From Zingiber officinale (Eukaryota > Streptophyta > Magnoliopsida > Zingiberales > Zingiberaceae): a DNA stretch of 64,000 nucleotides. A model generated the notes under the pieces. That model was not told the DNA's origin and did not search any database. It saw only the letters and a program-made list of their open reading frames with translations. Numbering within the stretch: position 1 is the first letter of the stretch; every line of letters starts with the position of its first letter. Made by a program: the position numbers and the translations under genes. Shown piece after piece: positions 1 to 64,000 of the stretch. The stretch spans positions 49,136,722-49,200,721 of the forward strand of contig NC_056000.1 of the NCBI RefSeq assembly GCF_018446385.1. The letters run 5' to 3'.

Positions 1-744
1 AACAAAAGAAAGCGTGATTAGCTTTAAGTTCCCTGCAACTCTAGTTATGTCCTCTACGTTGCACACTACTGCCTTCAGCATCCCTTATCTTGCCAGATCA
101 TCTCAACTCTATCTGCCTTTAAAGTTGAAGCGGAAGCACAAGATCAAAATAAATGAATTTTGAACGGAGCAGCAGGTAGGCAAAAAGAATTACTTTCATG
201 TTCTTCTGATAAGAATTTGGAAGACAACACCTTTGTAATTAATGACCCTATGCTTCCAAAACAGGTAATTCGCCGCAATGTAGCTTCTGTTTCCTCCTAT
301 AAGACAAGAGCGTAAAGTCGCACAGAAACCCTGTGCATCCAAAAAGTAATTTGTTGTAGTTATTCCATGATGACTGTGCTGCTGTTGTGCTTCTCCAGTT
401 ATATCCCAGCATTGTAGATTGTCATCATCATCTAACACTAAAGTGCATTCCTTATCTTGTAAAAAATGGAATAGGTAAGTAAAGGAATTTCGTGGTAAAT
501 TAAAGGGTACTACCTTATGCCACATGAAAAGGCTATTCGTCTATCAATGTTGCTTCTGCTGCCTCCTCATTAAAGACAAGAGCAAGCATACCGTAGTCTA
601 ATTAAAGTCGCACCGAAACCCTATGCATCGAAAAAAAGGTATTTTGTCGCAGCTATTACGTGCTGATATTAGCGCTGCTGTTGCTACTGCTGCGCTTCTC
701 CAGTTATGTCCTTCTAACACACACACACTAAGAGCATCCCTCCC
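1..744. repeat. Degenerate direct repeats upstream of F-box pseudogene 1
   Basis: No convincing gene is seen. A segment at about 250-430 (ending in a cttctccagttat motif) recurs at about 530-712, and a shorter third version recurs at about 1018-1200, which shares the aaaggaatttcgtgg block with 482. A 109-codon open frame on the minus strand (196-525) lies across these repeats; it has no recognisable domain and its translation changes between copies, so I do not call it a gene. The copies may be duplicated upstream sequence of the F-box gene that starts at 1285. Confidence 0.5.
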
Positions 745-960
745 GACCCCGTGGGTCATCTGAGACGGTATGGGGCGGGAGTTGCTGTAATGAGGCCGTC
801 GGATCGAAACTCAGTGGTAGCGGGGGAATAAATCTCCTATCCCTGTATCCCACCCGGCCCGTTCCATACTAGCTCGGGTGCTATGATTTACCTCCCTCAT
901 AATGACCATGGATCCGATCGATGGGGACCCTGAGGGCGAGGGCTTCACCTTTTTGCTGCA
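745..960 (+). mobile_element. tRNA-derived SINE with 18-bp target duplication
   Basis: The 216-bp segment is flanked by the exact 18-bp repeat actaagagcatccctccc (727-744 and 961-978). It has a B-box-like ggatcgaaact near 813 and a short T-run at its 3' end. Long target duplications and a T-rich tail are typical of plant SINEs mobilised by LINE machinery. Its 3' half shares the module atttacctccctc and a following gggacc block with the SINE at 22418-22616, so the two are related. The insertion splits the direct repeats upstream of the F-box pseudogene. Confidence 0.75.
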
Positions 961-1284
961 ACTAAGAGCATCCCTCCCTAATATTGTCAGATTGGAAAAA
1001 TTGGAGCCATTCAGCAAAGGAATTTCGTGGCAAAAGATGACTCGTTCAGAGAGATATGGCCGAAATACTCGTCCTTCGCTGCAGACTGACAAAGCTATGA
1101 AAAAGGTTATTCGCCGCCCGCAGCTATCAATGCTTCTGCTACTGCATGATGCTGCCGTATTCTTTAAAGGCGGTTTTATCCGGCTATGCATCTTTTAAAA
1201 GCTCTGCTTCGACTAGCCAATTAAGCCTTAAGAGAACAGGAACCTTTTGGCTTCAAATCCACACCGGCGAAGCTACAGCAAACA

Positions 1285-3751
1285 ATGGCGTCGAGAAGAC
1301 GAAATTCGGCGGACCTTCCGACGGATCTCCTCAGTAAGATCTTTCAGTGTTTTAATTTTTTCCATCGTGTACCTTTTGCCGCTGTATGTCGTACATGGCG
1401 CACAGCCAAAGGCCTGGATAGTAGTCATCTCCTGCCAAATCCATGGCTAATGTTAGATATGAACAACTCCACCAAACGCTGCCTTGTTGCCCTTTCGTCT
1501 ACCGATTCCGATCCTGATCCTACTGCTATACTTCCCCTTCGTAACAGTCTGTTTTTATTGATCATCAAAATGAGATTCTCGTCCTGAATCCCCTGAATAA
1601 GGTCAGCATTCAGTTTCCCTGTCTCAATACTCATCCTGGAACATTCTCTCATGATATTAGACAAGCACTTTCTGAACAAGGAAGACAAATACAGTTCCAG
1701 CCTAAGTTTCCCAAACCCGAAGACATAAATTCTTTCAGTTTGTTCAAAGTGGTTCTATCACCCTCGTCATCAACTGAGTCCTCTATTGCTGCTGTTACCT
1801 ATCAAGATTTTAGTTTATTAATGGTTTCGCAGCCTGACGGATGGGCCCCTTAGAATTTGGCATTTTCATTAAAGATGTTATCTTTTATAATGGATTTCTG
1901 TACGCCGTGAATATAGACGGGACAATAAAATTTTGGGGCATAAATCAACAGCTCCAGTACTCTTAGAAGCAATCAAGCCCAAGTACCAGGACTCTGTGAA
2001 AGAGGTGCACCCACGGTTGTTTTTAGTCGATTGTGCAGGAGAACTGATGGTGGTGTGGAGGAGGAATTGGAGTGACCAAGAACGCCCTCAAGTATTTAAA
2101 ATCTTTAAATTAGAGATGGAAGAAAATTGTATTCCCCTTTCCAAAGGAAGGAGAGGAAGATTTGCTCGCTGGATACAAATTCATCAGTTGGGGGATTGTA
2201 GTCTATTTCTAGGAGTGAATGAATCACGAGCTCTGCAATGTCAAGAGTTTCCAACTTGGTGGAGAGTGAAGTACATTTATTAATCAATACAAGAAGCAGT
2301 CGATGAGAATTTTTCTAACTTGATTTCTTGACTATCCTTTATTGTCTTTCCAAGATATATAGTATGGTGTGCTACTATTAGATTAGATTAGATTATATTA
2401 TATTATATTAATTAAATTGTATTGATGCATTATTTTTAGTGTTGTGAATGGTATATATGATTCAACATAATTTGTATTTTCTTTATTAATGTTGGTTTAC
2501 CATATTCTTTTATGGACGCTTTGCAGGAGCCTCTCAAGATAGACAGGACATGAGAAGAAAAAGAGGGATGAGATACTTCGTGCAGAGCAATTATGCCATC
2601 CTAATTTAGCTTAGTTAGCCGTTCGTCATCCTAATGATACTCATCCGGGAACATTCTCAGTTGCCACATTATGTATCATTTAATTTCCTTAATCTTTAAG
2701 TTATGGTGGCAAGGTGGCAAAAAAAAAAGATGAATATGTTTGTTCTCAGCGTTCCCGTCAAATCATCCTAGGATTAATACAGAGAAAGTAAATCTCGGAT
2801 GACTATTAACCTTAATCTTTAAGTTATGCTTAGTGCTCTAATAATGTAGCATGCATAATTTAAAGATTAAAAAATCAAAAATAAAATCATACATTTCAAA
2901 CACCATAATTATACATTTCAGACACTCGTATAAATTAAATGTTTATAGCATCAAATTAAACACTACTATCTAATTAATGGAGCTTGAGCGAGGCTGCCAA
3001 TATAATCGGACGAAAGTGTTGTCTATGCTAGAGTTAATTGAAATGGGGCAATTCAGAAAATTTCTGAACCAATTTTATTCCAAAAACATTAATTGCCAGA
3101 ATGTAGGCAGACTGAATAGGGCTAGAAAACTTTTTCAAATTTACTTCTTTGAACATTGACCGATAATAGGCGGCAAACTGTGGATTTCCTTAAATATTTA
3201 TATTTAACAGATCGTAGTCGTGGTCATCATCCGTGGAATATATAGAATTAGGCGTCAAATATAGTGGAAAATCACAAGGAGAAAGACAAAGTGAGTTGCG
3301 GCCGCCCAAGAAGACGATCAAGTCTCCCAATTAAGTACTTGGCTTCTTCTCTTTGCATGATCCCCTCCTTATCCTCCTCCACCTCATCTATCACCCTGTA
3401 AATTGTATTCCCCTTTCCAAAGGAAGGAGAGGAAGATTTGCTCGCTGGATACAAATTCATCAGTTGGGGGATTGTAGTCTATTTCTAGGAGTGAATGAAT
3501 CACGAGCTCTGCAATGTCAAGAGTTTCCAACTCTGAAGAAGAACTCTATATATTTTACTAATGATCCACAAGATGTGATGGACAGAGAGCTTAGAATTGA
3601 TGTGGGAGTCTACGATATAGAGGAGGAGGAAGAGGCCACTGTCATCCCTGCAACACTACTGGATGATGACTTGAAGAAGACTTCAAATGGCTTGTTTGGT
3701 TCTTCCCCTCCTACCCATGAGTCTATCCATCCAAAAAAAGTTCTTCCCTAG
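1285..3751 (+). pseudogene. F-box/DUF295 pseudogene 1
   Basis: The frame from 1285 encodes an N-terminal F-box (DLPTDLLSKIFQ, then a CRTWR motif). It continues as DUF295-type sequence only if the reading frame is changed several times: near 1555, at a stop near 1850, and near 1960. Later pieces carry family hallmarks such as NGFLYAVNIDGTI, FLVDCAGELMVVWR and LGDCSLFLGVNESRAL. The first copy of the C-terminus is cut at 2257; the remainder (LKKNSIYFTND onward, stop at 3749-3751) survives only in the tandem second copy. Family members are SCF ubiquitin-ligase substrate adaptors, often of unknown target and prone to birth and death. Frameshifts make this copy non-functional. Confidence 0.8.
2828..3402 (-). 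pseudogene. 3' fragment of minus-strand F-box/DUF295 gene (duplicate copy)
   Basis: This segment is nearly the same as 5896-6469 and resembles the 3' end and terminal coding part of the intact F-box gene at 24617-25939. On the minus strand the block YRVIDE followed by a Glu-rich run (about 3390-3340) matches the intact paralogue, then most of the last coding region is missing. It ends abruptly at the tandem-duplication junction, so it has no 5' part of its own. Confidence 0.7.
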
Positions 3752-4810
3752 GTATGAAAATTTTTAATATTACAAATGAATGAAAATGTTGATTTTCAAG
3801 TTCAAGGAATTTTGCTAAGTCTATTGCATGATCATTCATTCGTTTGTCAATAAATATTCAAATTTGATTTTTATCTTGCTGAGTAGTTGAGGCTGTTATT
3901 GGTGGCTCGATTGAGCTCTTTAATGGAGGGTCTGTGAGATAGGGCCAAAGGGGGTCGAGCTGGGGGAGAGTGAAGTACATTTATTAATCAATACAAGAAG
4001 CAGTCAATGAGAATTTTTCTAACTTGATTTCTTGACTATCCTTTATTGTCTTTCCAACATATATAGTATGGTGTGCTACTATTATATTATATTATATTAA
4101 TTAAATTGTATTGATGCATTATTTTTTAGTGTTGTGAATGATATATATGATTCAACATAATTTGTATTTTCTTTATTAATGCTGGCTTACTGTATTCTTT
4201 TATGGACGCTTTGCAGGAGTCTCTCAAGATAGAAAGGACATGAGAAGAAAAAGAGGGATGAGATACTTCGTGCAGAGCAATTATGTCATCCTAATTTTTC
4301 TTAGTTAGCTGTTCGTCATCCTAATTTAGTTTAGTTAGCTGTTCGTCATCTTAATTTAGTTTAAGTTTAGTTTAATTTAGTTAGTTGTTTATCTTTCTAT
4401 AATTTAGTTTAGTTAGTTGTTGATTTACTTGCTTAAAAGACATTTTTAGTTATCTCTGAATTGCTATTTGGGTGTCGTCGTCAAACAGTAGTTTTTCACT
4501 TTCTGCGTTTGCTAGCTTGTTTACCGTAGTTCACTTTCTGCATTTGCTCGCTTGTTTTCTTCTTATGCATTTCCTTTCTCAAGCGAAACTGGAAAGAATG
4601 AATCAATTCTGTGTCTAATTGATATCAGCTGGATTGTGTTTTAAATCATGGATCATGATGTATAATTTAATTTCCTTAATCTTTAAGTTATGGTGGCAAG
4701 GTGGCAAAAAAAAAAAAAAAAATAAATAAATACGATCGCCCTCAGCGTCTTCGTCAAATCGTCCCAAGGTTAATACAGAGAAGGTAAATCTCGAACGGCT
4801 ACTAATCTTA

Positions 4811-5879
4811 GGGGACGTTTGGTTTAGGGGAATAGGAGTGGGGAATGAGAATGAGAATCATTGATTGTCATTGTTAATGTTTGGATTATAGGAATAGGAA
4901 TACAAATAAGGGAATGAATCCTTGAAATTGGGTAATAACTCATTCCCATGTACCTCCTCTTCAATGAGTTATTACTCTATTTTCATCAATCAAAATATTC
5001 CCTTATTTCAAAAATACCCTTGACCTAAAACTAAAATTTTCTCCCTTAATATCAAATATCAAAATATATTTATTTTTTTTCTTTCATATCACTTCTCTCT
5101 CCCTGTTCTCTCTCATCATATTTTCTCTCTCATTATTTTATCACACACTTTCTCTCTCCTTAATATCTCTTATCACACTCTCTTTCCTCTTTTTTTTCTC
5201 ATCACACTTTCTCTCTCCTCAATCTCTTTCATCGCACTCTCTTCCTTCTTTTTTTCTCATCATACTTTCTCTCTCCTCAATCTTTCTTATCACACTCCCT
5301 TCTTTTTTTTCCTCAACACACTTTGTCTCTCATCATACTTTTTCTCTCTTCAATCTCTCCCATCACACTCACTGTTCTCTTTTGTTCTCATCACACTTTC
5401 TTTCTCATCATACTTTCTCTCTTCTCAATATCTCTCATCACACTCTCTCTCCTCATTTTTTCTCATTACATTTTCTCTCTTTTCATCCTCTCCCATCATA
5501 CTTTCTCTCACATCATATTTTCTCTCTCATCTTCTCTCATCATGCTCTCTCCTATCACACTCTCTTTTCTTATTTTCTCTCATCACACTTTCTCTCTCTT
5601 CATTCTTTCTCATCACACTTTCTCTCTCATCATATTTTCTCGTTCATCATTCTCTTTCATCATATTTTTCTCTTACATTCATCTTTCTCTCACATCTAAT
5701 TTTTTCTCTTATTTTTCCTTTAAGGGTAAAAAAGGAAATTTTTATTTATTCCGATAGAAAATATGCAACTAACGAAACATTGCTTTTAAGAGTGATATCC
5801 ATGCTCATACCCATTCCTATTTCACAATACAATGATTCTCATTCCGATTCCTATTCTTAGGAAAGAACCAAACGGCCCC
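4811..5879. mobile_element. PIF/Harbinger-like MITE with TTA target duplication
   Basis: The element starts ggggacgtttggttt and ends aaccaaacggcccc, giving imperfect terminal inverted repeats that extend into inverted ggaatgagaat motifs. TTA flanks both sides (4808-4810 and 5880-5882). TTA duplications and a GGG..GTTTGGTT terminus are usual for Tourist/PIF-Harbinger MITEs. Its interior (about 5060-5710) is an unusual C+T-rich low-complexity tract of ctctctcatcacac-type units; the open frames there (5323-5757) are composition artefacts. The duplicated sister locus near 2803 shows the empty site. Confidence 0.8.
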
Positions 5880-5895
5880 TTAATGTTTAAGTTAT

Positions 5896-6651
5896 GCTAG
5901 TGTTCTAATAATGTAGCATGCATAACTTAAAGATTAAAAAATCAAAAATAAAATCATACATTTCAAACACCATAATTATACATTTCAGACACTCGTATAA
6001 ATTAAATGTTTATAGCATCAAATTAAACACTACTATCTAATTAATGGAGCTTGAGCGAGGCTGCCAATATAATCGGACGAAAGTGTTGTCTATGCTAGAG
6101 TTAATTGAAATGGGGCAATTCAGAAAATTTCTGAACCAATTTTATTCCAAAAACATTAATTGCCAGAATGTAGGCAGACTGAATAGGGCTAGAAAACTTT
6201 TTCAAATTTACTTCTTTGAACATTGACCGATAATAGGCGGCAAACTGTGGATTTCCTTAAATATTTATATTTAACAGATCGTAGTCGTGGTCATCATCCG
6301 TGGAATATATAGAATTAGGCGTCAAATATAGTGGAAAATCACAAGGAGAAAGACAAAGTGAGTTGCGGCCGCCCAAGAAGACGATCAAGTCTCCCAATTA
6401 AGTACTTGGCTTCTTCTCTTTGCATGATCCCCTCCTTATCCTCCTCCACCTCATCTATCACCCTGTAAACTTGACAAAGATGGTCGATCTGCGCGCCGAT
6501 GATCAGATTCAGCTAGCAGTTGACCCAGGAGGCGGACGTCCATCGTGCTGATCCAACCGTCGACAGAGCCCGGGTATGGGAGGGTCCGGGATGAGGATGG
6601 CGTACCCCCTTGCCTCGTCCAAGGCGTACGTAGAAGGTGACGACGGCGGAT
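5896..6651 (-). pseudogene. F-box/DUF295 pseudogene 2, 3' part
   Basis: Read on the minus strand, 6651-6470 corresponds to the part of the intact paralogue that includes VVTFYALDEA and the TMDARL region, but with frameshifts. It then jumps, through an internal deletion of roughly 180 codons, to the YRVIDE block and the 3' flank. The 5' part of the same gene lies at 23250-23457, separated by the copia insertion, whose target duplication CGGAT (6647-6651) is the last gene sequence here. Confidence 0.8.
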
Positions 6652-6954
6652 TGAAGGAAGATTAATCAAGGAACAGAGTATATTTAGGGGAGGAAGAAGA
6701 TTAAGAGGAAGCCAAGCTTTTTTGGTTTTTACTAACATATGTAAAATAATACATGTTCTTATCTTTTTATACACTTTTGAGTTGCTTGTAACACACACCA
6801 TCATTAAAGAAGACATCAAAGACAACATTAATTTATGACTCTTTGAAAACCAAAATTATTCTAGGAAATGAAGAGTTTTGTTGGGAAGATGAAGATGAAG
6901 ATGAAATGAAGAGATTTTTCTTGGGAAGTTAACTTTAGTTTAATTAATCCATCA
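6652..6954 (-). repeat. Copia 3' LTR
   Basis: A 303-bp LTR matching the interrupted 5' LTR at 12614-12816 plus 23128-23249. It is slightly shorter, because a block of about 25 bp around the gaagatgaag run is missing compared with its partner. It starts TG and ends CA. Confidence 0.88.
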
Positions 6955-9900
6955 ATGTCTTCCATAAACCAAATTTACTTCTGACTCCTAGAGCTGTAAT
7001 ATTTCTTGAAAATATAGGTCCTTTGAGTGGCTTTGTGAAAATATCAACAAGTTGTTTATTGCTAGGATAATATTCAAGATTGATTTCACCTTCATCAACG
7101 AGTTCTCTTAAGAAATGAAATCGCAAGTGAATGTGCTTTGTTCTTCCATGCTATACTGGGTCCTTTGAGACAGAAATTGCAGAACTGTTATCACAATATA
7201 ATATTGTTGGATCTTTTTGCTTGCATTTTAAATTTTCAAGAACTCCTCTTAACCATAAAGTCTGACATCCAGCTGAAGAAGCTGCTATATATTCTGCTTC
7301 GGTAGTTGAAAGTGCTACAATTGGTTGCTTCTTTGAACACCAAGAGATTGCCCCACTTCCAAGGTTAAAAATATAACCAGAGGTACTTCTAGAATCATCA
7401 ATACTTCCTCCAAGATCACTATCTGTATAACTAACAAATTTGATAGGCACTTGTGTTTTGTAGAAAATTCCATAATCAATTGTTCCTTTAATATATCGTA
7501 GAATTCTTTTTGCAGCTTCCCCATGGTTTAAATAAGGTTTTTCCATAAATCTGCTGATCAAACTTACTGTGTACATGATATCAGATCTAGTGACAGTAAG
7601 ATACATCAGGTTCCCAACTAAGCTATGAAACATTGTTGAATTCACCATCTTTCCTTCACCAATCTTACTTAGTTTCAGACCTGTGATGCAAGGAGTTGAG
7701 ACTAGGTTTGCATGTTCCATCTTGAACCTTTTAAAAATTTGAGTTGCATAGTATTCTTGTGAGATAAAAGTTCCTTCTCTCAATTGTTGAACACTAATGC
7801 CCAAAAAATGATACAACTCACCCAAATCTGTCATTTCGAACTCTCTCATCACAGAGTTCTTATATTTTGTCAATACCTCCTAATTATTTCCAGTAAAAAT
7901 CAAGTCATCAACATAAAGACTCACAAGTATAAAGCCACCTTCAGAATTTTGTTTGATATAAAGTGTATGTTCAAAAGGACATCTTTGAAAACCATATTTA
8001 ATAAAATAATCATTAATTCGGTCATACCATGCACGAGGTGATTGCTTCAAACCATAGAGAGCCTTTCTGAGCTTAGATATTTTATCCTTATCACTTATTT
8101 TCACAAAACCAGGAGGTAGTTCTATATAAATTTATTCTTGAAAAAAAACCATTTTAAAAAGCTAATTTGACGTCCATTTGAAATAATTTCCAACCCTTTT
8201 GAGCAGCAAGTGCAATAATTAATCGAATTGTATCAAGTCTAGAAACAGGAGCAAATACCTCATTGAAGTCTTCACCTTTTTTCTGTTTGCATCCCTTTGC
8301 AATCAATCTTGCTTTGTATTTATTAATGGAGACATTTGGATTTGTTTTAGTCTTGAAGATCCATTTCACACCAATCGGAGATTTGTATGGTGGCAAAGTA
8401 GTGAGCTCCCATGTACCACTTTTCTCAATGGAGCTTATCTCTTCATTCATGGCATGCACCCATTTCTTTTCTTTTGATGCTTCTTCATATGTGATTTGAT
8501 CTTCTCCTGCAAAGAAAGCAAAATAGACTTGATTTGTCATATTTACTTCTTCAGTCACATCATAAATATCTCTCAAACTTCTTATTCTTCTTTGTGATGG
8601 TGATAGAGACATATTTATTTCAGGAATATCAGGTTGTAGTGATAAAGAATCATCTTCAAATTCAAGAATTTCCCAACTTGATGAACCTGCCGAATCTGAG
8701 AAAACAAAAGAAGCTTTTTCATCAAAGCAGGCGTCCCTACTAATCACAAATTTTTTTATTTTTGGATTGTAAAGCTTGTAAGCTTTGCTTCTTTCGCTAT
8801 ATCCAATAAAAATGCATTTTCAGACTTGTCATCAAGTTTAGTTCTTAAAGCATCAGGAATATGAGAATATGCAAGACAACCAAAAATTTTTAAATGACTA
8901 ACATTTGGTTTCTTTCCGTACCATGTCTCATTTGGAGTAGAATTCTGTAACCTTTTTGTCAATGATCTGTTGATTAGGTAGACGGCACAAGATGTTGTTT
9001 TAGCCTAGAATTCAGCTGATAAATTTTTCTGCTTCAACATGCATCTGACCATGTTCATGATTGTCCTTTTTTTTTCTTTCCATGACACAATTTTGTTGCG
9101 GCGTATACCGAGCTGCCAAATCATGTCTAATACCATGGTTTTGACATAATTCTTCAAATAAAGAAGATAGAAATTCACCTCGTCAGTCACTTCTCAGATT
9201 TTTTATTTGATAGCCAAAAAAAATTTCCACTTGATTTTTGAAGATTTTAAAGCAAGAGAGAGCTTCTGATTTTTCTTTAACAAAATAAATCCAAGTTTTT
9301 CTGTTGTAGTCATCAACAAATAATAAAAAAAATATAAGTTACCTCCGAGAGATGGTACACGCATAGGTCCAGATTTGTGTGGACAAGTTGCAAGGGTGAA
9401 TGTGATTCCCACTTAGATTTAGATGGGAACGTCTCTCGATGTTGCTTTCCAAGCTGACACTCTTCACAGACTTCACTTATTCCATCAATTTTAGGAAGTC
9501 CTTGAACAATATTTTTACTTGATAACTCCTTCAAACTTTGAAAATTCAAATGCCCAAATCTGTCATGCCACAACTTGAAAATTTCTTCATTAGCAGAAAG
9601 ATAACAAGTAGCATTTATAATATCTAGTTTGAGAGGAAATAAATTATTTGAGCCCAAATTGATCTTTGCTACATACTGATTTTTCTTCTTCATGGTGCAA
9701 TACTTATCAACAAATTGAATATCAAAACCTTTTCTCAATAAATGACTAACACTAAGTAGATTACTCTGTAAACCAGGAACATAAAATACTTCAGACATTT
9801 TGTCAATTTTTCCAGACTTTGTTTTAAAAGAGATTTCTTCTACTCCTTCAATTTTGTAGGACTTAGCATCTCCAATAGTTACCTACTCATGGTTAGCTTC

Positions 9901-10052
9901 TGCTAGGGTTGAAAATAAGCTTTTATTACCCGTCATATGCTGACTTGCACCGCTATCCAAATACCAAATACCAAATATTTTCAATATTTCCATCACTAGC
10001 AATTAGTAAGGTTTCAGAATTTTAAGGTTCATTTTCATGTACTAATCCAGCT
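6955..10052 (-). pseudogene. Copia pol pseudogene (PR, IN, RT, RNase H)
   Basis: Motifs appear in order on the minus strand. The protease has DSGAS (about 9957-9940). The integrase zinc domain has WHDRFGHLN and CEECQLGK (about 9570-9430), and integrase core fragments run 9190-8756. The RT starts with GVKWIFKTK and has a YVDD active site near 7910. RNase H has SYTDSD and ALSTTEAEY (about 7435-7300), and the tail has VDIFTKPL (about 7050). Breaks include a stop after the RT start near 8154, an in-frame stop near 7877, and shifts in integrase near 9190. The two RT halves and the integrase pieces cannot be read as one protein. Confidence 0.9.
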
Positions 10053-10471
10053 TCACATTTTTTTCTCAGGATATTTTTTCCAACAATCATTTATTTTATG
10101 TCCTGGCTTATGACAATAATGACATTCAATATAAGGTTTTGTACCTTTGTAATTTCCACGCCCTCTTCCTCTTTGGAAATTATGAGAAAATTGTCTCTCC
10201 TCTTTTTGAGACTCTTCATTTCTATTTTCTTGTGACTGCTGGTAAGAAAATCTACCACCTCTTCTTTGATTCCGACCTCTTCCACGTCCACGATAAGAGC
10301 CACAACCTCCCGTGGATGTGAATTGGGATTTCAAAGCTTGATTTGAAGTAGAGATAAGAGGACTTCGTTGAAGAATTCTAACCTCATGAGCTTCCAATCT
10401 TCCTTGCAAACTTTCCAAGGATATTAGTGAAATACCTTGTGATTCTTCAATAGCAACTACCACATGATCAA

Positions 10472-12090
10472 GGACGGATCCAGAAATTAGAGATGGACTG
10501 GGCTGATCCCGAGTTTATTAAGTCAGTCAAGGATATTGTAAAAGAGATCTTAGTTCATTTCTAGTGAGTATGTTACTATCTTACAGCAGAATGAAAATCG
10601 AATTGTCAAATATGAAATGAAATAAGAATGTAATATGTTTAAAATATAAATTTATTGGATAGACACTAAGATAAAAATTATGTTGTTCGAAGTTGATTTG
10701 GACTAAATGTATGAATTGATTCTATCAATTTAAAATGACTTAGGCAGGATTTTTTTTTCCTCATGTCTCTCCACATACGCAGCTGTGTAGGATCGAAAAG
10801 AATTTAGATATCTCCACAATTGCATGATATTGTCCACTTTGGGCCTAAGCCCTCATGGTTTTGCTCTTGGGCTCTACCCAAAAGGCCTCATGCCAATGGA
10901 GATATCTTTTCTCTTATAAACCCATGATCTTTCCCATGTGTTTCCAATATGGGACTATGTTTGCAACCTTGCAACCCCAACAATCCCCCCCTCAAACAAA
11001 GGACCATAGGCTTCCCACGTCCGATCCTCGACCCACCAGGTCTTCCTGCCCCTCGGTCCACCCGACCTACTAGGACTTCCTTGCCTAGTCGCAACTAGGA
11101 CTTCCTGCCTGGTGTCTGGTCCTCTTGATCCGAACATAGGAGCCACCACTTTCTTTGTTCGAGGTCAATATTGTACCCACATGGCTCAATCAGACCATAG
11201 CTCTTGTGCACAGTCGGTGGTTAAACCTTCTGGCAGTCCGGGCTCTGATACCAATTGTAGGATCGAAAAGAATTTAGATATCTCCACAATTGCATGATAT
11301 TGTCCACTTTGGGCCTAAGCCCTCATGGTTTTGCTCTTGGGCTCTACCCAAAAGGCCTCATGCCAATGGAGATATCTTTTCTCTTATAAACCCATGATCT
11401 TTCCCATGTGTTTCCAATATGGGACTATGTTTGCAACCTTGCAACCCCAACAAGCTGCACCACCACTCTCACCGCCTCACGACGCTTACTTTTCCACTCT
11501 TTTGCTGCCATTCTTCTTCTTCTCTTTTATTCTCTCTATTTTTCCCAAGTGCAACCTCTACTCTGTTCTTCTTGGACGACAACAGCAACTTTGCTATGTT
11601 TTTTCTTCTTCTAGCCACCAAACTGCATCCTTTCCCTCTCCAGCTCTCCTCTTCTCAACAGTAGCAGCCCAAGCGACCCTCTCCTCCTTTCTCTCAAATA
11701 GAGGTTGTTGTTGTCCTCTCTCAACAACAAAAGCAACACCTTGCTTTCTCAACAACAAGTTTCTTCCAAGTTTCCTTCAACCCTTAAGCAACAATTTTCC
11801 CTTGTCATTGTGTTTAGCAAGAGCAAGAACAATAGTATTCGTCTCTTCTTCCGGTTATTTTTTTTTCCAATCCATAACAGCCAGCTATAATTCTTCTCTT
11901 CTTTGTTTTCTTGGTGAGTAAAGCAACAAGATCCGTTGAACATTGTCAAAGCTGACCGAGGCTCCTCTCGTTTTCTGCTTGGTTGTATTTACTTGCATTA
12001 GGGAATTGATCAATTAGTTTTTCTTTCCCTTGACGTTGTAAGCAAAGTTGGGCTATAGCCCAGGACAGCCCTTGGGTGGCTCCGTCCCTG
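10472..12090. mobile_element. Mutator-like (or similar TIR) DNA transposon in copia gag
   Basis: The 11-bp sequence cacatgatcaa flanks both sides (10461-10471 and 12091-12101), and removing one copy plus the insert rejoins the gag frame. The ends are imperfect inverted repeats: ggacggatcca at the left and tggctccgtccc at the right, with a second matched block ctgggct..ccc further in. Duplications of 9-11 bp suggest a MULE. Without the nested TRIM it is about 0.95 kb, with no transposase, so it is non-autonomous. The stretch 11458-12000 is C+T-rich; its overlapping open frames look like composition artefacts. Confidence 0.7.
10786..11452 (-). mobile_element. TRIM retrotransposon (667 bp) with apparently identical LTRs
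   Basis: Two 197-bp direct repeats (10786-10982 and 11256-11452) start TGTAGGATCG and end CCCCAACA, and I see no difference between them. AGCTG flanks both sides (10781-10785 and 11453-11457). Next to the right LTR, 11242-11253 reads gctctgatacca, the exact complement of the initiator-Met primer site. Next to the left LTR is cccccctc, the complement of a polypurine tract. Hence a minus-strand element with only about 270 bp inside and no coding capacity. TRIMs move using proteins from other elements. Confidence 0.93.
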
Positions 12091-12598
12091 CACATGATCA
12101 AATTTGTTTGATAGACTTCGTAAGATTTTCTCTACTACCCTTTGGGTCTCCATGATTTCTCCATTTGATGTCATTTGATTCACAGTAGAATCGGTTCGTG
12201 TGAAGTACTCTGAAACTTTTTCATTATCTTTCATCTCTAATTTTTCAAAATCTGCTCGTAGAGATTGTAAGTGTACCTTTTTCACTTGGTCTTGGCTGGA
12301 ATAAGTTGTTTGTAGAATCTCTCATACTCTTTGAGCACTCGTTGCTTTTGAAATCCTTTCATAAACTGGAATTTCAAGGGCTTGATAAATTTGAAAAAGA
12401 GCTTTTCTAGCCTTTTGCTTCTTATTCTTCAAAATATTTCTTTGTGGTTCGATTAATTGATCTTCCTCCTTTGGTACTCCTTCTTCAATAACACTCTATA
12501 AGTCTTGTGATTCAAGACATAACTTCATGAGAGTGCTCCAATAATCAAAGTTTTCACCATTGAATCGAGGCACAAGAGAAACGAGATTGTTGGCTATC

Positions 12599-12610
12599 GC
12601 TCTTATACCA
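12599..12610 (-). other. Primer binding site of the copia element
   Basis: On the minus strand the sequence is TGGTATAAGAGC, one base away from the standard initiator-Met primer site TGGTATCAGAGC, placed 3 bp from the 5' LTR end. Confidence 0.8.
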
Positions 12611-12613
12611 GAT

Positions 12614-12816
12614 TGAAGGAAGATTAACCAAGGAGCAGAGTATATTTAGAGGAGGGAGAAGATTAAGAGAAAAACCAAGCTTTTTTGGTTTTTACTAGCA
12701 TATGTAAAACAATACATGTTCTTCTTTTATACACTTTTGAGTTGCTTGGAACACACACCATCCTTCAAGAAGACATCAAAGACAACATTAATTTGTGACT
12801 CTTTGAAAATCAAAAT
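12614..12816 (-). repeat. Copia 5' LTR, first part
   Basis: Matches 6652-6854 of the partner LTR. It is broken at 12816/12817 by the gypsy element, whose target duplication AAAAT is 12812-12816. The remaining 122 bp of this LTR are at 23128-23249. Confidence 0.88.
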
Positions 12817-13594
12817 TGATCCGGTGGTAAGGACGGGGCCCCATGTCGACGGTGGTCAACGACACGTGGAGGTCAAAGGTCAATAGGGGCGGCCCCAAGG
12901 TCTTACCGAGCAGACAGAACATCTGACCGGTCGGCAGGGTGTCCTCCAGGCCGATCAGAATATAGCTTGATCACAGGTCGAGCTTCCGACGCTTAAGGTA
13001 AAGGAGCTTATGGGCTGAGCGGACATGCCGCTCGGTTGAAGTACAGATCATTGAGGTGCGATCCCATCCGAGCACAGGACCGAGGATCTTCTCGCTCGGT
13101 CCAATACATACACGTACTCGAGTGCTGGGTGCGCCGAGCGGCCGGACCGCTTGGCCCTGGAACCGACAAGAGACGGAAAAAGATGAAAGGGACAACTGGT
13201 AACATCATCCTCGAGACGCCTGCCACCGACAAACAGCATGGTCGGCGCCCGGACCGGACAGAGTATAATACGGTGGAAGTTTCCACCGTCACGTCAGGGA
13301 TATGCTCGGACGATTGCGGAATGGCGTCAGACATGCTTTTTTGACACACTCATTTGGAGGTATGTTTTGGGAAGCGTGCCCCACGCCTCCCCGGGGTCCT
13401 ATATAAGGACCCTAAACTTCGACGGAGGTATGCAGAATTCTCATCACTGTAGCCACAGTTATTCTCCCCGTGGTCCTATATAAGAACCCCTTCTCGGCTC
13501 GGCTTCTTTGTAGGTTCGCCGGAGATCCACATCACCAGTCGAAGATAGTGGAGAACGCCACGTCCCCAGTGTGCGTCGACTCAGCGCTCGGACA
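12817..13594 (+). repeat. Tat element 5' LTR
   Basis: A 778-bp LTR with tatataagg-type promoter sequence near 13400 and 13480. It is followed directly by ggatcaaattggcactgtctg (13595 on), the primer-site region, one change away from the ggcgccgtctgtggg form common in this group. It represents the empty state of the SINE site filled in the 3' LTR. Confidence 0.88.
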
Positions 13595-13645
13595 GGATCA
13601 AATTGGCACTGTCTGTGGGAACATACCTGAATCCGAGTAGAGACG

Positions 13646-15133
13646 ATGGAAGAGGTTGGATGCCAACTCATGGTAACGCTCTCTCCCGAGGAACTAGAGG
13701 CACTCATTCAGGCACGAGCCGCAAAGATGGTGGAGCAACAACAGAAGGCTTAAGCCGAGAAAATAGTGCAGCAGGCCGCCTCAATTTCTGGAGGCCGAGC
13801 GGCAATGGAGGACTGACCAGAACAATATTCTACCTGGGCTCAGAACAAGGGGCAAACCGGCACGCCAGGGGACGCGCCGGTCGCCCCTATTCCATTCCAT
13901 CGATCATTGTTCCAGACGCCGTCGGAATTGGCCCTAGCCAACCAGGGATCGTCCGATGAAGCACCCGTACGGGACGCCAGAAAGGGGAAGGCACCGCGCG
14001 CGGAGTCATCCCCCAAGCGGGTTAATCGCCAGTTCTCGGAGGCGATCTTGCAAGACCCTCTCCCGAAGCATTATGCTCCAATATCGATCGGGGAGTATAG
14101 TGGTGTGATCGATCCGGACGACTATCTCGGTAAGTTCGATAACACAGCCACTCTTCACCAATACACCGACGGGGTCAAATGCAAGGTTTTCCTTACTACG
14201 TTATCTGGTTTGGCTAAACGCTGGTTCCGGAGGTTGCCGGACGGATCAATTAAGAGCTTTAGAGATTTTCGAACAGCCTTCCTCCATCATTTCGCGAGCA
14301 GCAGGCGCTACCAGAAGACCAACGTCAATCTGTTCGCCATCAAACAAGGTTCGAAGGAGCCACTCCGAGCCTACATCCAGCGCTTCAACCAGGTGGCCAT
14401 GGACATCCCAACGGTCACTTCAGAAACTATGATGAACGTGTTCACACAGGGGCTTGTGGACGGTGATTTCTTCCGCTCGCTCATCAGAAAGCCGCCTCGC
14501 GACTACGACCATATGCTACACAAGGACAATGAGTATATCAACGTAGAGGAAGTGCAAGCGGCCAGAAGGAAGGAAGCACCATCTAAACCACCGGCCTCTG
14601 CCGAGCAGAAGCAACCTACTAGCTACCATCCACCTAGAGGACCTCGGGAGGAAGCAGCCCGGGCTCATCAGCAAGCAAGGTCGCACGTCGTTCAACAAGT
14701 AGCGGCTGATCGACCTAAGCCCAGGGGGAAGGTATGGACTCCAATGTTTTGTTCACTCCATCAGTCAACAACCCACAATACGCACGATTGTCGGAGCCTC
14801 CCCCCAGTCGCTCATCCTACGCCAAGGAACTATCGCCGCCGATCACCTTCACCAGACTGGCGACATCGATACCAGAGCCCTGATCGGCGTGTAGAGAGAG
14901 GATCCCCCGAACGACAACATCATCAGCAGCCCAGGACTCAACCTCGGGCATCGCACGAGCATCCCAGGCCATCCGCTCAGGAGGAAGAGAATAGAAGCAA
15001 CGTGCCCCGAGGAGAAATTAGCATCATCGCTGGTGGACCAACGGGAGGTGACTCCAACAAGGCAGCTCACGATCCATGCGGTTGGCTACAATCAGGAGCG
15101 GGCGAGCGGGCCCGAAATCAGCTTTGGCCCTAG
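13646..15133 (+). pseudogene. Tat gag (two nonsense codons)
   Basis: The frame opens at 13646. It has stops at 13751 (TAA) and about 17 codons later (TGA), then is open to 15133. The capsid-like core carries FDNTATLHQYTDG, FLTTLSGLAKRWFRRLPDGSI, FRTAFLHHFASSRRYQK and LRAYIQRFNQVAM. Compared with the second element (62195 on), a deletion of about 13 bp near 15065 throws the end out of frame with protease. Gag assembles virus-like particles in the cytoplasm. Confidence 0.88.
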
Positions 15134-17064
15134 GGACCTCGAGGGAGTCGAAGTCCCACATGATGACGCCCTCATCATCCGAGCGGTAATAGCTAACTAC
15201 ACTATTCACCGCATCTTTATTGATACAGACAGCTCGGTCAACATAATCTTCCAGAAGGTCTTCGACCAATTGCAAATCGACCGAGCTGAGTTGTTGCCGA
15301 TGACAACCCCCCCTCTACGGGTTCACCGGTAATGAAGTTTTGTCGGTCGGACAGGTCTGGCTGGCTATCTCGCTGGGAGAGGAGCCGCTCAGAAGAACGC
15401 GGACTGCTAACTTTATCGTAGTCAACGCCCTCTCCGCGTACAATGTGATCTTGGGGCGACCGGCTCTCAACGAGTTCCGAGCGGTTGTCTCCACCTTTTG
15501 CCAAAAGGTCAAATTCCCCATAGAAGATCGGGTTAGAGAAGCCCGCGGAGACCAACTAGCAGTCCGGCGATGTTATGTGGAGATGGTCCGAGCTGAAGCA
15601 AATGCTGCTCGGAAGGCACCACGCGTCGAGGTAAATGCTATAACCGAAAAGTCACCTTCTTTAATTTACGAAGAAAAGGAGGAAGTAAAGATCCACCCTG
15701 TCCGACTGGATGCCACTACGTTCATCGCATCCGACCTGGAGCCGAGCCAGAAGGAGAAGCTGATCAGATATCTCCAGCAAAACTGTGACGTCTTCGCTTG
15801 GTTGACCCACGAGTTGCCAGGGGTCTCGCCAAGCGTAGCACAGCACGAACTTCAAGTCCGCCCGGACGCTTGGCCGGTGAAGCAGAGGAAGAGGGACTTC
15901 AGCGCTGAACAGAATGTCATCATCCGCGCTGAAGTTGAGAAGCTTCTGGAGGCCGACCACATACGGGAGATACAATTCTCGAGCTGGCTCGCCAATGTGG
16001 TGTTGGTCTCCAAGCCAGGCAACAAATGGAGAGTCTGCATCGATTTCCGAGATCTAAATAAGGCATGCGCGAAGGATTTTTACCCTCTACCCCGGATCGA
16101 CCAACTGGTAGACTCTACTGCTGGATGCGAGCTGATATGCATGCTGGATGCATATCAGCGCTACCACCAAGTGTCACTTGCCCCGGAAGATCAGGACAAA
16201 GTGAGCTTCGTTACTGCGGACGACACTTACTGTTACAACGTGATGTCGTTCGGACTAAAAAACACCGAAGCCACATACCAGCGGCTAATGAACAAAGTGT
16301 TCCGGGAGCAGATCGGACGCAACTTGTAAGTCTACGTGGAAGATATACTAATCAAGTCACTCCGAGCGACGGATCTTTGTACAAACATAGAGGAAACCTT
16401 CCGAACACTGAGGAGGTATGGAGTCAAGCTGAACCCCCAAAAATGTTTGTTCAGAGCAAAAGACGGGTGCTTCTTGGGATACATCGTGATCGAGCGGGGC
16501 ATAGAGGTGAACCCTAGCAAGGTGAAAGCACTGCAAGACATGCCGCCTCCCAGGAATTTGAGGGAAGTGCAACGCCTCACCGGCCGGATAAAGGCATTGT
16601 CGAGATTCATCTCTAAGACAACCGACCGGAGCTTGCCATTTTTCAAGATCTTGCGCCGAGCCACAAAGTTCCAATGGGACGAGGAGTGCAATCAGGCGTT
16701 CGAGGAGCTGAAGATGTACCTGAATTCTTTACTTGTGTTGGCTAAGCCGAACGTAGGCGAGCCACTCCGTATATACCTGTCCTCCACCGAGCATGCTGTC
16801 GGCTCGGCGTTGGTGAAAGGAAGCGAAGAAGAGCAGCCCGTGTATTTCCTGAGCCACATTTTAAAAGATGTCGAGTCTCGCTATACTGGCCTCGAGAAGC
16901 TTGCGTTCGCTTTAGTCCTCGCCGCTCGGAGACTCCGCCCTTATTTCTTGGCACATACAATCATCGTTATGACGAATAGCCCGTTGGGAAGAGTGCTCCT
17001 AAATCCAGAGGCGTCAGGGCGGCTCATCAAATGGACGACAGATCACAGTGAATTCGACATCTAG
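15090..17064 (+). pseudogene. Tat protease, reverse transcriptase and first RNase H
   Basis: The protease active site reads DTDSS at about 15226 where DTGSS is expected (the second element has DTGSS). A one-base C insertion in the C-run near 15310 shifts the frame. The RT follows (VCIDFRDLNKA near 16033), with a stop at 16327 and YVED instead of YVDD at about 16333-16344. RNase H (FLSHILKDVESRYTGLEKLAF) ends at a stop at 17062. At least two catalytic positions are changed, so the enzyme would be inactive even if read through. Confidence 0.9.
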
Positions 17065-17547
17065 TATCAAGCCCGCTCGGCGATTAAGGCGCAATCCTTG
17101 GCAGATTTTGTAACTGAGGTACACAATCCTGAGCCTGAAGCTTCATGGAAAGTATTTGTGGACGGGTCATCCACTCGGCTCGGTAGCGGAATCGGTATTT
17201 TGCTGCTTTCTCCTCAAGAAGAGCGGATGCATCTATCCGTCCGTCTGGATTACCGGGCAACAAATAATGAGGCAGAATATGAGGCCCTCATAGCCGGCCT
17301 ACAGGCCTCACGGCATGTGGGAGCCAGCCGGGTGATACTATATTCTAACTCCCAATTGGCCGCTCAGCAACTCTCGGGGTCCTTCGAGATAAACAACGCA
17401 ATGCTCCGGCTCTACGCGGAGGCCTTTGAAAAACTCAAAACTAACTTCATTGAGGTTGTCATACAGAAGATCCCTCGAGCTGAGAACCAGTCAGCAGACG
17501 AATTAGCCAAGCTCGCTAGCTCAATATCGCCGATCATCATCCAATAG
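17065..17547 (+). pseudogene. Second (archaeal-type) RNase H of the Tat element
   Basis: In the same frame as the first RNase H but after the stop at 17062. Motifs include FVDGSSTRLGSGIG, NNEAEYEALIAGL and YSNSQLAAQQLSG (the usual D of the last motif is N). ENQSADELAKLAS follows, with a stop at 17545. An additional RNase H of this kind is a marker of the Tat clade. Confidence 0.85.
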
Positions 17548-18835
17548 CCAATTGAGCAAGTGTCCTTGGTGGTGCACATCGACCGGATGGAAGGCCTCAC
17601 ATTCCCGAGGAATTGGAGAACAGCCATAATAGAATTTTTACGTTCGGAGGACACGTCGTCCGATCGGGAGGAAGCCCAACTATTCACGAGAAGAGTCGGC
17701 CGGTTCACACTCATTGGGGACCAGCTTTACAAAAAGGCGTTCTCCCGCCCGCTGCTGAAGTGTGTCAGCTCGGAAGATGCAGAATATATTCTCTAGGAAG
17801 TACATCAAGGATCTTGCGGAGGTCATCCGGGCGGGCGATCATTGGCTAGGAAGATCTTGCTGGCCATATACTTCTGGCCAACTCTACAAGATGACGCCGC
17901 TCGGACCGTCGCCACATGCCTTTCCTGTCAGAAGTTCCACAGCTTCTCCCATAGGCCAACGGAGAGGATGAAGGCGTCTACTATGTCCTGCCCATTCGAC
18001 CAGTGGGGTATGGATATAGTGGGACCTTTCCCTATGGCGACCGGACAGCGGAGGTTTTTATTAGTTGCGGTCAACTATTTCTCCAAGTGGGTCGAAGCCG
18101 AATCACTGGTCAAAATAACCGAGCAGATGGTCAAGAAGTTCATCTAGCAACATATAATTTGTCAGTTTGACATTCCTCGTCGGTTCATTTCGGATAACGA
18201 GCGGCAGTTCGTTGGTCAGCGGCTCGGAGAATGGTGCAAGGGATATGACATCGAACAACACTTCACTTCCGTAGCGTATCCTCAGAGCAACGGTCAAGCT
18301 GAGGTAGCCAATCGGGAGATCCTGCGAATGCTTCGGGTTCGGCTCGATCACATGGGAGGAAGCTGGGTGGATGAGTTGCCCGGCGTGCTATGGGCCATTC
18401 GCACAACCCCAAAGAACGGGGGTGACACCGTTCCTCTTGGTGTACGGGGGCGAGGCGGTCATCCCAATCGAAGTCGGAGTCGAGTCCGAACGGATCCAGA
18501 ACTACGATGGGGACAATGCCGAGCGGAGACAGCTGGAGCTGGACCTAGTGGATGAGGCGCGAGCTAAAACAGTCGTCCGACTGATGGCGTACAGGCAAAG
18601 AATGAAGCAGAATTACAACAGGTGTGTAATTCCCAGAGCATTCCAGGTCAGCGACCTGGTATGGAAGAAGGTGAAGCCCGTCAGCGATGTGAGCAAGATG
18701 GAAGCTCCCTGGGCGGGGCCCTTTAGAGTCGTCGAAAAGCTCCGATCGGGTGCATACTACCTGGAAGATGAGGATGGACAGCGGTTAAAACGACCATGGA
18801 GTGCAAACCACCTCCAGCCATACCGAGCGAGATAA
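17548..18835 (+). pseudogene. Tat integrase
   Basis: Zinc-domain remnants are present (CLSCQKFHS near 17920), followed by the core. The first D is in WGMDIVGPFP (about 18005), then a stop at 18145. The second D is in FISDNERQFVGQ (about 18190), and the E is in NGQAEVANRE (about 18300). A one-base shift near 18417 leads into TPFLLVYGGEAVIP and the C-terminal domain (DLVWKKV, GPFRVVEKL), ending at 18835. Stops also occur near 17545 and 17795. Confidence 0.87.
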
Positions 18836-18959
18836 AAGGTGTGCCAGTATAATTTATTTCATGTATGCTTCGGTCGTCTGTATCCTTTGGCTGCAGGAGT
18901 AAAAATTTTTTAAAAAAAGACAAAGGATATGAGCATTTGGCACCGAATGGCAAAGCGCC

Positions 18960-19490
18960 TAGAAGACCGTCGAGCGACGACGTTAAACTCTAGAGTCGGA
19001 CCGGCGACTATAAATCCCCCGGCTTGAAGTCCGTCGAGGTGCGACGTTAAATTCTAGAGTCGAGCCGGCGACTATAAACCCCCCCCCCCGGGGCTTGAAG
19101 ACCATCGAGCGGCGACGTTAAACTCTAGAGTCGGACTGGCGACTATAAACCCCCCGGCTTGAAGACCGTCGAGCGGCGACGTTAAACTCTAGAGTAAGAC
19201 CGACGACTATAAACCCCCCGGCTTGAAGACCGTCGAGCGGCGACGTTAAACTCTAGAGTCGCACCGACGACTATAAACCCCCCGGCTTGGAGACCGTCGA
19301 GCGGCGACGTTAAACTCTAGAGTCGGGCCGGCGATTATAAACCCCCCGGCCGGAAGACCGTCGAGCGACGAGTTAAACTCTAGAGTCGGACTGGCGACTA
19401 TAAACCCCCCGGCTTGAAGACCGTGGAGCGGCGACGTTAAACTCTAGAGTCGGGACCGGCGACTATTAACTCCCTGGCCCGAGGACTACT
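18960..19490 (+). repeat. 62-bp tandem array in the Tat 3' region
   Basis: Eight units carry gacgttaaactctagagtc followed by ggcgactataaacccccc and a gcttgaagaccgtcgagcg link. Length varies by a few bases, mostly in the C-run. Arrays between pol and the 3' LTR are known in Tat/Ogre elements and may seed satellite DNA. Confidence 0.9.
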
Positions 19491-19550
19491 GAATACCACT
19501 CGGGAGAAATGCGTGCGGAGAAGTAACATTAGCAGAGACGGAATTTTATA

Positions 19551-21807
19551 TTAACGCAGCTTCATCTCCTGGTCATGAGACTTGACCTGGGCTTCAAGCC
19601 TGCTACCCTGGTCTCCAGGCCAGAGGACTTGTGCCGCTCGGCCGCCGGTAATTTCTCCGATTTGTTCAACTCGGCTCGAAGCGTGCATATGAGGCCCCTG
19701 AGCTGGCGCCCCTCCGGAAAATTGAAGCTTTTTCAATTCTTCCTCCAGTGTAGTCAGGCGGTTGCTGACCGTAATGTTCTCTACCCAATTCTATGCACAG
19801 AGGAAATAATATCACGAACCAAGTCAAATAGTCATGTAGTGTGTTAAGAAGCATACCCCGGTAGCTTGCTGCAAGTGGTTGTGGCCGAACTGACCGGGAG
19901 TCATCAAGACGACGCGGGCCCTCGCATCCTCCCATATCTTGGTGAGCGGTCCACGGATAGTAATATGATGCTCAGGGGCGACTGGCCGATCAACCGCCAG
20001 AAGAAATTCTTCTGTTGGAGGTGGAGGACGGCCTTAACCACTCGACGGCTGCTTGGATCAGATTGAGCTGAGGTTGCGCGCCCGGATGACTCGCCGAGCG
20101 GGGCGGATATTATACCAGAACGCCTAAACCGAAGGGGAGCTCGTGGCTGGGAACTGACGGGCGGCGCTCCAAGGGAAGCCATCGGCAAATCAAGCTGAGA
20201 AGGAGTTCGATCCAAAGAAATGGCCTCGATTGGAGCAGGGGTCGGGGCGATTGCTACAGAAGGAGCGCCGGTCGGCTCAGTCACTGTCTCCACAGATGTA
20301 ACTGACTGAGTATGGAGATCCATCCGGCACTGTTTGCGTATTATCAGTGGGGAGTCCTCGGTCGAGTGCCCCATTTCTTCCGATGCTGGTTGTCCGACAG
20401 ACGAGATAGCATCACCGACCGGTGCAGTTGCAGGGATCCGAACGGCCGACTCTCCAATCGCAGGAGAAGCTTCTTCGCTTTCACCCTCGTGTGAGCCGAC
20501 CCGTTCGATGCCTAGATCGGCCATCTCCTTCGCGGCCGCCGCTTCCACTTCGCCAGCTTTCAGCTTCATCCAATCAGCAACCTTGGCGCGCCACATGATG
20601 TCGGCTGCATAAAAGAAGAATAAATCAGTTAGATCAAAAGGAAGGGGGGCAAGGAAAATGCTTACCCATGCTGCTCGGAAGCTTCGTTCTGATCGGGCTC
20701 AGTCCAAATATATATAGCACCCCCTCGTGGAGTAGCTTGTTGATGTTAAATCTTTGTCCGGCGAGCAGATTGGCTGCGTGAAGGTAATCTGGCTAGCTCT
20801 TATATTTACCGAGGTCCGGCAGGCTCGGCACAGTGGTCTGCCATTTAGTGCGGAAGGACGGCCGCTCGGGAAAACGAAGATAGAAATAGTTTTCCTTCCA
20901 ATGTTTATTCGAGATCGACATCTTGTCGAAGAAAACGAGACCGATCCGTGATTGGAAGAGAAAAGTACCCCACTCGGACTGTTTGGGATAGTAGAAGTAG
21001 TGGAAGGTCTTAGGGACTAAGGGGATGTCGTGCAACTTAAAGAGGACAACCACCCCGCATAGCAACCTAAAGGAGTTAGGGACGAGTTGGCCGAGCGGAA
21101 GGCGAAAATAGTTGCACACCTCAAGGATGAACGGATGAATAGGAAAGCGCAGACCGGCCACGAACTGATCTCAAAAAAAGCAAACAGTGTCGGTCAGAGG
21201 GTCGTGTGGCCGATCGGAGGGTCTGGCTAATATCAGTTCATGGTCAGATGGAAGTTCAAAGGTTCGGGTGAAGCTCAGCGCATCCCGCTCATCGAACCGG
21301 CTCTTAGTGGTGGTATACCAGAGGTCGAGGGCGAGGTCAGAGGGACGAGAAGAACTGACCATTATCAAGACAAGGGACGACACGGAGGAAGTCTAAGTTT
21401 GACGAGCAGAATGGTCGGAACAGTGTCCAAAGGAGCACGAAAACAACGAGAAGTGCGAAGAAAAGCACAAAGGAACTGAAAGGAAAAGGGCGAAAGGGCC
21501 TTACGAAAGATAGGACCGAAGGAGGCGGTGGTGGATCACCAGAAAGCAAAGCAACGAGTTCATCGGAACGCTGAACGAGACGAAGCAGAATCCTTCGGAT
21601 GCGCACGCGATATCGCGAAGCGGCCGAAGAGGAGATATGCTTATAAACATTGGGCTTGATCAATCGGAGCCGCCCGATCCAGGTTACGGGATCCAAGGAG
21701 GGGATATGACCGTCGAATTCGAAAAAGTCAAAGGTCACATCAGACCTGACGGCTCGAGTGAACGGTGACAGATGCGCGACCACGTGGCGCTCGCTCACGG
21801 GTCGCAT
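19551..21807 (-). pseudogene. Antisense extra ORF region of the Tat element
   Basis: On the minus strand a frame at 21383-21174 runs into a TGA at 21171-21173 and continues in the same frame (21161-20793). Motifs are LPSDHELILARPSDRP, then FPIHPFILEVCNYFRLPLGQLVPNSFRLLCG. This resembles the plant 'putative gypsy-type transposon' domain (Pfam Transposase_28, by memory). A 230-codon frame rich in Ala, Ser and Pro follows at 20596-19904, and a 156-codon frame lies upstream (21807-21337). A separate antisense gene with introns, between pol and the 3' LTR, is the best reading. The stop makes this copy defective. Its role is unknown. Confidence 0.65.
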
Positions 21808-22114
21808 TTAATGGGCACCATCATGCGAGCATGGTCGCGTGCTCAGCATTAATGACGGTGATTTACACAAATGCCGAGGAGTTTTCTAGGGATAATCAGC
21901 ATGACCGTTATCGGAGCGGCGGGACAACGGCAGGCAAACGAAACTTTCCAAGTACCAACCTGGGACACGTCGAGCGGTGTTACCTACTTGCATAGTCCCC
22001 GGACGGCCGGATACTAATCTCGGTGGATGAGTGGCAGACACGCCACCAAGACGCATAGTCCAGTCAGTTGGACTTAGCGCCTCTTTCGACTAGACTTGAG
22101 GGGGGGGGGACATG

Positions 22115-23122
22115 TGATCCGGTGGTAAGGACGGGGCCCCACGTCGGCGGTGGTCAACGACACGTGGAGGTCAAAGGTCAATAGGGGCGGCCCCAAGGTC
22201 TTACCGAGCAGACAGAACATCTGACCGGTCGGCAGGATGTCCTCCAGGGCGATCGGAATATAGCTTGACCATAGGTCGAGCTTCCGACGCTTAAGGTAAA
22301 AGAGATTATGGGCCGAGCGGACATGCCGCTCGGTTGAAGTACAGATCATTGAGATGCGATCCCATCCGAGCACAGGACCAAGGATCTTCCCGCTCACGTA
22401 CTCGAGTGCTGGGTGCGTTGTCCCCAGGGCGTAGCACAGATGGGGAGTGCATGGTTCTGTGGTTGAAAGGTCCAGGGGTCGATCCCCGGGGTCTCACTGC
22501 CTGGGGTTAACGTCTCCGTCATGCACTTTCCACCTGTGTACCTGCATTTACCTCCCTCCATATTCGTGGGACCGGCTCTAGGGGGGCCGCTGATGTGGCG
22601 GTTCCACTTTTTTTTTCGAGTGCTCGGTACGCCGAGCGGTCGGACCGCTTGGCCCTGGAACCGACAAGAAACGCAAAAAGACGAAAGGGACAGTTGGTAA
22701 CATCATCCTCGAGAGCCTGCCGCCGACAAACAACATGGTCGACGGCTGGACCGGACAGAGTATAGTACGGTGGAAGTTTCTACCGTCACGTCAAGGATAT
22801 GCTCGGACAATTGCGGAATGACGTCAGACATGCTTTTCTGACACACTCATTTGGAGGTATATTTGGGAAAGTGTGCACGCATCGAGAAACATGCCCGCAC
22901 CTCTCCGGGGTCCTATATAAGGATCCCAAACTTCGACGGAGTTATGCAGAATTCTCATCATTGTAGCCACAGTTACTCTGCCTCTTTTCTTCTTCGTCTG
23001 ACTTGAGCGTCGAAGGGTCGTTGCCGGGAACCCCTTCCCGGCTCGGCTTCACATCACTAGTCGGAGACAGCGGAGAGTGCCACGTCCCCAGTGTCCGTCG
23101 ACTCAGCGCTCGAATATGAACA
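22115..23122 (+). repeat. Tat element 3' LTR with SINE insertion
   Basis: A 1008-bp LTR matching 12817-13594. It carries an extra 214 bp (the SINE and its duplicated target) and about 20 bp fewer near 22395. The end reads gaaca instead of the ggaca of the 5' LTR. Confidence 0.87.
22418..22616 (+). mobile_element. tRNA-derived SINE in the Tat 3' LTR
   Basis: A 199-bp insertion relative to the 5' LTR. It begins gtccccagggcgtagcac, has a clear B box (ggggtcgatcccc) and a candidate A box near tggggagtgcatgg, and ends in a run of nine T. It is flanked by a 15-bp duplication with two changes (22403-22417 and 22617-22631). It shares its 3' module with the SINE at 745-960 and the fragment near 28096. 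Confidence 0.87.
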
Positions 23123-23127
23123 AAAAT

Positions 23128-23249
23128 TATTATAGGAAATGAAGAGTTTTGTTGGGAAGTTTTATTGTCATTTAATCTTCAACGTGCAAGAAAGATGAAG
23201 ATGAAGAGATTTTTTTTTGGAAGTTAACTTTGATTTAGTTAATCCATCA
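23128..23249 (-). repeat. Copia 5' LTR, second part
   Basis: Continues the LTR interrupted at 12816. It begins just after the second AAAAT and ends aatccatca. It is followed at 23250-23254 by the CGGAT target duplication. Confidence 0.87.
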
Positions 23250-23457
23250 CGGATGGATTGCCGTTGTCGTCGTTAAGCACGAGCCAGGGGCTCTGCCCGC
23301 GGAACTTAAAGCATTTGCCACGCGAGGATAGATCGCTGATGGCAGCGGACCACGAAGCACAGATGACAGCCGACCGGAGAAATTGAGGAAGGAAGAGTTT
23401 GGAGAAGATGAGGGAGAAGAGATCCAGTGGAAGATCAGACCAGCAGCCACCAATCAT
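23250..23457 (-). pseudogene. F-box/DUF295 pseudogene 2, 5' part
   Basis: The minus-strand frame starts at 23457 or nearby and encodes an F-box (WSDLPLDLFSLIFSKLFLP, then ASWSAAISDL) and the following RGQSPWLVLND. It closely resembles residues 8-75 of the intact paralogue. It stops in NPSV, where the copia element inserted. The downstream half is at 5896-6651. Confidence 0.85.
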
Positions 23458-24616
23458 GGCCAGTCGAGGAGAATCAACCTACCAGAGACGTACGTGAATG
23501 TGACAGCGATGAAGCAGGCGACGGCTTCCTCCTAAAATTTGTCACATCGTTTCTCAAGGAATTCTTTCCAAATTTTACATTTTTTCTTTCTAAAATTCCC
23601 GATCACCTGTGTGATTTTATAGAAAAAAATTTGATAAAATTTAAACAATATCTTTCTTAATTTTGAAAACAAAATATTAAACAATAATTCAATATAAAAC
23701 TAAAAAGGAAAAAAATATTGATCCAGATAATACTGATCTACGGTGATCACACCGTAACCGGGGCTACGTAAAACTAAAAATGGAAAAATCTACCAATGGT
23801 AAATGATTTAGTAAATTTTGATTATAATGTTTAACGCATGTATGGAAGCTTGCCGAAAGAATCAAATTCACAGTCGTGAAAATCAATTTATTCGTAATTT
23901 CATCAAAAATTCATTTTGAATTATGTTTCGGATTTCTTTTAATACATTATATTTTATATAACTAAAATACATTAATAGTTCCATAATAAATCTCAGAAAT
24001 ATGCCACCAACAACTGTGTTAAGTGTTAAGTATTCGTGCAATCAATCTTTTGATATTTATTTTACAATATATTTAAAGTAGTATAGTCATTACTAATAAG
24101 GATGGAAGTGAATCCTAATTAGTGAGAAAAGAAAACCTTAAGAAAATAAATTTTAAATAGTAAAAAGTCTTGAAAAATTCAAAATAAAATTTTAAGGGAG
24201 TGAACCCTAAATAAGAAGTATTGAAGAAATAAGTCTGGAAGAAATAAGTTACAGATAAATGTGGTCGAAAGATCGACAATGCACGGATTCAAATTCTCTT
24301 ATCGTCAGAAACGTCTAGCTCCGTCCATGGTTACAAAGAGTAAAAATATTAGATATTCAACATATTTCTTGATTTTTCATTATTTCAGGTAACTTTATTA
24401 ATCCCTATTTGAATTTAGGAATTATTTGCTAGTTATATTAAATTAATTACAGTCACATTAGTTAGCTGTAAATAATAAATAATAATCAAAATTACAGCAT
24501 AAACATTGCATGGAAAGAAAAAAGAGCATAAAACACTATAATTTTTTTTAAAAAAAATTGAAAGACACTGATTGATATAAATTAAATAGTTATAACATAA
24601 AATTAAACAGTAGGAT
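23458..24616. other. AT-rich spacer between F-box loci
   Basis: No gene or clear mobile element is seen. Immediately upstream of pseudogene 2 (23458-23620) the sequence parallels the 5' flank of the intact gene (25940-26110), including ttctttccaaattttac. The remainder is AT-rich, and 24480-24616 matches the 3' flank repeated at 2880-2975 and 5950-6040. Confidence 0.5.
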
Positions 24617-25939
24617 CTAATTAATGGAGCTTGAGGAAGGCTGCCAATATAATCGGACGGAAGTCTTGTCTGTGGAAAAGTCAATTGAATTGGGATAATT
24701 CAGAAAATGTCTGAACCATTCTCGTTCAAAAAGCATTGGTTCTCCTGGAATCTCTATCAGACCGTAGTCGTCATCCGTGATATATATAGAATTAGGCGTC
24801 AAATGTACTGGAAAATCATAAGGAGAAAAGCCAAGTGGGTCGCGGCCGCCCAAGAAGATGACCAAGTCTCCCAAGTCCTTGGCTTCTTCCCTCAGCATCG
24901 AGGCTTCCTTATCCACCACCGCACTGTATCCGCTGTCTGAGAAGATAATAAACTCTTCCATGTCCATCGTTTTTTCTACTCTTAGTCTTTTAGGTGGCTT
25001 CTCCTCCTCCTCCTCATCTATCACCCTGTAAACCTTGACAGAGATGGTCTCCCAATAATTTTCAAATCTCTCCCTCCAAATACTCAAAAGATCCCCTCGA
25101 GGAGTCTCGAAAAAGTAATGGTAGTGTAGTTCGCTACGATCGACCACTCTAAATCTGGGCATCTCGTCATGTTGAATTCGGCGAGCCGCCTCGTCCAAGT
25201 CACAAACATACACTACCGAGTGTAGTGTGCTCATATACAGTTTCCCTTTATGGAAGGCTGTATTTTCAATAAAATTGGGGTGGTTGCGTAACTCCAACCA
25301 TTTCTTATCGTCGCCGGAGCTGATGAAAAAGATTCTCCCGGGAGAATGTTGGATAACCGCGACTGTGTAGCCATCTCCGAGCGACGGATCAGCAGATAGG
25401 ATTGCTTTGAGGCGAAACTGTTCTAGACAATTGATATAACTGTAACCACACCGTACCTGCTCTTCTTCGTTCATTAGTATCTTGAAGCCGATTAGGCGCC
25501 CTGCACTGTCGCGGATGGATTGGGTGTGCTCGTAGGGGAAGACGACGCCAGGGAGGTCAATCTGTGCGCCGATGATCGGGTTCAGCAGTTGAACCCGTAG
25601 GCGGGCGTCCATCGTGATGATCCAACCGTGAGCAGAGCCGAGGAACAATCGGTCGGTTATGGGAGGGTCCGGGACGGGGATGGTGTACTCCCTTGCCTCG
25701 TCCAAGGCGTAGAAGGTGACGACGACGGATGGATTGTCGTCGTTGTTAAGCACGAGCCAGGGGCTCTGCCCGCGGAACTTAACGCATCTGCCGCGCGCGG
25801 ACAGATCGCCGACGGCAGATGACCACGAAGCACAGACGGCGGCCGACCGGAGAAATTGAGGAAGGGAGAGTTTGGAGAAGATGAGGGAGAAGAGATCCAG
25901 CGGCAGATCAGACCAGCCGCCGACAGTAGTCATGGTCAT
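24617..25939 (-). CDS. F-box protein, DUF295 family (intact)
   Basis: A single-exon protein of 440 aa. I start at the internal Met (MTMTTVGGWSDLPLDLF), because it lies just before the F-box and a similar start is used in the pseudogene. An upstream in-frame Met at 26017 would add 26 residues. The F-box spans residues 8-50. The DUF295 region follows: RGQSPWLVL, GSAHGWIITMDARL, VIQHSPGRIFFIS, FHKGKLYMSTL and FETPRGDLLSIWRE. It ends with a conserved LTPNSIYITDDD near residue 400. An acidic EEEEEKPPKR linker is at about 320. F-box proteins bind SKP1 in SCF ubiquitin ligases; DUF295 is the likely substrate side, function unknown. Two decayed relatives lie to the left, so this is the surviving member of the cluster. 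Confidence 0.9.
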   Translation of the reverse strand: MTMTTVGGWSDLPLDLFSLIFSKLSLPQFLRSAAVCASWSSAVGDLSARGRCVKFRGQSPWLVLNNDDNPSVVVTFYALDEAREYTIPVPDPPITDRLFLGSAHGWIITMDARLRVQLLNPIIGAQIDLPGVVFPYEHTQSIRDSAGRLIGFKILMNEEEQVRCGYSYINCLEQFRLKAILSADPSLGDGYTVAVIQHSPGRIFFISSGDDKKWLELRNHPNFIENTAFHKGKLYMSTLHSVVYVCDLDEAARRIQHDEMPRFRVVDRSELHYHYFFETPRGDLLSIWRERFENYWETISVKVYRVIDEEEEEKPPKRLRVEKTMDMEEFIIFSDSGYSAVVDKEASMLREEAKDLGDLVIFLGGRDPLGFSPYDFPVHLTPNSIYITDDDYGLIEIPGEPMLFEREWFRHFLNYPNSIDFSTDKTSVRLYWQPSSSSIN

Positions 25940-26269
25940 GGGAGAATCCACCAGAGATATATGAATGTGACGGCGATAACTCAGACGACGACTGCTTTCC
26001 CCGTATTTTATAATCATGTTTCAGGGTTCTTCGAGTATTTCTTTCCAAATTTTACTCGTAATCCTGATTTTTTTCCTTGAATTCCCGATCACATGTGGTA
26101 TTTTATGGAAACAAAGTTGATAAAATTCAGACAATATCTGTCTTAATTTTAGAAACAAGATTAAACAATAATTTTAAGTAAAAGCGGAAAGAAGAATTTA
26201 TATGATTACTTAATTTAATTATAATATTTTTCACAATGACACAGTACATAGAGGAGGGGCTCGATAAGG

Positions 26270-27190
26270 TTAAAAAATTAATAGTCAAAGGAGCGTGACA
26301 GTCAATAGTCAAGAAGACATATCGGTCAATAGTCAAGAAGACGTGATAATCGAAAGTCAAGAGAACGTGACAGTCAATAGTCAAGGGAAAGTTGCAGTCA
26401 GAATTCAAGGAGACGTAACAGTCAACAGGCAAAGAAGAATGAAGTTAGATCACCTCACATCATCATAATTCCTGGTCAGCCACAGGAAGGGCATGCCCCA
26501 GATCTGAGACGTAAGACATAGCGTGGACTAGTTCCTGACCTGCCCCAATTGATCGAACTTCCCCAGCTCGGACTACGTAGACGGGCTTGGTACTTTCACT
26601 AAGACAATTACCGGTTGGCTCTTCAGTAATCAAGATGTGAAAGATGGCTCCCTCGCTACAGTCTCAAATAAAACCCGGTCGGTTCATCACAACCCATCCT
26701 CCTCATTAAGACTCCAGCATGGTGGTACATCTGAAAGGTCATCCCAAACTGGTTGTAGCTAAATATGGACAGAACAGAAAGCGCTAAGCGATAACAATGT
26801 CAAGGAATCGTAACCTCTTGTCAGATAATAACTGTCATACGTCAAGGAATATTCCAGTGGTCTGCTATCATCGGCAAATGGAACCTTCCGTCCACCAATA
26901 GGAGGCCACCGTACGTCCTCTCTCTCACTCGACAAGCCCTGACACCTGACATTCTCTGACAATATGCAGGTTCTGAAGGTATGTAGCGTCATGTAAAAAG
27001 GGAGGTCCTCTTTCTTAGCCAGGTACACACACATATGCACTCGTCTTCAACAGTTCTTTTTCCATCGTACACTGTTTTTATGGGGAAAAGGACCTGAATT
27101 GAACATCGGAGGGCCTGCACTGGGGATTTTTTCCCTGGTTTCTGATCTCTAACACTCTGGGTGCTTGTCTGAGTGTGTGCAAAGTTCAGG
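26270..27190 (+). mobile_element. Partial gypsy-type LTR
   Basis: About 900 bp, homologous to the minus-strand LTR starting at 60366. Shared blocks are tcaaggaatcgtaac, ctgacattc, a gtaaaaaggga TATA region (27005), tcggagggcctg and a tttttccctggtttct block (27130). It stops at 27185 before the last 230 bp of the other copy. Its left part (26272-26432) is a minisatellite of about 28 bp with agtcaatagtcaagaagacgt-like units. No flanking duplication was found, so it is probably a truncated LTR. Confidence 0.65.
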
Positions 27191-27959
27191 TACTACTAAT
27201 CCTTATACTATATATCAGAGATTCTCATGCGGAAGTTGACTTTTTGGACATGCATACATCGACTACTTAATCTCTTTGTCAACATCAACGCTATCTCCGT
27301 CTGACTCAGATTCTGAATAAGAATATCAGTCAATTTGATAGCTGACTGTATCAAATAGGATAGTCGTAATTATTTTTTGTTAAAAAAAAATAAATTTATA
27401 ATCATGCAAATCAATTTATTTAATTAAATTCATTTTAAATTATGTTTCAGATTTCTTTTAATATATTATATTTTATTTAACTAAAATATATTAATAATTC
27501 TGTAACAAATAGGTTTACTAAAATTTAAAATGGATTTTAATTCTATTTCAGAAATATATTGCTAAAGGTTTTTTTTTAAGTGTCTTACACTTTCACATCA
27601 AATCTAACGTTAAGTATATTCTTTTTCACTTTGCTTGTCTTTGGGATGGTTAGTGAAATAGGCTGAATTCTTTGTCAACGTCGAAAAATCCCTAATTGAG
27701 AGGAATAATGACTCATTTATGTCTAGAAATACAGCCCAATTGCATAATTCTTTGACTTCTTTGCACTTAGCTGTCTTGTAGCTTCACCCAAAAGATGTGT
27801 GGCCAGGATCTTTTATATCAATCATTTTAAAAAATTTAAATTGGTCGGTTCTTTCTTGATAGATTGGGTCAGCACTCGGGCTGTAAGAAGTCGACTAGTA
27901 TATCAAACATCTCACGTGCTATCAACAATTCCTCAACTGTGCTCCCACGGGCTGGATCA
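27191..27959. other. AT-rich spacer
   Basis: No gene is visible. The sequence around 27825-27900 (aaattggtcggttctttctt) recurs with changes at 28608-28685 (aaattggtctgttttttctt), a dispersed duplication about 780 bp apart. Confidence 0.4.
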
Positions 27960-28160
27960 GCTGGTAAGTTGTCTGATTATTTGTTCAAATGGTCAAAGGT
28001 CAAGGGTCGCCAGTTGCACACGGGAATAATATTCTTGGTCTATTGGTCAAAAACTCCTAAGACCCCAGTCAATTTTCCAGCCCAGGATTCATCGTAATTT
28101 ACTCCCTCTGAAATCCTGGGGGGCCAGGCTCAGGGGCCGCTAGGGTGACGATTCCACCTT
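27960..28160 (+). mobile_element. Degenerate SINE fragment
   Basis: The 3' part (28096-28155) matches the end of the SINE at 22418-22616: atttactccctc, then ggggccgct, gattccaccttt. The 5' part is eroded; a gtcaagggtcgcc near 27998 may be the remains of a B box. No target duplication was seen. Confidence 0.55.
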
Positions 28161-29085
28161 TTACTCAAACAATACCTCACCTGTGGATTCCGTACCAGCA
28201 AAAAAATCATTACGGACATTAACTGTAAAGACAAAAATTAAATACGATGCACTCAATTATCTTCGGTGGTTATATTAACCACTGATTATAAAATCTGTTG
28301 TTAAATTAGTGATCAATTTTAAAATAAGTCGCTAATTAATGGTTGAATACATTTTTCGATGGTTAAACACCATTAAATATAAATATTTAAATAAAATGAT
28401 AAAAAATAAAATTCCAAAAATATTTACGCTGATATTTTATTGTACCACAAAGCCAAATAAATTGGATGAAAAATTTCAAAATTTATTAAAGAGATAAATA
28501 AATGACGATATAAATATAGATATATCATTGTGTCATAAAAAATGTTTTTTTTTTCAAAAAAAAAACATCAATGCAATATACATTACAATAGTAGCGATAA
28601 ATAGTTTGAAAATTTTAAAATTGGTCTGTTTTTTCTTATAGATGGGTTGGGCTGAGAAATGTTGATTGGGATATCAACCAACCGAGTGAGGTCAAAAAGA
28701 AGAATATGGGCATCGCAATCCATTGTATAAAAAATCATAGCTTTAACAAACAAGGCCTCTTAGCTTCCACGCTGATCCACCGCACCCGGGGGGCACGTGA
28801 CCGCTAAAGATGCATTATCTCCATATATTAGTGTTGCGCTGAATGAGTTAGAATAAGTTACTAAAATAGTTTTGAATAAGTCGGGGAAAGGTTGATAGCG
28901 AGGGGAGCTGAGCATTCATTATGGGATTGTAATTGATGTGTTTTGATTTTCATTGACAAATGCCAAGGAAGATCCAATCACCTTATCATCGTGGATACAC
29001 GAAAAGCAAACCTTGGCGGTCTATGGAAGACAAAGATATGAGAAGATGTGTGAACTAGTTAGAGTTACGGGAGACCACGTGCTTA
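28161..29085. other. AT-rich spacer with CACTA-like subterminal sequence
   Basis: The sequence at 28265-28380 (gtggttaaccactg-type and aagtcgctaatt motifs) resembles subterminal repeats of plant CACTA elements, but no CACTA terminus is present here. No gene is visible. Confidence 0.35.
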
Positions 29086-29741
29086 GAGCATCTCCAATGC
29101 AAACTTTGTGAAAGATTTGTAAAATTGAAAAACCTTACCAAAAAAGTTTTTATGATTGTGTAGGTGAAGTTTGGGGTTTTAATTCAAGAGCAAGTTTGAA
29201 TTTTCAAACTTATTTTTTTCTCTTAAAAGTAAAGTCTATAATTAATGTGCATGATTGATCATTTCCAGATAATTAAAAATAAATTATTTGATGTAACATT
29301 TAATTATAATATTTTATTTCATAAATAGTTAATAATAATTAAAGTGGTATTTTTTCTTTTGAAAATAAATATATTTGAGATAAGTTAAAAAAAATATAGA
29401 AATAATTATAATTAAAGTAAAATCATAAATTTATTAATTTATTAATTTAAAAGTATAAATTTAATTAAATTAAACTCATAAATTTATTAATTAAAAATTA
29501 TAAATAAATTAAATCAAAATCATAAATTAATTAAAATATTAAATGAAAATTATATAGATATATTAAATGAAAAATTAATAAATAAAAATATATGATTTAT
29601 AATGTAGGATACAAAAAAAATTGTATGGAGGCTTTTTCACTGTGGAGATAATAGTAGGTGTTTATACTTGTGATATGGCATGATGTGACATATTGAAAAT
29701 TGTAAAAAAGTTCATTGAGGGGTTTAACCATTAGAGATGCC
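29086..29741. mobile_element. Tourist-like MITE, TTA target duplication
   Basis: The ends are gagcatctccaatg and cattagagatgcc, which are inverted repeats, flanked by TTA (29083-29085 and 29742-29744). The interior is very AT-rich. A second copy of the right 90 bp follows directly (29745-29836, ending caattggagatgccc before ttag), so the right end is duplicated. Confidence 0.72.
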
Positions 29742-29919
29742 TTAAGAGTTTTTTATACTTGTGATGTGGCATTGATGTGACATATTGGAAACTACAAAAA
29801 AGCTTATTGAAAGGTTTAACAATTGGAGATGCCCTTAGCAGGCTTGGTATAATTACTGCTCCGTTTATTGTTGAGCACCAGCTCATGCAAACTGCAGAGA
29901 ATACGGCACGATTGAAGCA

Positions 29920-30159
29920 CACTACAAGAAAACTTAATTTAATGACAGAAATAAAATGCAGTCCTTAAATAACAACCAAATAAAATTTTCTATTCCAAAT
30001 TAGCAACCGATTAAAAATATCGATAACTAATATAACGATCGAAAATAATTCTATATCTATTTTTAAATTTATTTTGCTTGTTAATTAGCGTAAAATAACG
30101 ACTACTTAATTAGCTACTTGATGGTATTCAGATTTATTCTTGAGCTTCCTATGTTGATA
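29920..30159 (+). mobile_element. CACTA (En/Spm) transposon end
   Basis: The sequence CACTACAAGAAAA at 29920 is the standard CACTA terminus, and subterminal aaccgattaaaaat / ttagcgtaaaataacgac motifs follow. I found no matching tcttgtagtg end in the window, so the element is truncated or its other end is eroded. Confidence 0.6.
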
Positions 30160-30665
30160 AAATCTTCTCCCAAGCAATCTATTCTCGGTTGCTTCAGTAA
30201 TATTGTTTGGTTGTTACAATAACAATGCTACAGTGCCTTGCTCTGCAAAATCATATTATCCTCTCGAGCAATCCATTCTCGGCTACTACAAGACTCTACT
30301 ACAGTAACATGACTCAGCAACCGTTATAGTAACATTGCTCGGGTGATACAATAGCTCTATTATAATAACATTGCTACAGTTCCTTACTTCACAAGCCAAA
30401 TTACTCTCCGGGCCAATCCATTGCTCAACTGCTACAATAACTCTGTTATAGTAACATTACTACAATACCTTACTCTACAAGCTAGATTACTTTCCCGACC
30501 AATCTATTGTTTGGCTGCTACAACAATATTACTATAGTACCTTACTCCACAAGTCATATCGCTCTCCTCAATCCATTACTTGCTTGCTAGAGTAACATTG
30601 TACAATATATTGCTATAGTGTCTGCTCCACAAACCAAATCACTCTCCCAGCTAATTCATTGCTCA
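30160..30665. repeat. Degenerate tandem repeat
   Basis: About four diverged units of 90-130 bp share ccaatccattgctcggctgctacaa-like text (kept here under 20-base blocks: caatccattgctc, gctacaataac, cattgctacagt, ttactccacaag). No coding frame is present. Confidence 0.6.
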
Positions 30666-30899
30666 ACTACTATCAGGGATGGTCCTAGACTTTGAAGGGT
30701 CCGGTGCAAAAAAATAATAATAAATGGGTCCTTTAAATTCATATAAAAAATAATAAAAATGATACTATATAAATAATTCGTCAACAGAACACATAAACTA
30801 AAAGTCATAATAATGAAAACATTATATTCAATGTTGTTAATACTCAGTATTAGAAAATGAAAAAGAACTATTACAATTAACTATGAAAAACTGATCTTT

Positions 30900-31910
30900 T
30901 TACGGTTTTATTTGCAAAGTCATCGATCAATTTTTCACAATTGAATTTTTTTAAAAACTCACTCTCAATCGAAATCATAGTTAATGCATTCAATCTTGTT
31001 TGGGTCATGGTTCATCTCAAATAAGATTTCAACTACTTCAATTTAGAAAAACTTCTTTCTGCAAATGTGACAGTCACCGAAATAATTAATAATATCTTGT
31101 ATGCAATGAATGAATTCGGGAAACGATTCATTCTTTACAAAAAAAAATAGTATTTCACTTGCTATTTTTATTTCCTTTGGTAGAATATGTTGTATCATTT
31201 TCAGTTCTTGATATAAGTCATCTCCATCCAAATCTGAAACATCTTGTCATGTATCCTTTTTTCTTTGTACTTTCCTTTCAAGATTCTTGCAACGAGCTTT
31301 CAAGTCCTCATTAATCAATGAACTCAACTTTTCAACAGTGAAAAGAAATCCAAAAAGATCTTCATATTCCTCATATTACTCAAACCTTTTCTTCAATGAT
31401 CCAATTGCTTGATCTACTATAAACAAGAAATAATGAACTCTAAAAGCTTCGTCGACAGATCCTTGAGGTAGTTTTGAAGACTTACATGTAACCTCATCAA
31501 AATGTCTTTTTTATATATATATCTTTTTTAAGGAAAAACAGGATCAATCTCTATTGTTGAAGCAAGTTCTTTTGTTGTATTGATAGCTAGTCCAAATCCA
31601 GATTCTCTATACTCTTTAAAAGAAGCAATTAACCCCTTGACCTTGGTCATAGCAACGTCAATAATCATGTTTTCAGATTGTAAGCCTTTGCTAACAATAT
31701 TAATTTTATCCAATATGTCATACCAAATATTTCCAAGTTCAAATATTGCTAAAGACTTAGTTTTACTTCTTATTTTAGAGTTAGTGCATTTTTCTTCTGC
31801 AACTTGAAGTAAAACTTCTATGATTTGTTGAGCTTGAAGTACCACTGCTTTTACACTTTCGGTACAACTTCCTCATCGAGTGATTGACAATGTCTTGAGA
31901 GTTAAACCTT
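30900..31910 (-). pseudogene. hAT transposase, C-terminal part
   Basis: Resumes after the insertion with KGLTLKTLSITR, the counterpart of the conserved LTLKPLSQTRWE motif, but with a stop in place of W. It then reads VVLQAQQIIEVLLQVAEEK and FGLAINTTKELAST, has stops near 31526 and further on, and ends in remnants of the hAT dimerisation domain (SFPEFIHCIQDIINYF at about 31100). Multiple stops make it non-functional. Confidence 0.75.
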
Positions 31911-31915
31911 TTACC

Positions 31916-33365
31916 TGTTAGGACCAAAAGTAGCTAGAGGGGGGGGTGAATAGCTCGTCGCGTTCGCTCGGTGCTCGGCGTTGCTTGTTCCTTCAAAGAT
32001 GTGCAGCGGAAAATACAGAAACAAACACACAACGCTAACACAGTTGGTTTTACTTGGTATCCACCTCACAAGAGGTGACTAATCCAAGGATCCACACCAA
32101 CACACACACCCTCCACTAAATAAAACTCTCCTTTATGGTAACTACCAAGGGCGGAGAAGCCCTACAAGACTCAATACAAGAAGAGAGGGAAAGGATACAA
32201 GAAGTACAAGCTTACAAGCTTACAATGAGTACAAAACCCTAACCCTAGCTTCTCTTCTTGGCTTTGATCCGCCTCTTCCAAGATCCTTCAAGAACTGGCG
32301 ATCTGATCTTTGAGAGCGCTGTGGAGGAGCTGGCGAGTAATCTGGAGTTAATCGGAGAAGCGATACCGCAGCCATCGAATGCCTGCAGCTATAAACGATG
32401 CCAACGGTCGGATCCCGATCGATTCGAATGTTCCCAATCGATCGGGGAGGCTTTGGATCGATCCACGGATCGATCCAGAGCGCCTGCTCGAAAGCGCTGG
32501 ATCGATCCACGGATCGATCCAGCTTATCGCGCGAGCAAGCCCCCAATCGATCCATCGATCGATTGGGACCTCCGATCGATCCACGGATCGATCCGAGGCT
32601 CTCTGGCCGTCTAGATCGATCCACCGATCGATCCAGAGCCCGGATTGATCCATCGATCGATCCAAAGACTTGATTTTGTCCAAAACCAAGTCCCAAACCT
32701 CCCAAACCAACATCCGGTCAACCTTGACTGTTGGTATGTCATGCCTAGCATCTAGTCACCCTTGACCTGCTAGGACTCCTTTACCAAGTGTCCCACAATC
32801 CTTTGACCCACTTGACTTTTCTCTCTCAAGTATCCGGTCAATCCTTCGACCTACTTGGACTTTTCTTTCATGCCAAGTATCCACCAATCCTTTGACCTAC
32901 TTGGATTTTCCAACAACCTGATGTCCGATCATCCTTGATCCATCCGGATTTTCCCTTGCCCGGCTTCACTCACTGTGACTTTCACCTAGCTTCACTCACT
33001 AGGTTTTCTATCCGCCTAGCTTCACCACTAGGACTTTCACCGCTTCACTCACCAGATTTCCATCCGCCTAGCTTCACTCACTAGGACTTTCACCCAGCTT
33101 CACTCACCAGATTTCCATCCGCCTCGCTTCACTCACGTGACTTTTTCCTCTCGGCTTCACTCACCGTGACTTCTCATACTGCCTAGCTTCACCACTAGGT
33201 CTTTCATTTTGCCTAACATCCCGCTTAGGACTTACCAAGTATCCAACAACCTTGACCTACTTGACTCTTCTTCAATCAATATCTTATTGTCAAACATCTA
33301 AACTCAAACCAAGACTCAGCTTGGTTACCCAGGTCAACCTTGACCTGAGGGATATTGCACCAACA
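31916..33365 (-). repeat. 3' LTR of the gag-only element
   Basis: Contains a dense cluster of inverted GGATCGATCC units (about 32450-32665) and an array of about 28-bp and 56-bp units based on cttcactcactagg / cttcactcaccag (about 32960-33215). It is nearly the same as 37649-39184 but shorter by indels in these repeats. Confidence 0.88.
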
Positions 33366-35788
33366 ATCTCCCCCTTTTTGATGTTTGACAATACCACAAT
33401 AACACTTACAATCCCATATGTAAGTTAGGCTAATCCCATAGCCTCCTTCTTCATGCCACTAGGTAATGAAAGCATAAATTAAGCTCTTCATTCTCCACTA
33501 AGAGGGCAAACTCCCTCTAGGTAATGAAAGCCTAACTTACTCCCTTTCATGAGTCCTTTCATTCTCCCCCTATGACCTTCCCATAGGTAATGAAAGCCTA
33601 AACTTAACCATACATTCTCCCCCTATTGGCACACATCAACCCATCGTTGGACACACATCAACCTATGCTCCAATTCTGGGCACACTTCAACAAATCCATT
33701 TGTTGAAGACTCTCCCCCTGAAGAGTTGCTCATCGTTGTTCACAACATCACTCGTTGTGATCAACATGATAATGAAGGTCCCATACCCTTCATTTATCCT
33801 TAACTTCTCCCTCAATGTAGACAACTGCCCAACTTTGAGCATTATCTACCACTTGAGTGTCCACTTGAAATAATGAGGATATCCACTCCCCATTTCTCCC
33901 CATTTCAAGTTTAAATGCTCAACTTTGAGCAAGTTCACAACAGAAGGTTAACCACCTTCCAAGGTTCATGAAAAATAATTTTCATGTCTTTAAAGAGTCC
34001 CTCCCCCTAAAGACATGGTGGTAACTTCTGTCATTGCACCAACAATGACTTGGAATCCCTAACACATTAGGAAACCCAAATTTTAGAAGTTTTGAGGTTC
34101 AAATATTCAAAATTTGAAACAACCTCAACCTAAACTTCTACTTAGTCTTTGTTAGCCAATCCATCCTTGTTTTCAACATGAAAACACCCTTTGTATGTAT
34201 ACAAATGTATTTAAGGGGTTTGGAATGGTTACCTATACTAAAATAGGTTCAAAGATGCTGAAATCAGGCCTTCCCAGCCAAAACCAGCAACTTGGATCGA
34301 TTGAAGTTGGGTTCCAATCGATTGAACCTTTCTGAATCGATCCACTGATCGATTCAGACTACCTGGATCGATCGGCTGATCGATCCAGCGAGCTTCTGCT
34401 CGCGGGAATTGCCGTTTGAATCGATCCATGGATCGATTCAGGAACTCCAATCGATCCATGGATCGATCGGAGCTCTGATAGTTGCTGAAATTCCATTTCA
34501 GTCAACTTCAGAAACCCCTAGAAAATTCTACAAAAATCCAAAAATTATGAAATTTCGTGTAGACATTATTTAGGGCGTTTACTATCACGGAAAAATAGTT
34601 TTCTATGAAAATACTTCATATTTTCAAAGATTGACACAAACTTGAGAACTTGCAAAAACTTTAGTGTTTTATTCAAGTTTGTGTCTAACTATTCAATGGT
34701 GATTACTATCAAAAGATAGCCTTCACCAAGGTTTTCCAAAAATATTTTTTTTTTAAAACATTTTCAAAACCAATATCCCATCACCTTCCTTGGGCTTAAT
34801 GCACATGACTTGTACATTAGCTTTCCCAATGATGGGAAAACACATAACTATGTGTTTTGATGAACCTAAAAACTCAAAAGAATGCACTAAATCAATATGT
34901 TGAGTTTTGTTCATCATCCTAACATCTCACTTGTATCTATTGTGGACAAAACACATACAAGTCACCTCATAGTCTTTGTGAGATGTAGATTTTGGTTTTT
35001 GCCCTAATCTAGGGATCATGCATATTTGTCTAGGCATTTTAGAAATGTTAGACATCCACCTAGGATGTCACTTGTCAATAAGTGTCGTTAAATGCCATTT
35101 GTCCTTAATTACAAGGAATTAAACTTAATGCATGATTATGTTATGGCATACATCAAAAGAAAATAATTTTCAAAAGAAAATATCCTATTACTACATGATA
35201 TATGAATGTCATGACATGGTATTTTTGGATTTTTCATAATAAAACATGAATGCAAAAATAGACATGATGTCATGACATATGATGGGCAAACAATCATGGC
35301 AAGGTTTAGCATAAATAAAATATACCTAGATTAACTATCTAAGTATCCTTAAAGTCTTAGCTAAACTTACACCTTAAACCTAGATTGCCCTAAAATGCTA
35401 CAAGAGAATGCCAAAGCCTAAATTTGGCATTTCTAATTTCCTTGATTTAATGTATGCCAATTGAAAATAAACATGTCCTCAAATGTTGGCATATTCCATT
35501 TTTCCACAAGAGTAGCACTTTTTAAATTAAGGCTTAGTTTGCCTTTAATTTCCTAAGAACATACCAAAATCCCAACTTGGTAGTTCTTGTGTTTTCTCAA
35601 ATTTGTGTCACTTTAAAATAAAATCAATACTTCTCCAATTTGGCACATTTTACTCTTTCAAGGAGTAAATAATAATTCCATTTCATTTTCAAAGGTTAAC
35701 AAAAACCTTGAAAATGCTCCTTGAGTGTCAATTTCCTCAAAGTTGGGTTAACTATCCTTCTAATCGGAGTTGACACTCTCTAACCCAT
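33366..35788 (-). other. Non-coding interior where pol would be expected
   Basis: No coding frame of note. On the minus strand, AGGGGGAGA-type purine tracts occur at about 33370 (the polypurine tract next to the LTR), 33565, 33620, 33715 and 34015. A second palindrome cluster of GATCGATC type lies at 34290-34475. The text is otherwise AT-rich with dispersed ctaggtaatgaaagcc repeats (33465-33600). Confidence 0.7.
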
Positions 35789-37573
35789 CTATGGGGTAGA
35801 GAAGATGCTCCTAGGAACCCAACACCTATTGGTGCTCCTTGGATGCTCTAGGTACTCACTAGGGATAACTTCCCTAGATACCTTCCTAGTGACCTTGTTG
35901 GGCTTCTTAGAAGCCTTGGTCACACTTTCTAGGTCAACTCTAGGGATAGCCTCCCTTGTGACCTTGTTAGTGACTTTCTTAGACTTCTTAGAAGTCTTAG
36001 TCACTTTGGTTGCAAAGATACTCTTAGGGATGACTTCCCTAGTATTCTTGGCTTGACCACTAGACCTAGGGTTTGTTCCATAACTATATGGAACTCTATG
36101 GTAAGAGGGCACATCCTTCTTAGCCTTTGGTTTGTATCCCAAACCTCTATGGCCATTAGATGACCTTTGTGCTCCTAGACCTAGGCTATGCTCATTTTGC
36201 CCTTTTAGGATATTTTCCATCCTTTTTAGGGTCCTTTCCATTTTATCAAGCCTTGACCTCAAGACTTGATTTTCTATCACTAAGTCCTTAGTATTTGATC
36301 CATGAGCATTTTTGTTTCTAGGCTTGTATCTTAAATCCTTAGAGTTTTCGCCTAGATTTTTACCTACAATCCTAGCCTTAGGTGTAGTAGTTTTAGCATG
36401 AAAAGGTATATGTTTTTCTTTAACGATATCATGCTTTCTATTTTCATGGTAAATAGCATTAAAATGATAAAAATTTGACCTAGCATGCATTTTACCATTT
36501 TGCAAGGGAATAGGCTCAATGAAAGTTACCTTCCTTTTTACCTTGGAGGCTCCCCCTTGACTAGTGCCTCCTTGAGCCTTGACCATCTTCTTCCCCTTGG
36601 GGCATTGACTTCGGTAATGCCCTTTTTGGTTGCAAGAAAAACACACAATGTGCTCCTTGCTCCTTTTTATTCCGGGGATGGTCTCCTTGGGCTTCTCCTT
36701 GCCCTTTTGTGCCACTTGGCCCTTCTTCTTGGCCAAGTTGGGACACTTGCTCTTATAGTGCCCATGTTCCCTACACTCAAAACATATTATATGATTTTTA
36801 TTTTTAATTGAAACATTTATACCTTCTTGTATAGGGATGGCACTTGCTCCTCCATTTGATATTTCTTGAATTTCAGAGGTGGCACCATCTTCTTCTTCTT
36901 CACTTGACCCGGATGTAGAAGCTTCTCCTTCTTCTTGATCCGGCGTCACCAAGGATTGCTCCCCCTCAATCCTAGAGGTGGAGGCTTCATCATCTTGAAT
37001 ATGAAACAAGGAGTATGCTCCCTCCTTGTTCCCTTCGTTGCATTCCCTTGAGGATGAAGCTTCTTGGATCTCCTCTTCTTCGGAGGTTGAGCATCTCTCA
37101 ACCTCGGAGTCCTCCTCTTGGTCTTGATCCAATGAGTCACCCTCTCTGGATTCTTCATGATCTTGTATAGTGGAGGGGATCTCTTCATGAAGCTTAGCCA
37201 ATTTGCTCCAAAGTTCATTTGCATCTTCAAATTCTCCAATTTTGCAAAGAATGGTGCTTGGCAATAAATTGACCAAAAGCTTGGTCACTTTGTCATTTGC
37301 CTCGCACCTTTGGACTTGTTCCGGGCTCCATTTGCTTTTCTTTAGAACTTTGCCCTTTGAATTTCTTGGAGCCTCAAAACCTTCCATGAGAGCAAACCAT
37401 TGCTCTATCTCCATCATAAGAAAATTTTCGATTCTTGATTTCCAAGAATCAAAGCTTGTAGATGAATATGGTGGAGCCACCCTTGTGTCAAATCCAAGTC
37501 CATCTTGGAATTGCATCTTGAAGTTGAGCTTGATAGAATCTTGAACTTGAAGAATTTGCTCCAACTTCTTCAC
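35789..37573 (-). CDS. Retrotransposon Gag (complete, 594 aa)
   Basis: A complete frame. The N-terminal half resembles the DUF4219/UBN2 gag domain of copia elements (SFDSWKSRIENFL, then ANELWSKLAKLHEE, about residues 40-135). A long acidic Glu/Ser-rich linker is at 140-255. Two zinc knuckles follow, each C-x2-C-x4-H-x4-C (CFECREHGHYKSKC at about 268, CFSCNQKGHYRSQC at about 315). A coiled-coil-like stretch is near 440 (RLDKMERTLKRMENIL). It ends CWVPRSIFSTP; WVP(K/R) is normally just before the protease in related Gag-Pol proteins. Gag packages element RNA into cytoplasmic particles. Retention of the frame without pol suggests selection or youth. Confidence 0.88.
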   Translation of the reverse strand: MKKLEQILQVQDSIKLNFKMQFQDGLGFDTRVAPPYSSTSFDSWKSRIENFLMMEIEQWFALMEGFEAPRNSKGKVLKKSKWSPEQVQRCEANDKVTKLLVNLLPSTILCKIGEFEDANELWSKLAKLHEEIPSTIQDHEESREGDSLDQDQEEDSEVERCSTSEEEEIQEASSSRECNEGNKEGAYSLFHIQDDEASTSRIEGEQSLVTPDQEEGEASTSGSSEEEEDGATSEIQEISNGGASAIPIQEGINVSIKNKNHIICFECREHGHYKSKCPNLAKKKGQVAQKGKEKPKETIPGIKRSKEHIVCFSCNQKGHYRSQCPKGKKMVKAQGGTSQGGASKVKRKVTFIEPIPLQNGKMHARSNFYHFNAIYHENRKHDIVKEKHIPFHAKTTTPKARIVGKNLGENSKDLRYKPRNKNAHGSNTKDLVIENQVLRSRLDKMERTLKRMENILKGQNEHSLGLGAQRSSNGHRGLGYKPKAKKDVPSYHRVPYSYGTNPRSSGQAKNTREVIPKSIFATKVTKTSKKSKKVTNKVTREAIPRVDLESVTKASKKPNKVTRKVSREVIPSEYLEHPRSTNRCWVPRSIFSTP

Positions 37574-37634
37574 CCTCTAGCTTTTCTTGTTATGCTTGAC
37601 CCTTCCGGCGATGATTCCGGTGAAGAGCGGCCTT

Positions 37635-37646
37635 GCTCTGATACCA
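37635..37646 (-). other. Initiator-Met primer binding site of the gag-only element
   Basis: The plus strand reads gctctgatacca, the exact complement of TGGTATCAGAGC, 2 bp from the 5' LTR. Confidence 0.9.
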
Positions 37647-37648
37647 CT

Positions 37649-39184
37649 TGTTAGGACCAAAAGTAGCTAGAGGGGGGGGGTGAATAGCTCGTCGCGTTCG
37701 CTCGGTGCTCGGCGTTGCTTGTTCCTTCAAAGATGTGCAGCGGAAAATACAGAAACAAACACACAACGCTAACACGGTTGGTTTTACTTGGTATCCACCT
37801 CACAAGAGGTGACTAATCCAAGGATCCACACCAACACACACACCCTCCACTAAATAAAACTCTCCTTTATGGTAACTACCAAGGGCGGAGAAGCCCTACA
37901 AGACTCAATACAAGAAGAGAGGGAAAGGATACAAGAAGTACAAGCTTACAAGCTTACAATGAGTACAAAACCCTAACCCTAGCTTCTCTTCTTGGCTTTG
38001 ATCCGCCTCTTGACTTGAAGGGCTTCCAAGATCCTTCAAGAACTGGCGATCTGAGCTTTGTGAGCGCTGTGGAGGAGTTGACGAGAGCTCTGGAGTGAAT
38101 CGGAGAAGAGATACCGCAGCCATCGAAACCCTGCAGCTATAAACGATGCCAACGGTCAGATCCCGATCGATTCGAATGTTCCCAATCGATCGGGGAGGCT
38201 TTGGATCGATCCACGGATCGATCCAGCGCCTATCGCGGAACTCACCGGATCGATCCACGGATCGATCCGGATCGCTGGATCTTCCCCAATCGATCCATCG
38301 ATCGATTGGGACCTCGATCGATCCACGGATCGATCCGCAGGCTCGTCGCTTGACAAGTTCGGATCGATCCATCGATCGATTCAGAGCTCGGATCGATCCA
38401 TCGATCGATCCAAAGACTTGATTTTGTCCAAAACCAAGTCTCAAACCTCCCAAACCAACATCCGGTCAACCTTGACTGTTGGTATGTCATGCCTAGCATC
38501 TAGTCACCCTTGACCGCTAGGACTCCCTTACCAAGTGTCCGGTCAATCCTTTGACCCACTTAGACTTTTCTCTCCGTGCAAGTATCCGGTCAATCCCTTC
38601 GACCTACTTGGACTTTTCTTTCATGCCAAGTATCCAACAATCCTTTGACCTACTTGATTCCTCGCACCAGATGTCCGATCATCCTCGATCCATCTGGATT
38701 TTCCTTGCCTGGCTTCACTCACCGTGACTTTCACCTAGCTTCACTCACTAGGGTTTTCCATCTGCCTAGCTTCACTCACTAGGACTTTCACCTGGCTTCA
38801 CTCACCAGGATTTCCATCTGCCTAGCTTCACTCACTAGGACTTTCACCTGGCTTCACTCACCAGGATTTCCATCTGCCTAGCTTCACTCACTAGGACTTT
38901 CACCTAGCTTCACTCACCAGGATTTCCATCTGCCTGGCTTCACTCACCAGGACTTTTCTTCTGCCTGGCTTCACTCACCAGGACTTTCATACTGCCTAGC
39001 TTCACTCACTAGGTCTTTCATTTTGCCTAACATCCCAGTTAGGACTTCCCAGTCAAGTATCCAGTCAACCTTGACCTACTTGACTCTTCTTCAATCAATA
39101 TCTTATTGTCAAACATCTAAACTCAAACCAAGACTCAGCTTGGTTACCCAGGTCAACCTTGACCTGAGGGATATTGCACCAACA
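37649..39184 (-). repeat. 5' LTR of the gag-only element
   Basis: A 1536-bp LTR with a palindrome cluster at 38205-38415 and a cttcactcac(t/c)agg array at 38700-39010 that is longer than in the 3' LTR. On the minus strand it ends in GGTCCTAACA. Confidence 0.88.
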
Positions 39185-39189
39185 TTACC

Positions 39190-40700
39190 GTCACATGATC
39201 TATCAAAATCTTCCACCACTTTGTAGAATGAGAAAATATTGTATAAATATGTTGTACTACTCCAAAAAAGTCTTTCACTTTTCCACAGGAATTTGCAATA
39301 TCACAAAGTGTTAAATTCAAACAATGACAACCACATGGAGTACATAATGCTCTAGGATTTATATCCAATAATTTTTTTTGTACGCCTTGGTGTCTCCCTT
39401 TCATATTTGCCCCATTATCATATCCCTGCCCTCTCACATTATCAATATCAATATCAAAACTTTTCAATACATTTTGTGGTTCTTCAAACAACTCTTGTCC
39501 TATTGTATCACCCACTTTTAAAAATTCCAAAAAGTATTCTTCTACTTTCATTGGACTTGAAGAAACATCAACACATCTTATAACCAAAGTCATTTGCGCT
39601 TGGTTACTAACATCATGAGTGCAATCAAGTATTACAGAAAAGAACTTAGCTTTTTTAATGTTTTTAAAAATAGAACTCTTGATTTGAGAAGCTAACAAGC
39701 ATATCAATTCATTCTGAATTTTGTGGCTAAGATAATGATGATATGTATTTCTGTCAATATGGTTCTTCATCACTGTGTCCCACTCAGCAATCATCTCAAC
39801 AACAGCTATAAAATTTCCATTGTGATCATCATAAAGTTTCTCATTACTATCACGAAATGCTATATTTTGTTTAGCCAAAAATTTCACAAGTGAAATTAAT
39901 CGGTGTAATACCTTCCTCCAATGCTCTTTTGCCTTCTTGATTTGATCTTGAATAGCATGATCAATTGTTGTACCCTTCATTAACCTGATATGCAACTCAG
40001 ACCAACTAGCATAATAATTGATATGCTCAATACTTGTCTCATGTTCTTTAAGTCTGCTACTAACATGCCCCCAATCACAATATCCCTCATTTGCTAGTTG
40101 ACTTGGTTGAGGCCTCCTTTTAAACAACTTGCAACAAAAACAAAATACTTTATCAAATGCTTTTGAATAGACCGACCAATCTCTATGGTGGTTTTGACCA
40201 TTTGGCAAAATCCAAGTATAGAAATCTGAAGAGAATCGTCTATTTGATCTATCTTGGGACCTTTCCCTGTTAATACATCTCTTATAAAGCCATTTTCTAC
40301 TAATTGATCCTTCCACTTGGGATCTAAATTCTCCCAATTTTTAGGATAAAAAATGTCAAGTGGAATCGATGAACTTGGTTCTTCATTCACTACATTAATA
40401 GCATCATCATCACTTTCAGAATAATTATTTTCAAAGTCTAAGTCATCACTACTTTCATTGCCTTCAATCTCATTTACATCTCCCTTTATATCATTTTCAA
40501 ATGGCTAATCCTTCATGTAATTCATTACATTTGTTCTCTTGTTTTTCTTCATTAACCAACTCTTCAAGTGATGAATTTTTCGATTCTTTGACAGTAAATC
40601 TGTCAATTGCCCCTCTTTGAGACTCAATAAATTCTTCAACTCTTTTTATTTTTTTTTTCCACTTATCATGCCCTGATAGATACTTCCTAGTATCAAACAT
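39190..40700 (-). pseudogene. hAT/TTF-type transposase, N-terminal part
   Basis: The start is probably 40700 (MFDTRKYLSG, then IESQRGAIDRF). A frameshift lies near 40250 (after DQIDDSLQ) and a stop lies near 40498. The main frame from 40337 has the TTF zinc finger (KVFCFCCKLF, then W..HVSSRLKEHE, about residues 60-105). The DUF4371 core follows (FFSVILDCTHDVSNQAQMTLVIRCVD, then GQGYDNGANMKG). It ends at IDHVT, where the retroelement inserted. Such transposases bind DNA through the zinc finger and cut with an RNase H-like core. Confidence 0.8.
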
Positions 40701-40740
40701 TTTAATTTTCTTATTATGTCCATTTAATTTATATTGTAGA

Positions 40741-43457
40741 TAACATGGTGTGTGGTGTCACACAGAAGATCATATTATCGGTTCCTTATAAATTATAAAT
40801 AGTAGCTCACAACCAGATTGAGACAAATCATTGGAACAGTTGTAGTGTAATTTGGTATTAGTTTGTCTTGACTATAAAATTACACTAGTACACTATGTGT
40901 GTATTGAGCAGGACCGTTTGAGGTTGTTTGATTTGTACTGACTACATAAAAGAACAGAACCTCTGTTATTATGGATGTGCGTCCTCTTAATCCCTATATA
41001 ATAATAAGCATGTATACTTAGTATTTATTTTTTTTAACTTATCAATGGGTGAGATTTATTCGTTAAATCAATAGGCCCGATGAGTTGGGAAATAGTGTTG
41101 GTGCAATATCCCTCAGGTCAAGGTTGACCTGGGTAACCAAGCTGAGTCTTGGTTTGGGTTTAGATGTTTGACAATAAAATATTGATTGAAGAAGAGTCAA
41201 GTAGGTCAAGGTTGACTGGATACTTGACTGGGAAGTCCTAACTGGGATGTTAGGCAAAATGAAAGACCTAGTGAGTGAAGCCAGGCAGAAGGAAGTCCTA
41301 GTGAGTGAAGCTAGGCAGATGGAAATCCTGGTGAGTGAAGCCAGGTGAAAGTCCTAGTGAGTGAAGCTAGGCAGATGGAAATCCTGGTGAGTGAAGTCAG
41401 GTGAAAGCCCTAGTGAGTGAAGCTAGGCAGATGGAAAACCCTAGTGAGTGAAGCTAGGTGAAAGTCCTGGTGAGTGAAGCCAGGCAAGGGAAAATCCAGA
41501 TGGATCAAGGATGATCGGACATCTGGTGCTGGGAAGTCCAAGTAGGTCAAAGGATTGACTGGATACTTGGCATGAAAGAAAAGTCCAAGTAGGTCAAAGG
41601 GATTGACCGGATACTTGGCACAGAGAAAAGTCCAAGTGGGTCAAAGGGATTGACCGGACACTTGGTAAGGGAGTCCTAGCAGGTTAAGGGAGTGACTAGA
41701 TGCTAGGCATGACATACCAACAGGTCAAGGTTGATCGGATGATGGTTTGGGAGGTTTGGGACTTGGTTTTGGACAAAAATCAAGTGCTGGATCGATCGCT
41801 GATCGATCAGCTCGATCATCGGATCGATCCGCACTGCGAACAGAGAGCCTCCGGATCGATCCGTGGATCGATTCAGAGGTCCCAATCGATCGCTGGATCG
41901 ATTGGGACGCGGCCGCTTCGCGATAGCGCTGGATCGATCCGTGGATCGATCCAAGCCTTTCCGAGCAATAGACTGGATCGATCCGTGGATCGATCCAAAG
42001 CCTCCCGATCGATTGGGAATATTCGAATCGATCGGGATCCGATAGCTGCAGGCGTTGATGGCTGCGGCATGGCTTCTCGATTTCATCTCAGATCTTGCCA
42101 GTTCCTCCACAGCACTCTCAAAGATCAGATCGCCAGTTCTTGAAGGATCTTGGAAGCTTTCCAAGTCAAGAGGCGGATCAAAGGCAAGAAGAGAAGCTAG
42201 GGTTAGGGTTTTCTGTACTCATTGTAAGCTTTGCGCTTGTATTTTGTTTCCCTTTCCTTTCTTCTTGTACGGAGAGTCTTGTAGGGCTTCTCCGCCCTCG
42301 GTAGTTACCGAAAAGGAGTGTTTTCATAGTGGAGGGTGCGTGCGTGGTGTGGATCCTTGGACTAGTCACCTCTTGTGAGGTGGATACCAAGTAAACCAAC
42401 CGTGTTAGCGTTGTTGTATTTGTTTCTGTATTTTCCGCTGCACATCTTTGAAGGAACAAGTAACGCCGAGCACCGAGCGAACGCGACGAGCTATTCACCC
42501 CCCCCCCCCCCCTCTAGCTACTTTTGGTCCTAACAAATAGTACTGTTTATATGGTGTGTTGTTGATTATAGAAGAAATTTGTGTCCTAATTATTTAGATT
42601 GATGATGTCCCCTTGAGGAGCTTATAAGATTATCATGTAAATTCTGCAGGTGGAATTAGTCAGAAATGATAATAAAGTTGAGTGTTACTACTATTGGAAT
42701 CAGATGTTAATTAATTGAGTTGTTAGTAACTCATTTAATTAACGAGCATACGATATCTTAAACACAGAGAGATTAACACACTCATGATAAGAAGGAACTC
42801 ATATTGTAATATGGGATTGGTGCGGTAGTTTAATAATAACCCTTTAGTGTTATGGGTTATTATTGATGGACTTAAGTTGAGTGTTCGGGCCGAGCACAGG
42901 AAGCCCAAGCTCATCAGGAGGCCTAAACCAATTTCTCATCTAGGTTCCTGTTGTAGCCTCTATATAAAGTCTTGCATCCACCCATCCACGAGTAGTTGTT
43001 GATGGTTGGTTTTCGGCGCCACCTCCATCTCTTCTCCTAGGGTCGGCGACACCTCTCTTTTCTTAGGGTCGACGACACCTCTTCTTTTCCTAGGGTCGGC
43101 TCCTCTCTTCCTTGCTAGGATCGGCTCCTCTCTTCCTTGCTAGGGGTCGGTGCCTCCTCCTTGCTTAGGGTCGACACCTCCTCTAGCTTTCTTTTGCGGG
43201 TGGCCGTTTGGAAAAGAAGAAGAAGAGGAGAAAATGTCCCTTCCTAGCTATTCTCTTGGTGGTCGGCAGTTTGGAAACAACGAAGGGAAATGTGTTTGTC
43301 ATCTTGGTAGATCATCGCCCACATGACGTCTAAGAATAGGAGAGAAATACAGCAGAAGATCAAAAGGTCTTTAGCTACAAAGGAAAGGTACAACTAGTTC
43401 TTTAATTTCGCTGCGTAGTTAGTTTAGTTTTCTTTGTATCGATTTTGAATACCAACA
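40741..43457 (+). mobile_element. Large copia-type LTR fragment, split by a solo LTR
   Basis: Sequence from taacatggtgtgtggtgtc to gaataccaaca looks like one long LTR of a common plant copia family: ataaaagaacagaacctc, gatgatgtccccttgagg, and a tctatataaag TATA at 42958. It is interrupted by 41096-42535. Downstream of the TATA is a minisatellite of about 30 bp (cctagggtcggcgacacctc-like units, 43020-43190). The left boundary abuts the hAT remnant and may be a truncation. The stretch 43458-43770 has no recognised content. Confidence 0.65.
41096..42535 (+). mobile_element. Solo LTR of the gag-only family, inverted
   Basis: Starts TGTTGGTGCAATATCC and ends GGTCCTAACA, i.e. the LTR of 31916-39184 in opposite orientation. 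AATAG flanks both sides (41091-41095 and 42536-42540). It contains the cttcactcac array (41260-41490, complement) and a palindrome cluster (41786-42035). A solo LTR with an intact duplication arises by recombination between the two LTRs of one element. Confidence 0.92.
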
Positions 43458-43770
43458 CAAGAGGCCAGCGATCTTGTACTTTGATCAAGATGTGTTTTGA
43501 TCCGTCAAGAACTTGCTTGATTGATCAAACACATGTCTGATCGAACATGCGGGTTGCTAGGGAAAGTTCTGTACTTGTACAATTTTTGTACAGGGAAATT
43601 GAAACAGAATGGAATTCTAGCGCCCTTCATGTTCTTGGATTTTGGTTTATTTATTTCATTAATAGGACTCTGATCTTCTCCAAAAATTGTGAAGAAGGCT
43701 GGATAGAGATTTGACTCTTCGGTTGACCACATGAAAACTTTGTTCTAATCTGTAACATAAGAAACGTCAG

Positions 43771-44620
43771 TGTTGGGTCAAGAAATGGATCCCCGATGTT
43801 GACCCTTCGACGCTCAAGTCAGTCATCAGAACAGTAGTAGAAGAAGGTGGAGCAACGTAGTAGCAATGAAAGCACAAGCGTGAATAATGAATAGCACATA
43901 CCTCTATCGATACATCGACCCTCCTTTATATAGTGCTATAGTAGGCGATGTGCATGCTCCCCAAAGCGCGGACGCATTTTCCGAACGTCCTATAAAAATG
44001 CATATCAGGAAAGTATCTATGACATCATACCTTAACAAGACATGCAAATCCCTAACAAGGCAGTAGAAGCTTCCGTCGTACGATTTGCCTATTGACCATG
44101 CTCTGTTGTCAGTGGCATTACCTCCCAGAAGGATATTAAGAGATATGAGACAGATCTCACTATTTGACCTAGCGGAATAGCCGCTTGGCCGGGATTCCCC
44201 GCCCGGTCGACTTCAGTTGCTTTTCTTTGTAGTGACTCGGTTTGGCAGATTGCTTTTAGTTCAACCGGACATGAGCTCCGGTCGACTTGACACTCACTTA
44301 GTCAATTGCGAGCATCTAATGTTCTAGTTGTACTGATCTTGTTCGGATGAGCAATCTGTCTCATGAACCTGTTGACCGATCGGACACTTCTAAATCGATT
44401 GATAGTTGACCTCGAATACCGCTCATCCCACTTTTGATAAATTTATTGGTCCTCTGACTTTGTCTTTTTTAACTTTGCCTTTATACATTGATTGTTATCT
44501 TCATCCTTGGCTCATGTTCGATGGACCCTCTATGACTTTAACTTTCATAATTTTACCATTATACATTGACTGTTATCTTCGTCCTTAACTCACGTTCGAT
44601 GGACCCTCTATCTCACCACA
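43771..44620 (-). mobile_element. Probable solo gypsy-type LTR
   Basis: About 850 bp, TGTTGGGTC at the left and CACCACA at the right, flanked by TCAG (43767-43770 and 44621-44624). On the minus strand it has tatataaaggaggg promoter text (43930) and a gacttgagcgtcgaaggg block (43800) shared with the Tat LTRs at 22998 and 61995. The U3 side has a duplicated unit of about 90 bp (44446-44615, atggaccctctatg). A 4-bp duplication is shorter than the usual 5, so the borders are tentative. Confidence 0.6.
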
Positions 44621-45702
44621 TCAGACTCCAAATGAATTAATCGTCCCTCAATAACTTAATATTTAATTCACAATTGAGTCACTTTCGATCGTCTTAATCA
44701 TCCGTGGCATATATATATACAGACACACACGTGTCATACGCTGTGCGACAACGTTTGCGACTAATCCACATGGCCAGGTAACGATTAACCCACGTGGGTG
44801 TGCGACTAATCCACATGACCAGGTACCGATTAACCCACGTGGGTGTGCGTATCACCCTTATAATAACCTCCATAAACAGTTAGTAAAATAACTTATATAA
44901 AATTTAATAGTATACATACAAAATATTAAGAATTTTATTTAAAAAATTATATATATTTTTCTAAATCTAGTCCTCATGATATTAAAAATAAGAATAATAT
45001 AATTTCATAAATATATACAAATTAAACATAAATTATAAAAATAACAACATTTATAATCGAGCTCAATTAAAAATTTAAACAACATTCATAAAAATATTCA
45101 CATTGTTCAGAAACAAACTTGAGTTCAATAAAGTTTTTAATAAATAAAATTAAACAAGCTCAATAAATAAATTTGAACACCGAAACAAATGAATGAGAGC
45201 GCTAGTAAACATCTGAATAGATTTAAATAAAAAGGGTAAAAGCAATTTACTTTCGGAGTTCTAAATGCAAAAATATATATATATATATAGGACAAAATGG
45301 ATGTTTCTCACATCATATTTGATCGAAACCATAAAAGCTCAGGAAATAAGATTGAAACCATGATCCAGAACAAAGCTGAGTACCTCAATATACACATACA
45401 AATATGAAGGATTTTGATATATAGTACAATCAAAATTTATGGAGACAACAAAATCCCTACATACTTTATTTTTTTTTAATCTTGATTCTGCTACGAGCAT
45501 TTGATCCTACTTAAGACAACATCCAAACAGAGGCTATCAACTGATTCGAAGGCAGATAGTTTGCTATGCAACTACATCCGCAATCCTCGCTCGCTGGAAT
45601 TCTACTTTCTACACCTTAATTTAATCTTAAAGCAACCAACTGGAGAACAAACTAGAAAAGGATTGTCTGCTGAAAAAGACAGGCAATGGATTGACTATCA
45701 AA
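44621..45702. other. AT-rich spacer downstream of the bZIP gene
   Basis: Holds a 47-bp direct repeat in two copies (about 44753-44850, with gactaatccacatg and gattaacccacgtgggtg) and a short (TA)n run near 45275. No gene is seen; the region up to 45702 probably includes the bZIP 3' UTR. Confidence 0.45.
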
Positions 45703-47701
45703 TCAAAGATCAACAATGTGATCCTTCTTTGCAGCACGAGCACCTACAAAGTCGACGAAAATTAGGAATGGTTAGACATCATGGAAACAAGTTCCTTTTC
45801 ATTTTGCTCACTATGTCGGATAAAATTGAGTTGTCACCCAAATCATCGTGGAGAAAAAACAGGTAACCAACCGTAACTGCAAAGTAAAAGAAGAAACACA
45901 AAGAAAATGGACGGAAATAAATTAGGCTCAACACAGTTAACAAGTCATAGTTCCACATGAGAATAGTGATTTTTACAGTTATTACCTATACCTTAAAATG
46001 CCATATGAGTTTTCTCTCATATTAAAAACAAGTATATTATTTGAAGTTTAAACAACTATAAGCTTTTAGAATCCAGTGTTCAACTATCATGTTTGCAACT
46101 GTAAAAAATCAATTTCATTTCACGCTAAGGTTGTAATCCGATCAATAACTTACCAAAACATGTCGCCTCTAACATGAATTAACAATGATAATACAATGTC
46201 TTTCAGATGTTCATTTCTATACATAAATAGCTAGAGAAAAAATCATCAGCATAGACTAGTGACAAAAGAAACATAAAATTCAAGCAATGATCTTGACTGT
46301 AGTGCAAATATATTCAATATGTACAATCATGCCTCTTTTAGGTCTTAAATATGGATATCAGTCTCGAAATACATATGGGTAATAAGAGAATAAAATTTTA
46401 ATAATGCCTAGAGCTAGCAGGATTGGAAATGGAAATGACCACCACTGAAACATTTGCACAGCACTAATAGTTAAATAAGAAAACAAACTTTGGCGTGTAT
46501 TAACTAGAATAAACTACTTAAAACTGTGGAAGCCAGTGAATTATGATGTATCCTGAACTAACTCATAGTACAAGAAACACCTAGCAAACTATGAAACCTC
46601 ACAAAATGAGTAACACCTACTAAAATGCTTTCCAGAATACGCCTGAAGTGCCCAGACAACTGAATTAAATTTGGTGAGACTACAAGAATCCACAATGTTA
46701 AATATTGCACATCATACAGAAGAGTGCAAATTCATAACCTAAAAAAGGGGGGTCTAAAGATGTTAATATGGACATGCAAAAGCTAGTTGATATTTTCTAA
46801 AAGTGATCTTCTTTATGTAACTGAATATAACTAATTTGACAAGAGACACTTCAAAAAACTAAGTAAAAAATTATGGGCATAGAGAAAAATGTAATGTGAT
46901 AAACAAAATCAGACCTTCAATTTTTGTGATTTTAGCTGAGTGATCAGCAGATTTTGCAACTCCATTTCCACATCCAAAAGATCTAGCAGCAGGAGTCCCA
47001 ATGCAATGCAAATTGTCAATCTCACAGACTCGGAGATCTTGACTGCTATAAGAACCATTTTCTCCAAAAGTCTTCCCTTGTATATCTGGATAGAGACAAG
47101 ACACCTGATCATCGCAACGGAAGCCACATGAGTTTAGAACCTGAGCATCAGCTAGCATGTTTGATTGGGTCACGTTATAAGTAAAATCCCCGCTCGCTTT
47201 CACCTGTTTCTGATAAGGAAAACATCCAATCTCTCCATCTATGCGCCCCCTTAGATCCACAAGCAAACATCTGAGCCTCGTAACCTCAGCTTCAAGAGCA
47301 GCTTGATTTTGAAGCCTCTTCATGAGTTGCTGGTTAACAGCTCTTAGTTGAGCAACCTCTTCCTCCAAGGATGCTGCATGTGCCTTCTTCTTCTCCCTAT
47401 ACTTCCGAACAGCCTCTCTGTTACCACAAGATCTTTTTTTTGATGAAGTTCCCTTCTCCACTGACTCAGCAGTCTCATCAGGAGAAGCTGAGACGATTTT
47501 GGTGTGCGCATGGAAACAAGTATGGGTGTGAGAGAGGTCCGGTCCCGGCGGGTTGCAAGTGTGGGTGTGGGTGCATGTATGGCTATCATTGAAGATGTTG
47601 TCAAAAAAACTATCCATGGAGCAGTTGCTAGGAAGATCTTCACCACCGTTGGGCCCAGAGAAGACCTCGGGATTAGAGAAATCGAGGTCCCCTTCGTCCA
47701 T
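45703..47701 (-). CDS. bZIP19/23: Group F bZIP transcription factor, zinc-deficiency regulator type
   Basis: I predict two coding exons, complement 46915-47701 and 45703-45743, giving 275 aa. Exon 1 ends at a GAAG|GT donor. Exon 2 follows a TTTGTAG acceptor and adds ARAAKKDHIVDL, in keeping with the ARAA ending of related proteins. I choose the Met at 47701 (MDEGDLDF) over 47719. The Cys/His-rich zinc-sensor motif is at residues 41-67 (HTCTHTHTCNPPGPD, then SHTHTCFHAHTK). The basic region is at 94-110 (N-x7-R: NREAVRKYR) and the leucine zipper at about 113-150. In Arabidopsis bZIP19 and bZIP23, zinc bound to this motif keeps the factor inactive. Under zinc shortage it acts in the nucleus to switch on ZIP transporters and nicotianamine synthases. 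The intron is 1171 bp. Confidence 0.9.
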
Positions 47702-48300
47702 AATCACAAACGCGAGCAATATAGTCTACCTAAATAAGCAGAAAGATCGTAAGATAGTTCAGTGACTTAATCTTGACGAATGTTACCTTCAAGGATCCAA
47801 AAAAGTTCAAAATTCCGGAAACAAACAAGAAGACTTCAAGCACAAGTAAGAAAAGCAAAATTTTGTCGGAAACATTATTATATGTAAGGGTCAAGCACGA
47901 CGCATTCGATAAATAGTTCGATCAATCACAAAACATACCGACTGTGAGGCAGTTAAGGCGAGAAAAGAAAAGGAAACGTTAAACAGAGAACAACAGATAA
48001 GAACAAAGAATTGAACGACCGGAAGCCAGAGAAGTACCTCAAAATTAGGGGCGTTGTTCAGAAGACGATCCGATCACCACGGCAGAGGAACAGCGCCTGT
48101 GCAGCATCTGGGTGCGCTCCTTTCGAAATCTCAGATCATGCAAATCAAGACGAGATTTTGGAAGGGAACAACTGGAAATTAACGAGATCCGGACTGGAAT
48201 CGATCGGAACCCTAGAGAAAGAGACGCAAAACAGGGAAACTTCGGCGAAACCACACGGGAGGAAATAATGAGACCCGAGCGGAGAGTTGTGGCTGTAGAG
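47702..48300 (-). promoter_or_regulatory. Probable 5' UTR and 5' UTR intron of the bZIP gene
   Basis: On the minus strand a candidate acceptor (cttatttag) lies about 35 bp before the start codon, and a candidate donor (GAG|GTACTT) lies near 48043. This implies a first non-coding exon at about 48043-48300 and a 5' UTR intron of about 0.3 kb. Short open frames here are not convincing. Transcript data would be needed to fix the ends. Confidence 0.45.
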
Positions 48301-49367
48301 AGAGTGAAAATAAAAACCGACGGAGGTAGCTTTAGCTCGGCCGACATGAGCCGTTCGATTGGTTAAAAGAGCCATATCCAACGTCTGATTCAGATCAGAC
48401 GGTACATGATTGATCCCATTAACTGCCGGTTCATCTAAACCGGTTCCGCAAGTAACTAAAGCTGTAAATTGGATTGACCGCTCGGTTTAGTGCCGGTTCA
48501 GCTAAATTGGCACATCAGACCTATTACAACACTTGCGACAATGGTATTCTCTATTTCTCTAGACCATCTAACTTTTGTTAGCAGAGAGAAATATTTTGAA
48601 AGCCTGAATATGCATAAATTAAGATGTGGAAGATAACTTAAAAAAAATATGAAATCTAGAGTCGGTCCTATTGATATGGAGAGAGATAAATATAGATACA
48701 TAAATAAAAAATGCATGACGAAGAAGAATCAACCTTTGAAATCATGCACTCTCCATCTACGCCCTGAGGACAAGATGTCGAAGATAACCAAGATCGACTT
48801 AAAAGTTATAGTTGAAGACAAAGGCAAGTATGATGGAGAGGATTGTGTCGATATAGAATAAGTATCAATGCCACTTTCCCTTTTTTGTCCTACTTTCCCA
48901 AAAAGTTTATGTGGCATTAATAATAGAAATAAGGGCAAGTTTGAACTAAGTCGGCAACGGTTGAACGTATATATCGCTCCGCTGAGATCCGTGATATTAA
49001 TAAATAGCGGCGACACGCTTGATGTCGGCCGAGCCGTCACAAACCGCGGCATGATCAACGGGTCCACTCCTCGCTGACATTGACTCGCTTCCATTTCAAA
49101 ATCATTTCCCTTTCTGACCTGATTCTTCTTCTACTCCGCGGGACGCGGATGGGACGGCAGATTTGGAAGCTTTGGATGTGTTCGTGAAACGTGGATTTTT
49201 GACTCGTACTTGTTCTTTCTTTTTATCCTTTTCATGGTGGAATTAACTAGGCGAAAATTGTTTTTTTTTCTCCTTCTGTGCTCACGGCGGTCGACGTTCC
49301 TGTTTTTTGTTTTATCTTAATGCGAAGGAGTTGAAGTTGTGCGCAGCGGTGAGTAGTGTGGGGGAAG
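48301..49367. promoter_or_regulatory. Intergenic region between divergent bZIP and synaptotagmin genes
   Basis: The two genes are head to head, so this roughly 1 kb holds both promoters. Near 48425-48520 there are four cggttta / taaaccgg-type repeats. I see no mobile element and no coding frame. No clear TATA box can be assigned to either gene. Confidence 0.45.
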
Positions 49368-52300
49368 ATGGGATTTTTTAGCACGGTGTCGGGCTTCTTC
49401 GGGTTTGGAGTGGGGCTGACTGTGGGGATCGTTGCTGGATACTACCTCTTCGTCTACTTCCTGTCCTCTGATGTCGATCAGGTAGGCGCTGCTTTATGAG
49501 CTTTATATCTAAAGTTGGTTCACATCGTTGGCCTACGCTTTAGATCTGTTCTTATTGTGACGTGCGTGCATTTGACTAGGAGTGATTTGCTTTGAACTTT
49601 TGTTTTATGTCGTCATGGTTTTGAGAATTTAGAATGTAAGATGAGGCTTCGTGATCCGATGATTCATCTGAAATCTAAAATGTCGATTTTGGATGAATTT
49701 GACATGGTTCTGTATTGATCAGGAGCAGATTTCTGGATATCATAGTCCTAAGACGATAGCTTTGTTAAATCCTGTTCAAAAGACAATTGTTGCTTTATTA
49801 TCATATGTTCTTAGAAAAAAATGCAGATCCAGGTAAACTTCAATTAGTCCGATCTAGGTTAAGGTGGTAGTCACGCTGTTAGGCTATAAAAATGCTCTCC
49901 ATTAGGTTCGTCTTTAATAAACTTGTAACACAGAAGATTTTCGCAAATAGTTTAATTTCAAATAGTACTTTTTATGTCTTTAATTGTTTATCGTGTAGTT
50001 TGATGTATTATTTTGAGTACTTATATATTCATTTCTCATTATAACATCAAATATCTATGTTAGTTTTGTTGTTGTATATCATTATGCTAGTTTTAATAAT
50101 TTAACTCTATTTCTTTTTTGCCTGTTATTTTAGAATCACACACACATTGTTATGTTTATTGCAGATATCCATGTTAATTTTGTTGTCATTTGGGATTATG
50201 GTAGTTTTCATAATTCTTCTCTATTTCCTTTCACTCAAATTATTTTATAATCTTAGTATTATGTTTATTGCTTGAGTACTTATATATATTTATTTCATAT
50301 TATAATATGAGATATCTATGTTAATTTTGTTGTCATACAACATTATGCTACTTTTCATAGTTTTCCTTATTTCTTTTTTACTCAATTATTTTAGAGTAAC
50401 ATTAGTAGTATTATGTTTACTGCTTATTGATTTATTTACATATTATGCTCATAAATGTCCTTATGTATTCTCTCTTGATATCTAATTTATGTCACACTAA
50501 TTATATATTGGATTTTTAAAGATATATTCTATGCATTTCTCAATATTTACATCATAATATTTTGTACATTTAAATTTCGATATTATGTTTAAAAGCAGAT
50601 TACTAAATTTTAGTGGGTAGTTGATTGACATTCCTTAAACTCTAAGGTTTGCATCAATTTTATCCTCTACTTTGATTTATATCATTTTCATGCTAAAATG
50701 TTTTTATCATCAAGGTTGAAAATATATTTTCATGCTTGGGTTTTGATCATATCTTAAACGGAATGGTTTTGGTACCATTTCTTGTTGGCACAAATGGTTT
50801 TGACTCGTTATCCCTTTCATTTATTTTATTTAATTTGAAAAATTACACTATATCTTTAGATAGTAATTAAATTAAAATTTTGTAATATTATATTGTACTA
50901 ACTGCTAACATTCTATGTGCTTTGGCATGTTTTGAAGTGTACCAGAGTGAATTTGGATAAATTTTACTCCTTTTCCCTCCTTTTACATAACTTTTTTTAA
51001 TTCTAAAATTAAAATTGTAGTAATTATAAGTAAAACTTCGCTGTACTATATAGTGTTGGCATGCTTTGTCATCCATTAAAGTACATGAGGTGAACTCACA
51101 TAAGTTTTACTCCTTTAATCTCCTTCCACTTAATTTATTTCTTCTAGTTGTTAATAGTTGTTTCCTAGCGAGGATCATATATTGTAAACCAGTAACCTTT
51201 CAAGATCAAAAGAGTAAAAGAAACAGTGGGGAAACTAGCTTAGTGAATGTTGGAGCTTATTTTCTTTGAATAGGTTTTGTGCCCTTTGTTATGCGCCACA
51301 CATTTTGGGTGGGAATCCTTTGTTGTGCTTATAAGGTGTTTACCTGGATCCTTTTTCATTTTTTAGTTCTAGAGTGAATCCTTTCTTCTGCATATAAGGC
51401 ATCTACTTGGACCTTTTTCATTTTGAAGGATATCTAAATTTAAAAATAAGCTATAACTAGTTTTTGAGAAAAGCATCATTGATATAAAATCAAAAAAGTC
51501 ACTTGGTTGGTCTCAATTGCTAAAGTGAAAAAGCGTTTATGAGCTGTCAAAGTTACTTTCCTTGTCTCGCTTTGCCATCTAATGCATTGAGCAAATGAAA
51601 GCTTGAAAGTTGGAGAGATGATGCTCTGATGTTTTGCGCTTAAAATTATAGCAATTAGTTAGTTAAAAGAATTAAAATTTTGAAAAAAAATAAATAAATT
51701 ACAAAATATAACACACACTAAAAAGCATTAGTCACAATATTGTTAGTTTAATTTTTCTAAATTCATATCGTCATGCTTTGATGTATGTTGAAGTGTGTAA
51801 GGTAAATATTCCCTTTGATGAGATTGTGGGGTAAATACTTATGTTTTATATTAAGAAATTGCTAAAGATACACTAAGCAAACAATGTACAATCACAAAAT
51901 TCCATGTTTTTCCAATGAATTTTCATTTAATTACTAGTTGAAATTGTGGTGATGAATAAAGAATCAAATTTATAATCCTTAACTAGAGTGAGTTATTGGA
52001 GCAAACTCACTTTATGTAGAAAATGCTCCTTGGTCTAAAATAGTGTAAATTGCTAAATCCATCATGAAGTTTACACGTTTTAACAAATCTATCACAAACT
52101 TTCTAAAATTGTAAATCTGTCACTCCATTTGATTTTTGTTATGTTGGCATCAAGTATGGATATGACACCATGTCTAGTAAGCAATTTTGCCAACTCAAAT
52201 ATCATGTCATCACATAAATCCAACCAATTAATTATTATTTAAAAAATAAAATCTAAATTTAAAAAGAAAAACCTTCGGATTCACTTCCAATGCCACGCCA

Positions 52301-55300
52301 ACCACTATTTAATTTTTAATTGGATTGAAATACGTGGTAACATGACATTTGAGTTGACAAAATTCTGACTAGGTTTGGTGTCACATTATCGTTTAATGGT
52401 ACCTTAAAAAAAATCAAGCAGGGTGATAGATTTGTTAAGTTTATGATAGACTTAATAATTTGCTCACGTAAAATAAATATGGTAGATCCTATAGGGCTAA
52501 TGTATGTCATGATATAGGAGTTAACTACCGAGCAGATGGCTAAGGCCTTGGGCGAGTGCAAAATGACCACGTTGCATGTCTAAGTGGTCTATGCAGCTTA
52601 TGTTCAAAGATTTGTTGCTTGATGAAAGTTTCTGCTTCAATTTCATACCTGGCACTGTTCTTTATCATATGAAATATAGTGTGGGAATTAATATTCAATG
52701 GTTTATGTTTGACCTATTTTGCATTTACTTGATCAGGATCCTAAGATTCGTCCACTTGTTGAACATGAAACGCAATCACTGGAACGTATATTTCCTGAAA
52801 TTCCTCTATGGGTAAAGAGTCCAGACTATGAACGGGTATGTGGACCTGCCTAATATTAATAAACATTTGATGAATTTGCTTGAATTACTGTAAAAAACTA
52901 TCGATCTATTCTTAGTTAACACTTGTTCTTCTTTTTGAAGATTGATTGGTTGAATAACTTTCTCGCACTAATGTGGCCATACCTTGATAAGGTATGTTTT
53001 GATATTAAGCTTTCTATATGTCATGGTTTCCACTTTCTCATATTGATTCCTTCTATCCTTTACAAGGCTATCTGCAAGACTGCTAAGCAAATTGCAGATC
53101 CTATTATTGCCGAGAATACTGCAAAGTACAATATTAATTCTGTTGAATTTGAAAAATTCACTCTTGGTTCACTGCCACCAACTTTTCAAGGTTAGCTTTT
53201 TTGTTATTCTTATCTATGGTACTTTGTGAATATCTATGCATTGGTGATTTTTTTTGTTTACCCTTTCCAATCAAATTAGTTGGCTTTTTATAAGAAAAAT
53301 ACATTTACCATTTAATTTTCAGTTCCACTTGAACTTTTTTGCAACTTTTTTACACTTTTATACAAAAGCTGACACTGTTTTTATTAGATAACATCACAAG
53401 CCCAACAATTCTAAAAGGAAGTCCAATCTACTTCTTGAGCTGTTACTCTATTCCTCTAATATTCTTACTTGTCTGAGATTTAATATTTTTATGGAAATCA
53501 GACTAAATTTTTTTTTGTCCCAACTCCACAGTTGTTTTTGTGTTATATTCTATCGAGTATTTTGTTTTGGTTTCATTCTGGACTTCAAGTACGGATTTTA
53601 GTTCCATGCTTTTGCTTATTTTCTGATAACATCTGAGTGTCAACTTCTGCCAGGAATGAAAGTTTACAGTACAGATGAGAAGGAACTTATTATGGAACCA
53701 TCACTTAAATGGGCTGGGAATCCCAATGTAACTATCGCTGCCAAAGCCTATGGATTAAAATTGTCTATACAGGTCATTCACATTTCTCTCTCTCATAGTA
53801 TATTTTCATTTCATTGCTGGAATGCTATTCTGCTAGTTTGTATTTGGAGACAGAAGGTTACATACTTGCATGTTGAGATTTTCAGGTTGTAGATTTACAA
53901 ATCTTTGCTTCTCCACGAATTACTTTAAAACCATTGGTCCCTAGCTTCCCTTGTTTTGCAAATATCTTTGTGTCCCTCATGGAGAAGGTTAGTGAAATAG
54001 AACTTACTCTTTCATTTTAAATCTTCATCAATAAGCTACTCTCATCATATGCAACCACTCAATGTATTCTGTTGTTTGATCATACTCTCTGTTACAGCCA
54101 CATGTTGACTTTGGATTAAAACTTGTTGGGGCTGATCTTATGGCCATTCCTGGTCTTTACAGATTTGTTCAGGTGGTTATTTTCCCCATTTAATTGAATA
54201 ATATGTTACTATTGTTGGGTATCTGTATGTATCATCTATCATGCAGTATTGTCATTTATGTTAGTTTAATTATTAAGAAACTTGAAATATTAATCCAAAA
54301 TATCCTCACTACTCCATTTGCTACATAAGAGAAGACTTGACATTAGTGAGTTGAGTTGTTTTCGTAGATGTTCACAAAGAATTTTTATTGCATATGTATG
54401 AATTCCTTTACTGAGATTTCAGTGATAGAGTGATTTGGGGAAGAGGCTCTGGGACAATGATTAGATGTCTACAAAGAATTTTTATTGCATACGTATGAAT
54501 TAAATTCCTTAACTGAGATTTCAGTGATTGAGTCATTTGAGGAAGAGGCTCTGGTTCAATGATCTGTTTTTCTCGCAATCACATTTTTTTTCTAATTGGA
54601 TGGACTGCCATGAGTGCCTAGTATCTGTTAGATATCTATTTAAAAGAATAGACAAATGACTTAGGAGTTGTTTGAGTCGTGTAATCATCGGCCGACACTG
54701 AATTATGTACCAAAATCTGAGCCAACTTGTGTGCTTTATATGATTTCCAGTTTTCTTTTTTTATTATTAACTTATGTTACCTTGTTTGCAGGAGACCATA
54801 AAGAAGCAAGTTGCAAATATGTATCTGTGGCCTAAATACCTACAAGTGCCTGTACTTGATGCTTCAAAGTAATTTTCATGTCAATATAGGACATTTTACA
54901 AATGTTAATTTTAACAGTTTGAATATGAGACACTGACAACTAAGCCAATGAAACTATGTAATGTTGCAGAGCCTCAAATAAGCCTGTTGGAATGCTGCAT
55001 GTGAAGATTGTCAGTGCACATAAACTAAGAAAGAAAGATTTATTTGGAAAATCAGATCCGTATGTGAAACTTAAGCTTTCAGACGATAAACTTCCGTCAA
55101 AGAAGACAACCATCAAGAAGAGCAACTTAAACCCTGAGTGGAACGAAGAATTCAATTTTGTTATAAGAGACCCAGAAAATCAACAATTGGACCTTAGTGT
55201 TTATGACTGGGAACAGGTATGAATTTCTTGATACATGTATTTCTTTCCTTTCTTTACTGTTTTACCTTATTGAAATTAGTTATGTTTCTGCACATTCTTT

Positions 55301-58300
55301 ATGTAGGTGGGAAAACATGAAAAAATGGGCATGAATGTTATTCGGTTAAATGAACTTAATGCTGATGAGCCAAAAATTTTAACACTCGACTTGGTGAAGA
55401 GTCTTGATAGTATTGAGGTTCAGAATGACAAATTTCGTGGGCAGATTGTTGTAGAAGCAACATACAAGCCTTTTAAGGAAGATAAATTGTTAGAGGTTGA
55501 TAGTGAGAAGGCTAATGGAGTACACGCTCCTAATAGTACTCCTACAGGTGGTGGCGTGCTTGTTGTTACCATTCATGAAGCTCAAGATCTTGAGGGAAAG
55601 CACCATACGAACCCCTATGTGCGTCTTACCTTTAGAGGAGAGGCGAAGAAAACTAAGGTATTTTGTGAACCAGGTGCCTACAATCTCAATATTTAAGTTG
55701 TTTCTGAAAATTGTTATTCTACTTCTGAGATTAATATCAATTTGAATGCAGCATATCAAGAAAAACAGAGATCCAAGATGGGAAGAAGTACACCAATTTG
55801 TATGTGAGGAGCCTCCTATCAATGAGAGAATACAAGTGGACGTACATAGCAAGGCACCGAGTATTGGTATACACTCCAAGGTACTGCTTTTACATCTCAG
55901 TTTTACATTATTTTTATATATAATTAACTTAGCAAGATTAATTCACTTAATTAATATACCAAAGTGACTGCAAAACAGATATGTCAAATGTGTATTTTGT
56001 ATCCTATTGCATTTGGGTAAATATAAATTACACAAATGATTTGATCATGAATGGAGCAAGATAATGGAAACATTTGAATGTACACAACAAACACTATCTT
56101 TGCAAATATGTTTAGCTAGACGTGATTTTCAACACAATTTATCTTTTATCAACAAAGATGAGATGATAATTTTCATGATTGACTTGAGCACAATTATCAA
56201 TATGCAATATAAAGACACTTAAAGTTTTGCATCTCATTTTTGCAAGAAACATTTTAGTATTTAAGTAGGTCTTGTTTAATTGAACCTCATTGTAATACTT
56301 CAGGTACAAAAAAAAATCAGAAATTGCAATTTTCATTGCTTGATATCAATTACATGATAGTGAGGGTATTATGTATAGTCTAGTACATGAGATTTTAAAC
56401 TGATTTGTTCAACTCAACCTCAAGTTTATTGGTCAATTCTGCTTTTAATGGATCATCTTCTAAAATAATCTCCTTCAAGCTCAATTTGGGGTGGATATTT
56501 GACTAGGTTGGGGTTGGAGCTAAGTTGTTGAACTAAATGGGTGCAAGTGTCTTGGTGAGCTCACCTTTAGAAGTGGAATATAATCGAATAGTGCTCATGT
56601 GTAAATGTTGTCGAGTGATTGACGATTGTGTTTTTTTTGTGTCCTATTCTTGCATGAAATACATCATGATATCCTATTTTTATATGGCATTTTCACCGCC
56701 ATAATAAAGTAGATTGTGAAGTAGAAATGCCCATATCATTAACTAGGCATCATAGCCACATGATGTTGGAGACGGTGTTGGTTAATGCACGTATTCAACT
56801 TATGTGTTGTACGGATACAAGTTTTTTTACTTCTTACTTTTCTAGGATACAAGAGAATCACCCATGACTATGCAAAATCCAACTGTTTTTTTCCTCCTCA
56901 GCCCGATCAATGTCATTATATGCTCTTAAAGAGAGTAAAGAGAAACATGATAACACACAATTCATGCAGAGTACAACTTCATAAGAAGCTAACATGAAAT
57001 AGCCGACTATATAGAATGTTATATGTGATATGAAGTATAGTGATGGAAGGATGGTGCATTCGGTTGTGTTCTATTCTGGTTAGTTTCGGCTTCTTATCCA
57101 ATGCGCATCTAATGTACCCAATATTAGCCTAGTAACCAAAAAAAGGATAAAAGGTCTCCTTCATGTACACATTAGTTATAAAAATATTTTCATGCAAAAT
57201 AAATAAATAATGGGAATCTATATCAAGTAAAGGGCTACCTAGGAAAAAAACAACCCTCTAATATCCCAACCAACTAGTTCATGGTGGAGGGATGTATCTG
57301 TGGTCCATTGGTTTTATCCGATTTTGCATTAAATTCTAGTGAGATCGAGGTAATTACATCTCCAGTTTCCGTGGCACATCTTATATTGTGTCTGATGCAT
57401 ATTAGATTTGTATAAGAACAACGACTGCACTCTCCAAATAGATCGTTGTTGTCTCTCTTGTGATCCTCAGTCGCAAGGGCGCTTAATCATTCTATCAAAA
57501 TTCTCAAAGCAAGGCAATTAAAAAAAACAGTGAAAAATGATAAGTGGATAAATACAAGCACAAATGAAAAAGCATGAGTTCAGAATACTGTCTATTGGTA
57601 ACTTGACTCCTCTAGGACTAGGCATAGAATGCATGTGGCTCAATGAGAGGTAGAAGGATCCATTGATAGTACTTGAGATGAAATGAAAACACGGTTGGGC
57701 TTATACTGGTGGTTGGATTAGTCTAAGACTCAAATATTATGACACTACAAGCCCTCTTCCAGAGACTGAGACTGTTATGTGCTTAAGGGTAGTCACTTGG
57801 AATATAACCATTGGAAGTTAAATAGACAATAGTCAATTTTTGCCTGCCACTGGACATTGGTTGCTATACCAATCTACCGTGCGATCAATTTATAGACCGT
57901 CCAATTTTTTAGCCAGTTTTGATATTATTGAGTTTGATTTGATTTGGGAAGGTTCGAGGCTACATATATGATGGATTTGTGGTTTTGGCTGCTCCATCAT
58001 AATTTGAGCCACTAAGAGAGTATTAAATTTGAGTAATTATCATTAAAATTATTTATTCAACTATTCTATCCTGTCTTGTAGAAACCTTAGCTTAAACAAA
58101 TCCAAACTTCAGCATAATCAGTTCCTCGATCTGAAATCATTTTCCTTGGTTTTCATATAATGTTGTGAGCTTGATATATACAACATCAATAATCTTGAAT
58201 CTAAATAAAAGCATGAACTCTAAAAGCACACCAGGACAAATTATTAGTTTGTTTGTTTTAATCAAAGCACTCAGGATACATAGGATTAATCAAAAGTTCA

Positions 58301-59158
58301 GCAGAAGTGTTGATGATTAATCAATGCCCACTATCTAATGGATGCTTTGTTATCTAGAAGGCCTGCAGTTGTTTATTCAGATTATTGAGTTCAATCTTCA
58401 GAGCACCAAATGAACCTTGATGGTGGAAACTTCGGAGAACCCCCTTAATTCGTTTCCAGTTAAATTTTCATGGAAATTAATGATTCCAAGAAATGGAGCT
58501 TATGCTAGGACGTATGAAGTTTTTTGTATGCTCATGGAATCAGACTTTAGAGAGATGGGGAATATGAGAAATATATATCATGGACTCATAATGGTAAAGA
58601 CCTTAGGAGCTACTGCCGAGGTCCTTGGTATATAATAGAGGTCCTGGTCTTCAGTCTTTCCTTATTTTGTTGTTGCCAACATTGAGGCCAAAATCGCACT
58701 TCACTAGATGGTGGCGTGTATATGTTAAAGATTCTAATCTTCACTCTTCCTCTTTTCTCAAAAGAAGAAAAGCATGGTTCCCTATCTTAGACCACTTAAA
58801 GTGATTTTAGAATCATTCTAACTTCATAATGAAGGGAAGAAACATTCAAATAATCAATATGATTTTGCAGCCAATGTCCAATGAAGGATGAACTCATTAT
58901 TATGGCCTCTGCATTTTTTTTCCCCTTATTTTGATTTCTTCTTTTGGTTTTTTTGTCCATTTCAGTTCCATCTCTATCTCTAACTATTTGTTCTCTCCAA
59001 GTATTTGAGATGCTCCTAATTTTGTTCAGGAAAACTTGGGGCATGTCATCATTAACCTTGCAGATGTGGTACACAACAGGAGAACCAATGAGACATATCA
59101 TCTAATTGACTCGAAAAATGGAAGAATTCAGATAGAAATGGAGTGGATTACTTCTTAG
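49368..59158 (+). CDS. SYT2: Synaptotagmin, SYT2-like (12 coding exons, 538 aa)
   Basis: Exons: 49368-49481, 52737-52835, 52941-52991, 53067-53190, 53654-53772, 53886-53987, 54098-54172, 54792-54868, 54970-55216, 55307-55657, 55752-55880 and 59030-59158. All have GT..AG borders and joined phases, total 1617 nt with stop TAG. An N-terminal membrane anchor is at residues 8-31. The SMP lipid-transfer domain is at about 70-250 (IPLWVKSPDYERIDW, MWPYLDKAICKTA, GSLPPTFQGMKVY). C2A is at about 261-365 (KKDLFGKSDPYVK, NPEWNEEF, VYDWEQVGKHEKMG, with the acidic calcium ligands). C2B is at about 417-525 (GKHHTNPYVR), lacking several acidic ligands, as in plant relatives. The wording of C2A and the C-terminus fits SYT2 better than SYT1 by memory. 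Such proteins tether ER to plasma membrane and act in membrane repair and trafficking. Confidence 0.92.
50010..50430 (+). repeat. Imperfect tandem repeat in synaptotagmin intron 1
   Basis: About three units of 120-170 bp share atctatgttaattttgttgtc, cattatgctagttttcat and ctatttcttttt-type blocks (shown here in short pieces). The rest of the 3.3-kb intron 1 (49482-52736) is AT-rich, with one fold-back element and no gene. Confidence 0.6.
52048..52464. mobile_element. Fold-back MITE in synaptotagmin intron 1
   Basis: The 417-bp segment is almost wholly an inverted repeat. The left arm (aaattgctaaatccatcatgaag, then acaaatctatcac, ttgatttttg, gacaccatgtctagt, tttgccaactcaaat) is mirrored by the right arm read in reverse complement (aataattaagtc, acaaatctatcacc, cttgattttt, gacaccaaacctagtc, ttgtcaactcaaat). 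Arms are about 200 bp. A target duplication is not clear, so the class is unknown. Confidence 0.7.
54367..54563 (+). repeat. Tandem duplication in synaptotagmin intron 7
   Basis: Two copies of about 97 bp (54367-54463 and 54464-54563), each with acaaagaatttttattgc, gagatttcagtga and gaagaggctctgg. They are diverged by several bases and one small insertion. Confidence 0.75.
55881..59029 (+). other. Last intron of the synaptotagmin gene (3.1 kb)
   Basis: Bounded by GT at 55881 and cag at 59027-59029, with the phase kept between the flanking exons. The interior is AT-rich; no open frame of known family was found, and short frames (for example 58417-58635) lack recognisable domains. A mobile element could be present but eroded. 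Confidence 0.6.
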
Positions 59159-59640
59159 AGTTTCATCTATTGAGCTAATCCCCGCACTGATTTGATATGA
59201 AAAAATTATGCGGGATGAGCAATGCTGTTGCGATATCAAGGTTGCAGAATACTGATGATTGAGACGACGAGCCTTGTAGATATTTGATTGCTTTCTTTCA
59301 ACGGAGTTACATTGCTTTTGTGACTTCGGGAAACAGGTTTCATGTTGCAACAATAATCATGTTTTCATTCGAGTGTATGGATATTAATGATGATTGAGAC
59401 GACGAGCCTTGTAGATATTTGATTTCTTTCTTCCTTCCAATAGAGTTACATTGTGTTTGTCTTCAGAAACAGATTTCATGTTCCAACAACAATTGTGTTT
59501 TCATTTGCCGAATGGTTTGCCCGAATAACATTTTGTTTTTGTTCTTTGGGATATTTTTCTCTTGGAAGTTAAGATCGGATTTCCCTATTTCATGTTCATC
59601 TTCTGCTTACAATTTTATCATTTGATATGTCACAAATATT
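59159..59640 (+). repeat. 3' UTR of the synaptotagmin gene with tandem duplication
   Basis: Two copies with a period of 135 bp (about 59254-59388 and 59389-59515) share gatgattgagacgacgagcc, agagttacattg, agatttcatgtt and gttttcatt. The first copy starts about 95 bp after the stop codon, so it probably lies in the transcript. Confidence 0.65.
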
Positions 59641-60365
59641 AACAGAATTTGTGTAGGACAGTACTAGGACGGGTGGAAGTCCTCAGGTTGTATTTATTAC
59701 TTTTGCTTCTCACGGGTTGATGTATTTGGTATTTATATGATTGATTGCTCTAATAATTTTTATTTTTAGAGTTAATTTTCAGTGGATATAAAATGTTTCG
59801 TTGGATGATTGATATATGGTAAAGAACGATTGTGTTAGGATAAATGTCTCCCTCTTCTAGAGAATGTGGAATCGTCTTGAAGGGGTTGCTTAGATGAAAA
59901 TTTCACCTTTTGCTCTAATAATTTGTACCCGGTTAGGCTTTCTAAGTCTAATGGTTAGGCTTTCTAAGTGATTAATTAGACATCTAAGATTTGAATATGC
60001 GGTATACTATAAGGATTTTTTTTTTTCCGTGGGATGACATTTAATAATGTTGGCTGCTTAGATGGATTTTTATGAGCACTTCTTAATTTACATTAATGGT
60101 TAATAGGAAATTTTTATAGGACCAATACGATCACCTTCATTATTAGTCAGTTATTTAGATGATAAAAAAAAATCATAATTTGTTATGGACATTGTCTCGA
60201 CGGTTTCATGCACTCTTACATTATTTATAGAAGGACAATAATGTATAGAAGGACAAAAGACGAAGGGAAAAAAAAAGAGAAAAATTAATTGATTTAAAAA
60301 ATAATAGAAATAGTAGTAAAAGATGATTGGCTTCATTTAAGATGCTCCTCATATGCTGTTGATCC
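59641..60365. other. AT-rich spacer
   Basis: No gene or recognised repeat. A T-run is present at 60019-60030 and an A/G-rich run at 60270-60285. Confidence 0.4.
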
Positions 60366-61295
60366 TGTCCGGAAGTTGAGTCAGATGAAGGCGGGTCTTG
60401 TTGTGCTCAAAGTTGACGAAGAGTCGTCGCGATGCTGAATCAGCGGGGTACCCCGTGGACAGGTGCACACGGGCAATCGTGCAGAAGGAAAGGACCAGGA
60501 GGATGACACTATTTCTCTGCACACACTCAAACAAGCCACCCGGTCGTTAGAAACCAGGGAAAAAGTCCCCGGGTCAGGCCCTCCGACGCTCAAGTCAAGT
60601 ACTTTTTCCTCAGAAATCACAAAGAAAACATCAAAAGTAAAAAACTGTTAATAAAAAAATGACGGATGAGCGTACCTGCGTAAGGGACAAAGCATCCCTT
60701 TTTATACTGCAGCTGAGGCTTCTGGAACCTGGTGAATGTCAGGGAATGTCGGATGTCAGGCTCTGTCTGGCGGTGGTGGACACGTGACTTTCTCTTATAG
60801 GCTGGCGGAGGAACCAAGAAGGGTATGAGCCTCCCCCATTAGAATATTCCCTGACACGCGATGATTGTTTTCTGACAAGTGGTTACGATTCCTTGCAAGT
60901 CTATTTGTCACGTAGTGTCTGGCCTCCTGACCCACCTTTGTTTGTTATTCGAAGCCTATATATCCCGACTCGCACTCTGGGTCTAGTACCCGACCTGCAC
61001 GCTGGGTCTGTCCGCCGACCCACATGTGTTTGCTGTTATCCATGGCATGAATGTCCCAACCTGCATGCTGGGTCTGTCCGCCGACCCATATCTGTTTGTC
61101 ATTACCCATGGTATGATCGTCCCGACCTGCACACTAGGTCGGATCCATGACCTGCATCCGTCTATTGTTATCCATGGTATGATCGTCCCGACCTGCACGC
61201 TGGGTCAGATTCCTGACCTGCATCCGTTAGTTATTATCCATGGTACGAACATCCCGACCTGTACGATGGGTCGGATCCATGACCTGCATCCGTCT
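60366..61295 (-). mobile_element. Gypsy-type LTR, minus strand, cut by the second Tat element
   Basis: On the minus strand the LTR ends in ccggaca, and the next seven bases are ggatcaa, the same as after the Tat LTRs; the sequence then diverges. It has a TATA region (agtataaaaaggg, about 60700) and the cgtcggagggcctg and tttttccctggtttct blocks shared with 26270-27190. Its U3 part is a tandem array. The right end is lost where the Tat LTR starts at 61296. Confidence 0.65.
60960..61295. repeat. Tandem array of about 77 bp
   Basis: Roughly four and a half units built from gacctgcacgctgggtc, then ccgacccacat or catgacctgcatccgtc, and ttatccatggtatgatcgtc. It lies in the presumed U3 of the LTR above; the open frames across it on both strands are by-products of the repeat. 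Confidence 0.8.
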
Positions 61296-64000
61296 TGATC
61301 CGGTGGTAAGAGCCCGGGACCCCCTAACGAGGGGTCAACGCCACGTAGAGGTCAAATAGCCAAGCAGCCCGCCGAAGAAGGGTGAGCCGACCGGACTTAG
61401 AAGAAATAGACCAGACCGATCGGCTGACTAAGGGACTTTCGGTAGTAAAAGGCGCCCTGACCGGGTCGGGGTTCCGACGCTCTGTCGAAACAGTAGTTAA
61501 GAGCCGAGCGGAAGAACCAGGAAATAATGACACTGCTAACAGTCTCTACATAGCGCCTACTGGAAATTTCCCCAGCACACCAATGTCAACGGCGGGCCGG
61601 ACGCGAGGTGAGTGCCATCCGGCCAACGCGTAAAAGGAGGAAGGGTCGGCCGGACGGACTCCCTGTCCAGCCGGTCGGACGCCCCGGATTATGAACAGTA
61701 AAGAGGGGGGAACATCTTCTGACAGCCGTCGAATCATATGGCTAGGCCATACTCCTAGTCTGACAACGGGGTGTCCTGTTGTCCCATCGAAGGCGCAATG
61801 GGACTGTCGCAGTATGGCATCAGGTAAGCTCTCTGACAGGTACACACCGAGGCATGGGCTGCGGACATGCACGCGCCTCGATAGGCGTGTAGGAGCTTTT
61901 TCAATTTTCATCACCCTATATAAAGAGCCGTAGACTTCACCGGAGGTACGCATTCTACAAGCTGGGGAGCTCCTTTTTCCGCCACTTACCTGACTTGAGC
62001 GTCGGAGGGTTGCCGCCGGGAACTCCTTCCCGGCCCGACTTCAGTGCAGGTTCGCCGGAGACTCGTGCGGCCAGACGGAGACCTACACCATTGAATAGGA
62101 GCGCGCCACGTGCCCAGCGTCCTTTGGTTCGGCGGTCCGGACAGGATCAATTTGACGCCGTCTGTGGGAACGCTCCTGTATCCGATCGGAAACAATGGAC
62201 GAGGCTGGACGACAACACGCGGTGACACTTTCAACTGAGGAACTCGACGCTCTGATTGAGATAAGGGCCGCCAAGCTTGTGGAGCAAAAACAGAAGGCAG
62301 CATCCGAGCGGTCGGAGCAGCAAGCAACTTCAGCGTCTGGCGGCCGAGCGGAAGCACCACCTGCCACCGTCGCCTTTCATCGGGCTCTGTTCCGCACCCC
62401 TGAAGCAGTGGCAGCCCACCGGGATAGGGGATCTTCTTCGGATGAAATGTCTAGGCGAGATGACAGGAAGGGGAAAGCCCCCCGAGCGGACTCATCGCCC
62501 GAGCGGATCAATCGCCAATTTTCAGAGGCTATCCTACGAGACCCTCTGCCAAAGCACTACGCGCCTCCGACGATCGGCGAGTACAATGGGACAACCGACC
62601 CGGATGATCATCTGGGTAAGTTCGATAACACAGCTACTCTCCATCAATACACAGATGGAGTAAAGTGCCGAGTTTTTCTTACCACCCTCTCGGGCTCGGC
62701 TCAACGGTGGTTCCGGAGGCTGCCGGATGGATCCATCACGAGCTTCAAAGATTTCCGAACGGCCTTCCTCTACCATTTTGCGAGCAGTCGACGCTACCAG
62801 AAAACGAGCGTGAGCCTGTTCGCCATCAAGCAAGAAGCCCGTGAATCGCTTCGAGCTTACATCCAGCGGTTCAACCAAGTGGCGATGGGCATTCCAACGA
62901 CCACCTCAGAAACCATGATGAATGCCTTCACACAAGGCCTGGTGGATGGGGATTTCTTTCGATCGCTCATCCGAAAGCCGCCCCGAGACTATGATCACAT
63001 GTTACACCGGGCGAACGAATACATCAACGTGGAAGAGGCACAAGCGGCTAGGAAAAAAGAAACTCCAACCGAGCGGAAGCAACACGTCACTCATCAGCCG
63101 CCCAGAGGACCAAGGGCCGAAGCAATCCGATCCCCCCATGCCAGGTCCCACGTGCAAGAGGTAGCCGCCGCCCGGCCCAAGCCAAAAAAGAAATGGACCC
63201 CGATGTTCTGCTCCTTCCACCGGACGGATACGCACAACACAAGGGATTGTCGAAGTCTTCCCTTCGTGTCTCATCCCGTACCCCGGAATGCCGGACGACG
63301 GTCTCCCTCAGTCGACAGGCGACAGAGAATTTAAGAAGCCGATCGGACGCGAGCTGATAGGCGACAGCAACAAACTCCCGATCGGCACCGTTCCTCAAGG
63401 CAGGAGAATCGCCGAGCGTCCAGAGAACGGTCTCGACCGTCCGCTCGGGAAGAGGAAAATAAAAGCAATACCTCCCGAGGCGAAATCAACGTTATTGCTG
63501 GCGGGCCGACCGGAGGAGACTCCAACAGAGCAAGAAAGGCGAGCGTCCAGCAGCTTCAAATCCATGCCGTTGGCTGCAGCCAAGAACGGATGAACGGACC
63601 GGAAATCAGTTTCGGGCCAGGGGACTTGGAAGGAGTTGAAGTACCCCACGACGATGCGCTGCTCATCAAAGCGGTAATAGCCAATTACACAATTCACCGT
63701 GTATTTGTTGACACAGGGAGCTCAGTCAACATCTTATTCAAGAAGGCGTTCGATCAGCTGCAAATTGATCGAGCCGAGCTGTTACCCATGACAACTCCGC
63801 TCTACGGGTTTACGGGTAACGAAGTGCAGCCGGTCGGACAGATCCGGCTGGCTACCTCGTTGGGAGAAGAGCCGCTCAGGAGGACAAGGACAACAAACTT
63901 TGTGGTGGTCGACTCTCCCTCGTCCTACAACGTCATTCTGGGACGACCGGCGCTCAGCGAATTCCGAGCGGTCGTCTCAACCTTCCATCAGAAGATCAAG
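61296..64000 (+). mobile_element. Second Tat-lineage element (5' part, runs off the window)
   Basis: The LTR at 61296-62143 (848 bp) starts TGATCCGGTGGTAAG and ends ccggaca, like the element at 12817. The primer-site region is ggatcaatttgacgccgtctg. Gag and protease follow in one frame. It belongs to the same or a sister family, but the LTRs have diverged considerably in the U3 part. The 3' end is outside the window. Confidence 0.9.
62195..64000 (+). pseudogene. Tat gag-protease frame with one nonsense codon (partial)
   Basis: The start at 62195 (MDEAGRQHAVTLSTEELDAL) lies about 50 bp after the LTR. The gag core is intact (FDNTATLHQYTDGVKCRVF, QRWFRRLPDGSI, LRAYIQRFNQVAMGIP), and a zinc-knuckle-like CSFHRTDTHNTRDC is at about 63205-63250. 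The frame stops at TAA 63332-63334 but continues open in the same frame to the window end through EINVIAGGPTGGDSN, the protease DTGSSVNI (about 63710) and YNVILGRPAL. It is better preserved than the first Tat element. Confidence 0.85.

Follow-up and report, generated by a model that had tools for sequence, protein, structure and literature searches.

A pol-less LTR element with a gag frame in Zingiber officinale, probably a deletion derivative of a Sirevirus

The window analysed, a stretch of 64,000 nucleotides of Zingiber officinale DNA, contains an LTR element of 7,269 bp (31916-39184) on its minus strand. All features below are on that strand except where the other is named. The 5' LTR (37649..39184; 1536 bp, TGTTGG...CTAACA) and the 3' LTR (31916..33365; 1450 bp) are flanked by the same target duplication, GGTAA, at 39185..39189 on the 5' side and at 31911..31915 on the 3' side. 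This element is the sole internal copy of its family in the window. The other family copy is a solo LTR on the plus strand (41096..42535), which has the target site duplication AATAG. The duplications around the element and the solo LTR, together with the zinc-knuckle match described below, rule out a chance open reading frame or chance repeats.

A frame of 594 codons is open within the element (35789-37573). It begins at a GTG and its first ATG is residue 20, so that Gag, for a eukaryote, is a protein of 575 aa (gag ORF, 35789..37516). In a Pfam search, two stretches of the frame match zf-CCHC (E=3.5e-6, above the Pfam cut-off). The first CCHC zinc knuckle (36743..36784, residues 264-277) was placed by reading the translation, and the second (36602..36643, residues 311-324) lies within the Pfam stretch 310-326. 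The match to Retrotran_gag_2 is below the cut-off and covers only positions 28-75 of the 172 in this copia capsid profile, so that its C-terminal half, and over half of it in all, is unmatched. A possible coiled-coil at 36188..36292, about residues 428-462, is suggested by heptad hydrophobics in a simple count made without a control. In the PDB, eight sequences match Gag at E<=1, the best of them at 0.0037, and every match lies over the zinc-knuckle region.

To judge from these profile matches, Gag may bind RNA through its knuckles, and since it shows no recognisable match to the C-terminal half of the copia capsid profile, it may be unable to form particles by itself. The preliminary description had reported an intact 594-aa Gag with two zinc knuckles, by which the element would supply its own particle protein. 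The uninterrupted 594-codon frame and both knuckles are borne out; the protein itself is shorter and its capsid part is matched incompletely, which makes the supply of a particle protein doubtful. Sireviruses are a plant-specific genus of Ty1/copia LTR retrotransposons, with SIRE1, Opie and the Maximus lineage among the examples named in PMC2829016. The gag frame is probably shortened, and the average Sirevirus gag given there is 660 aa (PMC2829016).

The gag frame ends, after WVPR, at a UAG that lies inside the 4-nt loop of a 26-nt hairpin (35777..35802). The hairpin consists of 11+4+11 nt, with 10 of the 11 positions paired. In 16 of 3000 dinucleotide shuffles a hairpin arose whose loop held the gag stop, and the 211-nt gag boundary has a folding z of -5.9 (0 of 200 shuffles). 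Hairpins of such a size are not rare in shuffled sequence (0.98 per 600 nt, with loops of 3-6), and it is only the centring on the stop that is unusual. A 9-bp inverted repeat just past the stop, GAGTGTCAA/TTGACACTC, was rejected as a boundary signal, as arms of at least 9 bp occur in 24 of 300 mononucleotide shuffles. According to the preliminary description, the WVP(K/R) motif precedes protease in related polyproteins. No polyprotein with the motif was found in the window, where tblastn of Gag at E<=10 matches only Gag itself.

A 27-nt motif with an 11-bp stem and a 4-nt loop has been described at the gag/pol boundary of Sireviruses that have pol in the +1 frame (PMC5009743). The hairpin at the end of gag resembles this motif in stem and loop, which is a likeness of description and not of sequence. 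A second UAG follows the gag stop after 9 nt in the gag frame, whereas the published one follows after 10 nt in the +1 pol frame (PMC5009743). Since the gag stop sits in a hairpin like that at Sirevirus gag/pol boundaries, the end of Gag need not be a deletion scar, and the precise excision of pol that had been read from it loses its basis.

Gag is adjoined by a Sirevirus-type linker of 2423 bp (33366..35788) from which any recognisable pol is absent, as had been proposed. None of its six frames, with stops read as X, gives a Pfam match at E<=1, and this also rules out degenerate pol remnants. Patterns for protease, reverse transcriptase and RNase H motifs have no match in the three minus-strand frames past gag, where a loose GHxxxL-type pattern matches twice. 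Pol had been thought to be replaced here by 2.4 kb of non-coding DNA; this stretch bears Sirevirus linker signals at the published spacing, which argues against a replacement. No env was found in the element. In the survey of PMC2829016, boxes in the linker are confined to envelope-bearing Sireviruses. As such boxes are present here, env has probably been lost as well.

The signals at both ends of the internal region are those of a Sirevirus. The junction between the 5' LTR and the PBS (37635..37648) reads AGTGG followed by TATCAGAGC (Met tRNA), and CA/AGTGG/TATCAGAGC has the form CA/A(T/G)TGG/TATCAGAGC given for Sireviruses (PMC2829016). The terminal PPT octamer, AGGGGGAG plus AT (33366..33375), starts exactly 10 bp before the 3' LTR and creates an AT/TG attachment site, again as described for the genus (PMC2829016). 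Four further copies of AGGGGGAG lie at 34001..34008, 33712..33719, 33617..33624 and 33564..33571. The linker thus has five octamers against 0.024 expected from mononucleotide shuffles, four of them within 0.36 kb of the 3' LTR; Sirevirus linkers have four on average, mostly at most 0.5 kb from the 3' LTR (PMC2829016). Two more octamers lie inside gag, compared with 0.3 per element outside the linker in the Sireviruses of PMC2829016. The terminal PPT is bordered by the left arm of an inverted repeat (33376..33393), the right arm of which (33285..33302) is 64-81 bp inside the 3' LTR. The arms are complementary at 17 of 18 positions, and none of 5000 shuffles of the 17-nt arm gave as good a match. 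The right arm starts 64 bp inside the LTR, compared with an average of 28 in Sireviruses (PMC2829016). PolyC runs occupy the position of an integrase signal at 37672..37680, 23 bp from the end of the 5' LTR, and at 31939..31946, 23 bp from the end of the 3' LTR. A C run ending at this distance is found in all three LTRs, the test being for the C run and its distance and not for the motif of about 19 bp. Of 21 Sireviruses, 17 are reported to have a polyC-rich signal for integrase at some 21 bp from the end of the LTR (PMC2829016).

Boxes of a palindromic repeated motif, ATCGAT-4-6-ATCGAT, occur four times in the linker (34336..34467), six times in the 5' LTR upstream of TTTATAG (38205..38409) and five times in the 3' LTR (32457..32632). 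Each LTR of the family has five or six of them, and all 20 boxes in the window belong to this family. Their regions are rich in CpG: the observed/expected ratio is 1.34-1.75 at LTR positions 751-1050 against 0.42-0.58 in the rest of the LTRs, and 1.09 in the box region of the linker against 0.13 in the rest of the linker. Palindromic boxes are present in the LTRs of 13 of 21 Sireviruses (PMC2829016). The box core here is ATCGAT in place of the CGG-CCG core of Sirevirus boxes, as it is in a published exception, Tnd-1 ACAATCGATTGT (PMC2829016). The boxes begin about 734 bp into the 3' LTR, compared with 200-400 bp in Sireviruses (PMC2829016). The Sirevirus TATA consensus cTATAA/TAT/AAg was not found after the box cluster, where there is only TTTATAGC at position 1042 of the 5' LTR, and the solo LTR has no copy of the TATA-like pattern TTTATAG. 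Two of the 21 Sireviruses also lack a conserved TATA box (PMC2829016).

The two LTRs form a mosaic pair. Their ends differ at one of 481 sites and their middle is 9.6% diverged (92/958). Alignment error in the repeat arrays does not account for this, as there are still 27 differences in 456 sites when the unique parts of the middle are considered by themselves (1/481 at the ends; Fisher p=4e-8). Recombination between two elements, joining a 5' half to a 3' half, is not favoured because the same target duplication is present on both flanks, which rejoin a single reading frame. At a rate of 1.3e-8 per site per year, the ends date the insertion at about 0.08 My, at most about 0.45 My; with a single difference at the LTR ends, the insertion is probably recent. 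The middle would date it at about 4 My, and its divergence, taken alone, would indicate an old insertion. Such a mosaic pair is a warning for LTR dating, as the middle and the ends give very different ages.

Searches for relatives elsewhere gave no confirmed match. Patterns from Gag had 30 matches in viral contigs, none of them confirmed, and the pattern for the LTR start had none there; 68 pattern matches in prokaryote genome contigs were not confirmed as relatives, and megablast of the 3' LTR against plasmids found no match. TR-GAG elements are said, in papers that cite the work, to have been described by Chaparro et al. 2015. The element shares their anatomy of two LTRs, one gag ORF and no pol (PMC6022998, PMC8704663), so that the likeness suggested in the preliminary description is correct. 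It is less unusual than was thought, as TR-GAGs are said to occur in many plant species and one has transposed in Arabidopsis (PMC8704663). The Arabidopsis TR-GAG AT5TE33540, of ATCOPIA63, has a 562-aa GAG described as full-length (PMC8704663), whereas here the capsid is matched only in part and mobility is presumed. The probable gag-only Sirevirus is therefore a further example of the published TR-GAG type and not a new system.

With the Sireviruses of PMC2829016 the element has in common the PBS junction, multiple copies of AGGGGGAG, the AT/TG attachment site, the PPT-flanking inverted repeat, the polyC run, boxes in both LTR and linker, and the length of LTR and linker. It differs from them in having no pol and no env that could be found, in the ATCGAT core and in the off-consensus TATA, and its 7.27 kb compare with an average of 10.55 kb (PMC2829016). 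A near counterpart is barley RLC_Giselle, a copia element that has a potentially intact gag and is without reverse transcriptase and integrase (PMC5738225). Its autonomous partner is given as RLC_Inga (PMC5738225), and the Sirevirus list of PMC2829016 includes an element named Inga. RLC_Giselle belongs to a different family, probably in another species, and is likened to the element by description, not by sequence. We take the barley RLC_Inga to be the Inga of the Sirevirus list, which would tie RLC_Giselle to a Sirevirus. BARE-2, LARD and TRIM are also non-autonomous LTR elements (PMC6022998, PMC8704663). Unlike the element, BARE-2 is without Gag ('Life without GAG', a title cited in PMC8704663), and LARD and TRIM are described as having no coding domain (PMC6022998). 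The shGAG transcripts of EVD and of sunflower Varan/Tyran likewise give a Gag without pol, and the sunflower proteins are also without a capsid domain (PMC12252137, PMC7730604); these are, however, RNA isoforms of elements, and here it is a DNA copy that is without pol. Loss of pol through splicing of gag RNA, in the manner of an shGAG-like retrocopy, is a conceivable origin, for which a pol-bearing relative would be needed to place the junction.

By combining these observations, it is possible to describe a probable history, in which the element arose from a Sirevirus by deletion and works as a non-autonomous element of the TR-GAG type. A Sirevirus ancestor would have lost pol, and probably env, and kept the PBS junction, the PPT set, the attachment site, the PPT-flanking repeat, the polyC run, the palindromic boxes and a probably shortened gag. 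The derivative would be transcribed from its own 5' LTR. An autonomous Sirevirus using the same PBS and PPT signals would supply the enzymes, and probably the Gag, that package and reverse-transcribe the RNA of the derivative. The element would already have been without pol when it integrated here; as the window holds one internal copy and no autonomous partner, this order of events is something that we infer. It is possible, if not the likelier course, that a pol-bearing Sirevirus inserted at this locus and that pol (and env) were deleted later. The target duplication, LTRs, PBS and PPT would then look alike, the window has a single internal copy, and the solo LTR is itself a product of DNA loss. 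The near-identical LTR ends (1/481, about 0.08 My, at most about 0.45 My) leave little time for such a deletion, and no fragment of pol is recognised in an element that still has its gag stop, hairpin, linker boxes and five PPT octamers; neither point is decisive.

A family of two components, in which pol comes from a separate relative and elements with gag only and elements with pol are mutually dependent, is very improbable. It is consistent with the retention of the cis signals that the reverse transcriptase and integrase of a Sirevirus need, and with the reported dependence of barley RLC_Giselle on Inga (PMC5738225), but no partner element is seen within the window, and a Gag without a recognisable C-terminal capsid half would be of little gain to a partner. 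Just as doubtful is the suggestion that such a Gag might act as a trans-dominant brake on the autonomous partner. With the knuckles and the N-terminal capsid part kept, it would enter the particles of the partner, riding on them and limiting them, which can be likened to truncated Gag in yeast; according to PMC7765848, no such brake had been described in plants as of 2020. That selection maintains the gag frame as a domesticated gene of the host is hardly to be expected. The frame has stayed open despite the 9.6% diverged LTR middle, and if that divergence gave the age (K=0.10), a simulation of 3000 frames left none open (4% if only stop codons are counted). The LTRs, target duplication, PBS and PPT are nevertheless intact and the LTR ends near-identical, and a recent insertion is enough to account for the open frame, with no need of selection.

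If the element did arise from a Sirevirus by deletion, no pol sequence is needed to assign an element consisting of gag plus non-coding DNA to this genus, as its cis signals suffice. The case also indicates the parts that a non-autonomous Sirevirus can keep, namely the PBS, the PPT array, the LTR ends, the boxes and a gag with its stop hairpin. Should other pol-less copies exist, it would offer a natural test of how large a part of Gag has to come from a passenger element itself.

The LTR retrotransposon on the minus strand at 31916-39184 (7,269 bp) is, judged by its sequence, a gag-only Sirevirus (Ty1/copia) with the anatomy of TR-GAG, a published kind of plant element with two LTRs, a single gag ORF and no pol. 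The preliminary description had drawn this likeness and the anatomy agrees with it; the kind is already known. The 5'LTR (37649-39184, 1,536 bp) and the 3'LTR (31916-33365, 1,450 bp) both read TGTTGG...CTAACA, and the five bases GGTAA adjoin each outer end of the element (TSD). The sequence upstream of the 5'LTR contains an open frame with a Pfam match to DUF4371 (E=1.1e-20), which we take to be a mark of hAT-type transposases. When the flanks are joined with one TSD, this frame runs across the insertion site to a stop 13 codons beyond, and the element therefore reads as a clean insertion. By eye, the downstream piece at 31528-31845 resembles a continuation of the frame, but it matches no Pfam profile at E<=0.001. 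The host site is probably a decaying DNA transposon. The hAT-like host frame spans 39190-40337 and 31528-31910, and has its own stops downstream.

A solo LTR on the plus strand at 41096-42535 (TSD AATAG) is the third LTR of the family; it is without 16 bp at a TATA-like site that are retained in the element's two LTRs. The window also holds a broken copia-type pol (RVT_2 and gag_pre-integrs, 7151-9798), presumably gypsy-type Retrotrans_gag elements at 13907-16329 (with RVT_1 alongside) and 62195-63334, an F-box/KIB1-4 gene (24617-26017) and a bZIP gene (46871-47719).

The gag frame (35789-37573, minus strand) has 594 codons open from a GTG. Its first ATG is residue 20, so that the eukaryotic product would be 575 aa long; the "594-aa Gag" described earlier holds for the open frame and not for the protein. 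The zf-CCHC profile clearly supports the two zinc knuckles noticed with it (27.3 bits against a cut-off of 20.8). The C-terminal half of the capsid has probably been lost. On the copia capsid profile Retrotran_gag_2 (172 positions), the match of the whole Gag is confined to positions 29-75 (14.5 bits) and that of its N-terminal piece to positions 28-75 (17.9 bits), both under the cut-off of 27 bits. Profile search of residues 131-260 gave nothing relevant, the one match being to WD40 at E=2.3, and past 'ELWSKLAKLHEE' Gag runs directly into an acidic stretch. Gag is ~85 aa short of the Sirevirus average of 660 aa quoted in PMC2829016, a figure near the 97 unmatched profile positions past 75. 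This half of the capsid may instead be present and diverged beyond recognition, and gag length is described in PMC9073684 as varying much among Sirevirus families. A heptad pattern at about residues 428-462, from a simple count without control, agrees with the coiled coil reported in Sirevirus Gag.

Between gag and the 3'LTR lies a linker of 2,423 bp (33366-35788). It has 44-62 stops per frame, and none of its six frames matches a Pfam profile at E<=1, which bears out the reported absence of pol. The linker carries five copies of the PPT octamer AGGGGGAG, where mononucleotide shuffles predict 0.024; the last copy stands exactly 10 bp from the 3'LTR and is followed by AT/TG. An 18-nt arm adjoining this terminal octamer pairs at 17/18 positions with 64-81 bp inside the 3'LTR, and the match level of its 17-nt part was reached in 0/5000 shuffles of the arm. 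The 5' junction, with the tRNA primer site (PBS), reads CA/AGTGG/TATCAGAGC. All three LTRs have a C run that stops 23 bp short of the LTR end. Near the last octamers, a 37-nt sequence beginning TAGGTAATGAAAGC occurs three times at 33460-33620 (plus strand), the other two copies being 68% and 81% identical to the first.

Palindromic boxes, ATCGAT-N4-6-ATCGAT, occur four times in the linker (34336-34467) and 6, 5 and 5 times in the 5'LTR (38205-38409), 3'LTR (32457-32632) and solo LTR (41791-41994); all 20 found in the window belong to the element's family. At LTR positions 751-1050 the CpG observed/expected ratio is 1.34-1.75, and outside them the three LTRs have 0.42-0.58; in the linker it is 1.09 in the box region and 0.13 elsewhere. 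Between the element's two LTRs the boxes are nearly unchanged (4/132 sites), whereas their spacers differ at 33/71. Complementarity extends ~5 bp past the ATCGAT core and no further: it is 33/40 at distance 1-2 (matched by 2/5000 re-pairings), 36/60 at distance 3-5 (11/5000) and 32/100 at distance 6-10 (2533/5000), counts that are not independent since the 20 boxes are mutually related.

The octamers, attachment site, PPT inverted repeat, boxes, PBS junction and polyC run correspond to the Sirevirus marks set out in PMC2829016, so far as cis signals can assign an element without the pol needed for RT phylogeny, the formal test. Some features differ from the pattern given there: the box core is ATCGAT rather than CGG-CCG (Tnd-1 being one published exception), the boxes start ~734 bp into the 3'LTR rather than at 200-400, the TATA-like sequence is off the consensus and absent from the solo LTR, and two further octamers lie inside gag, which we count as a misfit. 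The linker length is ordinary, because PMC2829016 gives a range of 0.52 to 3.96 kb. The idea that pol was unusually replaced by non-coding DNA is thus not supported, as the stretch carries five octamers, the PPT inverted repeat and boxes and has the normal length of a linker. In PMC2829016, boxes are reported in the linkers of all nine envelope-containing box-bearing elements and of none of the four without envelope. As only ~0.33 kb separates the last linker box from the first octamer, an env gene probably once stood between them and is now gone.

The gag stop lies in a 26-nt hairpin (35777-35802, minus strand; 10/11 pairs), its UAG forming three of the four loop bases. Hairpins of similar size are common enough in shuffles (0.98 per 600 nt for loops of 3-6), but one centred on the gag stop arose in 16/3000 dinucleotide shuffles, and the 211 nt around the stop have a folding z of -5.9 (0/200 shuffles). 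Two more hairpins are predicted directly beyond the gag-stop hairpin in the fold of 35640-35850. In the review PMC5009743, Sireviruses whose pol lies in the +1 frame are said to have a motif of 27 nt that forms an 11-bp stem and a 4-nt loop. The resemblance is a likeness, not proof, because the motif was compared by description and the second UAG here is in the gag frame, 9 nt on, and the one described there is in the pol frame, 10 nt on. The Gag end may be native; since its stop sits in such a hairpin, it gives no evidence of the cut that had been read as a precise excision of pol.

The element's LTR pair is a mosaic, with 1/481 differences at the ends and 92/958 in the middle (Fisher p=5e-16), or 27/456 in the middle without repeat arrays (p=4e-8). 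The middle is 9.6% diverged with many small gaps (31916-33365 against 37649-39184). Between the 5'LTR and the solo LTR there are 38/492 differences at the ends, 107/920 in the whole middle and 51/441 in the unique middle (ends against unique middle, p=0.057). Both comparisons find the first 119 bp conserved (2 differences from the solo LTR, 0 within the element). The R/U5 end, at least, is not simply slow-evolving, because it has 36/373 differences from the solo LTR and 1/362 within the element.

With the rate for grasses cited in PMC7251063 (1.3e-8 per site per year), the ends give ~0.08 My (upper limit 0.45 My) and the middle ~4 My. An old element with homogenised ends would be favoured by PMC7251063, where possible conversion is recorded for 25% of LTR pairs and conversion is found to be commoner within an element than between elements. 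Against such an age stands the open gag: in simulations of 3000 frames per setting, 72% of frames are still open at K=0.0021, 16% at K=0.012 (the upper bound set by the LTR ends) and none at either K=0.05 or K=0.10, with an indel rate that was taken from the repeat-rich LTR middle and is probably too high; on stop codons alone the values are 93%, 66%, 17% and 4%. This collapse at high K favours a recent insertion, in which conversion by another member of the family would have overwritten the middle of the LTR. An assembly error is a possible source of the mosaic.

A TR-GAG of Arabidopsis is reported to have transposed in ddm1 (PMC8704663). Barley RLC_Giselle, with a potentially intact gag and neither reverse transcriptase nor integrase, is proposed in PMC5738225 to depend on Inga, and an element of that name is listed among Sireviruses in PMC2829016. 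Most likely, the ginger element's own LTR would drive its transcription, and an autonomous Sirevirus recognising the same PBS, PPT and attachment sites would supply the enzymes that carry it.
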